From NCBI GenBank assembly GCA_916048095.2, contig OU696571.1:11030449-11094448 (forward strand): a stretch of DNA of 64,000 nucleotides. The letters run 5' to 3'. The DNA is from Sacculina carcini. Taxonomy: Eukaryota > Arthropoda > Thecostraca > Sacculinidae. Made by a program: the position numbers and the translations under genes. Shown one piece after another: positions 1 to 64,000 of the stretch. The first letter of the stretch is position 1. Every line of letters begins with the position of its first letter. Below the pieces are notes generated by a model. It was not told the origin of the DNA. It saw nothing but the letters and a program-made list of their open reading frames with translations, and ran no database searches.

Positions 1-1560
1 TGTTCATGTTCATGTTCACCTTTGCTTTGGCTTCTTCACCATAAATACTAATACGCTGATGAATATCATATTTTAGTAATGTATTCAGACAGAATATGCT
101 GTCCAGCATACTGAAACCAATCTCCATATGAGCCCTGTTAATCATCCTACCAAAAAACAAAATATAATTTTTCAGTCCCTTCAATGTATAAGCAAACAAA
201 AAATTTAGATATATTTCAGACAGGCGCGTTGGCATCAACGCCTCACGCGCGCTCACAAGACGTCACACGCCGACAACACTTCGAACACGACTCCTAGATC
301 ACACCGTGACACACGAGAGCACACACACACGCACAGTCCTCACGCCCACCGCCACAACCAATCATTCAATCAGCATAAAAACACCTCAATTACAGTATCT
401 CTAGAGTAGTAATTGGCAAACGTTTTAGACAAGAGGTAACTATAATCCTGAAAGTCCTCTTGTTTGATTGTGGAGAAGAACTAAGTGTTGTTTGCCGCGA
501 TAACTATTGATAAGTCCGGTTCAATACACAACAGGTTGATAGTGAAATATATTCTCGTCGGTTCAACTAAACTTCTATCAAAAACTGTTTCAATGTGCAG
601 AAATCACAATTTTCCATCTTACTCTTGCGTATAGTCTGTCTCCACGGCTTCTTGATTTCCGCTTCTGACTCTATATCGGATCTCTTCCACACACACACAT
701 TGTTCTTTTTATTGCATACTGTCTCTAAACAGTGTTATTCGCACACAATTTCCTACCCTACATGATACTTTTTTCTCCTGTCACTCCTCTTCTCACTTCT
801 AATCATCAAATGGTCGTGAACAGATCAGATCAGGTCAAGAATTGGGTGATCAGATCAGGAATTAAGCGCGTTAAACACGAACCATTAAGAAATAGTTGCT
901 GGAGATGACAAGACTGGAAGGAGTTTTTTCGGCGGATGAAGGACATCATCTCACTCAGCAGTACTCAGCAGGACCTTCAGCATCAGCAGGAGTTATTACT
1001 TTGGAGAATACTTCCACTAGCACAGGAGACTCATTGCTAGACTTGATAACACAATAGTTTACACATTATAACGTAACGCCACTTCATAAAACAATACCTT
1101 ACATTCACTGCGCAATACTTTACACATCATATCTTCATTCACATCACATCATATATTAATATTTTTGTATGTTTTCTGCAAAATCAGTATTTTCTGTCCC
1201 CGTATCACCATATTTTACATCATATATAACCTCGTTCATTTCACCAGGAACTTGATGTTTGTCGCGAATAGCGGACTCCAATTGTGTCAATCTGCTTCCC
1301 TAATATTTTCGCTTCTCTTGATGATCAAATCACGTGGGGCAATACCAAAATGTGTGTTTGTATAAACACAAACCCTTGATACATTTATTTGATAGGAAGG
1401 GACTTTATCATTTTGACAGATGATGAACGATCTTCTAGCTCGTTCGTACATACTAACTGCGCTCATATGCAAATGTCACACAGACATACACAGACACACA
1501 GACATTCAATATTTTTTACAATGATAATTAAGCATTTCGAACACAACAGTCGAAAGGTTA
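1..1560. other. no gene recognised
   Basis: I see no conserved coding sequence here. The short open frames have no family resemblance and lie in AT-rich DNA with small CA-rich patches (around 300-345 and 1480-1505). Confidence 0.6.
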
Positions 1561-1576
1561 TGTTAGCCTGAGTTTT

Positions 1577-1803
1577 GCATGTGCAATCCTCACGGCCCCG
1601 GCTGGCACACCGCAAGTCCGGCCGCCACACGGGATAATGCAGTCACGGCCAGCACAGAAACTGCACGGCTGTGCGGAAGCCCGCCTTACGGCAATTGGGT
1701 TATGTCTGTAAGAAACAAAACCAGCCGTTTCACCTCGCCAGGGAATCGAACCCTGGACCTCTCGTGCACAGAACTTGTGTCTTAGCCATTCGGCCATGAG
1801 GCG
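1577..1803 (-). mobile_element. tRNA-derived SINE (minus strand)
   Basis: Read on the minus strand, 1803 down to about 1737 looks like a tRNA: a box-A-like stretch (TGGCCGAATGG) followed by a box-B-like stretch (GGTTCGATTCC) and closing acceptor-like bases. A GC-rich body of about 160 bp follows. The head with an unrelated body indicates a SINE rather than a working tRNA gene. The protein-like open frame across it is a by-product. This family differs from the SINE at 3612. Confidence 0.7.
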
Positions 1804-2642
1804 GACATTCAATATACAAACCTCACACAGACAGGCACGACTGGGGTTTGTAGTTAAACCAGCATTGCTTTGGCATGAAAAATACTTGTTACTTGGATAC
1901 TTGTTGACTGAATATATGTATATGTACACAACACTCACACATGCAGCGGCAATATCGAATTCAGCAATATTGCAAGCATAAAATCATATATATCCAATGT
2001 TCTGTCTCTGTCGTCACGTAATCGATAGTTATCCACGCTCATAAAGTCTACATTTGGATTGCAATTTCTAGCATTTCCTTTCACAATTGCATGAAATTGT
2101 TTATCACTACGGTCACTCGTAATAGCATTATTCGACACCATTCTTTTATCGTTCAATTATCACGACCTATCTACTATAATATTATGTCAACTTTCAACGT
2201 TACAACCATTGACATCCGGATTATGTTAACGTGTTATTGTAATGTTTTTTCTTGTACAGCGTGTTCTGAATCTTTATTTCGTTGTTTCATATCGTTTTTT
2301 TTTCAATACTTTGTTAAAAATGGCGATATACATATGCAAACTGATACTGATATCTAGCTTGTTAATCCCAGTAAATTGTTGAGCTCAGATATTGTTAGTC
2401 TTCTTTCAGTGTTGGCTCCTTTTCAAACTAGCAGTCAGATCTCGACAACCTGCTGGATTCTTGATAGTGGTATGAAAAAAACACATCGGCGTAATATCCT
2501 CGCACAACATTGTTTAACACAATTATAAAATAAGATATTTCCAAGGAAAAATATAATGCATACGTCAAATTAAATTACTTTTGTCAATTTTTCCACAAAA
2601 ACATCATCGCGCCTCATTGGAGCCAGGTTAGCACCTTCGGTT

Positions 2643-2890
2643 AAGAACCGGTGGTTTAGCTTAATTGGTGATTGTCATTGTATGAAATTGCACGAATTAT
2701 ATAATCCAACAGCCTTTATCCACCCAGTAGTAAATGATGGTACCAGATATCAGTCATGTGTTGTGCCATGCATTCCGGGGAGTTGGCCCTGTCTAATTCG
2801 TCTTCCGTCCTTGCAGCGCCATAGCGTGGAGCTTCGGCTTCTTGCCGTGTAGCAGCTGACACTTAGGCCTTTAACCTTTAACACATAGTG
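2643..2890 (+). mobile_element. SINE copy 1 (degraded head)
   Basis: The body matches the SINEs at 3612, 37346 and 39078: the shared run begins near 2695 (ATAATCCAACAGCC), passes through a GCCATAGCGTGGAG block near 2819 and ends in the CTTCGGCTTCTT...TTTAACC tail. The tRNA-like head is too decayed to recognise. The GTGGAGAGGGTCGG part of the body is deleted. Confidence 0.7.
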
Positions 2891-3096
2891 CGTAGCTACA
2901 AGCTTGAAGCTTGATGTGATTCGTTGAATATACTGAAGCATTCAGCGACGAAGCATGTGGAGCCTGGTCAATAACACAGCTGTTTTAGTTTGTTTTTCTC
3001 GGATCTGTTTCGTGTGTGTGTGTGGCAATGTGTTTTTGACTGCAGTATCAATGTTATGTTTCCGTTTGGTTGTTGACATTTCAATGTATCAGATAG

Positions 3097-3100
3097 CCCA

Positions 3101-3142
<42 letters not shown>

Positions 3143-3180
3143 GGCGCGTGTGTTTGCCTGTGCGTGTGTGTGTGTGTGTA
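3097..3180. repeat. TG microsatellite
   Basis: Nearly pure TG dinucleotide repeat with a few interruptions. It produces long Cys/Val open frames on both strands that I do not regard as genes. Confidence 0.95.
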
Positions 3181-3453
3181 CATTTCGCTCGTGTAGCGAC
3201 TTTTTTATCATTTGGTTTACATGCCATTTCATGTCTTTGCCATTCCCTATTTGTATGTTTACTTACATTGTATGTCTATGTATATGTCCATTTGTTATAT
3301 ACGTGTTTGTACGCGTGTATGTGTGTGTTGTATATATACGCGTGTGTGTGTGTGAGTGTGTGTTTGCGTGTGTACACTTCAGCATTTTCAGCAAATATGG
3401 TTGCAATTAGAGCTAGCAGGCTCAAGTTAAGAGCACGGTAAATGGGTATCGAG

Positions 3454-4045
3454 AAAACCTTCACCATTGAACAGCTTGTCTCTCAAAATACGACAAGCGT
3501 AGGCACGTATGCGATTCCATGCAGTATACTTTTCACTTATGTATGTGTGTTGTAATTGTATAGGCCAAAAATGGTTTAGGATCTAATGCAATTGACCAAA
3601 TGAATCACCCTTGGTAAGGACTCCGTGGTGTAGTGGTAGCACACCCGCCTCACAAGCGGGAGGTCCGTGGTTCAAAACCCGGCGGAGCAGAATTTCATTG
3701 GGCGAATTCTATAATCCCACAGCCCCTGTCCACCCAGCAGAAAATGGTACCAGATATCAGTCATGAGTTGTGACATGCATTCTGGGGAGGTGGCCCTCTC
3801 TAATACGTATTTCGTCCTTGCGACGCCATAGCGTGGAGAGGGTCGGTTCTTCGGTGGCAGCGAGCTGCACGGGGCACGCCTGTGTCTTCGTAAGCTTCGG
3901 CTTCTTCCCGTGTAGCAGCTGTAACTTACACCTTTAACCCTTGAACACTAATGCATTGTTCTTGAACACTAAGGCTCGAACACCTTTGACCCTTGAACAC
4001 TAAGGCTGTCATCTCCACGAGCCTTGACACAAATATACGCCCTTG
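3454..4045 (+). repeat. repeat family F, split by a SINE
   Basis: The left part (3454-3608) and right part (about 3971-4045) match successive parts of the repeat at 44376-44700, which also occurs inverted at 33880-34200. Shared landmarks are a GACAAG run, TTGTAATT...GGC, AATGCAATTGACCAA and a terminal GACACAAATATA run. The SINE at 3612-3970 interrupts this copy. I do not recognise the family. Confidence 0.65.
3612..3970 (+). mobile_element. SINE copy 2 with tRNA-Val-like head
   Basis: The first 75 bp fold as a tRNA: acceptor arm CTCCG/CGGAG, box A TGGTGTAGTGG, anticodon arm CCCGC-CTCACAA-GCGGG (anticodon CAC, valine-like) and box B GGTTCAAAACC. A body of about 280 bp is shared with copies at 2643, 37346 and 39078. 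It ends in a repeated CCTTTAACCCTTGAACAC-type tail. The shared body shows it is a SINE, not a tRNA gene. It interrupts repeat family F. Confidence 0.85.
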
Positions 4046-4069
4046 GATAACTAGAGACCGGGGAATTAG

Positions 4070-4292
4070 GTGAACAATGTTCGCATTTCAGTCCTCTTTT
4101 CAGTCCTTTTAGATTTGACGACTGAAAGCATGCACTATCATAACGGATTCGTCTCTTCAGCTATATAGACACATATAATTGCTAATTCACTTACAGTCGT
4201 GTTGAAGAGCACAGCTTCTTGAGGCTAAGTGACCCACAAGCATGTACAGTGGGGGCGGAGGGAGGGCGGCATATAGCCTGGCTACGCCACTG
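4070..4292 (-). mobile_element. MITE family A, truncated copy
   Basis: The reverse complement matches the copies at 6933 and 35646. It has the CAGTGGCGTAGCCAGG terminus at 4292 and shared internal blocks (cttacagtcgtgttgaagagc, and the TATAGCTGAA run). The far terminus is missing or unrecognisable. Confidence 0.65.
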
Positions 4293-4299
4293 TGAAAAG

Positions 4300-6100
4300 C
4301 ACGAAAATGTGCATTACGGGTCGCATTCTTTGGCGCTAAAATTGTCAAGGCTAACAAGCTAATTGGCCACAATAAAAGTGATAATAATAGCAATGAATAT
4401 AAGATACAAACTAATGTTGCATGAGCAATATGGGATGAAAAATATATTATTTAGTTAAATTTATATATTATATCTCCGCGCGGACAAATATGTATTGAAC
4501 GCCCGATAATTGTGAATCTAAGATTTTTTCATATTATTTGAATATTTTTCAAAGCGGTTCATGCCTTATTCTGGGGGGTGGTCGCTACATGCTAAAACTC
4601 CATGCTAAAACTCTTCACATTGTAATTAGTAATTTATCAATAATTGTGCATTCGCCACCAATGCATTAATGGATATGGAATTAATTTACATTATCTTAAT
4701 GATCTGATCAACAATAATTCACTTCTTTAAAATTTAATGCATGTAACAAAGTTTCAGTCGGACCAAACTTTCTGTTTCTTTATTTGCTTTGTGTTGCGTT
4801 TTTATTAGGTTAGTTTAGCAGCTATACTAAATATTCTCACGCGCGTGTTGCATCAAAGCTAGTGTGTAAATTAACAATAGGTGTAGTTAGTTCGTAGTTA
4901 TGTGTGTGCGTGCATGTGCGTATGTGCGTGCGTGTGTTACATTGAACAGAATCGTGAAGTGCTTTTAAGCTTGACTGATTTCAAGGTTGTGTATTTGCAA
5001 CGTGGTATCATTAATCGACTTGTGTCTAGCTGATGTCGGAAAAGGTGCATATATGTACTAGCAAGCATGCTCTGAGGTTTATTGATAGAGCATTTTGTTG
5101 GAGTTATATTTTTTTGTCTTCATTATCTTCCGACGTAGAATACACTTTATTACATTTAATACTGAAGATAATCTGAATACGCGATATTCACAGATTTGCA
5201 ACGCATAAATTGAAACTAGAAGAATATATGAATCTGAAGCGATCATCAAGATTTAATAAATTGTTAACATATGATAAGAATTCAGTTCCGTAGCAACGAA
5301 CAGTAAAAAATGATTTTGGGCTTGAACCAAATAAGGCGCGAAAATGTCATACACTGTCAACATACAGAGGAAAAGATTTATGATAGGCGACATAACTTTT
5401 ATTAACAATGAATGAAATATGTCTGCCGAATTTCAATTGAACACAGGCGGTCGTCGTGTTTGCTAACAGAAGCGATAGCTCAGCGGCAAAATGGACAGCT
5501 AGCCCAGGATAATATTGATTATCAAGAAGGGCGCAAACTTGTGCAATCATTTTTCGCATCACATGCAATGAGCGGGCACGCATAATCCATCATTTACAAA
5601 TGTCAACAGGGCCGCGTGTGTATGTATGTGCGTGTGTGTGTGCTTGCGTGGGTGTGTATATATCAGATGACAGCCAAAAAATCCCATCCACCGATATTCC
5701 ATTGGCGAGACCATTTTGTCGTTACATCACAGTGTTCAACAGGGTTGATGGCATCTTGGAAACAGGCTTTAACATCGAAAACATTCACAAACATGCCACA
5801 GCCAGCAGTAAATGATGAAGATAAAACACCGCTCAAATGTCAGAGCCAGCAATAGAATATTACCAAGTTTTGAAAGCTTCTTTTTCAATTCCAGTTTTTC
5901 ATTTGATTCAAGGTTTCAATTTATTCCGGTCCAATTTATGTGCGTAAAAGCACAGAAAAAGGTTTCACCACAAACCGAAAGCACTGCGTTGAAATTTTTC
6001 CTGCCCTTGAAGGGTACGCAACATAGTCACTATCATGTGGTTTCTTATGTTATTTCAATATTCATATGCTAAAAAGTTACTGAATCTTGATGCTCCCAAA
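4300..6100. other. no gene recognised
   Basis: AT-rich sequence with short TG-rich runs (4905-4935, 5617-5660). None of the small open frames resembles a known family. Confidence 0.6.
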
Positions 6101-6103
6101 GTG

Positions 6104-6449
6104 TGTATGTGTACGTGTGTGTGTGTGTGTGTATGTGTAGGTGTATGTGTATGTGTACGTGTATGTGTATGTGTACGCAGAGCCGTAGTAACCACCCCCC
6201 GGACCCCGGCCGGGGGGGCCTGAATGTTGAGGGGCCCATTGCTTCACGCTTGATATTGTAATTTATCATATTTATTATGTATAGCCTTTACCTTGTTGCT
6301 CAAATGTTTTCACCTCAGCTTGTATTATGTGATTATGTCTAATGAATAAATTCATTATTTGGTGCTTCATTTATAATGGCGGCCCCAAGTGTTGCCTTCG
6401 GGGGGGGGGGGGGGCATAAGTCCTCGCAACGGCTCTGTGTGTACGTGTA

Positions 6450-6480
<31 letters not shown>

Positions 6481-6500
6481 GTGTACGTGTATATGTGAGT
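6104..6500. repeat. TG/GTAT microsatellite, interrupted
   Basis: The repeat runs 6104-6177 and resumes at 6438-6500. It is split by the MITE at 6178-6437. Confidence 0.9.
6178..6437 (+). mobile_element. MITE family C (hAT-like), 260 bp
   Basis: Terminal inverted repeats CAGAGCCGT...ACGGCTCTG with a perfect 8-bp target duplication TGTGTACG at 6170-6177 and 6438-6445. The 8-bp duplication and the CAG/CTG ends point to a hAT-type transposase. Related copies lie at 13174-13417 and 36335-36577. There is no coding capacity. A long G run is present at 6401-6414. Confidence 0.9.
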
Positions 6501-6617
6501 GTATGTAGGGAATTCTTAATAAAAGCAACGTGTTAAATTTCAATGTGTAATTAATGCTAATATTGGAATTATTAATAAATATAATTAATGCTACTGGAAT
6601 TGCATATAATTGCATAT

Positions 6618-6672
6618 ATAGGCACTATTACCATGGTGCGGTGGCGAATGTACCGTAAACGCCCAAAAGATA
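6618..6672 (-). repeat. repeat family G, short fragment
   Basis: The reverse complement matches the start of the repeats at 7788 and 29697-29810 (TTTTGGGCGTTT.CGGTACAT, then CACC...GTGATAGTGC with changes). Confidence 0.55.
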
Positions 6673-6932
6673 TATAGAAAGCTTGACGGATACGAGTTTA
6701 GTTGGGATTACGAGAGCTTATGAGGTGCTTATATTTCTTTCATGTAATTGTCGCTACAATGAATAAATTCCGCCAGGCCCGACAGCCTTACTAATTGAGC
6801 ACGTAATTTGCGCAACAAAGCGGGTTTGCCAGTTCTGTCTGTTCGAGTGTATGATTGAGTGCATATAACTGTCGTCGCTCGAGCTCTTATTGTGAGCAGG
6901 GGCGGTTAAAGGAGGGAGAACTTCAGTAGCAG

Positions 6933-7269
6933 CAGTGGCGTAGCTAGGCTATCTGCAGCCCTGCACCATGTATGCTTGCGGGTCACTTAGCCACAAGAGA
7001 CTGTGCGCTTCAACACGACTGTAACAGGGAATTAGCAAGTCCAAATGTCGATATAGCTGAAAAGACGAACACGTTATAATAGTGCATGCTTCCAGTCACC
7101 TAATCTGATATAACTATTTGCAATCGATCTTGTCCTCTTTCAGTTGTTTGAGCTTGCGACGGCAAATATTAAATAGTATATTCAGAAATTCGACACAGAT
7201 ATGACGATAATTCAACATTTTCAGCCCGGGGCGGACCGCTGCCCAAGCACCCCCCTTGCGACGCCCCTG
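6933..7269 (+). mobile_element. MITE family A, 337 bp
   Basis: It starts CAGTGGCGTAGCTAGG and ends GACGCCCCTG. The interior is shared with 35646-35974 (GGGAATTAGCAAGT, GCTTCCAGTCA, ATATTCAGA blocks). I could not find a clean 8-bp duplication for this copy. Confidence 0.8.
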
Positions 7270-7593
7270 TCTGCAAGCAGAACAATTGTCAATGATTCGA
7301 GCCTGGCCGCTGTTGTAGTATATTTGTCGAGTTTATTGGCTGTATATTGTTCGAGGTTATTGGCTATTTGGGGGATACATTATAGCAGAAACGCCATCGC
7401 TATGTGCCATAGAACTAACGGTCAATTTAGCAACAGACGCCACGACACCACACACGCGCACGCAAGAACTCATATACTGCGAATCATAGAATTTTGAATG
7501 ATATGGATATTTGCAGTGTTTGTGTGAATTACTTTGTTAATGATTTGACTTGTGTAATTGCGTGGTTACCCTTCTATATTTTTCATGTTGAGC

Positions 7594-7727
7594 TTTTTGG
7601 TTTTGGTTTTTGGGTTTTGGGTTTTGGGTTTTGGGTTTTGGGTTTTGGGTTTTTTTGGTTATGGGTTTTGGGTTCAAGGTTTTGGATTTTGGGTTTTGGG
7701 TTTTGGATTATGGGTTTTGGATTTTGA
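7594..7727 (+). repeat. TTTTGGG heptamer tandem array
   Basis: Tandem seven-base repeats with some variants (TTTTGGA, TTATGGG). The top strand carries repeated GGG runs and so could form G-quadruplexes. Open frames across it encode Phe/Gly/Trp repeats and are not genes. Confidence 0.95.
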
Positions 7728-7787
7728 TTGGATTGTGCTTGGCGTCACATACTACTTAGGTCATTTTTCTTAAATTATCGACATGTT

Positions 7788-7915
7788 TTGGGCGCTTCCG
7801 GTACATGGGGCCACCGCATGGTGATGATAGTGCTTGCACTCATCCCATGCTAATGAATTCACCTGTAATAAGTAATAATAATAATGATAATAATATCAAT
7901 ATTAATAATATTATT
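7788..7915 (+). repeat. repeat family G with AAT-rich tail
   Basis: The block from TTTTGGGCGCTTCCGGTACA to GTGCTTGCACTC, followed by an (AATAAT)n-like tail, is repeated in reverse orientation at 29697-29810. The short conserved block with a 3' trinucleotide tail suggests the 3' end of a LINE or SINE. I cannot assign the family. Confidence 0.65.
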
Positions 7916-9260
7916 GAACAAATTTGGAAAAAGGGTTACATTTTTCACCATCCTTTCGATAAGAAGAGGATATGACGGCAGAATTTTGATCTCCGACCTA
8001 GGAAAATCGCCCGACAGGCAAACCTTTCTTAAAATTCACATGAGTGCTGGCGTGTATATTATGGTTGAAGAAATTTTAGCGTTTTTGTATAAACAAATTC
8101 GTGGGTATGGTTTCTGCCATACTTGTGTTGTGACGCTAAATCCGATGGGAGTCAAATTAGAACAACTTCTTTCAAGTTAAAATACAAGACATGTTCTCGA
8201 AAATGTCATTTTATACGCACGAAAAGTTTGGGTGACCACATGAATATTCAAACAGTATGGATAAGACAAAATATGCAATAGAATATCGATGACAATAACT
8301 TGTTCAGTAGATGAATATATTGCCTGTTATGTAGACAATGTCGCTGTCACAATACTGGTCATAAATATTTTAATTATACTGTCACTACAAGTCCAGTCAA
8401 TTTTTTCTACCATTCTACCGCTATGATGGCAATGACCTCATTCCATCTTGTTTCTTGAACATTCAGTTTCCAGACATTGAGAGCTCGTTGATATTTCGCT
8501 AGCATACGCACACACACACGCACATGCACACAAATGCAGACAGACATACACACACGCGCGTACACACACACACACACACACGGAAAGAATATAGAGCGAG
8601 AGAAAATAGGGAAGATAATTTGTTTTGTGTTCGCTGCTTTTTGTCGGCGAGTGCCGCTCTCTCCCCATTTGTCCAACCATCAGTGCACTTCTTGTGTGTC
8701 AATAAAGCGCGGGCTTCATAGAGAGCTGTGTTTTGTTCAGTCGTGTGGGCCGCGTTATTAACCTATCATGATGGCGGCTGTCGTCAGGCGTGGTGTAGCT
8801 GCCAAGTAATAGTGACGGTAAAGGCGGCAGTATCTGCGATAGCAGTGGAACAAACGCAACGCTTATTTGACGAGTAATCGTTTTGGAAAAGTCTCTCTAG
8901 AAGTCGAATTTGATGGAAAAAGATAGCGTGAAAATTATTATTATATGCAATATTTTCTAGTGTGTGAGAAGCGATGTAAAAAAGTGCAAAGGTCAAAAGT
9001 GATTTAATCAATTGACACAACTGCTCACTAGAATAAAATCCTTATAAACAAACCACCCAAAGAGTATCATTACGTGGAGCAATGGTTTAGTCGACATGTA
9101 TGTTACAACCATCTTTTGCAGAAATCTACATGATACAATTATTACTAATAGTATTAAAATAAATGAAGAGCATGGAATAGAAAGAACACGAAGGCTATAA
9201 ATTGCATGACGGCATACCACATAAATTTTGATCAACAACAGATACTGAGCAAAAAACTGA
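7916..9260. other. no gene recognised; CA repeat inside
   Basis: Mostly unique AT-rich DNA. An interrupted CA/CG-CA microsatellite occupies 8507-8583. The small frames have no recognisable domain. Confidence 0.6.
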
Positions 9261-9268
9261 TAAAATAT

Positions 9269-9447
9269 CAGCGGCGCCAAGGAGGAGCTAGGAGGGACCA
9301 AAAATATGTCAAGTTCTATCTGAGCCTCCTGAATAATCCTGATCATGAACATGGCAAGTGTGGTTCCGTATGTTTCGCCAAGCCCCCGCATATTTTTCTT
9401 TAGCCCCCCCTCAGCCCCCCACCGGGAAAATCCTGGCGCCGCCACTG
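9269..9447. mobile_element. MITE family B, about 180 bp
   Basis: Terminal repeats CAGCGGCGCCAAGG and CCTGGCGCCGCCACTG. The interior has the family hallmark of runs such as AGCCCCC and ATGTTTCGCCAAGCC. Relatives are at 23859, 37094, 38345, 47347, 49963 and 52321. The flanking octamers agree in only 5 of 8 positions. Confidence 0.8.
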
Positions 9448-9659
9448 CAGCATATCGACCCACAATGCACAGCAACAACAATTTTGCAATACAAAAGATT
9501 AAATAATAAACAAGCCCTACTCTAATATGGCTTTGATATAACAGTTTATTAAATGGCTTCTAAATCTCAAACGCAGAGCATGTATTTGATATAACGCAAA
9601 ATATACAATGGTGCGATGGCAGGATGAAATCAAAACATAATATGTATGTATATATAATA

Positions 9660-12600
9660 TGTGAAACAGATGTCAGAATAGCTATGAGCAAGACAGACAA
9701 AATTGAACAGGCGTATATACAAGAAAAAAAACACGAAACAATTCAACAGGGGGAGGCAGACTCGAGAAGATGTGCATGAAGAGCAGAAGAGAAGGAATAA
9801 GTGAAGGTGATGACCGGATACGAGAAGGAAAGGAGTTGTAGAGACGAGGAGCAAAGAAGTAGAAAGATTTCGTCGACCATGGCGACTCAAAAACTGCTGG
9901 GGGACAGTGAAGAGAGTGAAGACGACGACCTGAGTGTTGAAGTTGAGATAGTAAAGAGCAGAGGTAAAAAAGAGAGGAGGGTGAGCGGATAATTTTAAAG
10001 ATAATACAGCACAGTTTATAGTTAATCCCAGCCTGAACTGGAAGCCAGACAAGTTTACGTAAGTAGGCAGAAGTTGGAGTGCGCGGAGGAAGACGGAAGA
10101 CAAAGCGACATGACTGATTCAATAACCTTTGTAGGGAGCGAAGATATTTAGATCGTGAAGAAACAAAGACTTACAATAGTCTAGACGATGGAAAATTAAG
10201 GATTGGTTGAGAGTAATGGTCGAGTTAGTGCCAATGTATGCACGGATGGGATAGAGTTGTCTGAGAATGAGCCTGTATGATCGCGATATATGCGCAAAAT
10301 TGTTAGCGAATGACAGAGAGGGATCGAAGTAGACCCCAAGATTACGAACACAAGCTGATAGGGAGACAGAATGAGACGGAGGAGATATTAATGGAGGGTG
10401 GAAGACCATGTATAATTTTAGAATGTTTAGAATGGTTGTAGAATGGTTGATGATGAGTTGGCGGGATGATACCCAGGATGTGATGTCACAAGAGAACTTT
10501 GAGAGCAGATTATGAGACAATTTTTAAAACGGAATGTATGGCTGCAGATCATAAGCGTACATATGGCATGAAATGAGGAATTTACGTAAAATAAGGCAGA
10601 GAGAAGAGAATAGAGCCCTGAGGCACACCACTAAAAAGCAAAAGAGGAGAAGAAAAGAAAGAGTTAGAACGCACAGAAAAAGAACGGCCAGAAAAAATGA
10701 AGTCTTGAGTGAGAGAGCATAAGAGAATAAGCCAACATAAGCGAGGACTTTGAGCAATATAGGGTGGTTTACAAGATCGAAGACGGAGGAAAGATCAAGT
10801 AAGACGAGGAGTACTGAATCACCAGATGCAAAGGATTGGAAGGTATCATTTAATAGGCAAAGTAAAACAGATTCGGTAAAATGATGTGAGACGAAACCGG
10901 ACTGGAATGTGTCGAAAATATGATTTAACACAGGAGAGAGTTGTTCGTGAATAGCTGACTCAAGGAGCTTGGAAGGAAGACTTAAGAGCGATATAGGACG
11001 ATAATTATTAGGACAGTGAGGACCGAGAGAAAGTTTTTTAGAATAGGGTTAACTATAGCATGTTTTTCGGCAAAGAAGGATCCATGGAGGAAAAAAGAGT
11101 TGATCAGATGACAGAACACTGGAGCTCAGAGATGTACATAATCCGAGAGAGCCGAAAAGTATTTGGATCAAGGGGACAACGGGACATTTTCAGCTTAGAA
11201 ATTAGGCGAGAGGTATGATAAATATTGATATGCGAAAAACTCGAGATGGTTTAAACTAGACTTAGTATGAATCAGAGGCATACTAGGCATAGGACGTTGA
11301 GATCGGACAGAGTTTAATTTATCAGGAAAAAATTTGGCGAAGACGGAAGCAGGTATGGGCCAAGATGAGGTACGTCCGGCAATTCAGGATCTTAGGATTG
11401 ACCACAGATACCTAGGAACACGGGAATTGGAAAACAAACGAGAGCGGTAGAAGTTGGCTTTTTGATAGCAAAGAGTAGAGAGAAACGAACGACGAGATAA
11501 ACAAACGTTAGACCAGTCGGAAGGTAGATGAGTGAGACGCCAGCGGCGTTTAAAGCGACGAGATGCTGCCCTAAGAGACGACTCTCTCATCTAATAACTC
11601 AGACGAGAACCAGCGAGGGGTATGATTTGCAGAGCGGACATGATGAGTAAATTAGCGGAAATAATTCGTTATTGATGGTCAAAAGAGCAGATGATAAGAA
11701 TTCACATAGAAACCTCGGATGATAAGAAGAAGATATATAAGAACTTGGCGTTAGATGAGTGTATAGCAAGGAGTAAAACGTAGCAGGGCTGAAAGACTTG
11801 AAATCTCTAGCAGAGAACGTGTGATAACACTGTTTAGCAACAACACAACAACACCGAATATTGAATGTGATGAGGGAATGGTCCGACAGAGCCGAATCGG
11901 GTGGAAACGTGAAGGGATCAGACAAAGAAAAGGAGGACATAGCTGAAGGGTAGATAAACAAGTCGAGAGTGTGGCCGGATGTATGCGTAGAAGTAGAGTT
12001 CAATATAGACAAATCATGGGAAGCAAGAAAGGAGAGAAAATAAAAAGCAAGCGGATTTGAAGATGGATCGTCGATCTAAAAGTTAAAATCACCGAGTATA
12101 GCAAAAGTTGTAGGAAAAGTATTGTGAAAAACAAAGAACAAGAGAATCAAAGTCGTCAAAAAACATAGAAGATGTACCAGAATGTTTATGACGGTAGATT
12201 ATTAGTATGCCAAATTTAGGCAATGCAGGGATTGATAGAGAAACAGCAAGGAATTAAAAGGCCTGGGAAGAGAATTTAATTTCATAGCAGAAAGAAAAAG
12301 AGTACATGGATTATCACAACACCGCCAACGATAGTTTTCGCACACCCCGAAGAAGAATGCCAAGCATAAAGAAAGCGGTAAGTAGGAGGCAGCAGGGAAT
12401 AAAAGGGCAGTCACGTCAGAGTCCATGAGCCAGGATTCAGTCAGGCAGAAAAATGAGAAATTCTGAGAAAGGAGTAATTCGGAGATAAAGGTGGACTTAT
12501 TGCGAGCGGAGCGGATATTGAGTAGACCGAATGGTAGAATATGAAGATAACGTTTATTTGGTGATTTTGTGGTACGGGAGACAGCAGGAAGAGGTACAGA

Positions 12601-12815
12601 CATAGACAAGGAGCTTAGAACAACGCAAGGAGGAACAAATGAGACAACGGGTGAAGATAGTCATTTAGTATTGAACCAGGAATCCGAGAGTATTGTCGGA
12701 GGCGTGGCACTTTGAGGGGAGGTGACAGGAAGAGAGTAATGTTGTGTCCGAGTACGCAGCGAGTGCCGAACAGCCAGAAAAGACGGACAATTAGAGGAGA
12801 AAGAAGAGTGATCGC
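9660..12815 (-). mobile_element. L2/CR1-type LINE, decayed copy 1
   Basis: On the minus strand, broken frames follow the order of a non-LTR retrotransposon ORF2. From 12609 there is an endonuclease start (GLLNIRSARNK, then a TESWL motif). The endonuclease end (SDHSLITFN) is near 11880. The RT region is around 10524-10931, followed by the RT/thumb end (RNLGVYFDP, 10119-10520) and the C-terminal segment (LVWLPVQAGINYK) near 10050. It aligns along its length with the better preserved copy at 54276-57890. The catalytic Tyr-Ala-Asp-Asp box reads Tyr-Ala-Tyr-Asp here and there are many frameshifts, so it is dead. Confidence 0.9.
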
Positions 12816-12829
12816 ACAATTACTTACTC

Positions 12830-13170
12830 ATTAATACCTAATTGGACTTAGAGGTATGTTGATCTCAATTTTTTACTTGCCGGCAATTTAAGCTGGTATA
12901 TCTTACCCTCACGACATACATCTTCCCCTAGAATGTTCCATTTTTCAATAGACATATGCTTTTGTGTAATTATAGGAACACAAATTTATTGTCAACAGAA
13001 CAAGCTAAGATTGAAGTTTTTGGAACCAGTTTTGTTAATCGATATGTTATCTAGCCAAAATATTATAATATATATCTAGCCAAAATATTCGACGCAAATA
13101 TGCAATGTCGTGAATGTTTACATTTGACAGGCAGCTTTGCATAGAAAATATAGCTTGTTGCTGTTGCTTA
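12830..13170. other. no gene recognised
   Basis: AT-rich sequence between the LINE and a MITE. It contains a short direct repeat (TATCTAGCCAAAATATT, near 13049 and 13074). Confidence 0.55.
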
Positions 13171-13173
13171 TTG

Positions 13174-13417
13174 CAGAGCCGATGCCAGGTCTCATGCGCT
13201 CCCGAAGGCAATAATTTGGGTCCCTATTAAAAATAAAATAACATTATAATAGACGCCCGACATTGGGAAAATGCAGTTAGGAGCAGCCCCGCGATCTCCT
13301 GGGTACTTTTATGCGCTACTTTATGATAAATTTCAATATCATGCGTGAGGCCACGGGGCCCCTCAACACTCGGGCTTCCCGACCGGGTGGGGGGGGGGGG
13401 CGGTTGCTGCGGCTCTG
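13174..13417 (-). mobile_element. MITE family C, inverted copy
   Basis: Ends are CAGAGCCGATGCC and CTGCGGCTCTG. The interior is the reverse complement of the copy at 6178 (GGGGCCCCTCAAC..., GATAAATTTCAAT..., CTCCCGAAGGCAA blocks). The flanking octamers are only loosely alike. Confidence 0.75.
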
Positions 13418-13894
13418 GCTCGTTATCTGGGGTATGTCACGTGGAGGCTGTCAAAAGTTTCCTATTTGTCTGGTGGTCAGAATCATATAGCTGCCACATA
13501 ACAACAATTGCAACTTGCCTAGCTTGTAGATCTTGATATCCGCTTGGACAATGAGCTGCAGCTGAGTGAGCCAAAGATGTCGGTTCAGATTATTACGCCC
13601 GAACAAAAAACAATGCATTTTCTTTACAGAGTCACGGAAAGATGCGCAAATAACTGGACGGTCAACAGTGAAACTGGAGTTTTGCAATGTTTTCAAGCAG
13701 TGTGTACAGTATTTCCGCCTAACTTGAGTCTGTATATATTTCCGCCTAACTGGCAACTCTGAGTCCAGTGTGCCAGTTCTGTTTCTCGGCTAGTGCTTTT
13801 TCTCGGTATGAAGTTGTTTATCATATATAATCCAGTTGAATGTGATCTATAATATGATACATGTAGTACATATGAATATCTAACATCCTATATA

Positions 13895-13900
13895 TATAAA
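13895..13900 (+). promoter_or_regulatory. TATA box of the 5' LTR
   Basis: TATAAA within a TATATATAAATTA run. It lies 32 bp upstream of position 13927, the normal spacing to a start site. The equivalent box in the 3' LTR is 18959-18964, again 32 bp upstream of 18991. This supports an RNA 5' end at or beside the self-complementary segment. The start site is inferred, not observed. Confidence 0.75.
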
Positions 13901-13926
13901 TTAATCGTGATTAGTTTTGTCATACA

Positions 13927-13940
13927 GATATTCGTTGACA
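13927..13940 (+). promoter_or_regulatory. putative RNA 5' end acting as own primer
   Basis: The sequence GATATTCGTTGACA is the exact reverse complement of 13986-13999, the 14 nt directly after the 5' LTR. It is preserved unchanged in the 3' LTR (18991-19004) although bases on both sides have diverged. If transcription starts here, the first 14 nt of the RNA would pair with the primer site, as described for Tf1 and related self-priming retrotransposons. Confidence 0.75.
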
Positions 13941-13985
13941 TTGTTGTGATATACAAGCGATTCGCAAGCACCGAATTTTTCTTCA

Positions 13986-13999
13986 TGTCAACGAATATC
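13986..13999 (+). other. primer-binding site complementary to the LTR itself
   Basis: TGTCAACGAATATC directly abuts the LTR end, where the minus-strand primer site is expected. It lacks the usual TGG start that matches a tRNA CCA end. Its 14-nt complement lies in the LTR at 13927-13940. The gag-pol ATG follows only 15 nt later. Confidence 0.75.
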
Positions 14000-14014
14000 G
14001 CTCTCTAGTCAAAC

Positions 14015-17000
14015 ATGGTGGCTCTCGAATGCAGTGTACCAGCATGCGAGCTTGAAACAACCGACAGCAGCGATGCAGTTGCAATTGCACTGCTGACCAA
14101 CCACAACCTCGCTCACCAGCCCACCACAAATGCGGAAAACAATGCCCCCAGCAGCCTCAAAGGCCCAAAGCTGGAGCGGCCACGCATTCAAATGGGTGTT
14201 GAAGATGAGACGTAGAACGCATTCGTGAGGAGGTGGGAAAATTTTCGCAGGGGATCCGGCATTGATGCGGGCTCTGCAGCAATTCAACTGTTCCAATGCG
14301 CAGATGAAGCCCTTGGAGATGCTCTACTAAAAATGGATCCTGCCATCACCACCCGTTCAGTGAATGATGTCCTAGCCGAAATGCAGACTCTTGCCATTAT
14401 CCCCGTTTCCCGAGGGGTAAAGCGCGCTGAGTTAGTCAGCATGCACCAGGATGGTGATGAAGTTTTCAGGTCTTTTGCGGCCCGAGTCAGAGGGAAAGCA
14501 GAAACTTGCGACTTCCATGTCGTGCATACGTGCAGCTGTGGGCGTGTACATCATATTGACTACACTGACGCAACCATCCGTGATGTGTTACTGGCCGGCA
14601 TAGCTGATACGGAAATCCGACGTGAAGCACTTGGCATAGAAGCCACCCAACTCAAGTCGGCAAATGATGTCATTGGATTTGTTGAATGTCGTGAGATGGC
14701 CAAGAACGCGCTTCCACTAGCAAACCATTCTGCAATCTCATCATTCAAACGTGCGACAAAAAACCTCAAGCAAGAGCGAACAGCGCCGACATGGGCACCT
14801 GCCCCTGCAGAACAGCACAAGAAAGCCACCTGCCCAGTCTGCAGCTGTCAATTCTTGGTGTATGCTCAGACACCACGGGGTTGGAGCCGGAAACCGTACT
14901 CACATTGCAAGGAGTGCTATTTAGCCAGCCGGCGTCGTGGTCGTAATAGAAACAGTCCAACCACCTCTAACTCCGTTACTATTGACTGTGTTGAAATTGC
15001 TCAGGTGACTTCTATGGCATCTTCCCGTACGCAGTACCCACCAGTGTGCAACGCTCAAATGCTATGTCTCCAGCATCACATCTTCACTAACAATGGGTGG
15101 AAGCGTGGGAAATTTGCCAAGCACCCAACAGTACAGGTACGCATCTGGGTTGACTACGCAGCCCCAGGCGCGCGCACCCCACCAGTCCAGCCCCCATCTG
15201 CCAATGTTGAGGCTTTATCTGATAGCGGTGCACAGTCAGACGTCTGGTCATTGAATCAGTTCCTGCAGCATGGTTTCGCCCTAGATTATCTTCGTCCGGT
15301 GACACTCACACTCCAAGCTGCGAACAAGTCTGGCATTTCAATAGAGGGCGCGTTCTTCGGTATCATTGAGGGTCGGGACCCCGAGCGTAAACAAAGGACC
15401 TGTCGGGCCATGATATATGTGAGCCGTGATATACACCGATTTTTCATGTCCCATGACACACTGCTCGCACTGGGAGCACTACCATCCTACTTCCCCACCA
15501 TAGGTGGCGCTGATCCGACTGTGTCATCCCATGCACGACCATCCACGAGTGTAATCAAGGCCGAAAGTTTCGACCGTCAGACGGCTGACGACTCCAACGA
15601 CCGCTGCACATGTCCTCGACGTCAACGCCCGCCGGAACGCCCGACGCGTCTGCCGTTTCCGTGCACGCCAGAGAATAACGGCAAAATGCAAACCTGGCTT
15701 CTAGAACGCTACTCTGCGTCCACGTTCAACACTTGCCCGCATCGCCTACTGCCGACGATGGACGGACCGCCGGTGGAGATTCATGTGGATGAAGATGCCG
15801 TGCCTCGAGCCTGCCATACGGCGGCGCCGATACCGATACACTGGCAGGACCAAGTACACCGAGATCTACTGCGCAACGAAGCCCTCGGCGTTGTCGAACG
15901 CGTCCCTTATGGTGAGTCATCATCTTGGTGCCACAGGATGGTTGTCACTCGCAAACACGATGGCACTCCTCGTCGCACCGTGGACCTGTCACCGCTAAAC
16001 CGCGTTTGCAGGCGAGAGTCCTTTGCCGCCGGATCACCGTTCCACCTTGCGCGCAGAGTACCAGGCCACACATAGAAGACGGTGACCGATGCCTGGAACG
16101 GGTACCACTCGGCATCGTTGCGGGACGCCGATAAACATCTCACCACATTCATTAAACCATTCGGCAGATGGCGCTACTGTCGAGCTCCACAAGGCTTCCT
16201 GACGGTGACGGGTATAATCGCCGCTCTGACGCCATCCTGGCCGACTTCCAACGTAAGGAGCGGTGCGTCGATGACACTATCTTCCATGACGAAGACTTGA
16301 CAGCACATTGGTGGCGCACGATCGACTTCCTGAATACCGACGGCAAGGCAGGAATTGTGCTCAATCCGACGAAGTTCCAGTTCGCTAGACGCGACGTGGA
16401 ATTCGCTGGAATCCGCATCACGAACACCTCCATCGAACCTTTGCCCAAATATATCGAGGCAATCAGCGAGTTTCCGACACCCACCTCCACGACGGACATT
16501 CGGAGTTGGTTCGGGCTGGTCACTCAAGTCAGTAACTACGCTCAACTCAAGGACACCATGGCTCCATTTCGGCCATTCCCAAGTCCGAAACATCACTTCT
16601 TCTGGAACCAGGACTTAGAGGCCGCATTCCAGACGTCGAAAACAGCGATTATCGCAGCTATCAAAGAGGGTGTAAAAATATTCGACATGAAGAAACCGAC
16701 CTGTGTCCGGCCAGACTGGACCGCTCATGGTATCGGGTGCTTCTTGCTGCAGAAGCACTGTCGGTGCAAATCAGACACACCTGATTGCTGCGTTGACGGA
16801 TGGCGTATCGTGCTGGCTGGGTCGCGGTTCCTCTCAAATGCAGAATCGCGGTACGCCCCCATTGAGGGCGAAGCACTAGCGGTCGCGTGGAGTCTTGAAC
16901 AGACTCGATTTTTCACCCAAGGCTGCTCTAATCTCATGGTGGTCACGGACCATAAGCCACTGACGAAAATCTTCGGCGACCGTACCCTAGACGAAATCAC

Positions 17001-18738
17001 CAACACTCGACTGTTTTGTCTGAAACAGCACACCCTGCCCTGGCATTTCCAGATCCGTCACATGCCGGGGAAGACCAACCTGGCAGCGGACGCCACGTCT
17101 CGTAAGCCATCAGCGTCTGTAGAAGTAAGCCAACTGGAAGTCGCCGACCAGACCGAGCACGCCCTCGCAGCCAATATTCGACGCGAGGCATCGGACTTCA
17201 TGGCCATCTCATGGTCTAAGATTGTTGCAGAAACCCAAGCAGACGACTACATGTGCGCCCTAGCGAAGACTATCACGGACGGATTCCCAGACGAAGTCAG
17301 AGATGCCCCCCATGCGGCTCTGTTCTGGGAATATCGCAACGCTCTTTACGTCATGGACGGCGCCATCCTCTACAAAGATCGCGTCGTAGTCCCTCCGTCC
17401 CTCCGACATGCAGTCTTGGCCAACCTCCACGAGGCCCATCAAGGCACGTCCCAGATGGAACTGCGAGCACGCGCCGTGGTTTTCTGGCCAGGCATCACCG
17501 CTGATATCCACGCGGTACGCGCGTCGTGCGGCGATTGCAACCGCAACGCGCCATCACTGCCCCGCTTACCTGCAACAGCTGCCCCGCCACCATCCACGCC
17601 TTTTGAGTCCTTGTGCGCCGATTACTTTGACTACGCCGGACACCACTATTTGGTCATCGGCGATCGTCTATCCGGCTGGTCGGAAGTGTTTGGATGCCCA
17701 ACTGGGTCGTCTCGTGCCGGTGCTGCCGGCCTCGTCCAATGTCTGCGGGCGTGTTTCGCTACGTTTGGGGTGCCGGAGGAACTGTCGAGCGATGGAGGTC
17801 CTGAATTCTCGGCGGCCGCCACGCGGGTCTTCCTGGATAAATGGGGAGTCAGGCATCGCGTCTCATCTGCCTACAATGCGTCTTCAAATGGTCGTGCTGA
17901 AGTGGCAGTGAAGACCACGAAGAGGCTACTGCGGTCCAATGTCGGTCCTACAGGCACGCTCAACAACGACAGTTTCCTCCGCGCCATTTTGCAGCTGCGA
18001 AATACACCTGACCCCGATTGCGACATATCGCCCGCACAAATCGTCTTCGGTAGGCCTCTACGTGATTCTCTTTCGTTTATCAACAAGCTGGAGAAATTTT
18101 CCAATCCCTACATCCGCCCAACCTGGCGTGAAGAGTGGAGTTTGAAGGAGCTGTCGCTGCGCACTCGGTACACTCGGTCACAGGAGGCCCTGAACAGCCA
18201 GAGCCGCCCAGCTCGACCCCTCAAGATAGGTGATCGGTGCTTCATCCAGAACTGCGCAGGCGCTCAGCCCAGACGATGGGACCGCACCGGGATAGTTACA
18301 GAGGTACATGCCTTCGACAAGTACACGGTGAAGGTCGATGGGTCCGGCCGTGTGACGACGCGCAAGCGACGTCACCTCCGCGCCTACACACCGGTGAGCA
18401 CCGGAATCGGTATCCCCGCAGTCCGTCCAACTTGGCACGACCCTCTGCAATCGACACCGACCGACCAGTCACTGCCACCTTCGGCCAGCTCCACATCGCC
18501 GCCGACGCCGCCCTTGGCCAGCTCTGCACCGCCGCCGACGCCGCCCTTGGCCAGCTCTGCACCGCCGCCGACACCACTCCGAGCTGGATCGGCCTTGTCG
18601 CCACCCGCATCCCCACCTACATCTGCTTCGACGCCGACGCAGTCCGACCCGGTACCGTCTTGCATCCGACGCCCGGACCGCCCTCGTCGCACGAATAAGA
18701 AGCCCGCCTGGCAAGAGTCGGGTGATTGGATCATGTGA
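14015..18738 (+). pseudogene. gag-pol polyprotein, single frame with two TAGs and a frameshift
   Basis: The ATG at 14015 has a good context (AAACATGG). Domains in order are: Gag, with a C-x2-C ... H-C-x2-C cluster around 14830-14920 in place of the usual CCHC knuckle; aspartic protease (DSGAQSD, 15217-15240); RT, with its active-site motif Cys-Val-Asp-Asp at about 16264-16275; RNase H (TDHKPL, near 16950); integrase, with H-x3-H/C-x2-C near 17428-17540, then Asp, Asp (SSDGGPEF) and Glu (SNGRAE) near 17620-17900; and a proline-rich tail. Gag and Pol share one frame. It is broken by TAG at 14213-14215, TAG at 16073-16075 inside RT, and a frame change near 16198-16205. The stop codon is 28 bp before the 3' LTR. 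No intact polyprotein can be made from this copy. Confidence 0.93.
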
Positions 18739-18759
18739 AGCAGCCCCTGACACCCGACT

Positions 18760-18766
18760 GGGGGGA
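18760..18766 (+). other. polypurine tract
   Basis: GGGGGGA directly precedes the TGTACAG start of the 3' LTR, the position of the plus-strand primer in LTR retrotransposons. Confidence 0.8.
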
Positions 18767-19049
18767 TGTACAGTATTTCCGCCTAACTTGAGTCTGTATA
18801 TATTTCCGCCTAACTGGCAACTCTGAGTCCGGTGTGCCAGTTCTGTTTCTCGGCTAGTGCTTTTTCTCGCTATGAAGTTGCTTATCATATATAATCCAGT
18901 TGAATGTTATCTAAAATATGATACATGTAGTACATATGAATATATAACATCCTATATATATAAATTAATCGTGATTCGTTTTGCCATACAGATATTCGTT
19001 GACATTGTTGTGATATACAAGCGATTCGCAAGCAACGAGTTTTTCTTCA
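18767..19049 (+). repeat. 3' long terminal repeat
   Basis: 283 bp, the same length as the 5' LTR, with 10 substitutions and no indels between them by eye. It retains the TATA box (18959-18964) and the 14-nt self-complementary segment (18991-19004). Confidence 0.97.
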
Positions 19050-19165
19050 CAGTGTTTCCCAACCCTGGGTCGTGACCCAAAGTTGGGTCGCCAAGCAATG
19101 CTTGTTTGCTGGTTCACCAAGGTTTCGTAAACAATAATTAGCTTGCCACTCAAATATATTATAAT

Positions 19166-22100
19166 TGTTGTAGTGTTAAGTAGGTTAACGATTTGGCATC
19201 ACTGTGTATTTCACGGCAATTGCGTCGACTATTGAGGGTCGGGTTTTTTCTGTGTGTTTGTTTGTACATTATGAAGTTGTAGTGTTGTGCTCTGAAATAT
19301 CATTTTCCCTACGTTATGTCTGGTGTTCTGTATTAGGAACACAACAGAAATGGCCACGAGGATGGGACACATAGCTTTGAGTGGAATTTATGATATTTTA
19401 TATTATTTTGAGGATCTGATGTTTTTATTGTAGTGATCTGGATGTTTTTAGGAATGGTTGGAGGTATTTTTGAGTGAGTGATTGCCAACTACTTTTTAAC
19501 ATTTTGTTCTATATCTTGCATAGAATATAATTATTTTAGCAATGGCAAAAGTTGCCGAATTGCTGAAGTTAATGCAGAAGCAAATGGACAACCAGCAAAA
19601 GCAGATGCTTGAACATCAAGAAGAGATGAGATAATTAGTGCAGGCTTTCACTCAGTGCTCAAATTCAAGTACAACTTCAACCACTCCATCTTTCACTGCC
19701 TTTGATTCAACTTCCAAACTTTGGGCAGATTATTGGGCCAGATTTTGTACTTACTTGGCTGCTAACCAAGTTCCTGAATAGGCAAGCAAAGGCAAGCAAA
19801 GGTGTTTCTAACAAACTTGTCGCCTTTAACATACAAACTGCTATCAAATCTGGTTCCTCAAGAATGTCCTCCAAAAAGGAATAACTCCTAATCTATTGAA
19901 TAGATCACTGATTACATGGCAGATCAATTCGTTCTCAGGCGTTTTGTCATCAGGGAGCGCATTAAATTTTGGAGCGACAATAAGTGCAAGCCTGGAGAGA
20001 CATAACTTGTTGGGGAGTGATGCCATCGCAGCAATGCAAATCTCGGTGGATGAAGTGGTCCATTATCTCAGTCAGAGACGGGACACCGATCTTTCGGTCT
20101 ACAAAGTGCATGAAAATGTTCCAATGAAGCCCCCTCAGAAAACCTGTCATGAGTTATGTGCTGAATACAAGGAACTGTTCAATAACGAGTTTGATTGTCT
20201 GAAGAATGTAGAACTGGAAATCCAATTCAAATCTGATTCCGAACCAGTCTTCTGCAAGACCAGAACGGTTACATTTGCCATGCAAGACGAGCTATCCTAT
20301 GCTTACGAAGCTGTTATCAAGAAGGACATATGATAACCTATTCAGCTCAATGACTATGGTACCCCAGTAGTACCCATTAGAAAGCCGGGTAATACCGAGT
20401 CATCCATCGGGGTATGTGGCGATTACTCCACTACGGTAAATCCGCAGTTGGAACCCCGCAGGCAGCCATTACCGATTGCAGAAGAGCTGATGAGTAAGCT
20501 TCACGGAAGTTTCCGATTTTCGAATATCGACATGTCAGCCAGAGGCGTTTAGCGCTTAGTGCACACAAGGGAGTACTGCTCCAGAAGAGACTACCTTTCG
20601 GTATTAAATCCGTCACCGAATATTTTCAGCGCATTATGGAACAACTTACTGCCGACCTGCCTGAGGTAGTTGTCTTTCTCGACGACATTCTGGTGGGTGG
20701 TGCAGATGAAGCCAGCCATTTGAAGACTCTTGGAGGTCTTCTACTGCGACTCCACGATAGCGGTTTGATATGTGGTCTGAGCAAATGCCGAATCGCAGAA
20801 TCCAACATAGAATACTTGGGCCAAGTGTTGTCGATAGATGGAGTATCGAAAATCCCAAACGTGGATGATTTGATTAAGATACCGTCTCCGTCAGACGTAC
20901 CTAGTCTGAAGTCTTTTCTCAGTTCAGTGACATTTTATGTAAAGCTCCTGAAAAAATTTTCGACGGTTGCCGAACCGCTCTACAACCTTTGCAAGACCGG
21001 ACTTTCCTGGTCTTGGAGGCAAAGCCAACAGAGAGCTTTTGGCCAACTCAAGAGAATGTTGGCCGAAGATGTGTAACTGGCACGTTTCGATCCAAGGATT
21101 CCATCGAGATAACGAGTGACGCTTTGAATGTTGACATTGGTGCAATGCTGTTCCATCGATTCCCTGACGGCAGTGAGCGTCCAATAACCAACGCGTCGAA
21201 GACCCTTACGGATTGCTAGAAGAGGTACAGTCAAGACATCGTGAATATTTGAATACATCGCAATCATTTTTGATTTTCGCAAGTTTTAACAGTATTTGTA
21301 TGGCCGTGAGCTAGTGTTAGTAACGGACCATAAGCCGTTGCTGGCACTGTTTTCGCCGACGTAAGGTACTCTTGTTTTAGCATCAAATCGGTTGGTACGC
21401 TGGGCTCTTGAACTAGGCCAGCACCAGTATAGGATTGAATATCGGAGGACTGCAGATTAGGGGAATGCTGACATTTTGAGCCGACTACCCAGTGGTCGAG
21501 ACACCGTTTCAGACACCGTTTGACCGATACCGATAAAGAAGAAGATGGGAAGGATGTGGATACAGTCTATGCGGTAAATCTGATAAATGATCAGTCTAGG
21601 GAGGTGAATGCATCGTCCATTCAAGCGGAATCTGCCAATGACAAGGTGATAGCGACTGTTATGCGCTTCAGTGGCGAAGGATGGCCAAAGGCTAGGACCG
21701 AAGATAACGACGTCAAGGGTTTTCCAGGTTTAGACGTTGTCGACATCTTTCGTTTGCGTCCACATGTTCTTCAGCTACTTCATTCGGGATATATGGACAT
21801 GGCTCGGATGAAACAACTCGCCGATTAAACAGCTCTCCGGGAGTTCAAGGCCTGGTGCGCGGAGAGAGAGAGATAGTACATCTCACTGGTGCACCGTACC
21901 ATCCCGCCACTAATGGAGCGGCGGAAATGCTTGTGCAGACTTTGAAGCAGTCTATGAAGAAGTCACAGCTGCCAGTGAAGAAGGCTCTGTCGGAATTATT
22001 TTATGCATTATCGTAGGACTCCAACATCTCGCGGGTTTTCACCGAGTGAACTTCTCAAAGGTCGACATTTGCGTACCCAACTGTATACTCCCCTGACATC

Positions 22101-22745
22101 GCCTGATCATGTGACTCAGAGCAATCAGGCAAAGAAGGCAACAAAATCGCAGTTTCGTGAGGACGTTGCCAAGGTGATAGACTTGTATGAGGAAGGTGAC
22201 GCTGTTCGTGCTTTGTACTGCGGACCACAGCGTGACCGCGACCCCCTTTGGGTCCCAGCCATCGTACTGAAGCGTTTGGGTACCCGGAATCTGAACGTGA
22301 GAGTCGTACCACGGGTTCCAGTATGGCGCCGCCATGTAGAGCAACTGCGCTCGAGATACGGAGCGGAGACCGACAACAACCCGGGAGAGGCACCCTGCCA
22401 ATCTCAAGAAGCTGTGCAGGAGCCGGGAATGAGCAAGAGTAATGAGCGAGCAAAAGAGTTCGATTTGCGTCGACCTCGGAGTTCGGACCAGGAAATCCTC
22501 GCCGTTCTAAACGGACTACCAAGCGTAAACACTGTGCGTACTGTTGATGTTTTGTGGAGCTTTACCTAGTGTCTTTATATTTCGCAGAGATGTTGTGGTG
22601 TTCAGGAGCTTCACGATTTGACATCACTGTGTATTTCGCGGCATTTGCGTTGACTATTGATGATCGGTTTTTCTGTTGTTGTTTGTGCATTATTAAGTTG
22701 TAGTGTTGTGTTCTGGTAGAACTATAGTTTCCGTACCATAACAAC
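19166..22745 (+). mobile_element. Mag-type Ty3/gypsy retrotransposon, decayed
   Basis: Two diverged copies of a terminal sequence, 19166-19346 and about 22591-22745, share TTTGRCATCACTGTGTATTT, GTTGACTATTGA-type and GAAGTTGTAGTGTTGTG-type blocks, and I read them as LTRs (TGTTGTRGTG...ACAACA). Between them are fragments of gag, RT, RNase H and integrase of the Mag lineage. The right LTR edge is uncertain because of a repeated ATAGTTTCCGTAC motif beyond it. Confidence 0.8.
19542..22568 (+). pseudogene. Mag-type gag-pol remains
   Basis: A Gag start (MAKVAELLKLMQKQMDNQQK) at 19542 runs into a stop near 19632. A Gag fragment (YWARFCTYLAANQVPE) follows near 19727. A Pol segment at 19896-20333 precedes RT, whose VFLDDIL active site at about 20671 lies in an intact frame 20636-21076. 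RNase H remnants (GSERPITNASKTL, TDHKPL) follow. The integrase core is deleted between about 21835 and 21885, and the integrase C-terminal segment remains at 22003-22568 (MHYRRTPTSRGFSPSELL, then VWRRHVEQLRSRYG). Multiple stops and deletions make it non-functional. Confidence 0.88.
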
Positions 22746-23046
22746 ATGCTATAGTTACCATGCAACAACTATAGTTTCCGTACGTTAGGTACGTTAGAGT
22801 TTCCGTACAATAATTATATGCTAAAAAATATGATGCCTAGTCCTAGGATTCTAATCAGACCATGGTTAAATAAAAATCATGATTTGACCAAAGCAATATT
22901 AACATATTGACAATATTTATATTATGTTATGATTAAAAGAATAGTTATTGCATATAGACAGTTGGTGTAACTATGTAGGCTTTGGTTACGCGATGCTTGA
23001 TTTGTGCATACTTTTGGGCGACACAAAAATGAGTTGAACACCACTG

Positions 23047-23858
23047 ACTTACAGTGTTTTGGCTACGTGATGTTTTCTGTCTTAAATGATGTGTTTGCAA
23101 TAAGTCAAGCTTCAGCTACTGTCTTTACCAGAAGTAAAAAATGCACTCTGAGAGGCTTCTGAACATTACGTTCCAAACATCACGATGATAAATTGGGAGG
23201 GGCTGAAGAATTATCCTAACGTACCATGTATAATATAAAATGTATTGAATAGAAATAGCAGTACTAATAATATAGCTCACCAATATTTTATATCCGGCAA
23301 AACTTTACAAAAAGACAATAACAATATGTACACTGCCAATGCTGAGAGTGAAAACATTTTGAATAAGATATTTGTCATGTTTAGGCCCAGAAAATGGTCA
23401 AAATTGGTCACATAGCAGCCAAAAAATTATACTGACTTAACCATGTTTAAAATATTCATGAAAAAACGTCTACAGTAAGCATTACTTACGGCTATAAATT
23501 TTGAATAATATAATTCAGCTTTGTATGGGGCATTCATAACCATGGAACCATGCATGGTGAAATATTCGCGCAATAAAAGTGGTATACCTGGTCACTGCTT
23601 ACGGCATATTTGAGTTTTTATATTCCTACACATTTGACCTATACTTGGCCAGTTAGTAGGCATTATTTGACGCGAATACACTATATGTTGAAGGAATCAA
23701 AACACTCATTGTTTTCACACATTTCAGCCACCACTCCTGTAGTGAACTTTGACGACATGTTCGAAACAACAACATCGCAATCAACAGCGTGGACAATGCG
23801 ATAACTTCCGCGCTGAAATCGTCTCACTCTTGACAGCTAACACCATCTCAAATGCCAG
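23047..23858. other. no gene recognised
   Basis: AT-rich DNA without convincing coding sequence. Confidence 0.6.
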
Positions 23859-24071
23859 CAGTGGCGGCGACAGGATTTATCCGGTGGGTGGGCTTAGAGG
23901 GGGAGTGGTCCTTAAGAAAATATATGATGGAGCTTGGCGAAACCGCAGGAACTGCACTCGAAATGGTCATGATTAAGATTTAGGATATGATAAGGGGGCT
24001 AAGGTGCGTTGGCACATTTGGGGGGGGGGGATATTCGGCCCTCCAAGCCCCCTCTCTTGGTGCCGCCACTG
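23859..24071. mobile_element. MITE family B
   Basis: Ends CAGTGGCGGCGACAGG and CTTGGTGCCGCCACTG with the family interior (ATGATTAAGATT, GTTGGCACATTTGGGG). Flanking octamers AATGCCAG and AATAGAAG agree at 5 of 8 positions. Confidence 0.8.
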
Positions 24072-24454
24072 AATAGAAGCATCAAAGTACAAGTGAAAAA
24101 GTCGGACGCTGCAACAGCGGGCGCAGAAATTCGCAACTTGATTTCTACTCCGCATTTGTCCAGTTTGGCCAGTTGCACCAGTGCTATGCAATTCAGACGG
24201 TCAGTTGTTTTTGTTTGTCGAACGTGCGCGCCACAAACGCGCTCTGATCAGCTTAAACTCAGAACTGCCAAATTGATGATGCAATTCAGACGGCGCCAAC
24301 TTTTCCAACTTTACCGGGCGCTCGGGCTGGGGGTCATCACTTTGCTTGTTTTTTCATGTGTCTGCTTGTATGTATGTGTGTGTGTGTATGCTTGTTAGAT
24401 GTAGTGTGCACAGTGCAAACACGCTCAACACAATTGAACTGATTGCTAGCATGT

Positions 24455-24472
24455 AGAGCACACAAACACACA

Positions 24473-24545
<73 letters not shown>
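24455..24545. repeat. AC microsatellite
   Basis: Long CA repeat with AAATAC interruptions. Confidence 0.95.
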
Positions 24546-24548
<3 letters not shown>

Positions 24549-24848
24549 TACACTGACATAAATAAACATACGCGAATACACAAGCACACAACATTTTCTC
24601 GGAGAGTAAATCGGAAGCAAAAATGATGGAATCAGATGCATGTCATTCATTGTTGCCGACGAAAATTATTTGTGTTTGCAAATGTAGTACTAGGGTGTTA
24701 TTTAAAAAATTATGAGACGGAATGAAAGAGTAAACACCGGTAGACGTTCTGATTTACAAGGATTATTTTCAATGGATTGATTTTCAAGGATTCTGAAATA
24801 TTTTGAGGGAGGATATTTTCTCGCAGAACATTTCAAATTGGCTCATTT

Positions 24849-25110
24849 CAAATTGGTCAATGAAATGCTATTGAAAGAGCGGAGTAGACTGTTTATTGTT
24901 ATAAATTTACTTATTTATTCATATTTTTCAAAATATATTTCCTATTTATTCATATTTATTCAAAAATATATTTCCTATTTATTCATATTTATTCAAAAAT
25001 ATATTTCCAATTTATTCATATTTATTCAAAAATATATTTCCTATTTATTCATATTTATTGAAATTTATTTTGTATTTATTATGTATATTGTTAATTATTC
25101 TTCGTTTGTT
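24849..25110 (+). mobile_element. LINE 3' end with tandem AT-rich tail
   Basis: The first bases encode the peptide LVNEMLLKERS, nearly the same as the C-terminus of the LINE frame at 30251-30568 (KVNEMLLKERN). A tail of about four 33-bp units containing TATTTATTCATATTTATTC follows. This is a 5'-truncated LINE insertion whose tail has expanded into a minisatellite. Confidence 0.7.
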
Positions 25111-25129
25111 AATATTTATTGTTATTTGC

Positions 25130-25350
25130 AGAGGCGGGCGCGCGAACCTTTTTTTGGGTTCCGAATCCGAACCCGAATCTTCGCTGGTTTTGAGTTCCGA
25201 ACCTCCGAATAGCGAAGCCAATTTTCAAAGTTTGGTTGCGAACATTTATCCCCGAACCTCCGAATATTTACAAAATAGCAAAGCGAACCTTAATTCCGAT
25301 ACCTTCCGAACATTTCAAAACCTAAATTTTACACATTCCGATTCTCCGAA
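25130..25350. repeat. CCGAA-rich repeat segment, left
   Basis: Dense GAACCTCCGAAT/CCGAATCCGAACC motifs. A related segment in the opposite sense (TTCGGAGGTTCGGATTCG) lies at 28540-28630, on the other side of the piggyBac. It may be the remains of one element interrupted by the piggyBac insertion. I do not recognise it. Confidence 0.5.
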
Positions 25351-25523
25351 TCTAAATTTCCGATTGAAAAAATGTTTAATATATTTACATTATTTATTAA
25401 ACAAGTAAGACAACAACAAGACAGTAAGAAATGAAAACAAAGCTGCGCAAGGTAATCACCGGCGCATGCGCAGTGGTTGCGAATCACTAACATGACGAGT
25501 CTGTGTGGCATGCAACGAGTTAA

Positions 25524-28211
25524 CCTTTATTTTACCAATGTTCCCACACGGGAACATTTGTAGACCTCTCTTCAACCAATTTTTGAAATATTTATGCACT
25601 TATTTTCCATATAATATTAATATCAGCGGATGGAGAATTAATCGCTCTTTCGTCTGAACGTAAATATTTTACGTTAAAAAATATTAATTTGCACTAAAAT
25701 AACCTTGTAATAACGTTATTTTCATTTCTCGGAGCCACTTCAATAGTTCTGCTTAAAAACTAAGTAAATACTAATTTATTTTCTTTATCTTCTCACAACA
25801 TATTCACTAGCTTTGAATCGATACATCAAAGAAAATTACAGTAATTCAGATAGTATATTTTGGGTTTCAGAGCAAGTCAAATTTCAATGTTCCCGTGTGG
25901 GAACAAATGGACATTTTCAACAGAAACTTGCTAGGAGCGCTCTCCCTCTTTAACTCTCGTGAACTCGCGCAAGACAGCCTGAATGAGTCCCCTTCCTGAG
26001 TGATGCAATCAATGATAGTTTGGCGTCATCTTTTTGAATGTCCAAGTGATGCTGACAACATCAGCACACTTTAGTTTTGTTCTACTTGTTACAGAGAGAG
26101 GTGTGATACTAGTGTGCTAATCATGGATCCCGAGAACAATTTTGTTACTTTGTCCGAAGCAATGGAAAGTATTGACCATTCGACCGAGACTCAAAACATT
26201 GTGATACTCCCTCCAGACAGTGGTGGTACTGCTATGGATAGCGACGTGGAGGATGCCGACACCATCATGGCGAGTGATGAAGAATTGTTTCAACCAGCCG
26301 GCCGACTGCAGGTTGACGTGGACGATGAGGATGAGAGTGAAGATAATTCACTGGCGGATACAAGGACAAGCCAGCAACCAAAAATCGCCATGGAGAAAAG
26401 CTAGTCGTTTTTTGGCTGATATTGAGAGTGATGAACCGGAAAGCTTGCTTGAGGCACACCCTTATTTGGCTGGATTTTCGCCCGACCAGCTGTGGTAGTG
26501 CATATTTTGTAAATACTTTATGGACTTGATTGTGTGCCAAACCAACACATGTATGCCAGGAGAGATAAGAACAACTCTGATTTTGAGGTGAACCACGACG
26601 AAATCCTAACTTTTATGAGTATTTTACTTATATCTGGCTACCGTGAAGTGCCACATGAACAACATATTAGTCATGCACAACTATTGGTCCACGCAGCCAG
26701 ATTTTGGTGTGAGACTGGTGTCGAACGCAATGTCTCGAAAACGATTCAATAATCTCAAAATAATGTTGCATTTCGCTGATAACAGGCATCTTCCTTCCGG
26801 TGATAAGCTCGCGAAAATTCGCCAGATATATACCAAGTTGAATGAAAATTTAATTAAGCATGGTGTTTTGGGGAGAAAATTCAGTATTGACGAATCCATG
26901 GTGCCATATTATGGACGCCATTCGGCCAAAATGTTCATCAAACACAAGCCAATACAATTTGTTTACAAATTATGGGTACTTTGTGGAAGTGATGGGTATC
27001 CATACCGGCTGAAGCTCTACGCTGGCAAGCAGACATGCCAAAAACAACTCCCCTGCAGCACGATAGTAGTTGACCAAATGGTTGATACGCTTCTTGCTCA
27101 TTCATCGCCTACAAAACACGAGCTGCTTTTGACAACTTTTTCACTTCACGCACCTTGCTGAAGTCACTCCCTGAGAGGAACGTAAAGGCAACTGGCACCA
27201 TACGTGAAGCAAGGTCTGGTGGTGCATCAAAATCTATGCAATACAGTGCAGCCATGAAAAAGCTACCAAGAGGTAGCTTTGACTACCGGTGTAAATGGGT
27301 GCAAATGGCACGATAATTCCATCGTGAGCATCGCCATCAACCACCAGAATCATATGCCTGTGAAGGAGGCGACTCGGCGAGTGAGAGGTGCAAGCTCCAT
27401 AAAAGTGAAGCAACCACACCTCGTCCACACGTACAATGAGGGTATGGGGGTGTTGATCTTATGTACCGTCTCCTGGCAGCATATCGGCCGTCAATAAGAG
27501 GAAAGAAATGGTACTGGCCTCTTTTTTCGAATGCGATCAACGTATCTGTTGTGTCTGCATGACGGTTACATTGTCTTGTGACTGACACACCTCTGTCCCA
27601 TTTGTATTTCAGAAGATAGATAACCCTCTGTTTATTGAAGTCAGTCAGTCATTGTCGTGATCAACGCCACATCTCGACTGATACGCCGCCTGATGTTCGA
27701 CGTGACGGTCGCGATTATTACAAGCGACCGTGTAAGCAAGGAAGATGTGTGGTTTGCAAGAAAAACACCAGATATGAGTGTGATAAATATCAAGTGAGGC
27801 TGCATTATGACGGAAACACCAAGTGCGCGCATAGTTTTCATACGATATAACGTGTTTTGCAGCGACTTTTGTGCATACATTTGTGTATCAGCATTATGTC
27901 AATGAATTTTAATTGTGATATTTAATGAATGTTGATCGGAATACACTTTTATTGTTTTATTGTATTTCTATGGTGAAAATGGCAATGTTTTTCCTATGCC
28001 GAAAAACAAGAGCGAATAACTAGTGCGACGAAATTGACAAGTTTATGTTGTATAAATCCATTTGTTCCCACACGACAACATACCCATATCTTAAAAAGTT
28101 ATGGATGAAATTGCTTGATTTTTGCAGAATACATTTAGCTGACCTATTGCAGCCAATTTACAAGATTTAATGGGAAAATTCCAACTCTAACCATACGTGG
28201 TAAAATAAAGG
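25524..28211 (+). mobile_element. piggyBac transposon, 2688 bp, terminal repeats intact
   Basis: Terminal inverted repeats of 14 bp (CCTTTATTTTACCA at 25524, TGGTAAAATAAAGG at 28198) are bounded on both sides by TTAA (25520-25523 and 28212-28215), the piggyBac target site. A palindrome TGTTCCCACACGGGAACA lies about 15 bp inside the left end and recurs at 25888-25905 (inverted sense), with an imperfect form near 28068. The transposase inside is broken. Confidence 0.92.
26114..27849 (+). pseudogene. piggyBac (PGBD-like) transposase, frameshifted
   Basis: An acidic N-terminal region starts near 26123 (MDPENNFVTLSEAMESIDHS) and is broken near 26400. The core DDE_Tnp_1_7-type domain follows in pieces: ARRDKNNSDFEV near 26550, then a long frame 26643-27161 with YWSTQPDFGVRLVSNAMSR and the first catalytic Asp in SIDESMVPYYGRHS. 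The second Asp (FDNFFTS) appears in another frame near 27130 and the third (CKWHDNS) near 27300. A C-terminal cysteine-rich zinc finger (CKQGRCVVCKKNTRYECDK) lies around 27733-27790. At least four frame changes and a stop make it non-functional, but all three catalytic Asp codons survive. Confidence 0.9.
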
Positions 28212-28215
28212 TTAA

Positions 28216-28530
28216 ACACCAGTATATTTCCAAATTCAAAAAAGAGAAGTCCAAGCAGTAATACTAGTCTTTGTTTCGCATTGCTGAACACAGTTACACA
28301 GGCTTGCATATTGAGCACATTTCGAGCAGTGGTCATTTGAGACACACACACACACTTACACGCCCATACTGAAATTAAAGTAGAGAAGCGATAAAGTACA
28401 ACACAACAGTAATGGTCATGGGAGTCTCTATAAGTTGTAAGTTGTAAAGTTAGTTGTTACGGAAACACAGGCGTCACCAAATCTGTATGTCAAGTAAAAG
28501 TTAAAACGAATGTTTGGTCGTCTTCATTTT
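28216..28530. other. no gene recognised
   Basis: AT-rich flank of the piggyBac element. Confidence 0.55.
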
Positions 28531-28539
28531 TTCGTATTT

Positions 28540-28700
28540 TTCCCGGGATTCGGAGGTTCGGATTCGCGAAAAAAGACGTCCCGAACCCGGAAGTCCGAAT
28601 CTTTTTTGACTTCGGTCCGAATCGTTATCCTAATCACCGTTACACACGGGAGCACACACACACACAGACACACACACAGACACACACACACGCACACACA
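28540..28700. repeat. CCGAA/TTCGG repeat segment, right, and CA microsatellite
   Basis: TTCGGAGGTTCGGATTCG and CCCGAACCCGGAAGTCCGAA motifs up to about 28625, then an interrupted CA repeat (28652-28706). Confidence 0.6.
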
Positions 28701-29189
28701 CACACAAACACTAGCGACCAATCAGCGGCGAGCTGGTCACTTGCCCGCCGCCGCGGGACATGAACATGTCATGAACACAGTCCTACAAGTCGAGTCAAAG
28801 CATCTCGCTTTGATTGACACACGAGCACACACCGACATAACCATAACACTAACACGCTCACACACTCCTACACACTCACATCACATTTTTATTCATTGTT
28901 GTTTGTTGTCACTTATTGAATCATATTTCATTTGTCTGTTGGTTGTTGCTTATTGTTATTTATTTAGTTGTTTATAATTATTTATTCTTATTGATTTATG
29001 GGTGTTATTTATTGGAGCACTTATTTGTTTATTTTACATTTTTGTTGTCATTTATTTAATCACATCTATATATTCACTTATTTATTTGTTAATTGTTGTT
29101 ATTTATTGAGGAGTGTGTGCGGAATGACATTATGGGGTGTTATTTCAGCTGTTGTGTGTGCTATATTTGTACAATTATACATATATATA

Positions 29190-29309
29190 TATATAGTGAT
29201 ATCTCATCCAACTGAGTTTGTCTGGAACCAAGTGGTTCACGGCCACTGTACGGCACATCCAAGTGGTACTAGATCGCAAAAAAGGTAGAGAACCACTGTG
29301 CTAGACAAT
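29190..29309 (+). repeat. hAT-like terminal repeat fragment (family E)
   Basis: This segment matches 60828-60946: ATAGTGATATCT.ATC.AACTGAGTTT through CCAAGTGGTACT.GATC to a GAACCACTG-type end. The CACTG end with an inverted TCTCAACC core suggests a hAT non-autonomous element; only the right part is recognised. Confidence 0.6.
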
Positions 29310-29696
29310 CTGCACCAGAAGCACACGACGCTATGACTGCGACGAAGCCCATCACCTGAGAGTCCATCATCAACCACGCTCTCGCCTCCGCCCGTGCTTT
29401 TCAGTGCTCACCACAGTCTGCCTATCTTCTACCACATCGGTTGCCTCGACAAGGCGCGCCAGCGGGACCTGAACATGTACCATTCTCCCACGGATTACGG
29501 TGATCTTCAGCACCCTGTCGCAGCCAGCCGCGATTTCGTCGTCCACCTATACCACGTCGTGCTACTTTCCGACTGACATCAAAATGCTCGGATTTCAGGC
29601 AGCCCTCACCTCAAACTAGATATCCAGCACCAGCATCTTCCAGCGTCAGCTCAGTGATTCGTTCAGCTTCAATGCAGACGGCCTTATTTGGGAAAA

Positions 29697-29810
29697 CCCT
29701 CGTATTATTATCATTATTATTATTATTAATTACCGGCAAATTCAGTAGCAAGTTTAGAGTGCAAGCACTATCACCACCCTAAGGTGGCCCCATGTACCGG
29801 AAACGCCCAA
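29697..29810 (-). repeat. repeat family G, inverted copy
   Basis: Reverse complement of the block at 7788-7915, including the (ATT)n tail. Confidence 0.65.
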
Positions 29811-30240
29811 AAGATTCAGAGAGGAGAGTTCGTAAAGAAAAGAATTCTAGAAAGAGAGTTAGAAAAGAAAATAATAAATAAATACCAATAAATAATAAAC
29901 CACCATCCGATAACACTCCATAATGGCACTGCGCCCACGTTCCTCAATAAACAACAACAATCAACAATAAATATATGATTCAATAAATGACAATCATCAA
30001 TAAATGTGAATACATATTAATAAATAAGTAACAAATAACAATCAACAAAAATATATATGATTATAATATATATTATATAATATAACAGGCAACACTGAGT
30101 AAAAGTATGATTAAATAAAATTAACAACCAATAATAAATAGTAATAAATAGAGAGTAAAACAAGAATGAATATAAATAAATAGAAAATATATATCAACAA
30201 ATATGAATAAATAACAATATATATATATATAAATAAATAA
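29811..30240. repeat. AATAA-rich low-complexity DNA
   Basis: Repeated AATAAATA and ATATAT tracts. On the minus strand it follows the LINE frame at 30251 and is probably its AT-rich tail. Confidence 0.6.
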
Positions 30241-30250
30241 GACTCAACAG

Positions 30251-30568
30251 TCAATTCCGCTCTTTCAGTAGCATTTCATTGACTTTGGCCTTGAATTTGT
30301 TCAAATTGATCTGCGAGAAAGCCTCCTCCTTCAACGTGTTCCAAGTAGCCACAGTGGCCGGAAGAAAGCAACGTTGGAATTGTTTTGTACGATAACGAAT
30401 TGGAGCCATGCACTGGGAATGCTGTCTGGATGTAAACCGTGTGCTTCTTGCTGTCACGAAATCATCAGGAATTAACTTGCTCATCGGATAACGGTCGTTG
30501 TGCTTGATCTTGTACAGCATACACACGCTGCTGACCTTTCGACGATGGCAAGAATAACCAGGAACCAA
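30251..30568 (-). pseudogene. C-terminus of a non-LTR retrotransposon ORF2
   Basis: A 105-residue open frame resembles the C-terminal end of LINE reverse transcriptases of the jockey/I-like type (HRRKVSSVCMLYKIKHND, then a Gln-Phe-x-Arg-x-Phe-Leu-Pro-Ala ... Trp-Asn-Thr-Leu signature). The upstream part is missing, so the insertion is 5'-truncated. An identical C-terminal peptide occurs at 24849. The AT-rich tail extends to lower coordinates. Confidence 0.75.
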
Positions 30569-30569
30569 G

Positions 30570-31968
30570 TCACCACAGATGAAAACACCGATGGCACAAT
30601 TGCTATTTATATTATGGCAGCGGTACTCATCGTTCTTGAAGATTACGAGTACCGCACAGACAGAGAAGATATACAGAATCAGCAGGTGTCAACTCTAGCG
30701 CGTCACTATCAACCAGCGGGAAAATAAAGTCGATGCCCATGTTTCGCCGATTTCTATGGGTAAGCTAATGAAACGTTCACAATTTACGAAAGCTCCAAAA
30801 CAGGTTATAACAGTCATCAACAGAATATAAGACCATATACGTGTACACAAATGAAACATTAAAACTTTACAATTATAGTACAAACGCCTCGCTTCATTTG
30901 TGCGACCCAAAATAACGTGCACAACACGCATAAACACACAATATAAATGAAATAAGCAAGCATAAATGCAATAAAACGCACCGCTATAATTTAATAATGT
31001 GATTGCATGTTTTGTCATGACTAGATAATGTGACAAATGGAAAGACAATCAACTATTAATTAACGCATCATCATCATCATAGGTTTACGGCGTCCATATC
31101 ATCACATGGCCAATCATTCTAAAGTCCCTTTGCAAATGTCTTTCAACTGTTCTCTCCCTTACGCTAATGGGAAAATCGTCACAGATTACCAGAAATCAAA
31201 CGATAAGTTGCAAACGAAAACAGCTCCAGGAATTCCTATTGCGAGTGTTTTGGATTATTGAAAGAAATTCAACTGGACACCTATGTCACTCGGAGCGCCA
31301 TCTTTATGGAAAATATTTTCCTTGATGACTTTCATAGGTGCACCATACATAGAAACAACCCAAGACAAAAAGTGAACGTTCAACGACCATAATTTATATT
31401 ACTCTAACTATTCCATGAATAGTCCGAGTTAGGAATGATTTCGGAGTTAGAAATGAATGGTTCCAGGATTAGCAATGAATGGTGCAATGAATGAGAGAGT
31501 CTCAAACGTAGGGTATCTTCACTCAGTGGATCTAGGCTCACAGTCTTATGTGAGATAACCAACCTTATGATGCACACCCTGAAATGACTTTATGTGGGAC
31601 AGTTGATGTTAAAGAGCGTAGTACCTTTGAGCCCAGAAGTGTCTTTTTCAACGGTACAATAAAGCGAACAAATGATGCCGATGCGAGTGTCTTCAGTAAA
31701 AATGAAAAATGAGACCTCCTCTCTAGCGACTAGCGACATGTGGACAGTACTCCCAGACGAGCACACGTACACACTCACCGATTTAGCTAGAGCGAAATTG
31801 ATCACAAGAACGTCATCGTGTACATACACATGGCAATGATTATGACGATATTTGAGCACAATTACATGAACAATGTGAACTCATTTTCCATTCACAACTC
31901 CAAGTCTACGTATTTCCATCACGATGGAGGAGTAATGGTGCTATGTCCAGCACATTGACAACGAGCGT
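30570..31968. other. downstream flank of the phospholipase gene
   Basis: The 3' untranslated region should lie just below 31969 on the minus strand. I see no canonical AATAAA signal within the first few hundred bases, and no other gene. Confidence 0.5.
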
Positions 31969-32037
31969 TCAGGCGTAGAACTCCATCTTGGATGACATCT
32001 CGTAGTCTTCAGCGGCCTGATCATACATGTCCACACA
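31969..32037 (-). CDS. norpA: norpA exon 22 (residues 1063-1084, stop)
   Basis: [20 protein letters not shown] then YA and TGA. Only 69 nt and outside the computed frames. It aligns without gaps to the fly end. The final four residues Glu-Phe-Tyr-Ala form a PDZ ligand like the norpA C-terminus that binds INAD. Confidence 0.92.
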   Translation of the reverse strand, partial: CVDMYDQAAEDYEMSSKMEFYA

Positions 32038-35000
32038 CTGCAACAAAAACAGTTTTTTTCTGTTGAAGAGCTCTTGGTGATTGAGCTCATGAACTCTTAA
32101 GCTCCTGATTCATTTGTTCTTGAAGAGCTTTTGATGGCATGTCCGTGCATTGCTTAAAAACGCCTCATATATTGAAAAAGTCTGGCTCATTCGGGGCTAC
32201 GACCATTTACCCCAACGTACCAACTGATCCAACGCTTACTGCGATGCGATGAACACCGAGCGATAGCCACGATGCTACAGGCCGTGAGTGAATCTGACAG
32301 TGGCGTATCTAGAGACTGAGTTATGTCAATGATCATCTTTGACAATTTTTATCATCTACGTGGAGTTTATGGTAGGGTTGGTTAGCTTTGGTTAGGTTAG
32401 GTTAGATAATGTTTGGTTGGGTCAGGTGGGTTATGTTAGGCTAGACTTGGTTAGCTTAGGCTCTGTATACCTGTAATGAGGTTGGGATATAACATACAAC
32501 TAATAAATATAGCTAGATGAATAGCAGCTAATAAATATAGCTTATAGATGGTCACTCGCATAGTTTAGTTTCTAGATACGCCACTGTCAGATTCACTCAC
32601 GGCCGGTGAGTCATCGCTCGGCCGGTGTTCATCGCATCGTATCAGCGTTGGACCAGATGGTACGTTGGATCACTTGGTACTAGAGCCATGATTGAATGAG
32701 CGGCTCTAGTACCAAGTGATCCAACGTACCATCTGGTCCAACGGCTGGCTCATTCAATCATTTGTATGTTTATATATGTTGGTATCCTTGTGCAGAAATC
32801 AGATATGAATATATCTGAATTACATCCTAATTTTTATTTCCCGCTGTAACATTCCAGGGTGATGAGCAACCTCTAGAGCATATTTGTTGTCAAAAATACT
32901 TCAAAAACGCTATTTACATTTGGGACGCTTTTTTGTTTTAAATTCAAAATCAAATTTTGGCCTTGATATTATGATCAAACGGCGTCAATATAAACATTCC
33001 CATTGTAATCGCCCACAATCATACTACACAAAACAGTGTTTATGAATTTGCGCGGGCGGTTAACCCGTACGGAAATGAGTATATTAAAAAAACAAAGACT
33101 CACGGCTTTGATGTCTCTGTGGAGGTCTTGCAGTTGTTGTTCGTGCTGAATCTTGAGTCGCTCCAGCTCCTTGTTCTGTCGGAAAGCCATCACCTTGCGT
33201 TCCTCGATGAATTTTTTCGTGTTGATCTGGTTCTTCTCGCGAATAATGCGATCTCTTTCGGCCTTGTTTCTCAGCGATTTGTCTTGCGTCACCTCTTTGG
33301 CAGTGTCCACTGAAGTCTTGGCCTGTTGTGACCTCAACTCGCGATTTTCTCTATTCAATTACAAACATTCGTGCTAAATAAATCAACTAAGTTCCTGTAT
33401 TTATCACACAAGAAATTAAACTCTTATATATACTCATATATGTACGTATATTTTTACGGAATTTTGATTTCTGTTTTACCCGCCCGTCTTGCGGAGTAAT
33501 ACATACAGCAAAAGTAAAATAAAATAAACACGAAGTCAGTTGTATAATATCTATAATAAACATTTATATTTTTCTTCTGAATCAGATCAATTTATTCCAC
33601 ATCATCAAAGTTATATTTGGCTTCCATTCAAACTGGATATAATGTGATAAAATATTGAAAATAATATACTGGATATAATATTGAATTGACCAATCCATGC
33701 ATTATATACATGTGTTATTGTGTTATATGAATGGTTTTGTCTTATCAATTTAAGTTCGGCTCTGTAATGTATAAAGCAATACGCAAAATACAAGAAGTAC
33801 AGACCTTCTAGCAGCAAATATCCAGCACAATGCCAATTTGATGATAGTAATATACAGAGTAAGGTTTATAGTGTTTCCATCTACGTAGGGCGTAGATTTG
33901 TGTTGAGGCTCGGGGGGATGACAGCCATCATGCATTAGTGTTCAAGGTTGACTCAGTTGGTCAATTGCATGGGACCCTAAAACCATTTATGCCTATTCAA
34001 TTATTACACACATACATGAATGAACAGTATATTGCATATTTAGCATAAGTATATTGTATAATTGCATACACATACACACTTGCGTATTGTTACGTTGTTG
34101 ATTTTGATGACAAAATAATCAATGAACAAAACTCAGCATGATTTTCGGGCGTATAATTGCATATTCATCCCCATCCACTTTGTCGGGGGTATATATACCC
34201 ACATACCCCAGGATCTAAGCCCATGTTCATCTGGGACAGGAGTTCTTAACCGGGGTTGTTCTCACCCCTAGGGGGTGCGATCCTGGTTCCCAAATTGTGC
34301 GAGAGTTCCTGTAAAAAATAAGGAAAATAGGTTTTACTTTTATATTTCTTCATGGAAAAACTTAAAGCAGACAAAAATAACTTTTAGCTGTATAAACTTT
34401 AAGCTGTTGAACATAAAGGTTTGATGTTACGTCGTTTGTATTTATAACTTCTCCATAAATCTTTCAAGAGTCTATGAGATGCGAGAACTGACTTCTGATT
34501 TGAAAAGGCTGCGAACACGGACAAAGGTCAAGAACCACTGATCTGGGACTTATTGTTGTACCTCGATATTGAGTATAATCCTGACTATAGCTAACCTCTC
34601 GAAGCGTGCTTCTAGCTGTTTGATCTGACCACTGTGAGCGGCCTCCATCATGCGCCGCAGCAAATGTTGTTGGCCACAACACTGTTCTTTCTGCAACTGC
34701 CACATCTCCCGCTTGTGTCTGCCGACCATCTCCGACCATGAAGCAATCTGCTCTCGCACCATACTCATCACGGCCGGGTCATTTTCATCCCTGATATCAG
34801 CGTTCACGACGGAAAACGCCAAATCATTCATTTTTAATCTCGTTGGAGGTACTGAATCCCTCACATCCACCCGTTCTATACATGCAATCAGCGAACCCTT
34901 CGTGTTTTAAGTATTGAAAGAAAAATCACAAATCACGTACGATCAAGACAGTCACAAAACTAGGCTACTACTGAGCGGACCGAGTTGCTTGCAGCACAGA

Positions 35001-38000
35001 TATCAAGACCAAGGGATATGGCGTGATTAGCTGCAGCCAATGATGAGCAACCAGAGCTTGACATCATAAATCATATGAGTGAGTGAGCCAAACCGCACGT
35101 GTCCCATATCATATGAGAATCCTCAGACAAGGAAAAATCGGTGCAGATAACTTACCCTTATAGCATCTAATACCTTTTTTCCTTGATGAGTTTTTCTACG
35201 CTGACGCACTGGCTTTTCTGCATGGCCCCTCGCTCTTTGGAGTGTCGTTTCTTCAGCGTTTCCAGCTCTTTCTGCTGTTTCTTGTTGGTCTTGACAAAAC
35301 CCTTGTCTTGACGTAATGAATCCGTGGTAACGCGCTCAAATTTGGTTGGATCGTCTGGAAAACGCACCAACAGTATTAGGGAAATGTATTGTTGGCAATT
35401 CAAACTTAATGAAATGGAACTAAATGCAATGTATTTAAATGGGACAAGTGATGCGTTTCGTAATTGCGTCAATGTGATGTCGCAATTAACAATACATACA
35501 ACCAATTTTTCATGGTAGTCAGAACCACTGTGTCTATTATACAATCAGCTGATTATATTTAATTTTGCCTTTTAGTGCCCTCCGATTGAAAATGGCACCG
35601 AATGTGATTTACTCGCTGCGATTCGTTTTCCTGCTGCTATGAGAACAGGGGCATAGCTAGGCCATTTACCGCCCGAGGCGGTGCATTTTTGCCGCTCCCG
35701 CCATGATTGCTTAGCGACTGTGCGTTTTAACAAGACAGTAAGGGAATTAGCAAGTTAGATATAGCTGAAATGACGAACCCCTTATAATAATTCATGCTTC
35801 CAGTCAACTAATCGGATATAATTTTTTTAACCAATCTTGCTTTAATTCAGATATTTGAGATTAAAATAGCAAATATGAAATAGTATATTCAGAGTTTCGA
35901 CTCAGATATAACGATAATTCAACGTCTTCAACAGCTCTTATGCCGGCTCCCGCGTCTACCATGCTACGCCCCTGTATGAGAGTAAAAGCGACTGTAAATC
36001 ATCGTAAGATTAGTATTGAAGTGTCATTACGAGTCATACGGTGGTGTGGAAATGTGTGAAACAGTCATTGAATAAATCAATATTTCACCTTTGCGCGTTT
36101 CATCCTTCTTGAGTGTATCCTGGCGCAGAGAGCGTGGACCGTCATTGGTGGTGATTTCTCTGGTGAGTTGAATGTCAGAATCGTCAATGCCCATGGCCTT
36201 CAGCTGGTCGACCCTCTTCTCCTGACTAGAGAGAAATGCTCGTGGATCCGATAGAGCGTCCATAAGATCTGAAACATTCAGACCACAAATATTTCACCCA
36301 ATATGTCCTTCCGGTCATCACAGAGACTGAAACACAGAGCCGTAGCAACGTCCAAGCACACCAGCTGGGAAGGGGTGAGTGTTTAGGGCCCCGTTCCTCA
36401 TACACGGTATTAAATTTATCATAAAGCGGTGATTAAGTCCACATCATAATTCAGACCGAGGAATGCTCGTAACTGCATTTTCCCTAAGCCGGATCTCTAT
36501 TATAATGGCCTTGTATTTATGATGGGGGCCCCAATTATTACCTTCGGGGGACCCCATAAGAGCACGCAACGGTTATACTGAGACAGAAAACATTTTGATA
36601 AGTAAAAGCCTAAACGTCATCAGAACCGTTGAACTGTACATTTTAAACGCGTGTAAACGCAGTCATAGGATATATGCAATATGCAATAAGATATGCAATA
36701 CGGTATGCAATATATTTTCTCAATGAGTTTTTTCATCTCCAGCGCCATGAATTGGTTGAAATAGATGGGAAAATCATCCTGATAATTATTTCAATTTCAA
36801 CAGCATTTACCCACGCTTCAATGAGACTAAAACCTAGCCTAATTTCATCACAATTGCTGAAGTTGGAAAATTTGGTTGAAGACCACTGGTGTAGGTATAT
36901 AACGGAATGACAATGAAAGAGGTTTCATGGATGAATATATTTGAAAAAGGATTCCAGTCCCTTATAAACTGTCCAGGAAAAACACAAATCAACTTAATTC
37001 ACATTAAAGCTTTGATAGATTTGGTTTACTTAACTTATATACACTGTAATTAATAGAATATAATTTCAGCTTTGATACACCATAATTTCCAAGCAGTGGC
37101 GACTCTAGGATTTTTCCAGTGGGGATGAGAGGGGACTAAGGAAAAATATGCGAGGCGTGGCGAAACACGAGGTACTACTAACGAAGAAGTTCATGGTCAG
37201 GGTTTTTGGTGAGGCTTAGGGGGGACTTGTGGAATGATTTCGGAGGGGTTTCATCCCCTCCGAAATCCCCTTGTCGTCGCCAATGTTTCCCAATGAGTCG
37301 CTTTTAAAAATTCATACTACAATCGAACATAGACCATTTTGGACTCCGTGGTGCAGTTGTTAGCAGACCCGCCTCACAAGCGGGGGTCCGTGGTTCGAAA
37401 CCCGGCGGAGCAGAATTTCATTGGGCGAATTCTAAAATCCCACAGCCCCTGTCCACCCAGCAGAAAATGATGGTACCAGATATCAGTCATGAGTTGTGCC
37501 ATGCATTCTGGGGAAGTGGCCCTCTCTAATACGTCTTACGTCCTTGTGGCGCCATAGCGTGGAGAGGGTTGGTTCTGCGATGGCAGCGAGCTGCACGGGG
37601 CACAACTGTGTGTTCATAAGCTTCTGCTTCTTCCCGTGTGGCAGCTGCCACTTAGGCATTTAACCTTAACCTTTAACAACGCGTTGTGTTTCGTCTGCTC
37701 AACCTACCGCCAAGGCCGTCTGGAACGTAGATCTTCAGATCGAAGCGGCAGAAGAGCATGGGTAATGGCATAGGGAAGTTGGCCTCGGTGCGCAGCGAGA
37801 TGTGCCGATATCCCGCCTGCAGACCGTCCAGCGGCAGAATACGCTGGCCCAACAAGCGGCCGTTCTCGTCAAAAACAGCCACACGCAGCAGAGCCAGGTC
37901 CGGCAGCACTACCTGCAGAAACATAAACTCCCTATACATATCCCCTGTTCAACCCTGAGACAGGGGATACAAATAATGCCGCCGTACCCGCTGCGTGTCG

Positions 38001-39730
38001 TGAAAGGCGACAAAAACCGGACTTGCTTTTCATCTTTCTTCGATCCATATTCAAGAGAGAGAGCGATACTCCAGCATGGTTGGATTTCACTTCTTTTTTC
38101 TCACGGGATTTATAAAAAATATATATACAATGTCTACTCAGGAAAGTGTATCACTCCAATATTCTCAAATCTGTCTCGAGTGAATTCCGAGTTTCGTATC
38201 CTAAAATTGCAACGTCTTTCTCACTTTTTCATTGAATTTCGTGCATGTTTAACTATTCGCTCTGCCCGTCTAGAATGCCACTTCAATCGATACACTCATC
38301 AGCTCTATATATAACATACTTTTGTATAAATGCCTGCCTGTGATCAGTGGTGGCGCCAGGATTTTTTCCGTGGGGAACTGAGAGGGGCTCAGAAAAAAGG
38401 TGAGGGTCATGGCGAAACATGAGGAACTACAGTCGAAATGTTTTTGGTTAGGATTTTTGGCAAAATTCAGCCCCTCCAAGGCACTCCTGGAGTCCGTCAT
38501 TCCCTGTGACTAATAGAATATGTGAGCGTGTGTACGCGTGCGTGTTGTGTGTGAGAGTGTGTGCACTAACCTTGCGAAAAACAAAAGGTGTTTCGTTGTA
38601 GACAGGATTGAGACCGTTTGCGGGCACCATTTTTGTACGGAATTCCTTCCGGATAGTATCCGTCGGCAGTCCGTACATGTCCACTTCAACATAGGTACCG
38701 ACTTTCTTGTCCGATAAAAATTGTCCGGCAATCACCTATTAACAGGCGATTTATGCCAAATTTCAACTGTATATTTACATTCAGTGACACCGTCGCTAAT
38801 GCTACTCGCACATGAACAGCGGTAATGGTATACAGTATAGTTTTCAGTATATGCGTATAGTTCTCAGACAAAGGACCACATAATAATATATGTACCGTAC
38901 CGAGGGTCAAACTACCATTTTAGAAGAATTTGTCCGTTTTTCTTAAGTTATTACAGAACACAGTAAATGTTTATACATAGCTAAAAGTATAACGTCAACC
39001 TACTAATCACAATTCAAACGCCCTCTAATCACAGCAAATGTGCCGCAACTGATGTTTTGACAACTTGACGAATGTTATTAGACATGGCGGGCAGGATGGA
39101 ATGGTCTGGCCGTAGTTATATTGTGTCATGCATTTTGGGAGGTAACACTCTCTAATATTTATTCCAACCTCGTGGCGCCATAGCGTGGAGAAGGTCGGTT
39201 CTGCGGTGGCAGCGAGCTGCACGGGACACACCTGTGTGTGCTTCGGCTTCGGCTTCAAAGCTTCGGCTTCTTCCCGTGAAGCAGCTGCCACTTGAAGCCT
39301 TTAACCATTAACCTTTACTGCTGAATTAAATACACCATTTGCTCGATAAATTGAGCTTCGTTCGTAGATGAATGTACCTGCACAGAGCACTGAGCTGCAA
39401 TAACACCGTCGACCGGAGTTTCAGCGAAAGGATCGAAGTACTTGTCTGGTCGTCGCATGAAGTCCGGCTTTAGAAGGTAGCCGCAGTTTCCGTTGTACTC
39501 GAACTTGCCCTGGTTGAGCTGCATCGGCAGGTCGGGGGTCTGAAAGTTGAGCGAAACCATCTGGCAGCCCGTGTTCCAGAACATCTAGCGGAAAACAAAC
39601 ACTCGATGAAATTACTCGAGCTTTATTCAACTCAAAGGTGATTCAAAACCTTTTGTGTGATTGTTGTCGTATGAGTTTGTGACGTCACGCGCGCTTGTGT
39701 CTGTTTGTGTGTGGGTGTGTGTGTGTGTGT

Positions 39731-39771
<41 letters not shown>

Positions 39772-42038
39772 TTTGTAGATGATGGATACATAATTGTAGT
39801 TTGCAGAAGGGAGACACAATTGAGCAATTATCTATGGGTGACTGAGATACAAAACGCTACATCATAAGTACTGACAAGTTCTGGGTTGTACACTAATATG
39901 TTGCTGTCTTAGTTAAGGTTTATGTTGCAGTTTTGTGTTAAATAAACAATCAATTTTCATTTCTATGTTTCAAAAAAAAAATATTGGTGACGATTTAGTG
40001 TATCAAATGTAAAAATATATATTAAAATGTTGAGATCAGTAGAAAACAATATGAATAAACATAAATAAACATTCACAATATTCATCCAATTATTAACTTG
40101 AAATTGATAAGTAATTATTGTTTCTCAATTACTTGTGGCATGTAATTGGATGAGTCCGCCCTGGTGCCTTTCGGGTAGATGCGGCTCATCTGCCTTTTGT
40201 TGTATTGTACAAACTCGATCGATGACGACTTGATTAAGCCAAGTCCAGCAGTTTCCGGAAACGATGACATGTGATAATGAATGTTCTTCTCTGAAATGAC
40301 ACACAGTTGTCTCTTACAAAAGCCACAGCACAAAAATGAGCACCTTTATTAGTACTTGAGGAGAAGCGCAAAATGAGATGTCGAGATATTATTTAAATCC
40401 GTTTTATATTTGAATAAATGGCTTGTGTTTTATGTGTAAAAGTTGGTATTTGTGGTTGATTGTTGTGTTCATGGATTGTAGATATAGGAATAGATAGGCG
40501 TAGATACAGGCATAGATAGGCGTAGATATAGGCATAGATAGGCGTATATATAGGCAAGTGTACTTGCTCTCATTTTTGTTCTAACTTAGACACTACTTTA
40601 CTCCCCTACAACCTTATGTCATTGTGCTAACAGCCAAAGATTCCTCTCTTATATCCTTCCGCATCTTTTTCCTTAAACCCCTCAGCCCCCAGGAAAAAAG
40701 CCTGACTGCCACTGCTCACAACACCAATTGAGAATATAGCAACACCTGATCTAACCCGCACAATACATAATTAACAACCTTTCGCATCGTCGAAGCCCGT
40801 GAATTTGATAGGAAGCGCATAGTTGACCATGCTGGAGAGGTAGGGATGCACCAGAGACGTGGCCCCGGTGTATTGGTAGGAGAGAAAAGCCCTCTCCTCG
40901 GCGGTCAGTGGTCGCTCCACATCATTGTCCTGCGAGCTGGACGGCAGAAGAACCTGATCACAGATTTAAAACAATATTCAATTGAATGTTTTCGATCGAA
41001 TATATTGGTACACGAACATGCAATAAAAAACAAAACAGGTGCAAAGCCCATTTTAAGCGTGCAAGTATAATTTCATTTTAACAATTTCAAATCCACAAAA
41101 CTAAGAAAAATAGCCGAAAAAATACAAACAAAAAGATTAATTGTAATGTTTAATCGACCAAAACGAGGTAGATCATTACAGATAAATGAGCACACAAATT
41201 AATACAAATAAATGGATAATGAGCCGGTAATATGTCAAGTATAAGACATTGAGATAATATGACCAGCAGCCAGACCACTGTATCAAATAAAGGATCGGCA
41301 ACCTAAAATGTTGAAACAACCATATTGGACCAAAAAAACAAAAACAAATATGTCTCGAGCCGCAAAAATATAAAAGCCTTATATAAGTCTTATAATGAAG
41401 GCAGCACATGCTGTATTTGTCAATAATTATCCCACTATCAAAATGACTGAGTTGGCCACACATGCATAATGAGTTTTCATGATTAAATGCATATTTTCCC
41501 TGTTGTGCATCCTGTAGATAATGACGCACCACGTGAATACTCTGTTCTGTGTTCGAGGGTCTTAGGTGTTAGTTGTGTATAACATAGTTGGCTCACTTGG
41601 GTGTGTGTAACATAGTTCAGTGCTTGCGACACTATACTATATTAAAACATAAATATATCTCTTTTCCACATCTGTTTCCATTGTCAAACATTTTTTAAAG
41701 ATCTCGAGGGACCCACTAGGCAGTGCTAAAGAGTCGCGGGTTGCCAACCCCCGCACTAAACTGTAATTGTCCATAGTAAACATATTTCGTGACGAACTTG
41801 AGTCTACGTTTAGAAAGAGGAGCTTTCATGATAGTGGAAATATTATTGGCAATGATCTTATTCCAATATTTGGATGTCTTGATAAATATGCATTGTTTTC
41901 ACCCTTACCTCTTTAAAATATAGTTTTTCTCTTAGGTTCGCTATATTTTGTCTCAAAACAACATTCACAATAGCGCGCTATATCTATATTTATTGTACCC
42001 CTGTATTCACAATATCACACACATACACACAACATTCT

Positions 42039-42112
<74 letters not shown>

Positions 42113-42611
42113 AACGATTCAACTATTATATTTTCATACAGGATAGCGTAAATATGTAATAAATGTCTAGATGAAATGAATATATAAAATTTTTGAAACT
42201 TGGGCAACCAAATATCATAAGAAATCAGCCATATACACGCAGATATATGAAGTAAAGCACGCACACACACACAAACACATACTGAAAACACACAAGCGCA
42301 TGCATGCACGTAGTGGAAAATTATTAGCTTAATTTTCTTAGAATTAATGTCTAAACGCAAATGGTGGTGTGCCGATATGTATAGAAATCTGAATTTTTAA
42401 TTAAATTTTGAGTGAATATGTATTCAAATTTGTCTTCAGCATAGCACCTTTTTTGAAAAGTATATAATATTTAGTGTTTGTTTTTACTAGCATGTGTGAA
42501 TAAGTTTTGTACGATAATTATTAGTAGATGTATTTAGTAGTGGATAAGAGCAAATATGATCTAAAATATATACAACACATAATATAGAATACAAATATAT
42601 ACAAATATATA

Positions 42612-42705
<94 letters not shown>

Positions 42706-45700
42706 CATATAATATATAATACATGACATTTTTGACGACAGTGGCACAAACCTTCATTCAATACAAATAGTATTGGTCGTGTTGATTTCATGTACAAAAC
42801 ATTGTTGCAAGCCGCAAGCTAACCTTATCGGAAGTGGTAGCTGAAGGATCTTCCTTGACGTCATCAACAATAGTCAGTTGGCCTTTGAGAAATAGCTCAA
42901 GTTCTTGTTTCTCAACATCGGGCGGCAGGCGCTTGTTCTTGATGATGATCTTACGCTTGAGCTGCTGCGGAGAAGGCAGAGGAACACCGGGCTCAAGCTG
43001 TAATTGACACCGTAATATTCATAGTATACGCTTATCACAGGCCAGGATAGCTGTATGTCATGTGTTCACTATACATAGTGTATTTTGGTGAATTTAGTAT
43101 AACATGTAAGCATTAGAGCAGGAGTTTTTCTATGGCTTTTGACGGTTCCATGACCCAAGTCGATCGTTAAATATGGTCCCATACGCCATTTACTTGTTAA
43201 AATAAATTATCACCAATCCTATTATTTCCCATTATGTCATCCAGTTCCACAAGTATTCCAATGGTTTGAATTTACTGTATATTTCATATACGGATTACTA
43301 GGAAAAGCACAACCATTCATCAGTCTGATATATATTATTATAAGTAATACAATATTAATAATAAATTATTATAAATTTTCAAATATCAATATAAAATATT
43401 GGCTTATAAACCATTGATAATTCATAGCAGTACCCAGAAATCGCGTGCCTCATCACCGGCATCTGGGTCGCATGCCCCAAGGAGTATGGATAAGTCCGAT
43501 CAAGACTTCCTGCATTAGAGTATGTGTCCGATGAAAGCGTGTGATAAGCATATGTCAACGCGACACTGAGCCTATTAAACGCGTTAAAACTTAAACAAGG
43601 GGTTCTTAACCAGGGGTATCCATACCCCTGGGTGTATGGGAACAAAAGACCGTGGGTATGGTAATCTATTTCTGGGTACTGGTATAAATTATCAACGGTT
43701 TATGAACAATACAATTATCAGTGATTATTTTATTTCCTAGTAATGCGTACCTAGTACAGTAAACTCAAACGATTGAAATGCTCGTTGATCTGGAAGACAT
43801 ACTGACAAATAATAGGATTGGTGATAATTATTTGAACAGTCAAGTAAAGGGGGTGTGGGACCATATTCGACAATCCATCGGGGGTATGCAACCATCAAAG
43901 CTTAAGAATCCCTGTCTTAAACCATAAACTAGTAACGAATAATCGTATACATTAACGACATCGTTACATTCTGTTAAAAAAACTGACAACTGAAATATGT
44001 AATGGTTAACAGTTGACATATATTTTCCTATTTCGAAAATAAGCTTCAACAGATAGGCTTTTAAATAACAAAAATGTGAATAATTTGATTAAGCATGCAA
44101 GAGTTGACCACAATATTTATACTTTCAAATTGTATCATGATTGAGCGACATGTTTACGCAATATATATTGGCTGTGTGTACGCGCGTGTGTGTGTGTGTA
44201 TGTGTATGTGTTTGCGTTTGTGTTTGTGTATTTGTATGTGTGTATGTTCACTTTCCTCAACTCTGTTCCATTCAATATGTGAATCGCAAGGTGATTCTGG
44301 TGAGAAAAATTAGCTTTCTCAACTTAATAACGAACATAGATTGTTCATATTGGTCCATATTTGTTCATAGTTCAATGCACGATGAATAGGGTCATGAATA
44401 TGCAATTATACCCCCGATAATTATACCCCCGATAATTCTGCTGAGTTCAGCTCATTGGGTATATTGTCATCGAAATCAGGATATCAAAGATGTAGCAATA
44501 CACGACAAGTGTGTTTATGCAATTATATGCAGTCTACTTTTCATTGAGGTATATGTGTTGTAATTAACTAGGCATAAAATGGTTAAGGGTCCCATGCAAT
44601 TGACCAACTGAGCTATATTTGAACACTAATGCATGATGGCTGTCATCCCTCCGAGCTTCGACACAAATATATGTCCTTGGGTTGAATGCCGGTGAGAAAT
44701 GGATCACTAAATACAGAAAAACAAAATGATACAAATATTAGGTGCTAATTATATTGTAAACTCACGGGGAAATCAGGTAGAGGTTCCTTGAGAAACAATT
44801 CGCCAAAGATTTCATCGCAATAGCGAGCCATGGCGAGCTGTTGCTTCTTCGAACAGTGGTTCTCAAACGACAGTATCACTGGATACTCAGACGTCACAAA
44901 TGCACAGTCTCGAATGGCAATGATCGCATCCTGAAGCAATTAATTTTCACCAATCAAATCAGCATCAACCACAATAAATAAAAGATAGTAACCGTAAAAC
45001 ATTTGTTTGAACGGCAGACCGTTCTATTTTTAAAACCTTCCCTCGTAGTGTCGTTCAATTAGAGGGTGCCGCTCTATTTTTCCACTAACTGGTCAGAATT
45101 TTAAGAAGATATGGTAAACATGATTGATAACACAACAGGTAACGTATGTATACATATTTAACAAGAGACACAAATACAAGGTGATTATTGGTAAGTATTC
45201 ACAAATTCACTCATAAAAATCAGTCAGACATAGCTATTGCCAAAAGGGAGGAATTCGTCAAAATGCCGTTCAATTAGAGATGTTGTTCAATTAGAAAGGT
45301 TCCACGGTATATTGGAATGTTCGCCGGCGAAATACAGACATTTAGATCAATAAGCATGCTTGAATTTAGCCGACAGACAAACATATTATTAGGCAAAATA
45401 AAAGAAGCATTGCGTATTTGTCCTAGCACACATACTAATGATTCAACAGCAGCAATATATTTTTTTTAAATAACAGAGTAAATAACAAAGTAAATCGGTA
45501 CAAAAAGGTGATACGTAGGGGCTACATGATGTAGCTTATAACACTAGTATTAATAATAATATTATTATTAACAATATTAATAATAAAGTAATACGTAGTG
45601 TCAAATATTTCAGTTAAATGTCGGAATATTGAGTGTGGAAATCTCGACTTGAGGATGGCGTGAAGTTACCTTGAACAAGATGTCAGTGCACATGGCCTTG

Positions 45701-48700
45701 CCGTGGGTGATAATTGGCTCCTCATCCTCGCCTTTCCCGTCCCAACAGTCCAGTTCAACACACCTTGAAAGCAAATAAAATTGATTTTTACTCAGTTGGT
45801 AAAATAGAAATTGAAAACAAACATATTGTGAATTGGTAACAAATGTAGAATAGTCCAATGAAAACATATTCTGAAACAGTTTTCGGTTTAGAATTGTCAT
45901 GACCGACAACTGTTTTAGAATATGTTTACATTTATCAATAACTACAAATATTTTTTAAGCTGATAGTTGATTTGGATTGGACTCCCTTGAATTGGAACTA
46001 AAAACAACAACTGATGAAAACTCCTTTGCCTTCAATACAAAGGAATATGCTGTATGAATTCATACAAATATATGGTGAATTCAATAAATCCAAGTTATTT
46101 ACAGATTTCAATTTTTTAATACTCGCGAGCAATATACACCATCGTTATCAACATATAAAATGCTTGATACAAATACATAAGCTTGCAACAAATAAAAAAG
46201 AAAAAAATTACAAGTTTAATTGTAACAATTTTCAAAGTTGTTTTCAGTTTTGCTAAATTGTCTTGTAAATATCATAGTGGACAAAGCTAAAAACATGGCT
46301 GAGTCTGTCTGGGCTTTTGATTTTTGGTTGTCTGTGAAATTTTTCTCATTTCAAATGTTCACCCGTTTTGGGTATGCTTGGCATTGCGATTACATATCTA
46401 TTTGCCCATAGATTTTATTTGATTGACCAACTTGTTAAAGTGTTGTGTGTACGTGTGTGTATGTGCGTGTATACATGTGTGTATCTGAGTGTGTATATCT
46501 GTGTGTGTATGTGTGTATAGGTATGTATATGTGTATCTGTGTGTGTTTGTGTGTGTGTGGGGGGGGGGGTGTTTGTAGTGTTTATGAATTTCCTTGTGAA
46601 TGATATGACTTTTGTGATTGCGTGTTTGATCTTCTAAATAATATTCTAGTTAGGTTTTTGTATAGCTTTAACTGTGCATGAACCCATATGAGTTATGTTG
46701 GTGAGGGTGGATTTGTTCGTTCAGTTAACTGAAGACTAAGAGAACAATATAAATTTATTCTGCGTTGCAACTGAATTTTCCGGAAGGTAAGTTTATGTTT
46801 CAATTTATTCGAAAAATACGTCAAATTGTGTCTCAAAATTGCATCGTTGAGATGTCTGTTGTCAATTTTATGCTAATAGTGTTGTTATAATGATTGTTTA
46901 TTACTTCCAACTGACGGAAGAATGTGTCAAATTTGACGATTTAAATACTCCTTGCATTGGCATCTTTAACCTCAATTTTCTTGGTTAGTTTTTTATGTGC
47001 CAAGTGCGCAGCGTAGGACTTTGCAATGGTGGATTTAGCCAGCGTAATGTTGACGTAAATAGTTCAGAAGTCATATTGGATTTTATATTGCATTGTCACC
47101 CACCGGCATCCAGCCAAAAGCACCTGGCGGTACATCTCGACAGAGCTCTTGCCTCCAAACTGCCGACCTGACAGGTAGGTGTTGTGAGACGAGTTGATGA
47201 AATAGTGATTGAGAGGTTGACTCATGTCCTGGTAAATGTCGAGACGGTCGAGGAACACAGGTGCATTATCTTCCGACATCAGGTAGCGCGTGAAGCCCTC
47301 ACGAGATAAGCGATCTGTTCAGTGTCATACCCATATCGAGTCATACCAGTGGCGGCGCTAAGGGGGTCTGAATCACCAAAAATGTGCCAAGCCCCCCTAA
47401 TCTACAAAAAATTCTGAAAATCAATATTTCGAGTGTAGTTCCTCATGTTTCGCCAAGTCCCCGCATCTTTTTCCTTAGCCCCCCTACAGCCCGCCCCCCA
47501 CCGGAAAATTATTGGCATCGCTACTGATTTAGGCACGCTCATTAAGACGTTTATTTTAAGTTTTTACAATAATTTGGCCCACGATCAATCATTCGAATGA
47601 AATGAGCCATTTGCTATTCAGCTAGATCGACACGTGTTTGATGCGACGATTGATTTGTTGACGGCTTGACCATGACCTGACCTTGGTTCTTGACTGTCAG
47701 GTCGGGCTCGTAGCAAGCGACCAACTCTCGGGCCCTCTTCTCGTCATAGAACGGGTGCAGAATCTCGTTGAGTCGGGGATCACGTTGACACTCGTTGAGG
47801 AAGTTGATCAACTGGCTCATGTCGATCGTTTCCGCCTTGCCTTTCGTTCTGCAAGCGGAAACACAGTTACTGGATGACTTCATGCTCATTAGTGTCCAAT
47901 CGATATTGTCCATGTGTATGAGTGTTTTGCGGCAAAAATGTTCAGTGAGTAGTCCTAAAAAATATCACCAGCAGATAATCACTTGAAAAAATTAGTATAT
48001 AATTAAATTTGTTTCTCAAAGTTTAGAGAGACCCAAAGGTGTAAGAAAGATGTGAACCGTAAATGCATGCATTTATTGCTGAATGTATTGTAGCAAAGGC
48101 AAGTTAATACTGTCACTGTTAATACTGTCACTGTTAATACTAACACTGTTAATACTGTCACTGTTAATACTGTCACTGTTAATACTGTCACTGTTAATAC
48201 TGTCACTGTTAATACTGTCACTGTTAATACTGTCACTGTTAATACTGTCACCGTTAATACTGTCACTGTTAATACTGTCACTGTTAATACTGTCACTGTC
48301 AATATGTCAATTGTCCTGCAACAGTAAATATAACAAGCATATATAAATCAGTCTGCCCTGTTTGTGCTGTGCTTTGCTGAAAAAGTGTTTTGCGAAACAT
48401 CGTAGCTATATAGATTGTTTATTCCTATCCATACCAACTTGTAACAGAAGTTATACAATTAGAACCAAATTAAGCTGATCTATTGAATGGGCTTTGTTAA
48501 ATTGCCATAAAAATTATCCAACTTTACCAATTGAGACAAACATGGAAAAGTCTTCGATATGCGTTAAGCTTATACCTCTAAAATTAAATTCAGTATCGTT
48601 CAGACGAGCGTGTGATGAGAGATATTGTGGCCAAAAATGTGACAGCCGGTGACGACAATACTCGAGCAAAACTTGTTATTTATTACAACACACAAAAAAC

Positions 48701-51700
48701 AGCAAACTTGGTTCTTCGAAACAAGCCGGAGAGTGACAAGCCCGCGCAGCTGCAGCAGCATCACGTCGTGTACCAATTTCAATGCAACGTCGAGGGGTGT
48801 GGACCTCACACATACATTGGCATGACGACGACGACGCTGTCACGGCGGCTGACTTGCCACCTCAACAACGGTTCAATCAAGAGGCATTTCAGTTCGGCGC
48901 ATGACAGAAATACCACACGTCAAGACATCGTCGAAGGAACGCATGTTAGAGGCGCATGTTAGAGGCGCATGTATTGCGCCTGTTAGAGGCGGTATATATC
49001 ACCCAGCTGAAGCCGACACTGAATATACAGCTCGAAGAAAACGGTATTCTGCCAACTCACCGACGCCACCTAAATTGACAGCCGTCAATTGACGACTCTG
49101 GCCCTTCTAGGTAAATTTCTTCTGGAAAGTATTTATGCTAGCCAACCCGTATTTGGCTCATTTGTTCATTACACTGAAAGAATACAAGTCCAGTAGAGAC
49201 AAGTATGTAGATTTAACAAGTGAAGATATATTTGATACTGAAATTTGAATAGCCATGCAGGAAGGAAGGAGAGATTATAAATTTGATCGGGAAATAGATA
49301 ATATTGTTTTTGTTTTTTTAGCCTATTTTGATGATGCAAACTGCCTACAAAAGTTCTTCATTGTCCACTGCTTCCTGGTCATTCCGAGATTTAGCAACAT
49401 TTTCTACATTGCAGCAGTGTTTTCGTTCGTTGATAAAATTGTTGATCAAAATGGCAGACAATGAACAAAAGCAGTTTAATCTTACATGGATTGAAAGAGT
49501 TCTTCAATGTCGCTCCTCGGACAAATCTTGCAGTACAGCGCGTAGAATACCTCGAAACTGAACTGACCCGGTTCAATGACCTCATTCTGTAATGATAACA
49601 GCATAATTCAGGCACATCGGCAGAGATTTAGCAAATAAATTGCATAGATCGGTGGTTCTCAACCATTTCTGATAGTGACCCAAGAGTTTACACAAACTGA
49701 TCATCGCGGTCCAAGCCTACATATATATAGAGAATATTATTAATTCTAAAGATTATGCTTTTAATCAAAATTATATATCTATTTTAGTGGCAAAAAATAA
49801 TTTATACAAACTATTAGCAACCCAATAAAATGACTTGGCGATAAAATGACGTTGGGTCGCGACCCAGCAGTTGCAAACCACTGACATATATTATATAGAT
49901 TGCATAGCATACATAGATTACACATACATACATATAATTAGCACACAGATAACACAGGGGATCAGTGGCGGATCCAGAGTGCAATTTTGGGAGGGGCTGA
50001 ATTAATTTGGGGCAGGGGGCTTGAATTTTGGGGCGATCAGTCATATACATGCATCATTATACAACACATTTGCGATAATTCTTATATCAACCAATTCTAC
50101 AGAAAAAATAATTTTTCTTTATCTCTCTCATTGAACCTCTTGGTTATGAGGAGTTGATGGAAACATTTTGGGGGAAGCTTCATCCCCCTGAGTCCCCCCT
50201 CTGGAACCGCCAATGCATTGGATTCGCACAAGAAATTGAGCATAAAGAGCTTCAATATATCACATCTAACTCTGTCAACGTCATATATACTGACAATGGC
50301 ACATGCACAAACATTTTGATCAATAAAAATCGAAAGTGTGCAGTTCGGGTTCAATCTTAAAACAATTAAGTGGCATGATGAACAAATCCTCCAAACTTTA
50401 GTGTTTTCCTCATCATTTAACCTGCATGAACTGTGGTTTAATGCATTTACATTAAGCATATTAAACATCTCATGTAATTGTGACAATTTAAATAGTCTCA
50501 AAAGTATTATAATACCTATCTATTTATTAATGTTATCTCCAAGTAGTTATTGAAGTTTGTTGGATACTGACATATAAAGTAGTTTGTTAACCTTCGCACT
50601 GATTAATGATTTCATAACATTTCTATAAAACGCTGTTTGAACATAGTATATGGAAAGAGAAGTATATTAAAGACGCAAAAATCAGTAGAAATATTCATTG
50701 GCCGTCGCGCAAGGAATCAGATACTGATCGCTAGTAATGAGTCAGTCATCAAATAATAAGACTTGATTACTGAGTTCAACTGAGGAATCGATAACCCGAA
50801 ACATTTCACAACCAGAGCTCTCATTTGTGCGCTATCTCTTTCTCATTATATCTGTCAAAAATGTATATAAAACGTTAAAAATATGTTATGACCTTTACAT
50901 AGACCTCACTTGGATGAAATCCAAATAAAAATGGTGTGATTTAAAAATTTGATAAGTATAGCATAGTACCGCAATTTGACTTCGAAAAGACCTTCCTCTT
51001 AAAACACATGTGCATGATGGTGTAAAATTTAACATTTCATTCAATTATCGAGCAGAAATTCTACAATATATGGAGGTCATAAAGTAATCAAATTACCAGA
51101 GAATAAACATTTAATATATAAATGTTTCATAAAAGTGAGACGTTATTAAAGTGATTAAATAACAGAGTTTCCTTCACAAAATATACTAATATACCCGAAA
51201 CCAAAGGTAAAGTCTTATCACAAACCTACAAACCTACTTTGAACAACAGCTCACCTTTTCGCACGGTAGACCTAGCTCCGCAAGACACTGGTAAACGAAC
51301 TTCTCCGTTTTTCCCGACACAAACGTGCGTGTGAGATTTTTCACGGGAATCTTGCCGTCAGGATCAACGGAGAAACACAACCGCATCCAACTAGTCAAAT
51401 AATCAACCATCCCATCATATCCGTCTAGTTAGAAACGTTTCCGATGTGTCTCGCTGTAGTGATTTATTCTTCTATTGCACGTATCATAACTTAAAACTAA
51501 TATATAACGACGAATTGCGGTAAAAATATTGAAAACTATAAATACCGTAAATCTCTATTCGAGCGACATGACGTTCTATTTTCCATAACTTCCCCCGTAG
51601 TGTCGTCCAATTAGAGAATGCCGTTCCATTTTTCCACTAGCTGGTCAGAATTTTGAGAAAATACGGATGATTTTGTGGATGAAAAAACAGGTAACGTATG

Positions 51701-54700
51701 TATATTTAAAAAATGACACAAATACAGGGTAATTCCTGTTAATCAATCACAAATTGAATCACAAATCACGAATGGAAAACAGTCAGTCATAGCTAGAGAA
51801 TAATTAGTCAAAACGACGTTTAACTGGAGGTGATCGTGAATTTCTTATTCACGATCACGCTGATCGTGATCGTGATCAGATTTATAAGTTTTATAAGTAG
51901 TAAGATTAGTAGTAATACTTATTAAGATTTATAAGTCATGATTATAACAAGTTCATTAGAGGTGTCGTTCTATTTTTAAGCTGTTCCCCTGATGTGCCGT
52001 TATATTGAAGGTACCGTTCAAATAGAGGTCTTAGGGTACAATATATATATATATATATATATAATTAGCTCAATTTATTTGCCAAAGTAATTAATATTCA
52101 AGTATTCATTTGTCTGGCCTAAAAGAAAAATTCATAGACTTTCAATGAGAATACAATACCCGAATACACTAAGATAACTCAATATTACAAATGAGCCTGC
52201 ATGAAATAAAAGACTTTGACAGTCGGCTGGATATGGGATACCGTCACAGTGTGTCACTTCCTATCCTTCCTAGTGATGTAGATGAAGAATAACCGGCATC
52301 AACATCGTGAACATTAGCACCAGAGGCGACGCCAGTATTTTTCCACCAGGGGCTGAATGGAGCCAGAGGAAAAAACTGCGGAGTTTGGCGAAACATGTGA
52401 GGAACTACACACGAAATGTGCATGGTCAGCATTTTTGGGGACTTAGGGGGCTAGGCACATTTTTTCGGGGACTTCGGCTTTTTAGCCCCCCCCCCCTGGC
52501 GCCTCCACTGGCTTTATGCCAGCGATTTGAAGCGACGTAAAAGCTATTTTGTAAGCAAATGACAACTAAACATATTTTACCAGAAAAAAATGTGTTAGTG
52601 TGTTTAGATTCGTTATATTCTGCGTTATATTCTATATCGATTTAAATTTTAGAAAATTTGATTTAACGAATTTCTTTCAGTCCTAACCTAACCTAACTAA
52701 ACCTAACCTAACCTAACCAGCTAGACCTAACCTAACCTGAAATCTATGAAAAATATAGAAACTTTTTAGTGCGTGTTTTTGCCGTTTTAAAAAATTTGCG
52801 TTTTTAATGTTCTTGAATCCTTACACCCTTAGCCTAGACCCTTCCCAAGTGCTTCTAAACGTTCGATTCACACTTGAGGAATACTTCGTAAGTGCTTCTA
52901 ATTGCTTCTGAAGTAAATCAAAAGTTGTTATTTTTTTTAGCTCGGGTAAAATGAAATAAAAACGTTGTGCAGAGGCACCAACCCAGAAGGATTATCGCGC
53001 CAAAGTTGTTATTCATGGCACACAGCAGGCACTCATTTCCTTTGATCATGATTTCCGTTTTATATTTCGTCATTTATTTACATATATTTTATTTCATTAT
53101 TTATTATATTTCATTATTTATTTTATTTCATTATTTATTTTATTTCATTATTTATATTATTTCATTATTTATGTTATTTCATTATGTATTTTATTTCATT
53201 ATTCATTTTATTTCATTATTCATTTCATTTCATTATTTATTTTATTTCATCATTTATTTTATTTCATTATTTATTTTATTTCATTATTTATTTTATTTCA
53301 TTATTTATTTTATTTCATTATCTTTTTTTATTTCAATATTTATTTTATTTCATTGTTTATTTTATTTCATTACTTATTTTATTTCATTATTTATTTTATT
53401 TCATTTTTATTATATTTCATTGTTCATTTTATTTCATTGTTTATTTTATTTCATTGTTTATTTTATTTCATAATTTATTTTATTTCATTAGTTATTTTAT
53501 TTAGTTCATTTTATTTCATTAGTTATTTTATTTAGTTCATTTTATTCAGTTCATTTTATTTCATTAGTTATTTTATTAAGTTCATTTTATTTCATTAGTT
53601 ATTTTATTTAGTTCATTTTATTTAGTTCATTTTATTTCATTATTTATTTTATTTCACTATTTGTTATATTTAACTAAATTAGGATATATCAAGAAAAAAC
53701 GAAATTGCAATAACAAATATTAACACGTGAACATAATAACAAACAACACCGTAAATGACTGATAAACAATAATGAATGTCGCACTTCTGAACCCGTGTTC
53801 GATTCATGCACTTCGGGGGTTCTTACTTCTGAAGTGGTAAATCGAACATATTCAAATGGTCTGTTGTCTCTGTAAGTTGTCATGTCTCTTAGTTGTCGTA
53901 TATTATAGAGGGGGTTGAGTTGGGAAGTTGGTGTGGAATTGGGTAGTTATATGGACGCGTTCATCTTGTTCAGTGGTCGGAAAACCACTGAACCCTACGA
54001 CCCTTCGACGATACTTGAGTTTGCTTGATAAAAAATATGGACCGCTTAGCTTCTTTGATAACTTATAAGTGAATAAACATGCCAGCGATTTTTGCTTTTT
54101 GTTCATTGCACGACACTCAGCCATGATTCTCATGAAATGCCAAACTTGGATTTCTGCATGATTTCACTTAGCAAAAAAAGTTTGCCGACCCCTGATCTTG
54201 TTTGTATGTATGTTGGTCTGTATGTTAGTTATTAGTACTTCATAGTGTAGTAATCTCAGTCGTTCAGTTGACAACAACAACAACAACAACATATATTTAA
54301 TATAGCGCACATATTTATACACAGGCGCGGAAAAGACACAACCGACAAGAACATCACAGCGAGCAGGGAGTAGGCACAAATAGAAAAATGAAAACACGTT
54401 TGGAAACTGGAACATGCTAGATGGCCGTTGGCTATCAGATAGCTCATCCGCCCTTGAAACAGGTTTTGTTTTTTTTCTTGTCGTATGTCTAGCCACCCTC
54501 CTCACTGCAGAACAGTGGGAAGCCGGTTTAGTCGCCGACGACTCGACCATAAATCTGGTTGTACTGGAATTACACGGTTACCAGTAGCAGGGCGAAGCCT
54601 GACCAGACAACGACGAATGCAAGAGATGCAAAAACGGGACGCAGCAACGAAATCATATAATTCACAGTGATTAAAAGACAAATATCAAGCAAGAACAACG

Positions 54701-57700
54701 AGGGTACAACACAGGACGATCAGCACGAACAACACACATATAACCAAAGACAAATCATACATTTAGTCATGAAGAGAACGAGTGAGCAGATATTTATGAA
54801 GATCAGCAGAAAAAGATCGGAATGAAGACTTGTGGTGAAGGTAAGATGGAAGCGAGTTATAGATACGGGGAGCAGAGAAATATAAAGATTTGGATGACCA
54901 AGAGGATTGATTAAGAGCAGGAGGACGGACTAATGGCATAGGAATGCGACAAGAAGTACGATTATTGAGAGTCAATAGGGAACGGAGATATGAAGGAGAA
55001 GAGGGAGAGTGGATAAGTTTGAAGACCAGACAACATACCTTATAGCGGATACGAGAAAGAGCAGGTAACCAACCGAGCTGCCGGATATGCACCGAAGTGG
55101 GCATTCGCGGAGGAAGCCTCAGTGCAAGCCGACAAGCAAGGTTGATCACTGCTTGGAGTTGGCGGATAGATTTCAAGGGAAGATGGAAGAAGAGCGAGTT
55201 GCAATAGTCGATCTTAGAAAAGATATAGGCGTTTACCAGAAGACTAGCGGATGAGACATCAATGGGCGAACGAAAAAGGTAAAATTGTCGCAGTAAAAAG
55301 CGGCACGAGCGGGTGAGCTGAGAAAAATGAGTCGAGAAAGAAAGATTAGGATCGAACAAGACACCCAAATTGCGCATTTAATTGGCTAGCGGAAGCGTGA
55401 TAGAGTGAGGAGAAATTCGAGGAGGGTGAAAGACTAGATATTCTGTTTTGTCAGGGTTGAGAACAAGTTTACGTGAAGCAGCCCAAGAAGAAATCCGGGT
55501 GAGCAGCATAGAGACCAAATTTGAAGAATGAGGAGAAAGAGGAAAATATATTTGGATGTCGTCAGCGTATACGTGAAAACAAACTGGATAGCTGCGGAGA
55601 ATAGGACAAAGGGGTAATACGTATAAGTTGAAAAGTAAAGGACCAAGAAGTAAGCCTTGTGGAACCCCAGAGGTAAGAGGGAAGTCGCACGATAAAGCCG
55701 CATTACTGCGAACAGCATAGGAACGATCGTTTAGATGAGAGGTAAGGAGATAAAGTGCAGTAGATGTGAGGCCTAGATGAGCAAGATCACAGCATAAGAT
55801 TTCGTGGTCGACTAAATCGAAGGCAGCAGAAAAATCTAAGGAAATCAGGAGCACGGAACTTCCAAACGAAAAATGAGAGAGTAGATCATTGGCGAGGCAG
55901 AGAATAAGTGTTTCGGTAGAGTGCTGAGATGCAAAAACATATTGGCAAGGATAGAGAGCAGGCAAGATGATAGGCCGTAATTGAACAAGGATGGCAGATT
56001 CTAGAAGCTTGGAGGACAGAGATAGAATAGAAATTGGACGGTAGTTGCATGGAAGAGTGGGATCAAGATTTGATTTTTTGAGAATCAGCAGTATAGTGGC
56101 ATGTTTGGAAGCTAAGAATGAACCGTGAAGGAAAGAAGAGTTAACCATATATGTGAAAAGTGGAGTAAGGAGTATAATAGCATCAGAGAGAGCAGAAAAT
56201 TGTATGGGGTCAGTAGGACATTTAGACCTCTGAAATTTGGTAAGAAAACGTGCTGTGGTAGACGGAGCAATCGAGGAAAAAGAGGAAACAGTGCTAAGGC
56301 AAGGAGGAAATTGGAGAGGAAAAGTGCTAGTGGGTAATTTGGATTGCAAGGATGCAATTTTACAAGAGAAAAATGAGGCGAATTCACTGGCAGATATTGA
56401 CCAGATGACTTAGAAGAGCGACCAGAAATAGATTTCAGAGTCATCCATCGTGAGCGAGATGATTGGAGTTGGCGTAATTGTGAACGATAGAAATTAGATT
56501 TTGACAAAGCAATCACAGAGAAAAGAGATTTGCGGGCACTACAGAAAGAGAACCATGATGAAGAAGAGCGAAAGCGTCGCCAAGAACGCTCACGGGCTCT
56601 GCATTCTGAACGCAAGCGGGATAGATCAGACGATCACCAGGGAGAAGGAGGAGTTCTAGAGCGAAAGTGATGTAAGCGCAAAGGGAAGATCTGATCATTG
56701 ATCATGGAGAGAGAATCGGATATAAACTTGGGCAGGAGGAGTGGCGGGAGGAACAATTAATTTGAGGGATTCAGAATAGATGTATCCAAAAGACAAAAGA
56801 ATAAAGGATCAAATATTTTGTAATCACGAAGCATCAGTGATGCGGAAGAAGGCTTAGAAGGTGAAGGAAGAGAAAGACAAAATATGATGAGGCTATGATC
56901 AGATATGAAAGAATCAGGGGGGTGAGTGAATTTATCGAGGAAGAACAGTCTGGAGGAGTGCGTACATATCACAAGGTCGAGGGTATGACCAGATAAGTGA
57001 GTAGCACCGCGGTTCATAAGGAAAAGATCCCAAGAATTGAGCAGAGTTAGAAAATCCAAAACTTGCGCATGAGATGGTGAGTCAATCCAGAAATTAAAAT
57101 CACCTAAAACAATGAAATTATGGGAGAAAGTATCAGAGAAGAAATATAGCAGTGCATCAAATTCAGATACTGAGGATGTGGCAGTGTGATCGTGTCGATA
57201 TAACAATTGAATAGGATGTGAAGGAAAAGAAAGCGAGAATGCAGCGTATTCAAAAGATCTACAAGCAAATTGTAGAGTAGATAAAAGTGATAAAGATAAA
57301 GATCAGTGATAAACAGTGACCTACACCACCACCGCAAGATTTTCGAGAAGATGTGAGATCGCGAGACACATGCAAGAAGTTAAATGAAAGTGGAAGTTGG
57401 GCGGAAAACGATGAAACGTCGCTGTCAAAAAGCCAGGTCTCCGTGAGAAAAAAGAGTGAGAAGTTGTGATAGAGAATGACATTAGAAACAAAATTAGCTT
57501 TATTACGTACAGACCGAAAATTGAGCAGACCAACCAAGGAGGAAATACAATTAGTGGCGGCTAAGGGAGATATATGAGCAGATTGGCTGAGATTGGGAAT
57601 AGCAGAAATGTTGGATACGAGGGAAGACAGATGTGAGGAATGACAAGATTGAGCAATAGCTGTAGAGTCAGAAGCACGCATTTCAGGAAGAGAAGAGTCA

Positions 57701-60700
57701 GACTTGGGTTGTCAGGAAGAAGCGGTGACAGAGGACATTTCAGAACAGTGTGAGGAAGACACAATAGTGCGTTGGCGGAGATAATTTTGCACAGCAATGA
57801 AAGAGGAACAAGAGGATGAAAACGAAGAGTGGTCCGAAGGTTCACCATGACGGCAGCAGTTTGAGCACTTTGACTTGTTCTTGTCATTGACCTGTGGTGC
57901 CACAAGAATTTCGTCTCGCGCCACCTCGTGACCCTACCAGCTGTGTGTACGCCTGTTTGTCTGTATGTCCGTGTGTCATGTTTGCCCGTGTCATTGTGCA
58001 TGTATTCATAGGACCATGTGTGCATGAGCTTGTTTGTACTTGTGTCCGATCGTCCTGTCCTGTTATGTCTGTACTTGTAAATACAGTCTGTCCATAGCAC
58101 TCACGTTGATAACTTGTGTTGTTCCGTGGCAACCCAAACGCCACAGACCCATTATGATGACCTATTGTTGAATATTTCGATTAGTTTATGTATTTCGATT
58201 AGTATATTTCGAACAGTTTATATTACTATAGTGAAATAAAAAGAGTTACAATTTATATTAATATAGCAAAGTAGTGGTATTTTATTGATATTTTCTACAA
58301 AATAGTAGCCGATATAACCGACGCATGATGTGGAATATTTTGCCTCAAAATCTCAAAAAACGAGTCGCTAAACCATGAACATATTGAAATTTGAACATAT
58401 CGAACATATTGCACTCATTGAACAAAACACACAAATTATATCTGATCTCGCCGCGATAAAATGTATTTATGTAGATTTTGTTTGTCATTCACTTTTGGTT
58501 TCACTGTGCTAATTCTGGTTGGTCTTAGATTTGGCTATCCTAGTGAAGTTGATTATAAGTGAAGTTGATATTTTGCTTCCCCAAAAAATTACAATTTGCC
58601 ATTTTTCTGAATTCCTGTGGCGTTAATGTGTATGCATGTGTATGTCTGGCCTTGTATTTGCAGGTATCGATTTGTGTATGTGTGCGGGTGTGTGTGTATG
58701 TGAGTGTATATATGTGTGTGTGTGTATGTGTGTGTGTTTTTTTGTGTGCATAATTGTGTGGTTGTGTATCAATGTAAAAATGTGAGATTTTGGGTGAATG
58801 TAATGAAGTGATATCCACCACATTCGTACATCAGCGTATGTAATGTATGCATATAAATTATATGCACACATTACATACATCTAATTGTTACAAAATACCT
58901 TCATATATTACATTTCTGTGTATAAATGTAACCAGTAATAAAATATGAGACCAGTTATATTTTTTGGCCGACGAAAAATATCTGCTTTGTCGGACAATAA
59001 ATTACATATTTTGTGTTTTATAATGTTTTGTATATGAACCAATGACAATATATGTTTGCATGTGTACATTGTTTGTGTATGGCAAAAGATCATGTGCCTT
59101 AATATTGATTGTGATTGATGCGTAGAACAAGTCAGAAAATATATCAGCCTTGATTTCGTTTATACCAGTGGCTCTCAACCATATTCAGTATTCGCATCCT
59201 TTTCAAATCAGCAGTCACTTCTCGCACCCCCTGAATTCTTGATAATTATATGAGGAGATATAAATACAAGCGACATGATAACAAAACTTTTTTATTCATT
59301 AATGATTCATACAGCTTGAATTTTCTTTGAGAGGATTAAGCAAAAACTGTTTTTTTCAGGAAACAGTAAGGCATAGGTGAAAACATATATTTGCTTTCAT
59401 ATTTCACAGGAATTATCACACCTCTTACCAACTATTATAGAAACGCATCCCTTAGAGATGAGTGCACCCCCAGATAAAAACAACCCTTATCTATGGATTA
59501 GCTCAGCATTGGAGGCAGAATATATAAGAGCTGCATGAATGTACTCACTGCTTGATGAGGCAAGTTTTTGGACACACGTTGTATGATTTTGTGTTGTGAG
59601 TTATCGCTCGAATTCCCTGCAACCATTCCTGCCGAGCAAACAAACACACACGTGCGTGTGTGTGTATGAACACACGCATTTGAATATCGCTCGTTCTGCA
59701 AGAAAATACAGCCAACAAAAAGCAAACAAAACTTTGACAAAAAATATTATCAATTAAAAATAGGTCATCATGCTGTTATCATTATGATCCCGATGACTGA
59801 TTGAATTATTGCATTACATGCATATTGTGAGTAGCTTAAGCTGTACTTGAGGAAGTAATTTGAAACATAGTGAATAAGGTTAGAGCAAGTCAATCACTAA
59901 TTGTAGCACTCTCAAGATCCCTTTCTTCCTAATTAAAAATACCGCCACATTCTTACTTTGGCGATGTCGGCAGAAGCGAAGACCATGTGTTGCTGCGAGA
60001 TGTTGACCATGTCTGTTCCGCTGCAGATGGTCAGTGTGCGGGCCTCCAGGTCGGTGTCGTGTCGCAGCTGCATCTGGTACAGCAGCTTGGGGTCCTGTAG
60101 GGCGCACCCAGCCCAAGTTCATTGAGAGGTTGAGAAGAACGATGGAATCAATAAACGTGTAGCGGCAATGATACCCATACCGACAGGAAGAACATAAGTG
60201 CTCTTTTTGAGGGTTATCTAGCCTGTCCCGGTTCTTTTCGTAAATGCTTTAAATGTCCGGGGTTTATATAGTTTAAGTAATTAAATTCGATATGTTCCTT
60301 CTGCAAGTGTATAATGGTTTGGTTGGTGCCTCTATAGAGAAAACAGTGTATTTAATATATGGCATATAAAAGTATCAATATATAAATAAAAAAGTCATAT
60401 TTAAATTAAAATCCCAATTTTTCGCGCGCGCACAAGTGTGCTCTTTATACAGATCCCGAATATGGTCACCCTAATACTCATGTTAATGATGTTCAAGTTT
60501 GCGGACATTTTTCTTTGCTTTCAAGGCAGAATTAACAAGCATTTGAAGAACCCGTTGTCTGCCCCATATATGCATACAAGTCCAAGTACAAGTACAACTC
60601 CCATGCAAGTCCACACCAATTATACACCAACACCAGGACTAGACTCCTCTCCACACTATGTCACACCTGGAGCAGAATGCACACAATGCATCCAATCAGG

Positions 60701-63369
60701 AGCGAGCACACAGGAGCACACAATCAGGAGCACACTCACACCATACGCAAACCACACCTGAAGAAGCAGATACAGTCCTCGCATTCAGTTGTCTTTCAAT
60801 TGATTGATGCATTCTACCTGTACAATTATATTAATATAGTGATATCTGATCGAACTGAGTTTCTCTGGAATCAGGTGGTTCGCGGCGACTGTAGACGACC
60901 TCCAAGTGGTACTCGATCACAAAAAGGTTGGAAGCCACTGGCATAGCTAAATTAAATTATTGGCGCCTGATGATAACGAGTGTCATTTGGCCCGCATATG
61001 TAGCGTTCCATAGAGCGGCCTTACCTTGGGAGTGGCCCCCGACCGTACGTCGTTCACTTGACACAGTTCCACCACCTCGGCTTCCTGGAAACGTTGCAAC
61101 ATAAAAATCAACAATGAAATACTAAATAAAGAAATCAATTGAAAACAATATAAAACGCTATCAACAGCCATTTTGTTTCATTCATATACATTATAAATTA
61201 CGTACCAAGTACAGTATCTAACCTAACCTAACCTGTATGGTACAAGAACCTAACCTAACCTGTTTATGGTGGAACTTGATGGTGAAATATAAATATTGTA
61301 CGTGGAATATAACCTCCGCTGCCTTATAATCGTTGCTCAATCGTTCAGGAAAGCTTGTATTCAATCCTATTAGATGTGCATTCACTCAGCTTGAAAACCA
61401 GTGATAGGTTAAAGACAAGAGGACAACTTGTGTGTCCACAGTGACGTCAGGGCTGAAAAGTACCATGAAAAGAATACAAGCAGAATGTGTGTGTGTGTGG
61501 GGGGGGGGGGGGGGGGGGTGTGTTAATGTGTAAGTGTGTCATCTTACTTCGCCGTCGCTTTTCCAGTAAATGAAGAAGCCGTATTCATCAACTTTGACGG
61601 AACACTGCAGTTCGACCTCACTACAGTCCTTCTCCTGTGCATCGGTCGCACAGGTACCCAAAACACACACACATCACGCGCCCAACATACAGTGGATTCG
61701 CGGAAGAAGATATTATAGACACATGGGAGTTGAAATTGTGATCGTGTGACTAAAAAGTTTATTTTTGTTTAATTTTTTAATATTCCATTTTCTGACCTAA
61801 GTCTGACATAATCAATTGTACGTCAAACTAAGAAATTAAATTATCTACAAAGTGGTCAAAGTATAATCTAAATGGGTAATGTAGACAGTGAGCTATAAAA
61901 AATAAAGACCAGAGCCATGGCTACTCCGCACATACGACATCTCCTCTTACGACCATACGACCTAATATCTCTTAATGTTGCGCCGCGATAATTCTTAAAT
62001 CCGGTTCAGAATATATTTTCAAAGTTTTTCTTCAACTATATCAGTGTCAATTTTTATTACCACAGCGTTCAACTCTGGGGCTAGCAACAACTAGTTCAGT
62101 TCAAGTTCTTTCTATGTCCATCATATTCTGCCTATAACTCCGGACTCCCTGTCGCCTATATTCATATACTCTTCAGACGTCTACATTCTGTCTGAGCGAC
62201 TCTAGCCTCCCCCTCTCTGACAGACTAGACTTGCTGACTTTCTAATATTACGGATCACTTATGTATAGCCACCCATATTCTCAATGATCTAATCACCAAT
62301 CAACTGACCATCAGCCAGCTAACAATCCAGTGATGTATCATGCCCTAATGTTCCAATGCATCCATCTGTACATTGCGGTGCATACTTTCATTGTAGCGCA
62401 TCATATTGCCAGATGATAATTTTAACATCTCGTGCTGTTTGCTAAGCAGCATCTCAAATGCTTCAACTTGACTCCAAAAAAACACGTTTTTTATTATAAA
62501 AAACCGTCGGTTTTTTAGGTCGCATCTCTAGTCGTACCACCAATGGTATACTATCTAATTTGTCGTTGTCGGAATGATTATCATCGTCTTCTTGGTGTGC
62601 ATTTTGTCTCGTTAATCCACAACTCCGTGGTATAAACGACCGTGGCACTTCCCATTTATTTGCTGGACACGAACTAGTTGTCTGACGTGAATATCTCCTT
62701 GTTGCTACGTTTCCCAGTCTTACCCAGTGTTGTTCAGTGTCAAATATAAAAGGCCAGTCACTAGAAAGATATCAGGATCAGTTCGTCTGGATTCTCAGAT
62801 TATCCACTTCCTGTAGCAATATTGACTAGTAACCTTGATGTATGTAGCCCAGGCATAGAACCTAGCCGCGTCGAAACCATGTATCTAGATCAGTGGTTCT
62901 TAACATGGGTTCGATAGAACCCCAGGGGTTCGGTGAGTGAGCTTCAGGAGTTCGGCGGTTTGGTTCATCCACTCATATGATTCGTGACATCAATTTATGC
63001 TTGGCCATCAAGGGCTGAAGCTAATCACGCCACATCACTTGGCCTTGATATATGTGCTGCAAGCAGCCCGGTCCACTCAGTAGTAGCCTATTTGTGTGAA
63101 TGTCTTAATCGTACGTGATTTGTGATTATTATTATAATATTTCAAACACGAAGAGATCGATGAATGCATGTATTGAACTTGTGAGATTCAGCACATCCAA
63201 TAAATTTAAGAACCACTGATCTAGATGCACAGAGCTAGATAGGTATGTGATACACCTAGCTGCTGCGGATCTTCACCAATTTCACCTCTGTCCAACAGTC
63301 GACCAGCTGGCCAGTGACCAATGAGTCGGGCACTGGAACTCGCCACGAGAAGTCAAATTTCTTCGTCAT
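31969..63369 (-). CDS. norpA: phospholipase C-beta, norpA/PLCB4 type, complete, 22 exons
   Basis: Membrane-associated enzyme that, when activated by G-alpha-q, splits PIP2 into IP3 and diacylglycerol; in fly photoreceptors this is the visual-transduction step. The exons I joined give 1084 residues (fly norpA is close to 1095 from memory) with consistent phases and all GT-AG introns. Order: N-terminal PH domain (about 1-145), EF hands (150-310), catalytic X box (about 318-470), short acidic linker (about 480-515), Y box (about 520-640), C2 (about 650-790), a Gq-binding helical segment (about 795-835), then a charged coiled-coil C-terminus to 1084. Expected catalytic residues are present: His328, Asn329, Glu358, Asp360, His375 and Glu409. 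The start MTKKFDF and end EFYA both match norpA rather than PLCB1-3. No exon is missing or broken, so the gene looks functional. Confidence 0.97.
32298..32586. mobile_element. inverted-repeat element with CAGTGGCG ends (intron 21)
   Basis: Ends CAGTGGCGTATCTAGA and TCTAGATACGCCACTG. The inverted symmetry continues outward (GAGTGAATCTGA / TCAGATTCACTC), so the flanks are not a direct target duplication but part of longer arms reaching about 32205 and 32680. The middle has TTAGG-like runs. Confidence 0.75.
32646..32743. repeat. perfect 42-bp inverted repeat, 14-bp spacer (intron 21)
   Basis: Arms 32646-32687 and 32702-32743 are exact reverse complements by eye, from CGTTGGACCAGATGG to ACTAGAGCC. 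They could extrude as a cruciform, or fold as a hairpin in the pre-mRNA. Confidence 0.95.
33104..33350 (-). CDS. norpA: norpA exon 21 (residues 980-1062)
   Basis: [20 protein letters not shown], then [20 protein letters not shown]: most conserved part of the distal coiled coil. Donor GTGAGT, phase 0. Confidence 0.95.
33880..34200 (-). repeat. repeat family F, inverted copy (intron 20)
   Basis: Reverse complement of 44376-44700; shared TTTGTGTTGAGGCTCGG, GGTCAATTGCATGGGACCC and ATAATTGCATATTCAT blocks. Confidence 0.7.
34237..34540 (+). mobile_element. hAT MITE family D, 304 bp (intron 20)
   Basis: Ends CAGGAGTTCTTAACC and GGTCAAGAACCACTG with the perfect 8-bp duplication ATCTGGGA (34229-34236, 34541-34548). 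Confidence 0.92.
34596..34790 (-). CDS. norpA: norpA exon 20 (residues 915-980)
   Basis: [20 protein letters not shown], then [16 protein letters not shown]: coiled coil. The acceptor (ATATCAG) has a poor pyrimidine tract but gives the right phase and alignment. Confidence 0.9.
35174..35354 (-). CDS. norpA: norpA exon 19 (residues 855-915)
   Basis: [20 protein letters not shown], then [17 protein letters not shown]: start of the distal C-terminal coiled coil; basic clusters fit membrane and Gq contact. Confidence 0.95.
35646..35974 (+). mobile_element. MITE family A, 329 bp (intron 18)
   Basis: Ends CAGGGGCATAGCTAGG and CATGCTACGCCCCTG; duplication TATGAGAA/TATGAGAG (7 of 8). The interior matches 6933-7269. 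Confidence 0.9.
36089..36268 (-). CDS. norpA: norpA exon 18 (residues 795-855)
   Basis: [29 protein letters not shown] corresponds to the helix-turn-helix that docks on activated G-alpha-q. The rest is a charged, poorly conserved linker. Confidence 0.93.
36335..36577 (+). mobile_element. MITE family C (intron 17)
   Basis: Starts CAGAGCCGTAGCAACG, right end mutated (ACGGTTATA); duplication CTGAAACA/CTGAGACA (7 of 8). Confidence 0.82.
37094..37285 (+). mobile_element. MITE family B (intron 17)
   Basis: Starts CAGTGGCGACTCTAGG, ends GTCGTCGCCAATG; flanks TTTCCAAG/TTTCCCAA. The interior has the family GGCGAAACACGAGG block. Confidence 0.75.
37346..37680 (+). mobile_element. SINE copy 3 with tRNA-like head (intron 17)
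   Basis: Box A-like TGGTGCAGTTG, anticodon arm CCCGC-CTCACAA-GCGGG and box B GGTTCGAAACC, then the body shared with 3612. Confidence 0.88.
37708..37912 (-). CDS. norpA: norpA exon 17 (residues 727-795)
   Basis: [20 protein letters not shown] and [20 protein letters not shown]: second half of C2, ending KIYVPDGLG. Confidence 0.97.
38345..38506 (+). mobile_element. MITE family B (intron 16)
   Basis: Starts CAGTGGTGGCGCCAGG; interior GGCGAAACATGAGGAACTA as in the other copies; right end poorly preserved. Confidence 0.7.
38571..38735 (-). CDS. norpA: norpA exon 16 (residues 672-726)
   Basis: [20 protein letters not shown] and [17 protein letters not shown]2 domain. Phase 0 at both ends. Confidence 0.97.
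39078..39316 (+). mobile_element. SINE copy 4, head missing (intron 15)
   Basis: Shares GCCATAGCGTGGAG, GGTTCTGCGGTGGCAGCGAG and the CTTCGGCTTCTTCCCG tail with copies 2 and 3. Confidence 0.75.
39378..39584 (-). CDS. norpA: norpA exon 15 (residues 603-671)
   Basis: [17 protein letters not shown], then [20 protein letters not shown], end of the Y box; [12 protein letters not shown] starts C2. Confidence 0.97.
39700..39768. repeat. TG microsatellite (intron 14)
   Basis: Almost pure GT repeat. Confidence 0.95.
40133..40290 (-). CDS. norpA: norpA exon 14 (residues 550-602)
   Basis: [20 protein letters not shown], then [21 protein letters not shown]-box core, including residues that contact the inositol phosphates. 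Donor GTAATT. Confidence 0.96.
40490..40556. repeat. 22-bp tandem repeat, about three units (intron 13 side)
   Basis: Units of the form GATATAGGCATAGATAGGCG in the flank of exon 14. Confidence 0.8.
40779..40929 (-). CDS. norpA: norpA exon 13 (residues 500-550)
   Basis: [20 protein letters not shown] ends the linker; [19 protein letters not shown] starts the Y box. The acceptor I chose is at 40930; another in-frame AG 24 nt upstream (40954) would add eight residues (VLLPSSSQ). The donor GTTGTT is weak. Confidence 0.9.
42041..42110. repeat. AT microsatellite (intron 12)
   Basis: Pure AT repeat; a second one lies at 42618-42700. Confidence 0.97.
42618..42700. repeat. AT microsatellite (intron 12)
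   Basis: Pure AT repeat about 120 bp upstream (in + coordinates) of the exon 12 donor. Confidence 0.97.
42824..42997 (-). CDS. norpA: norpA exon 12 (residues 442-499)
   Basis: [20 protein letters not shown] and [10 protein letters not shown] end the X box; the last 20 residues ([15 protein letters not shown]) begin the acidic X/Y linker, thought to occlude the active site in this family. Confidence 0.95.
43597..43914 (+). mobile_element. hAT MITE family D, 318 bp (intron 11)
   Basis: Ends AAGGGGTTCTTAACC and GCTTAAGAATCCCTG; duplication ACTTAAAC/TCTTAAAC (7 of 8). Confidence 0.82.
44376..44700 (+). repeat. repeat family F (intron 11)
   Basis: The most complete copy; see 3454 and 33880. Contains a doubled ATACCCCCGATAATT. 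Confidence 0.7.
44766..44930 (-). CDS. norpA: norpA exon 11 (residues 387-441)
   Basis: Starts [20 protein letters not shown] and continues SFENHC, where Glu409 is the last calcium ligand. Donor GTGAGT, phase 0. Confidence 0.97.
45000..45312. mobile_element. MITE, possibly pogo/Tigger-like (intron 10)
   Basis: Shares AGTGTCGTTCAATTAGAGGG, TTTTTCCACTA.CTGGTCAG and CAGGTAACGTATGTAT with 51541-52035. The TTCAATTAGAG motif recurs near both ends. Class assignment rests only on the general look of the ends. Confidence 0.55.
45670..45763 (-). CDS. norpA: norpA exon 10 (residues 355-386)
   Basis: [20 protein letters not shown]: Glu358 and Asp360 bind the catalytic calcium and His375 is the second catalytic His. 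Donor GTAACT, phase 0. Confidence 0.97.
46440..46571. repeat. TG microsatellite with G run (intron 9)
   Basis: GT-rich repeat ending in a 10-base G run. Confidence 0.9.
47104..47314 (-). CDS. norpA: norpA exon 9 (residues 285-355)
   Basis: Holds the start of the catalytic X box. [12 protein letters not shown] precedes the [18 protein letters not shown] signature with catalytic His328 and Ca-binding Asn329. Ends at AGC/R355. Confidence 0.97.
47347..47526. mobile_element. MITE family B, 180 bp (intron 8)
   Basis: Ends CAGTGGCGGCGCTAAGG and GGCATCGCTACTG; interior like the copy at 9269. It makes up half of this 367-bp intron. Confidence 0.8.
47682..47848 (-). CDS. norpA: norpA exon 8 (residues 229-285)
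   Basis: [20 protein letters not shown], then [12 protein letters not shown]-hand 3/4 region. Donor inside CAAG/GTCAGG; phase 1 end gives Asp285 with the next exon. Confidence 0.95.
48103..48300. repeat. 15-bp minisatellite, 13 units (intron 7)
   Basis: Unit GTTAATACTGTCACT, nearly perfect, one variant unit (GTTAATACTAACACT). Because 15 is a multiple of three and the unit lacks stops in some frames, long repetitive frames appear on both strands; not genes. Confidence 0.97.
48588..48962 (+). pseudogene. Penelope-like element fragment, GIY-YIG end (intron 7)
   Basis: Frame with [15 protein letters not shown], then [17 protein letters not shown] and the GIY-YIG-like start [15 protein letters not shown]. 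This is the region after the RT domain in Penelope-like elements, where an endonuclease of the GIY-YIG family follows. RT itself is absent and the homology stops after [11 protein letters not shown]. It is antisense to the host gene. Confidence 0.85.
49486..49586 (-). CDS. norpA: norpA exon 7 (residues 196-229)
   Basis: [20 protein letters not shown] then [13 protein letters not shown]-hand region. Donor GTAAG, ends in phase 2. Confidence 0.95.
49650..49883 (+). mobile_element. hAT-like MITE, 234 bp (intron 6)
   Basis: Ends CGGTGGTTCTCAACC and GTTGCAAACCACTG; flanks GCATAGAT/ACATATAT agree at 6 of 8. Interior GGTCGCGACCCAGCAG is typical of hAT non-autonomous elements. Confidence 0.75.
49963..50215. 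mobile_element. MITE family B-like (intron 6)
   Basis: Ends CAGTGGCGGATCCAGAG and CTCTGGAACCGCCAATG; flanks CAGGGGAT/CATTGGAT agree at 6 of 8. Confidence 0.75.
51255..51390 (-). CDS. norpA: norpA exon 6 (residues 150-195)
   Basis: [20 protein letters not shown] followed by FVSGKTEK: first EF hand. It is separated from exon 5 by the 8.2-kb intron that holds a LINE. Confidence 0.95.
51541..52035. mobile_element. MITE, possibly pogo/Tigger-like, larger copy (intron 5)
   Basis: Outer ends TACCGTAAATCTCTATTCGA and (inverted) TACCCTAAGACCTCTATTTG; interior matches 45000-45312. A GATCGTGA palindromic patch sits at 51831-51886. Confidence 0.6.
52321..52510. mobile_element. MITE family B, 190 bp (intron 5)
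   Basis: Ends CAGAGGCGACGCCAG and CTGGCGCCTCCACTG with the family interior. Confidence 0.8.
52681..52738. repeat. CCTAA (TTAGG) short array (intron 5)
   Basis: About eight CCTAA units with interruptions. TTAGG is the common arthropod telomere repeat; short internal runs also occur at 32395-32412 and 61221-61262. Confidence 0.8.
53055..53675. repeat. 17-bp minisatellite array, about 600 bp (intron 5)
   Basis: Unit CATTATTTATTTTATTT with variants; period 17, so any frame cycles every 51 nt and encodes hydrophobic Phe/Ile/Leu/Tyr repeats. Not a gene. Confidence 0.95.
54763..55377 (-). pseudogene. LINE copy 2: C-terminal domain
   Basis: Continues in the frame of the RT segment after one stop codon. 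Starts [18 protein letters not shown] and has the [11 protein letters not shown] and [13 protein letters not shown] motifs of L2/CR1 thumb and C-terminal regions. Ends at 54763. Confidence 0.92.
55378..56349 (-). pseudogene. LINE copy 2: reverse transcriptase core
   Basis: 323-residue open frame with [42 protein letters not shown] and the intact catalytic box [10 protein letters not shown]. It stops at TAA 55378-55380, in frame with the next segment. An upstream frame (56112-56615) supplies the RT approach, shifted. Confidence 0.92.
56757..57681 (-). pseudogene. LINE copy 2: endonuclease domain, frameshifted
   Basis: APE-type endonuclease. First part 57259-57681 ([13 protein letters not shown]); second part 56757-57206 with [18 protein letters not shown] and SDHSLI, the metal-binding and catalytic motifs of the family. 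A frame change lies between them. Confidence 0.88.
59166..59490 (+). mobile_element. hAT-like element fragment (intron 5)
   Basis: Starts CAGTGGCTCTCAACC; next 100 bp resemble 2409-2480 (CCTTTTCAAA..AGCAGTCA, GAATTCTTGATA). The right end is not clear. Confidence 0.5.
59549..59628 (-). CDS. norpA: norpA exon 5 (residues 124-150)
   Basis: [20 protein letters not shown], last helix of the PH domain. Ends in phase 2 (CA/T, His150). Drosophila has alternative exons for this part of the protein (from memory); I did not find a second version in the neighbouring introns. Confidence 0.93.
59957..60094 (-). CDS. norpA: norpA exon 4 (residues 78-123)
   Basis: Starts [10 protein letters not shown] and includes [13 protein letters not shown], the end of the PH domain; donor GTAAGA, phase 0. 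The family motif CSGTD is intact. Confidence 0.95.
60828..60946 (+). repeat. hAT-like terminal repeat fragment, family E (intron 3)
   Basis: Second copy of the 29190-29309 sequence, ending GGTTGGAAGCCACTG. Confidence 0.6.
61025..61084 (-). CDS. norpA: norpA exon 3 (residues 58-77)
   Basis: [20 protein letters not shown], a 20-codon PH-domain exon; donor GTAAGG, phase 0. Confidence 0.93.
61499..61518. repeat. poly-G run (intron 2)
   Basis: About 20 consecutive G next to a GT repeat and 30 bp from the exon 2 donor; a likely assembly or sequencing weak spot. Confidence 0.85.
61548..61634 (-). CDS. norpA: norpA exon 2 (residues 29-57)
   Basis: [10 protein letters not shown] then [15 protein letters not shown], the highly conserved PH-domain strand of PLC-beta4/norpA. 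Acceptor GCACAG, donor GTAAGA, phase 0 at both ends. Confidence 0.92.
62891..63218 (+). mobile_element. hAT MITE family D, 328 bp (intron 1)
   Basis: Ends CAGTGGTTCTTAAC and TTAAGAACCACTG with the perfect 8-bp duplication ATCTAGAT (62883-62890, 63219-63226). It lies 68 bp from the exon 1 donor. The interior (near 63000-63120) shares sequence with the PLC intron region at 34960-35060 in reverse (CTCATATGA, ACGTACG/CGTACGTGATTTGTGA). Confidence 0.93.
63286..63369 (-). CDS. norpA: norpA exon 1 (residues 1-28)
   Basis: Encodes the start, [14 protein letters not shown]..., ending WTE before a GTGAAA donor, phase 0. The fly protein begins MTKK and continues with a similar Trp-x-x-Pro-Val-Pro pattern, which fixes this ATG. 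It would be overlooked without homology because it is only 84 nt and intron 1 is 1651 bp. Confidence 0.9.
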
Positions 63370-63519
63370 TGTCGGCCTACATCCACCACAGACCGTCGCT
63401 TCAACTCCACCCTGCACCAATGATACACAACAATAGCATTACTGCAAGGTATATGACGCTCAAATCAGTTTTGAAGTAAAAAAACCTATAGCATAGATAC
63501 ACGGAGATCACCATTGTGA

Positions 63520-64000
63520 CTATATATGTGTACAGGTATTTGAAGCTATTGTCGACACATATGGGCTCATTTCAACGTCTAATGTGTGTGGTATAAGTCC
63601 ACGAGCATCATGGTTCAGTGTTTCATATGCAACATCATCTATAGTAGCGTTCCAGTTCACACGATTTTTTAGATACATATACAAATATTTGCTGAAAATG
63701 CAGCCGGGTATATGTTGCCGTAGATTCATAGCAATTCTGAGAGCAAAGTGATCATGTGTGCCTAAAGACGCACATGTGTTGACCCTTAAAATATCAGGCA
63801 AATCAGTGAACTTAGGAACGAGGCAGTGTTCAAAATCGAGACAGTAATCTCCAATATGAGTCGTACCCGAGATAATTTGCCAATAACCAGGGACGTTGGA
63901 GAAATCTAACGCAGCAATTTCATCAGAATCAGCCCCCGATTGTGATTGCGGCTCTCTGTTATAACGAGAATTGAAATTTCCAACAAAATCTAAAGCAGCT
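63520..64000 (-). pseudogene. LINE endonuclease fragment, continues past window
   Basis: Open for 160 codons from the window edge to 63520. It has PGYWQIISGTTHIGDYCLD and LGTHDHFALRIAMNL, matching the end of the APE-type endonuclease of jockey/I-like LINEs (Ser/Thr-x-His before a beta strand), then LKNRVNW as in those proteins. It stops 151 bp upstream of the norpA start codon, on the same strand. The RT part is not present. Confidence 0.75.

Follow-up and report, generated by a model that had tools for sequence, protein, structure and literature searches.

Predicted self-priming from the RNA 5' end in a chromodomain-less Ty3/gypsy lineage of animals

How does a Ty3/gypsy element start reverse transcription when the site behind its 5' LTR lacks the TGG of a tRNA-type primer-binding site (PBS)? 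An element of Sacculina carcini raises this question. It lies in a stretch of 64,000 nucleotides of contig OU696571.1, called here the window, to which all positions refer. The first-pass annotation of this DNA proposed priming by the RNA's own 5' end, of the Tf1 type. From the sequence evidence, we consider it very probable that a lineage of chromodomain-less animal Ty3/gypsy elements primes minus-strand DNA synthesis with its own RNA 5' end, in a Tf1-like way. The evidence for the architecture and for the covariation of primer and PBS is strong; the RNA 5' end, its cleavage and the priming step would follow by analogy with Tf1.

The window element and its complementary segments

The window element is a defective Ty3/gypsy copy from a large chromodomain-less animal lineage (Table 1). 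Like Metaviridae, it presents the order RT-RNase H-integrase, LTRs with TG...CA ends, a 5-bp target-site duplication (TSD) and a polypurine tract (PPT). Its second ORF matches the models of RNase H, the H2C2 zinc finger and integrase, and the best solved match by sequence is Ty3 (7q5b). The broken RT gave no match to RVT_1. Among 27 proteins (the window pol and 26 relatives), RVT_1 is present in 25 and H2C2 in all. The Chromo model matched none of the 27 at E values up to 1, which agrees with the annotated lack of a chromodomain. G-rich tracts like the window PPT also precede the 3' LTRs of families B, C, F, H, I, and J, which are described below together with family A, that of the window element.

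Table 1. Position of the parts of the window element
Feature	Position	Strand	Remarks
TSD CAGTG	left 13698-13702, right 19050-19054		basis: sequence
5' LTR (TGT...TCA)	13703..13985	+	283 nt; 96% identical to 3' LTR
TATA-like TATATAAATT	13893..13902	+	T13895 is 31 nt before A13926
CAG, 5' edge of primer segment	13925..13927	+	putative RNA start (initiator) or splice-acceptor-like mark
Self-primer segment (predicted) GATATTCGTTGACA	13927..13940	+	exact complement of 13986-13999
Remaining R/U5	13941..13985	+	weak stem near primer TTGTGA/TCGCAA, p 0.15 alone
Weak poly(A)-signal-like TATACA	13950-13955	+	by eye
PBS (predicted) TGTCAACGAATATC	13986..13999	+	pairing also takes in A13985 with T13941
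gag and protease-RT part, broken	14015..16075	+	in-frame stops 14213-14215, 16073-16075
RT end, RNase H, integrase	16156..18738	+	frame differs from preceding part; no chromodomain match
PPT ACTGGGGGGA	18757..18766	+	G-rich
3' LTR	18767..19049	+	283 nt; same primer segment at 18991-19004

The complementarity between the PBS and the LTR, annotated as 14 nt, is exact. It extends to 15 nt with the terminal A of the LTR, and the match is thus flush with the LTR end. As had been described, the primer segment is alike in both LTRs, which differ at 10 positions, two of them close by (13913 A/C and 13920 T/C). When up to two mismatches are allowed, the 14-nt motif has three matches in the window (both LTR sites and the PBS). 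All are exact, and 0.8 are expected at two mismatches. The chance of a flush, exact 14-nt match anywhere in the 283-nt LTR is about 1e-6. At random places of the window, 9-nt matches occur in 0.7%, simple repeats included. Folding the leader RNA, a check proposed with the annotation, gave -24.3 kcal/mol (z -3.9), and the best structure contains the primer:PBS helix. The TATA box TATAAATT starts at 13895, which is the annotated 32 bp upstream of 13927.

No TGG follows the 5' LTR of the window element. The PBS starts with TGTCAACG directly behind the LTR, as expected from the claim that a tRNA site beginning with TGG is lacking. The exact 14-mer occurs at 37 places of the genome, and 33 of them are within family copies matching the LTR-leader. 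At the four places outside these copies, ARAGORN found no tRNA, a check that covers exact matches only.

We searched the assembly (264 Mb, 43 contigs) with the window LTR-leader and obtained 32 matches, which form family A. A COX1 gene was looked for in this assembly and not found; RPB1-like exons were located. The primer segment is covered by 24 of the 32 distinct rows and the PBS by 10 (9 at its last base). Neither of them varies. Elsewhere, the family A LTR does vary, with a mean of 2% minor letters. The invariant run spans about LTR positions 220-250, wider than the primer (225-238), and another invariant 14-nt window is found at 117. Row L009, which covers the PBS except for its last base, has T at that position and then departs from the family sequence. 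Close copies of family A may have lacked time to change, so the invariance within this family is weak evidence by itself.

Primer and PBS in related elements

The pol search in the same genome, in which 53 of the 7718 first-look candidates were scored, gave at least 56 matches. The other families found in this way show 47-66% identity. We compared the two ends in eight copies of these families and then in four further copies. The PBS is specific to each family and matches its own LTR over 13 nt in B, 15 nt in C and 9 nt in I, plus one more with the terminal A in each. The further copies include one of H type and one of J whose PBSs match their own LTRs over 9 nt each, and two of the three J copies could not be delimited. 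Thus, six of the seven families with an LTR pair have a PBS matching their own LTR (A, B, C, H, I, and J), and these PBSs differ. Family F has an LTR pair and no PBS/LTR match. Likewise, no match is present in the first H copy at the LTR edge set in the first pass. Families D, E, and G have no LTR pair within the stretches examined.

A gag search with a tubeworm-associated element as query listed 150 matches. We chose 60 of these loci by hand, with varied scores and places (306-381 nt each). An inverted match of at least 9 nt with a loop of 30-70 nt is present in 50 of the 60 junctions; dinucleotide shuffles give 3.6 of 60. On visual inspection, the match coincides with the LTR/PBS junction in 48 of the 50, including three (L104, L108, and L142) where the pairing fails at the LTR edge. 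The exceptions are L095 and L137. A pair with one or two mismatches was seen by eye in seven loci (L084, L088, L095, L102, L131, L134, and L141). Five junctions have no pair: L087, L122 (PBS alone), L125, L137, and L138. In the last two, distant gag relatives of the same genome, TGGCGCAGTCGGTAG stands behind the apparent LTR end. We take it to be a tRNA-Ser-type PBS and, presumably, a possible tRNA-primed contrast.

Seven junctions found earlier brought the match-bearing ones to 56. Clustering at 80% identity sorts them into 20 groups, of which one is spurious (L137). After one cluster was split by primer and L130 was added, 21 primer types with 21 different 8-nt primers were obtained, 20 from one genome and one from a tubeworm-associated contig. 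Primer and PBS match in 21 of 21 own pairs, which follows from the choice of the set, and in 0 of 420 foreign pairs. In most of the sampled families, the PBS directly adjoins the LTR end and is exactly complementary to a segment of 9-16 nt in the LTR (edge base included); the loop that separates the arms measures 36-68 nt. Whether the two segments stay complementary in relatives had been set beforehand as the test of the proposal. Pairing is kept through many different sequences in most sampled relatives, and this argues strongly, at the level of sequence, for self-priming of the Tf1 type.

Other explanations of the match have to be weighed here. AT-rich DNA often contains short inverted matches, and L095 and L137 show that chance ones occur. 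However, the shuffle and foreign-pair controls rule out chance or a local duplication artefact, to which we give practically no weight. A hairpin of RNA or DNA with another role (packaging, dimerisation or poly(A) control) would agree with the poly(A)-signal-like hexamer that is often seen by eye in the loop. Nevertheless, in six of the seven families with an LTR pair the match reaches exactly to the LTR end, the place required for the end of a primer, and a hairpin that does not serve as primer is very unlikely. It is even harder to believe that a host tRNA, whole or as an internal fragment, primes the synthesis and that the LTR match is secondary. Most surveyed plant LTR elements are tRNA-primed, and some copia elements use half-tRNAs, according to the part of PMC6317226 available to us. 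Against a tRNA stand the missing TGG, the 21 different PBSs that each match their own LTR, and the absence of tRNAs at the four exact 14-mer places outside the elements. Self-priming is the reading that we follow below.

The CAG edge and the 5' end of the RNA

A CAG lies at most 6 nt from the start of the complement in 20 of the 21 types (14% expected by chance) and exactly at the edge in 16 (3.5% by chance). Type C is without CAG at the primer edge. The complement starts with the first base after CAG in 11 of the 20 types and one or two bases earlier in 5, about the extension expected by chance. Types T, L128, L129, and L130 depart from the CAG-edge pattern. The distance between CAG and the match end, counted with the edge base, is 10 nt in ten of the 20 types; six types have 13-14 nt, and the remaining ones 7, 11, 12 or 21 nt. 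The CAG is preceded by a T-rich tract, with a T fraction of 0.58 compared with 0.37 at 83 other YAGs (p 6e-9), in types that are not fully independent. With the same dependence, the AG-free run before CAG has a median of 43.5 nt (20 nt at other YAGs), and its mean in 19 types is 33 nt versus 21 nt in composition-matched shuffles (0 of 2000).

Stems near the primer were scored with the 5' arm at most 3 nt from it. The mean score is 5.6, and the maximum in 500 shuffle sets is 5.3. Taken alone, p 0.05 is reached in 5 of the 21 types. The arms of these stems differ between families, and the inner fold energy of the leaders is ordinary (mean z -0.31). By eye, the loops of L083-L142 often present ATTCGT directly behind the primer. 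About 15-20 nt behind it, many types have a hexamer like AATACA, AATATA or AATAAA, perhaps a poly(A) signal.

In 20 of the 21 types the primer has CAG at its 5' border, and the RNA end is therefore probably determined at this place. On the sequence features, we prefer an initiator at CAG, and a splice acceptor seems less likely. A TATA-like box at -34 to -28 of CAG, present in three types (A, L086, and L107), counts for the initiator. As a general rule, a TATA box at about -31 was discarded, with these 3 of 21 types. The proposed process would be as follows. Transcription would start at CAG, and the primer segment would be the 5' end of the RNA. The RNA would fold back and lay the primer onto the PBS, with a U5-IR-like stem adjoining. 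The RNase H of the element's RT would then cut after the primer, usually between CA and T, and RT would extend the freed 3' end from the last base of the LTR. Finally, the RNA primer would be the template from which the plus strand takes its PBS, and primer and PBS would thereby stay matched during sequence drift. The strict edge at CAG also speaks for the initiator, since it would fit a plus strand copied up to the last base of the RNA primer.

Self-priming could also hold with a 5' end made by splicing, the T-rich tract and CAG then acting as a 3' splice acceptor to which a trans-spliced leader or an exon from upstream is joined. The primer would be the first piece of the following exon. The frequency of CAG, the T fraction, the AG-free run longer than at other YAGs or in shuffles, and the edge of the complement at CAG all agree with this, and a branch-point-like motif is present in 14 of 20 types at about twice the density found farther upstream. 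However, AG depletion is not clearly above GA depletion (Fisher p 0.13), a comparison that weakens AG exclusion as a proof of splicing. No donor common to the LTRs was found to pair with the acceptor-like CAG; a strong single candidate exists in 3 of 20 types (L086, L110, and L114). Moreover, C at -3 is stricter than in usual splice acceptors. Plus-strand copying would continue into an added exon, and the uniform 10 nt from CAG to the match end in ten of 20 types fits a 5' end at CAG. We therefore regard a spliced 5' end as possible but doubtful. The special case of a trans-splice acceptor directly before the primer, where the host splicing machinery both caps the element RNA and defines the primer, seems to us rather improbable. 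If it were true, self-priming would render the added leader harmless because it would be cut away together with the primer. For the preferred initiator as for the acceptor, the CAG edge makes the setting of the RNA end directly testable.

Distribution of the lineage and known self-primed elements

In the bacterial genome collection, we found one relative (L021), on a 5.2-kb contig in the metagenome-assembled genome (MAG) of the symbiont of Escarpia laminata, G001. It is 45% identical in pol and has the same layout, with a 16-nt primer/PBS match of another sequence. We inferred its LTR ends because the contig carries one LTR. Escarpia is an annelid, and the contig is probably tubeworm DNA. Several contigs of G001 encode Ty3/gypsy-like proteins (17 matches), and thus this bacterial MAG seems to hold host DNA. 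Among 210 genomes of the same order, strong matches are found in G001 only, and three others show weak ones (E 4e-10 to 8e-4). Three scans of viral contigs gave no confirmed relative. Relatives are also listed under Mytilus edulis and Actinostola sp. A tree of 23 RNase H-integrase pieces places the families predicted to be self-primed in three branches (A/B/C; H/I; tubeworm/Mytilus). Self-priming is probably an old trait of the lineage.

Within the parts of the sources available to us, self-priming is given for Tf1/sushi, Tj1 and several fungal elements and predicted for the plant Tcn1 and TAR lineages (PMC6934838, PMC2864245, PMC3601003, PMC5445492, PMC6317226, PMC4600332, PMC5006619, PMC3315495). 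The PBS of Tf1, Tf2 and Tj1 of fission yeasts is complementary to the 5' end of their own mRNA and not to a tRNA, as stated in the available part of PMC4600332. The window element resembles them, Tf1 being compared by description, in a PBS that pairs with the expected 5' end of its own RNA. In contrast to them, no chromodomain was found, the primer stands at a T-rich tract with CAG, the hosts are animals, and the match includes the last A of the LTR. We take the element to work like Tf1; from the Chromo result, we do not claim membership in Tf1/sushi. The putative leader stem near the primer would be comparable to the U5-IR stem of Tf1, and the title of a paper cited in PMC4600332 indicates that Tf1 needs a U5-IR-like RNA stem-loop. 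A further cited title has as its subject a primer that is not removed.

The other comparisons rest likewise on partial texts. Self-priming of Tcn1-clade chromoviruses and of plant TAR is also predicted from sequence (PMC6317226). These are other lineages, TAR being Ty1/copia and Tcn1 having a chromodomain. An earlier study of a Tcn1 element from Selaginella reports, in its available part, that no evidence of self-priming was found (PMC2864245). Cer1 of C. elegans, also a Ty3/gypsy element of an animal, has a splice acceptor close to the 5' end. However, Cer1 has a PBS that fits tRNA-Pro, and trans-splicing does not take place at that acceptor in its 8-kb RNA (PMC3315495). Most Skipper elements of dictyostelids are without a TGG-type PBS. 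Nevertheless, Skipper is a chromovirus, and its left LTR is described as lacking a complementary region (PMC5006619).

The first-pass annotation had suggested an independent or unreported case. A single case it is not, since self-priming appears as a property of the lineage. As to the second part, in the openly licensed literature, represented partly by titles and the beginnings of abstracts, we recognized no report of self-priming in a chromodomain-less animal Ty3/gypsy lineage. If the prediction is true, the mechanism must either be ancient or have had more than one origin. It would also explain the missing PBS in searches of such elements for tRNA-type sites. With about twenty matched primer/PBS pairs, the lineage offers natural covariation data in which primer, cleavage site and stem can be studied.

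Other repeats and genes accompany the element in the window. Right behind it, a second and degraded Ty3/gypsy-like element occupies 19166-22686, with pol-like ORFs at 19830-22569 (by eye). Its repeat of 96-129 nt, at 19166 and 22591, is 82-86% identical. On the minus strand, the ORFs at 10524-12660 and 54763-57711 resemble what we take to be proteins of non-LTR retrotransposons (LINE), and the ORF at 26619-27161 presumably resembles a piggyBac-type transposase. Two tRNA-Val (CAC) genes or tRNA-derived repeats are found at 3619-3690 and 37342-37413 (Rfam 50 and 32 bits). Finally, a long low-complexity T-rich stretch with several open frames covers 52955-53535.
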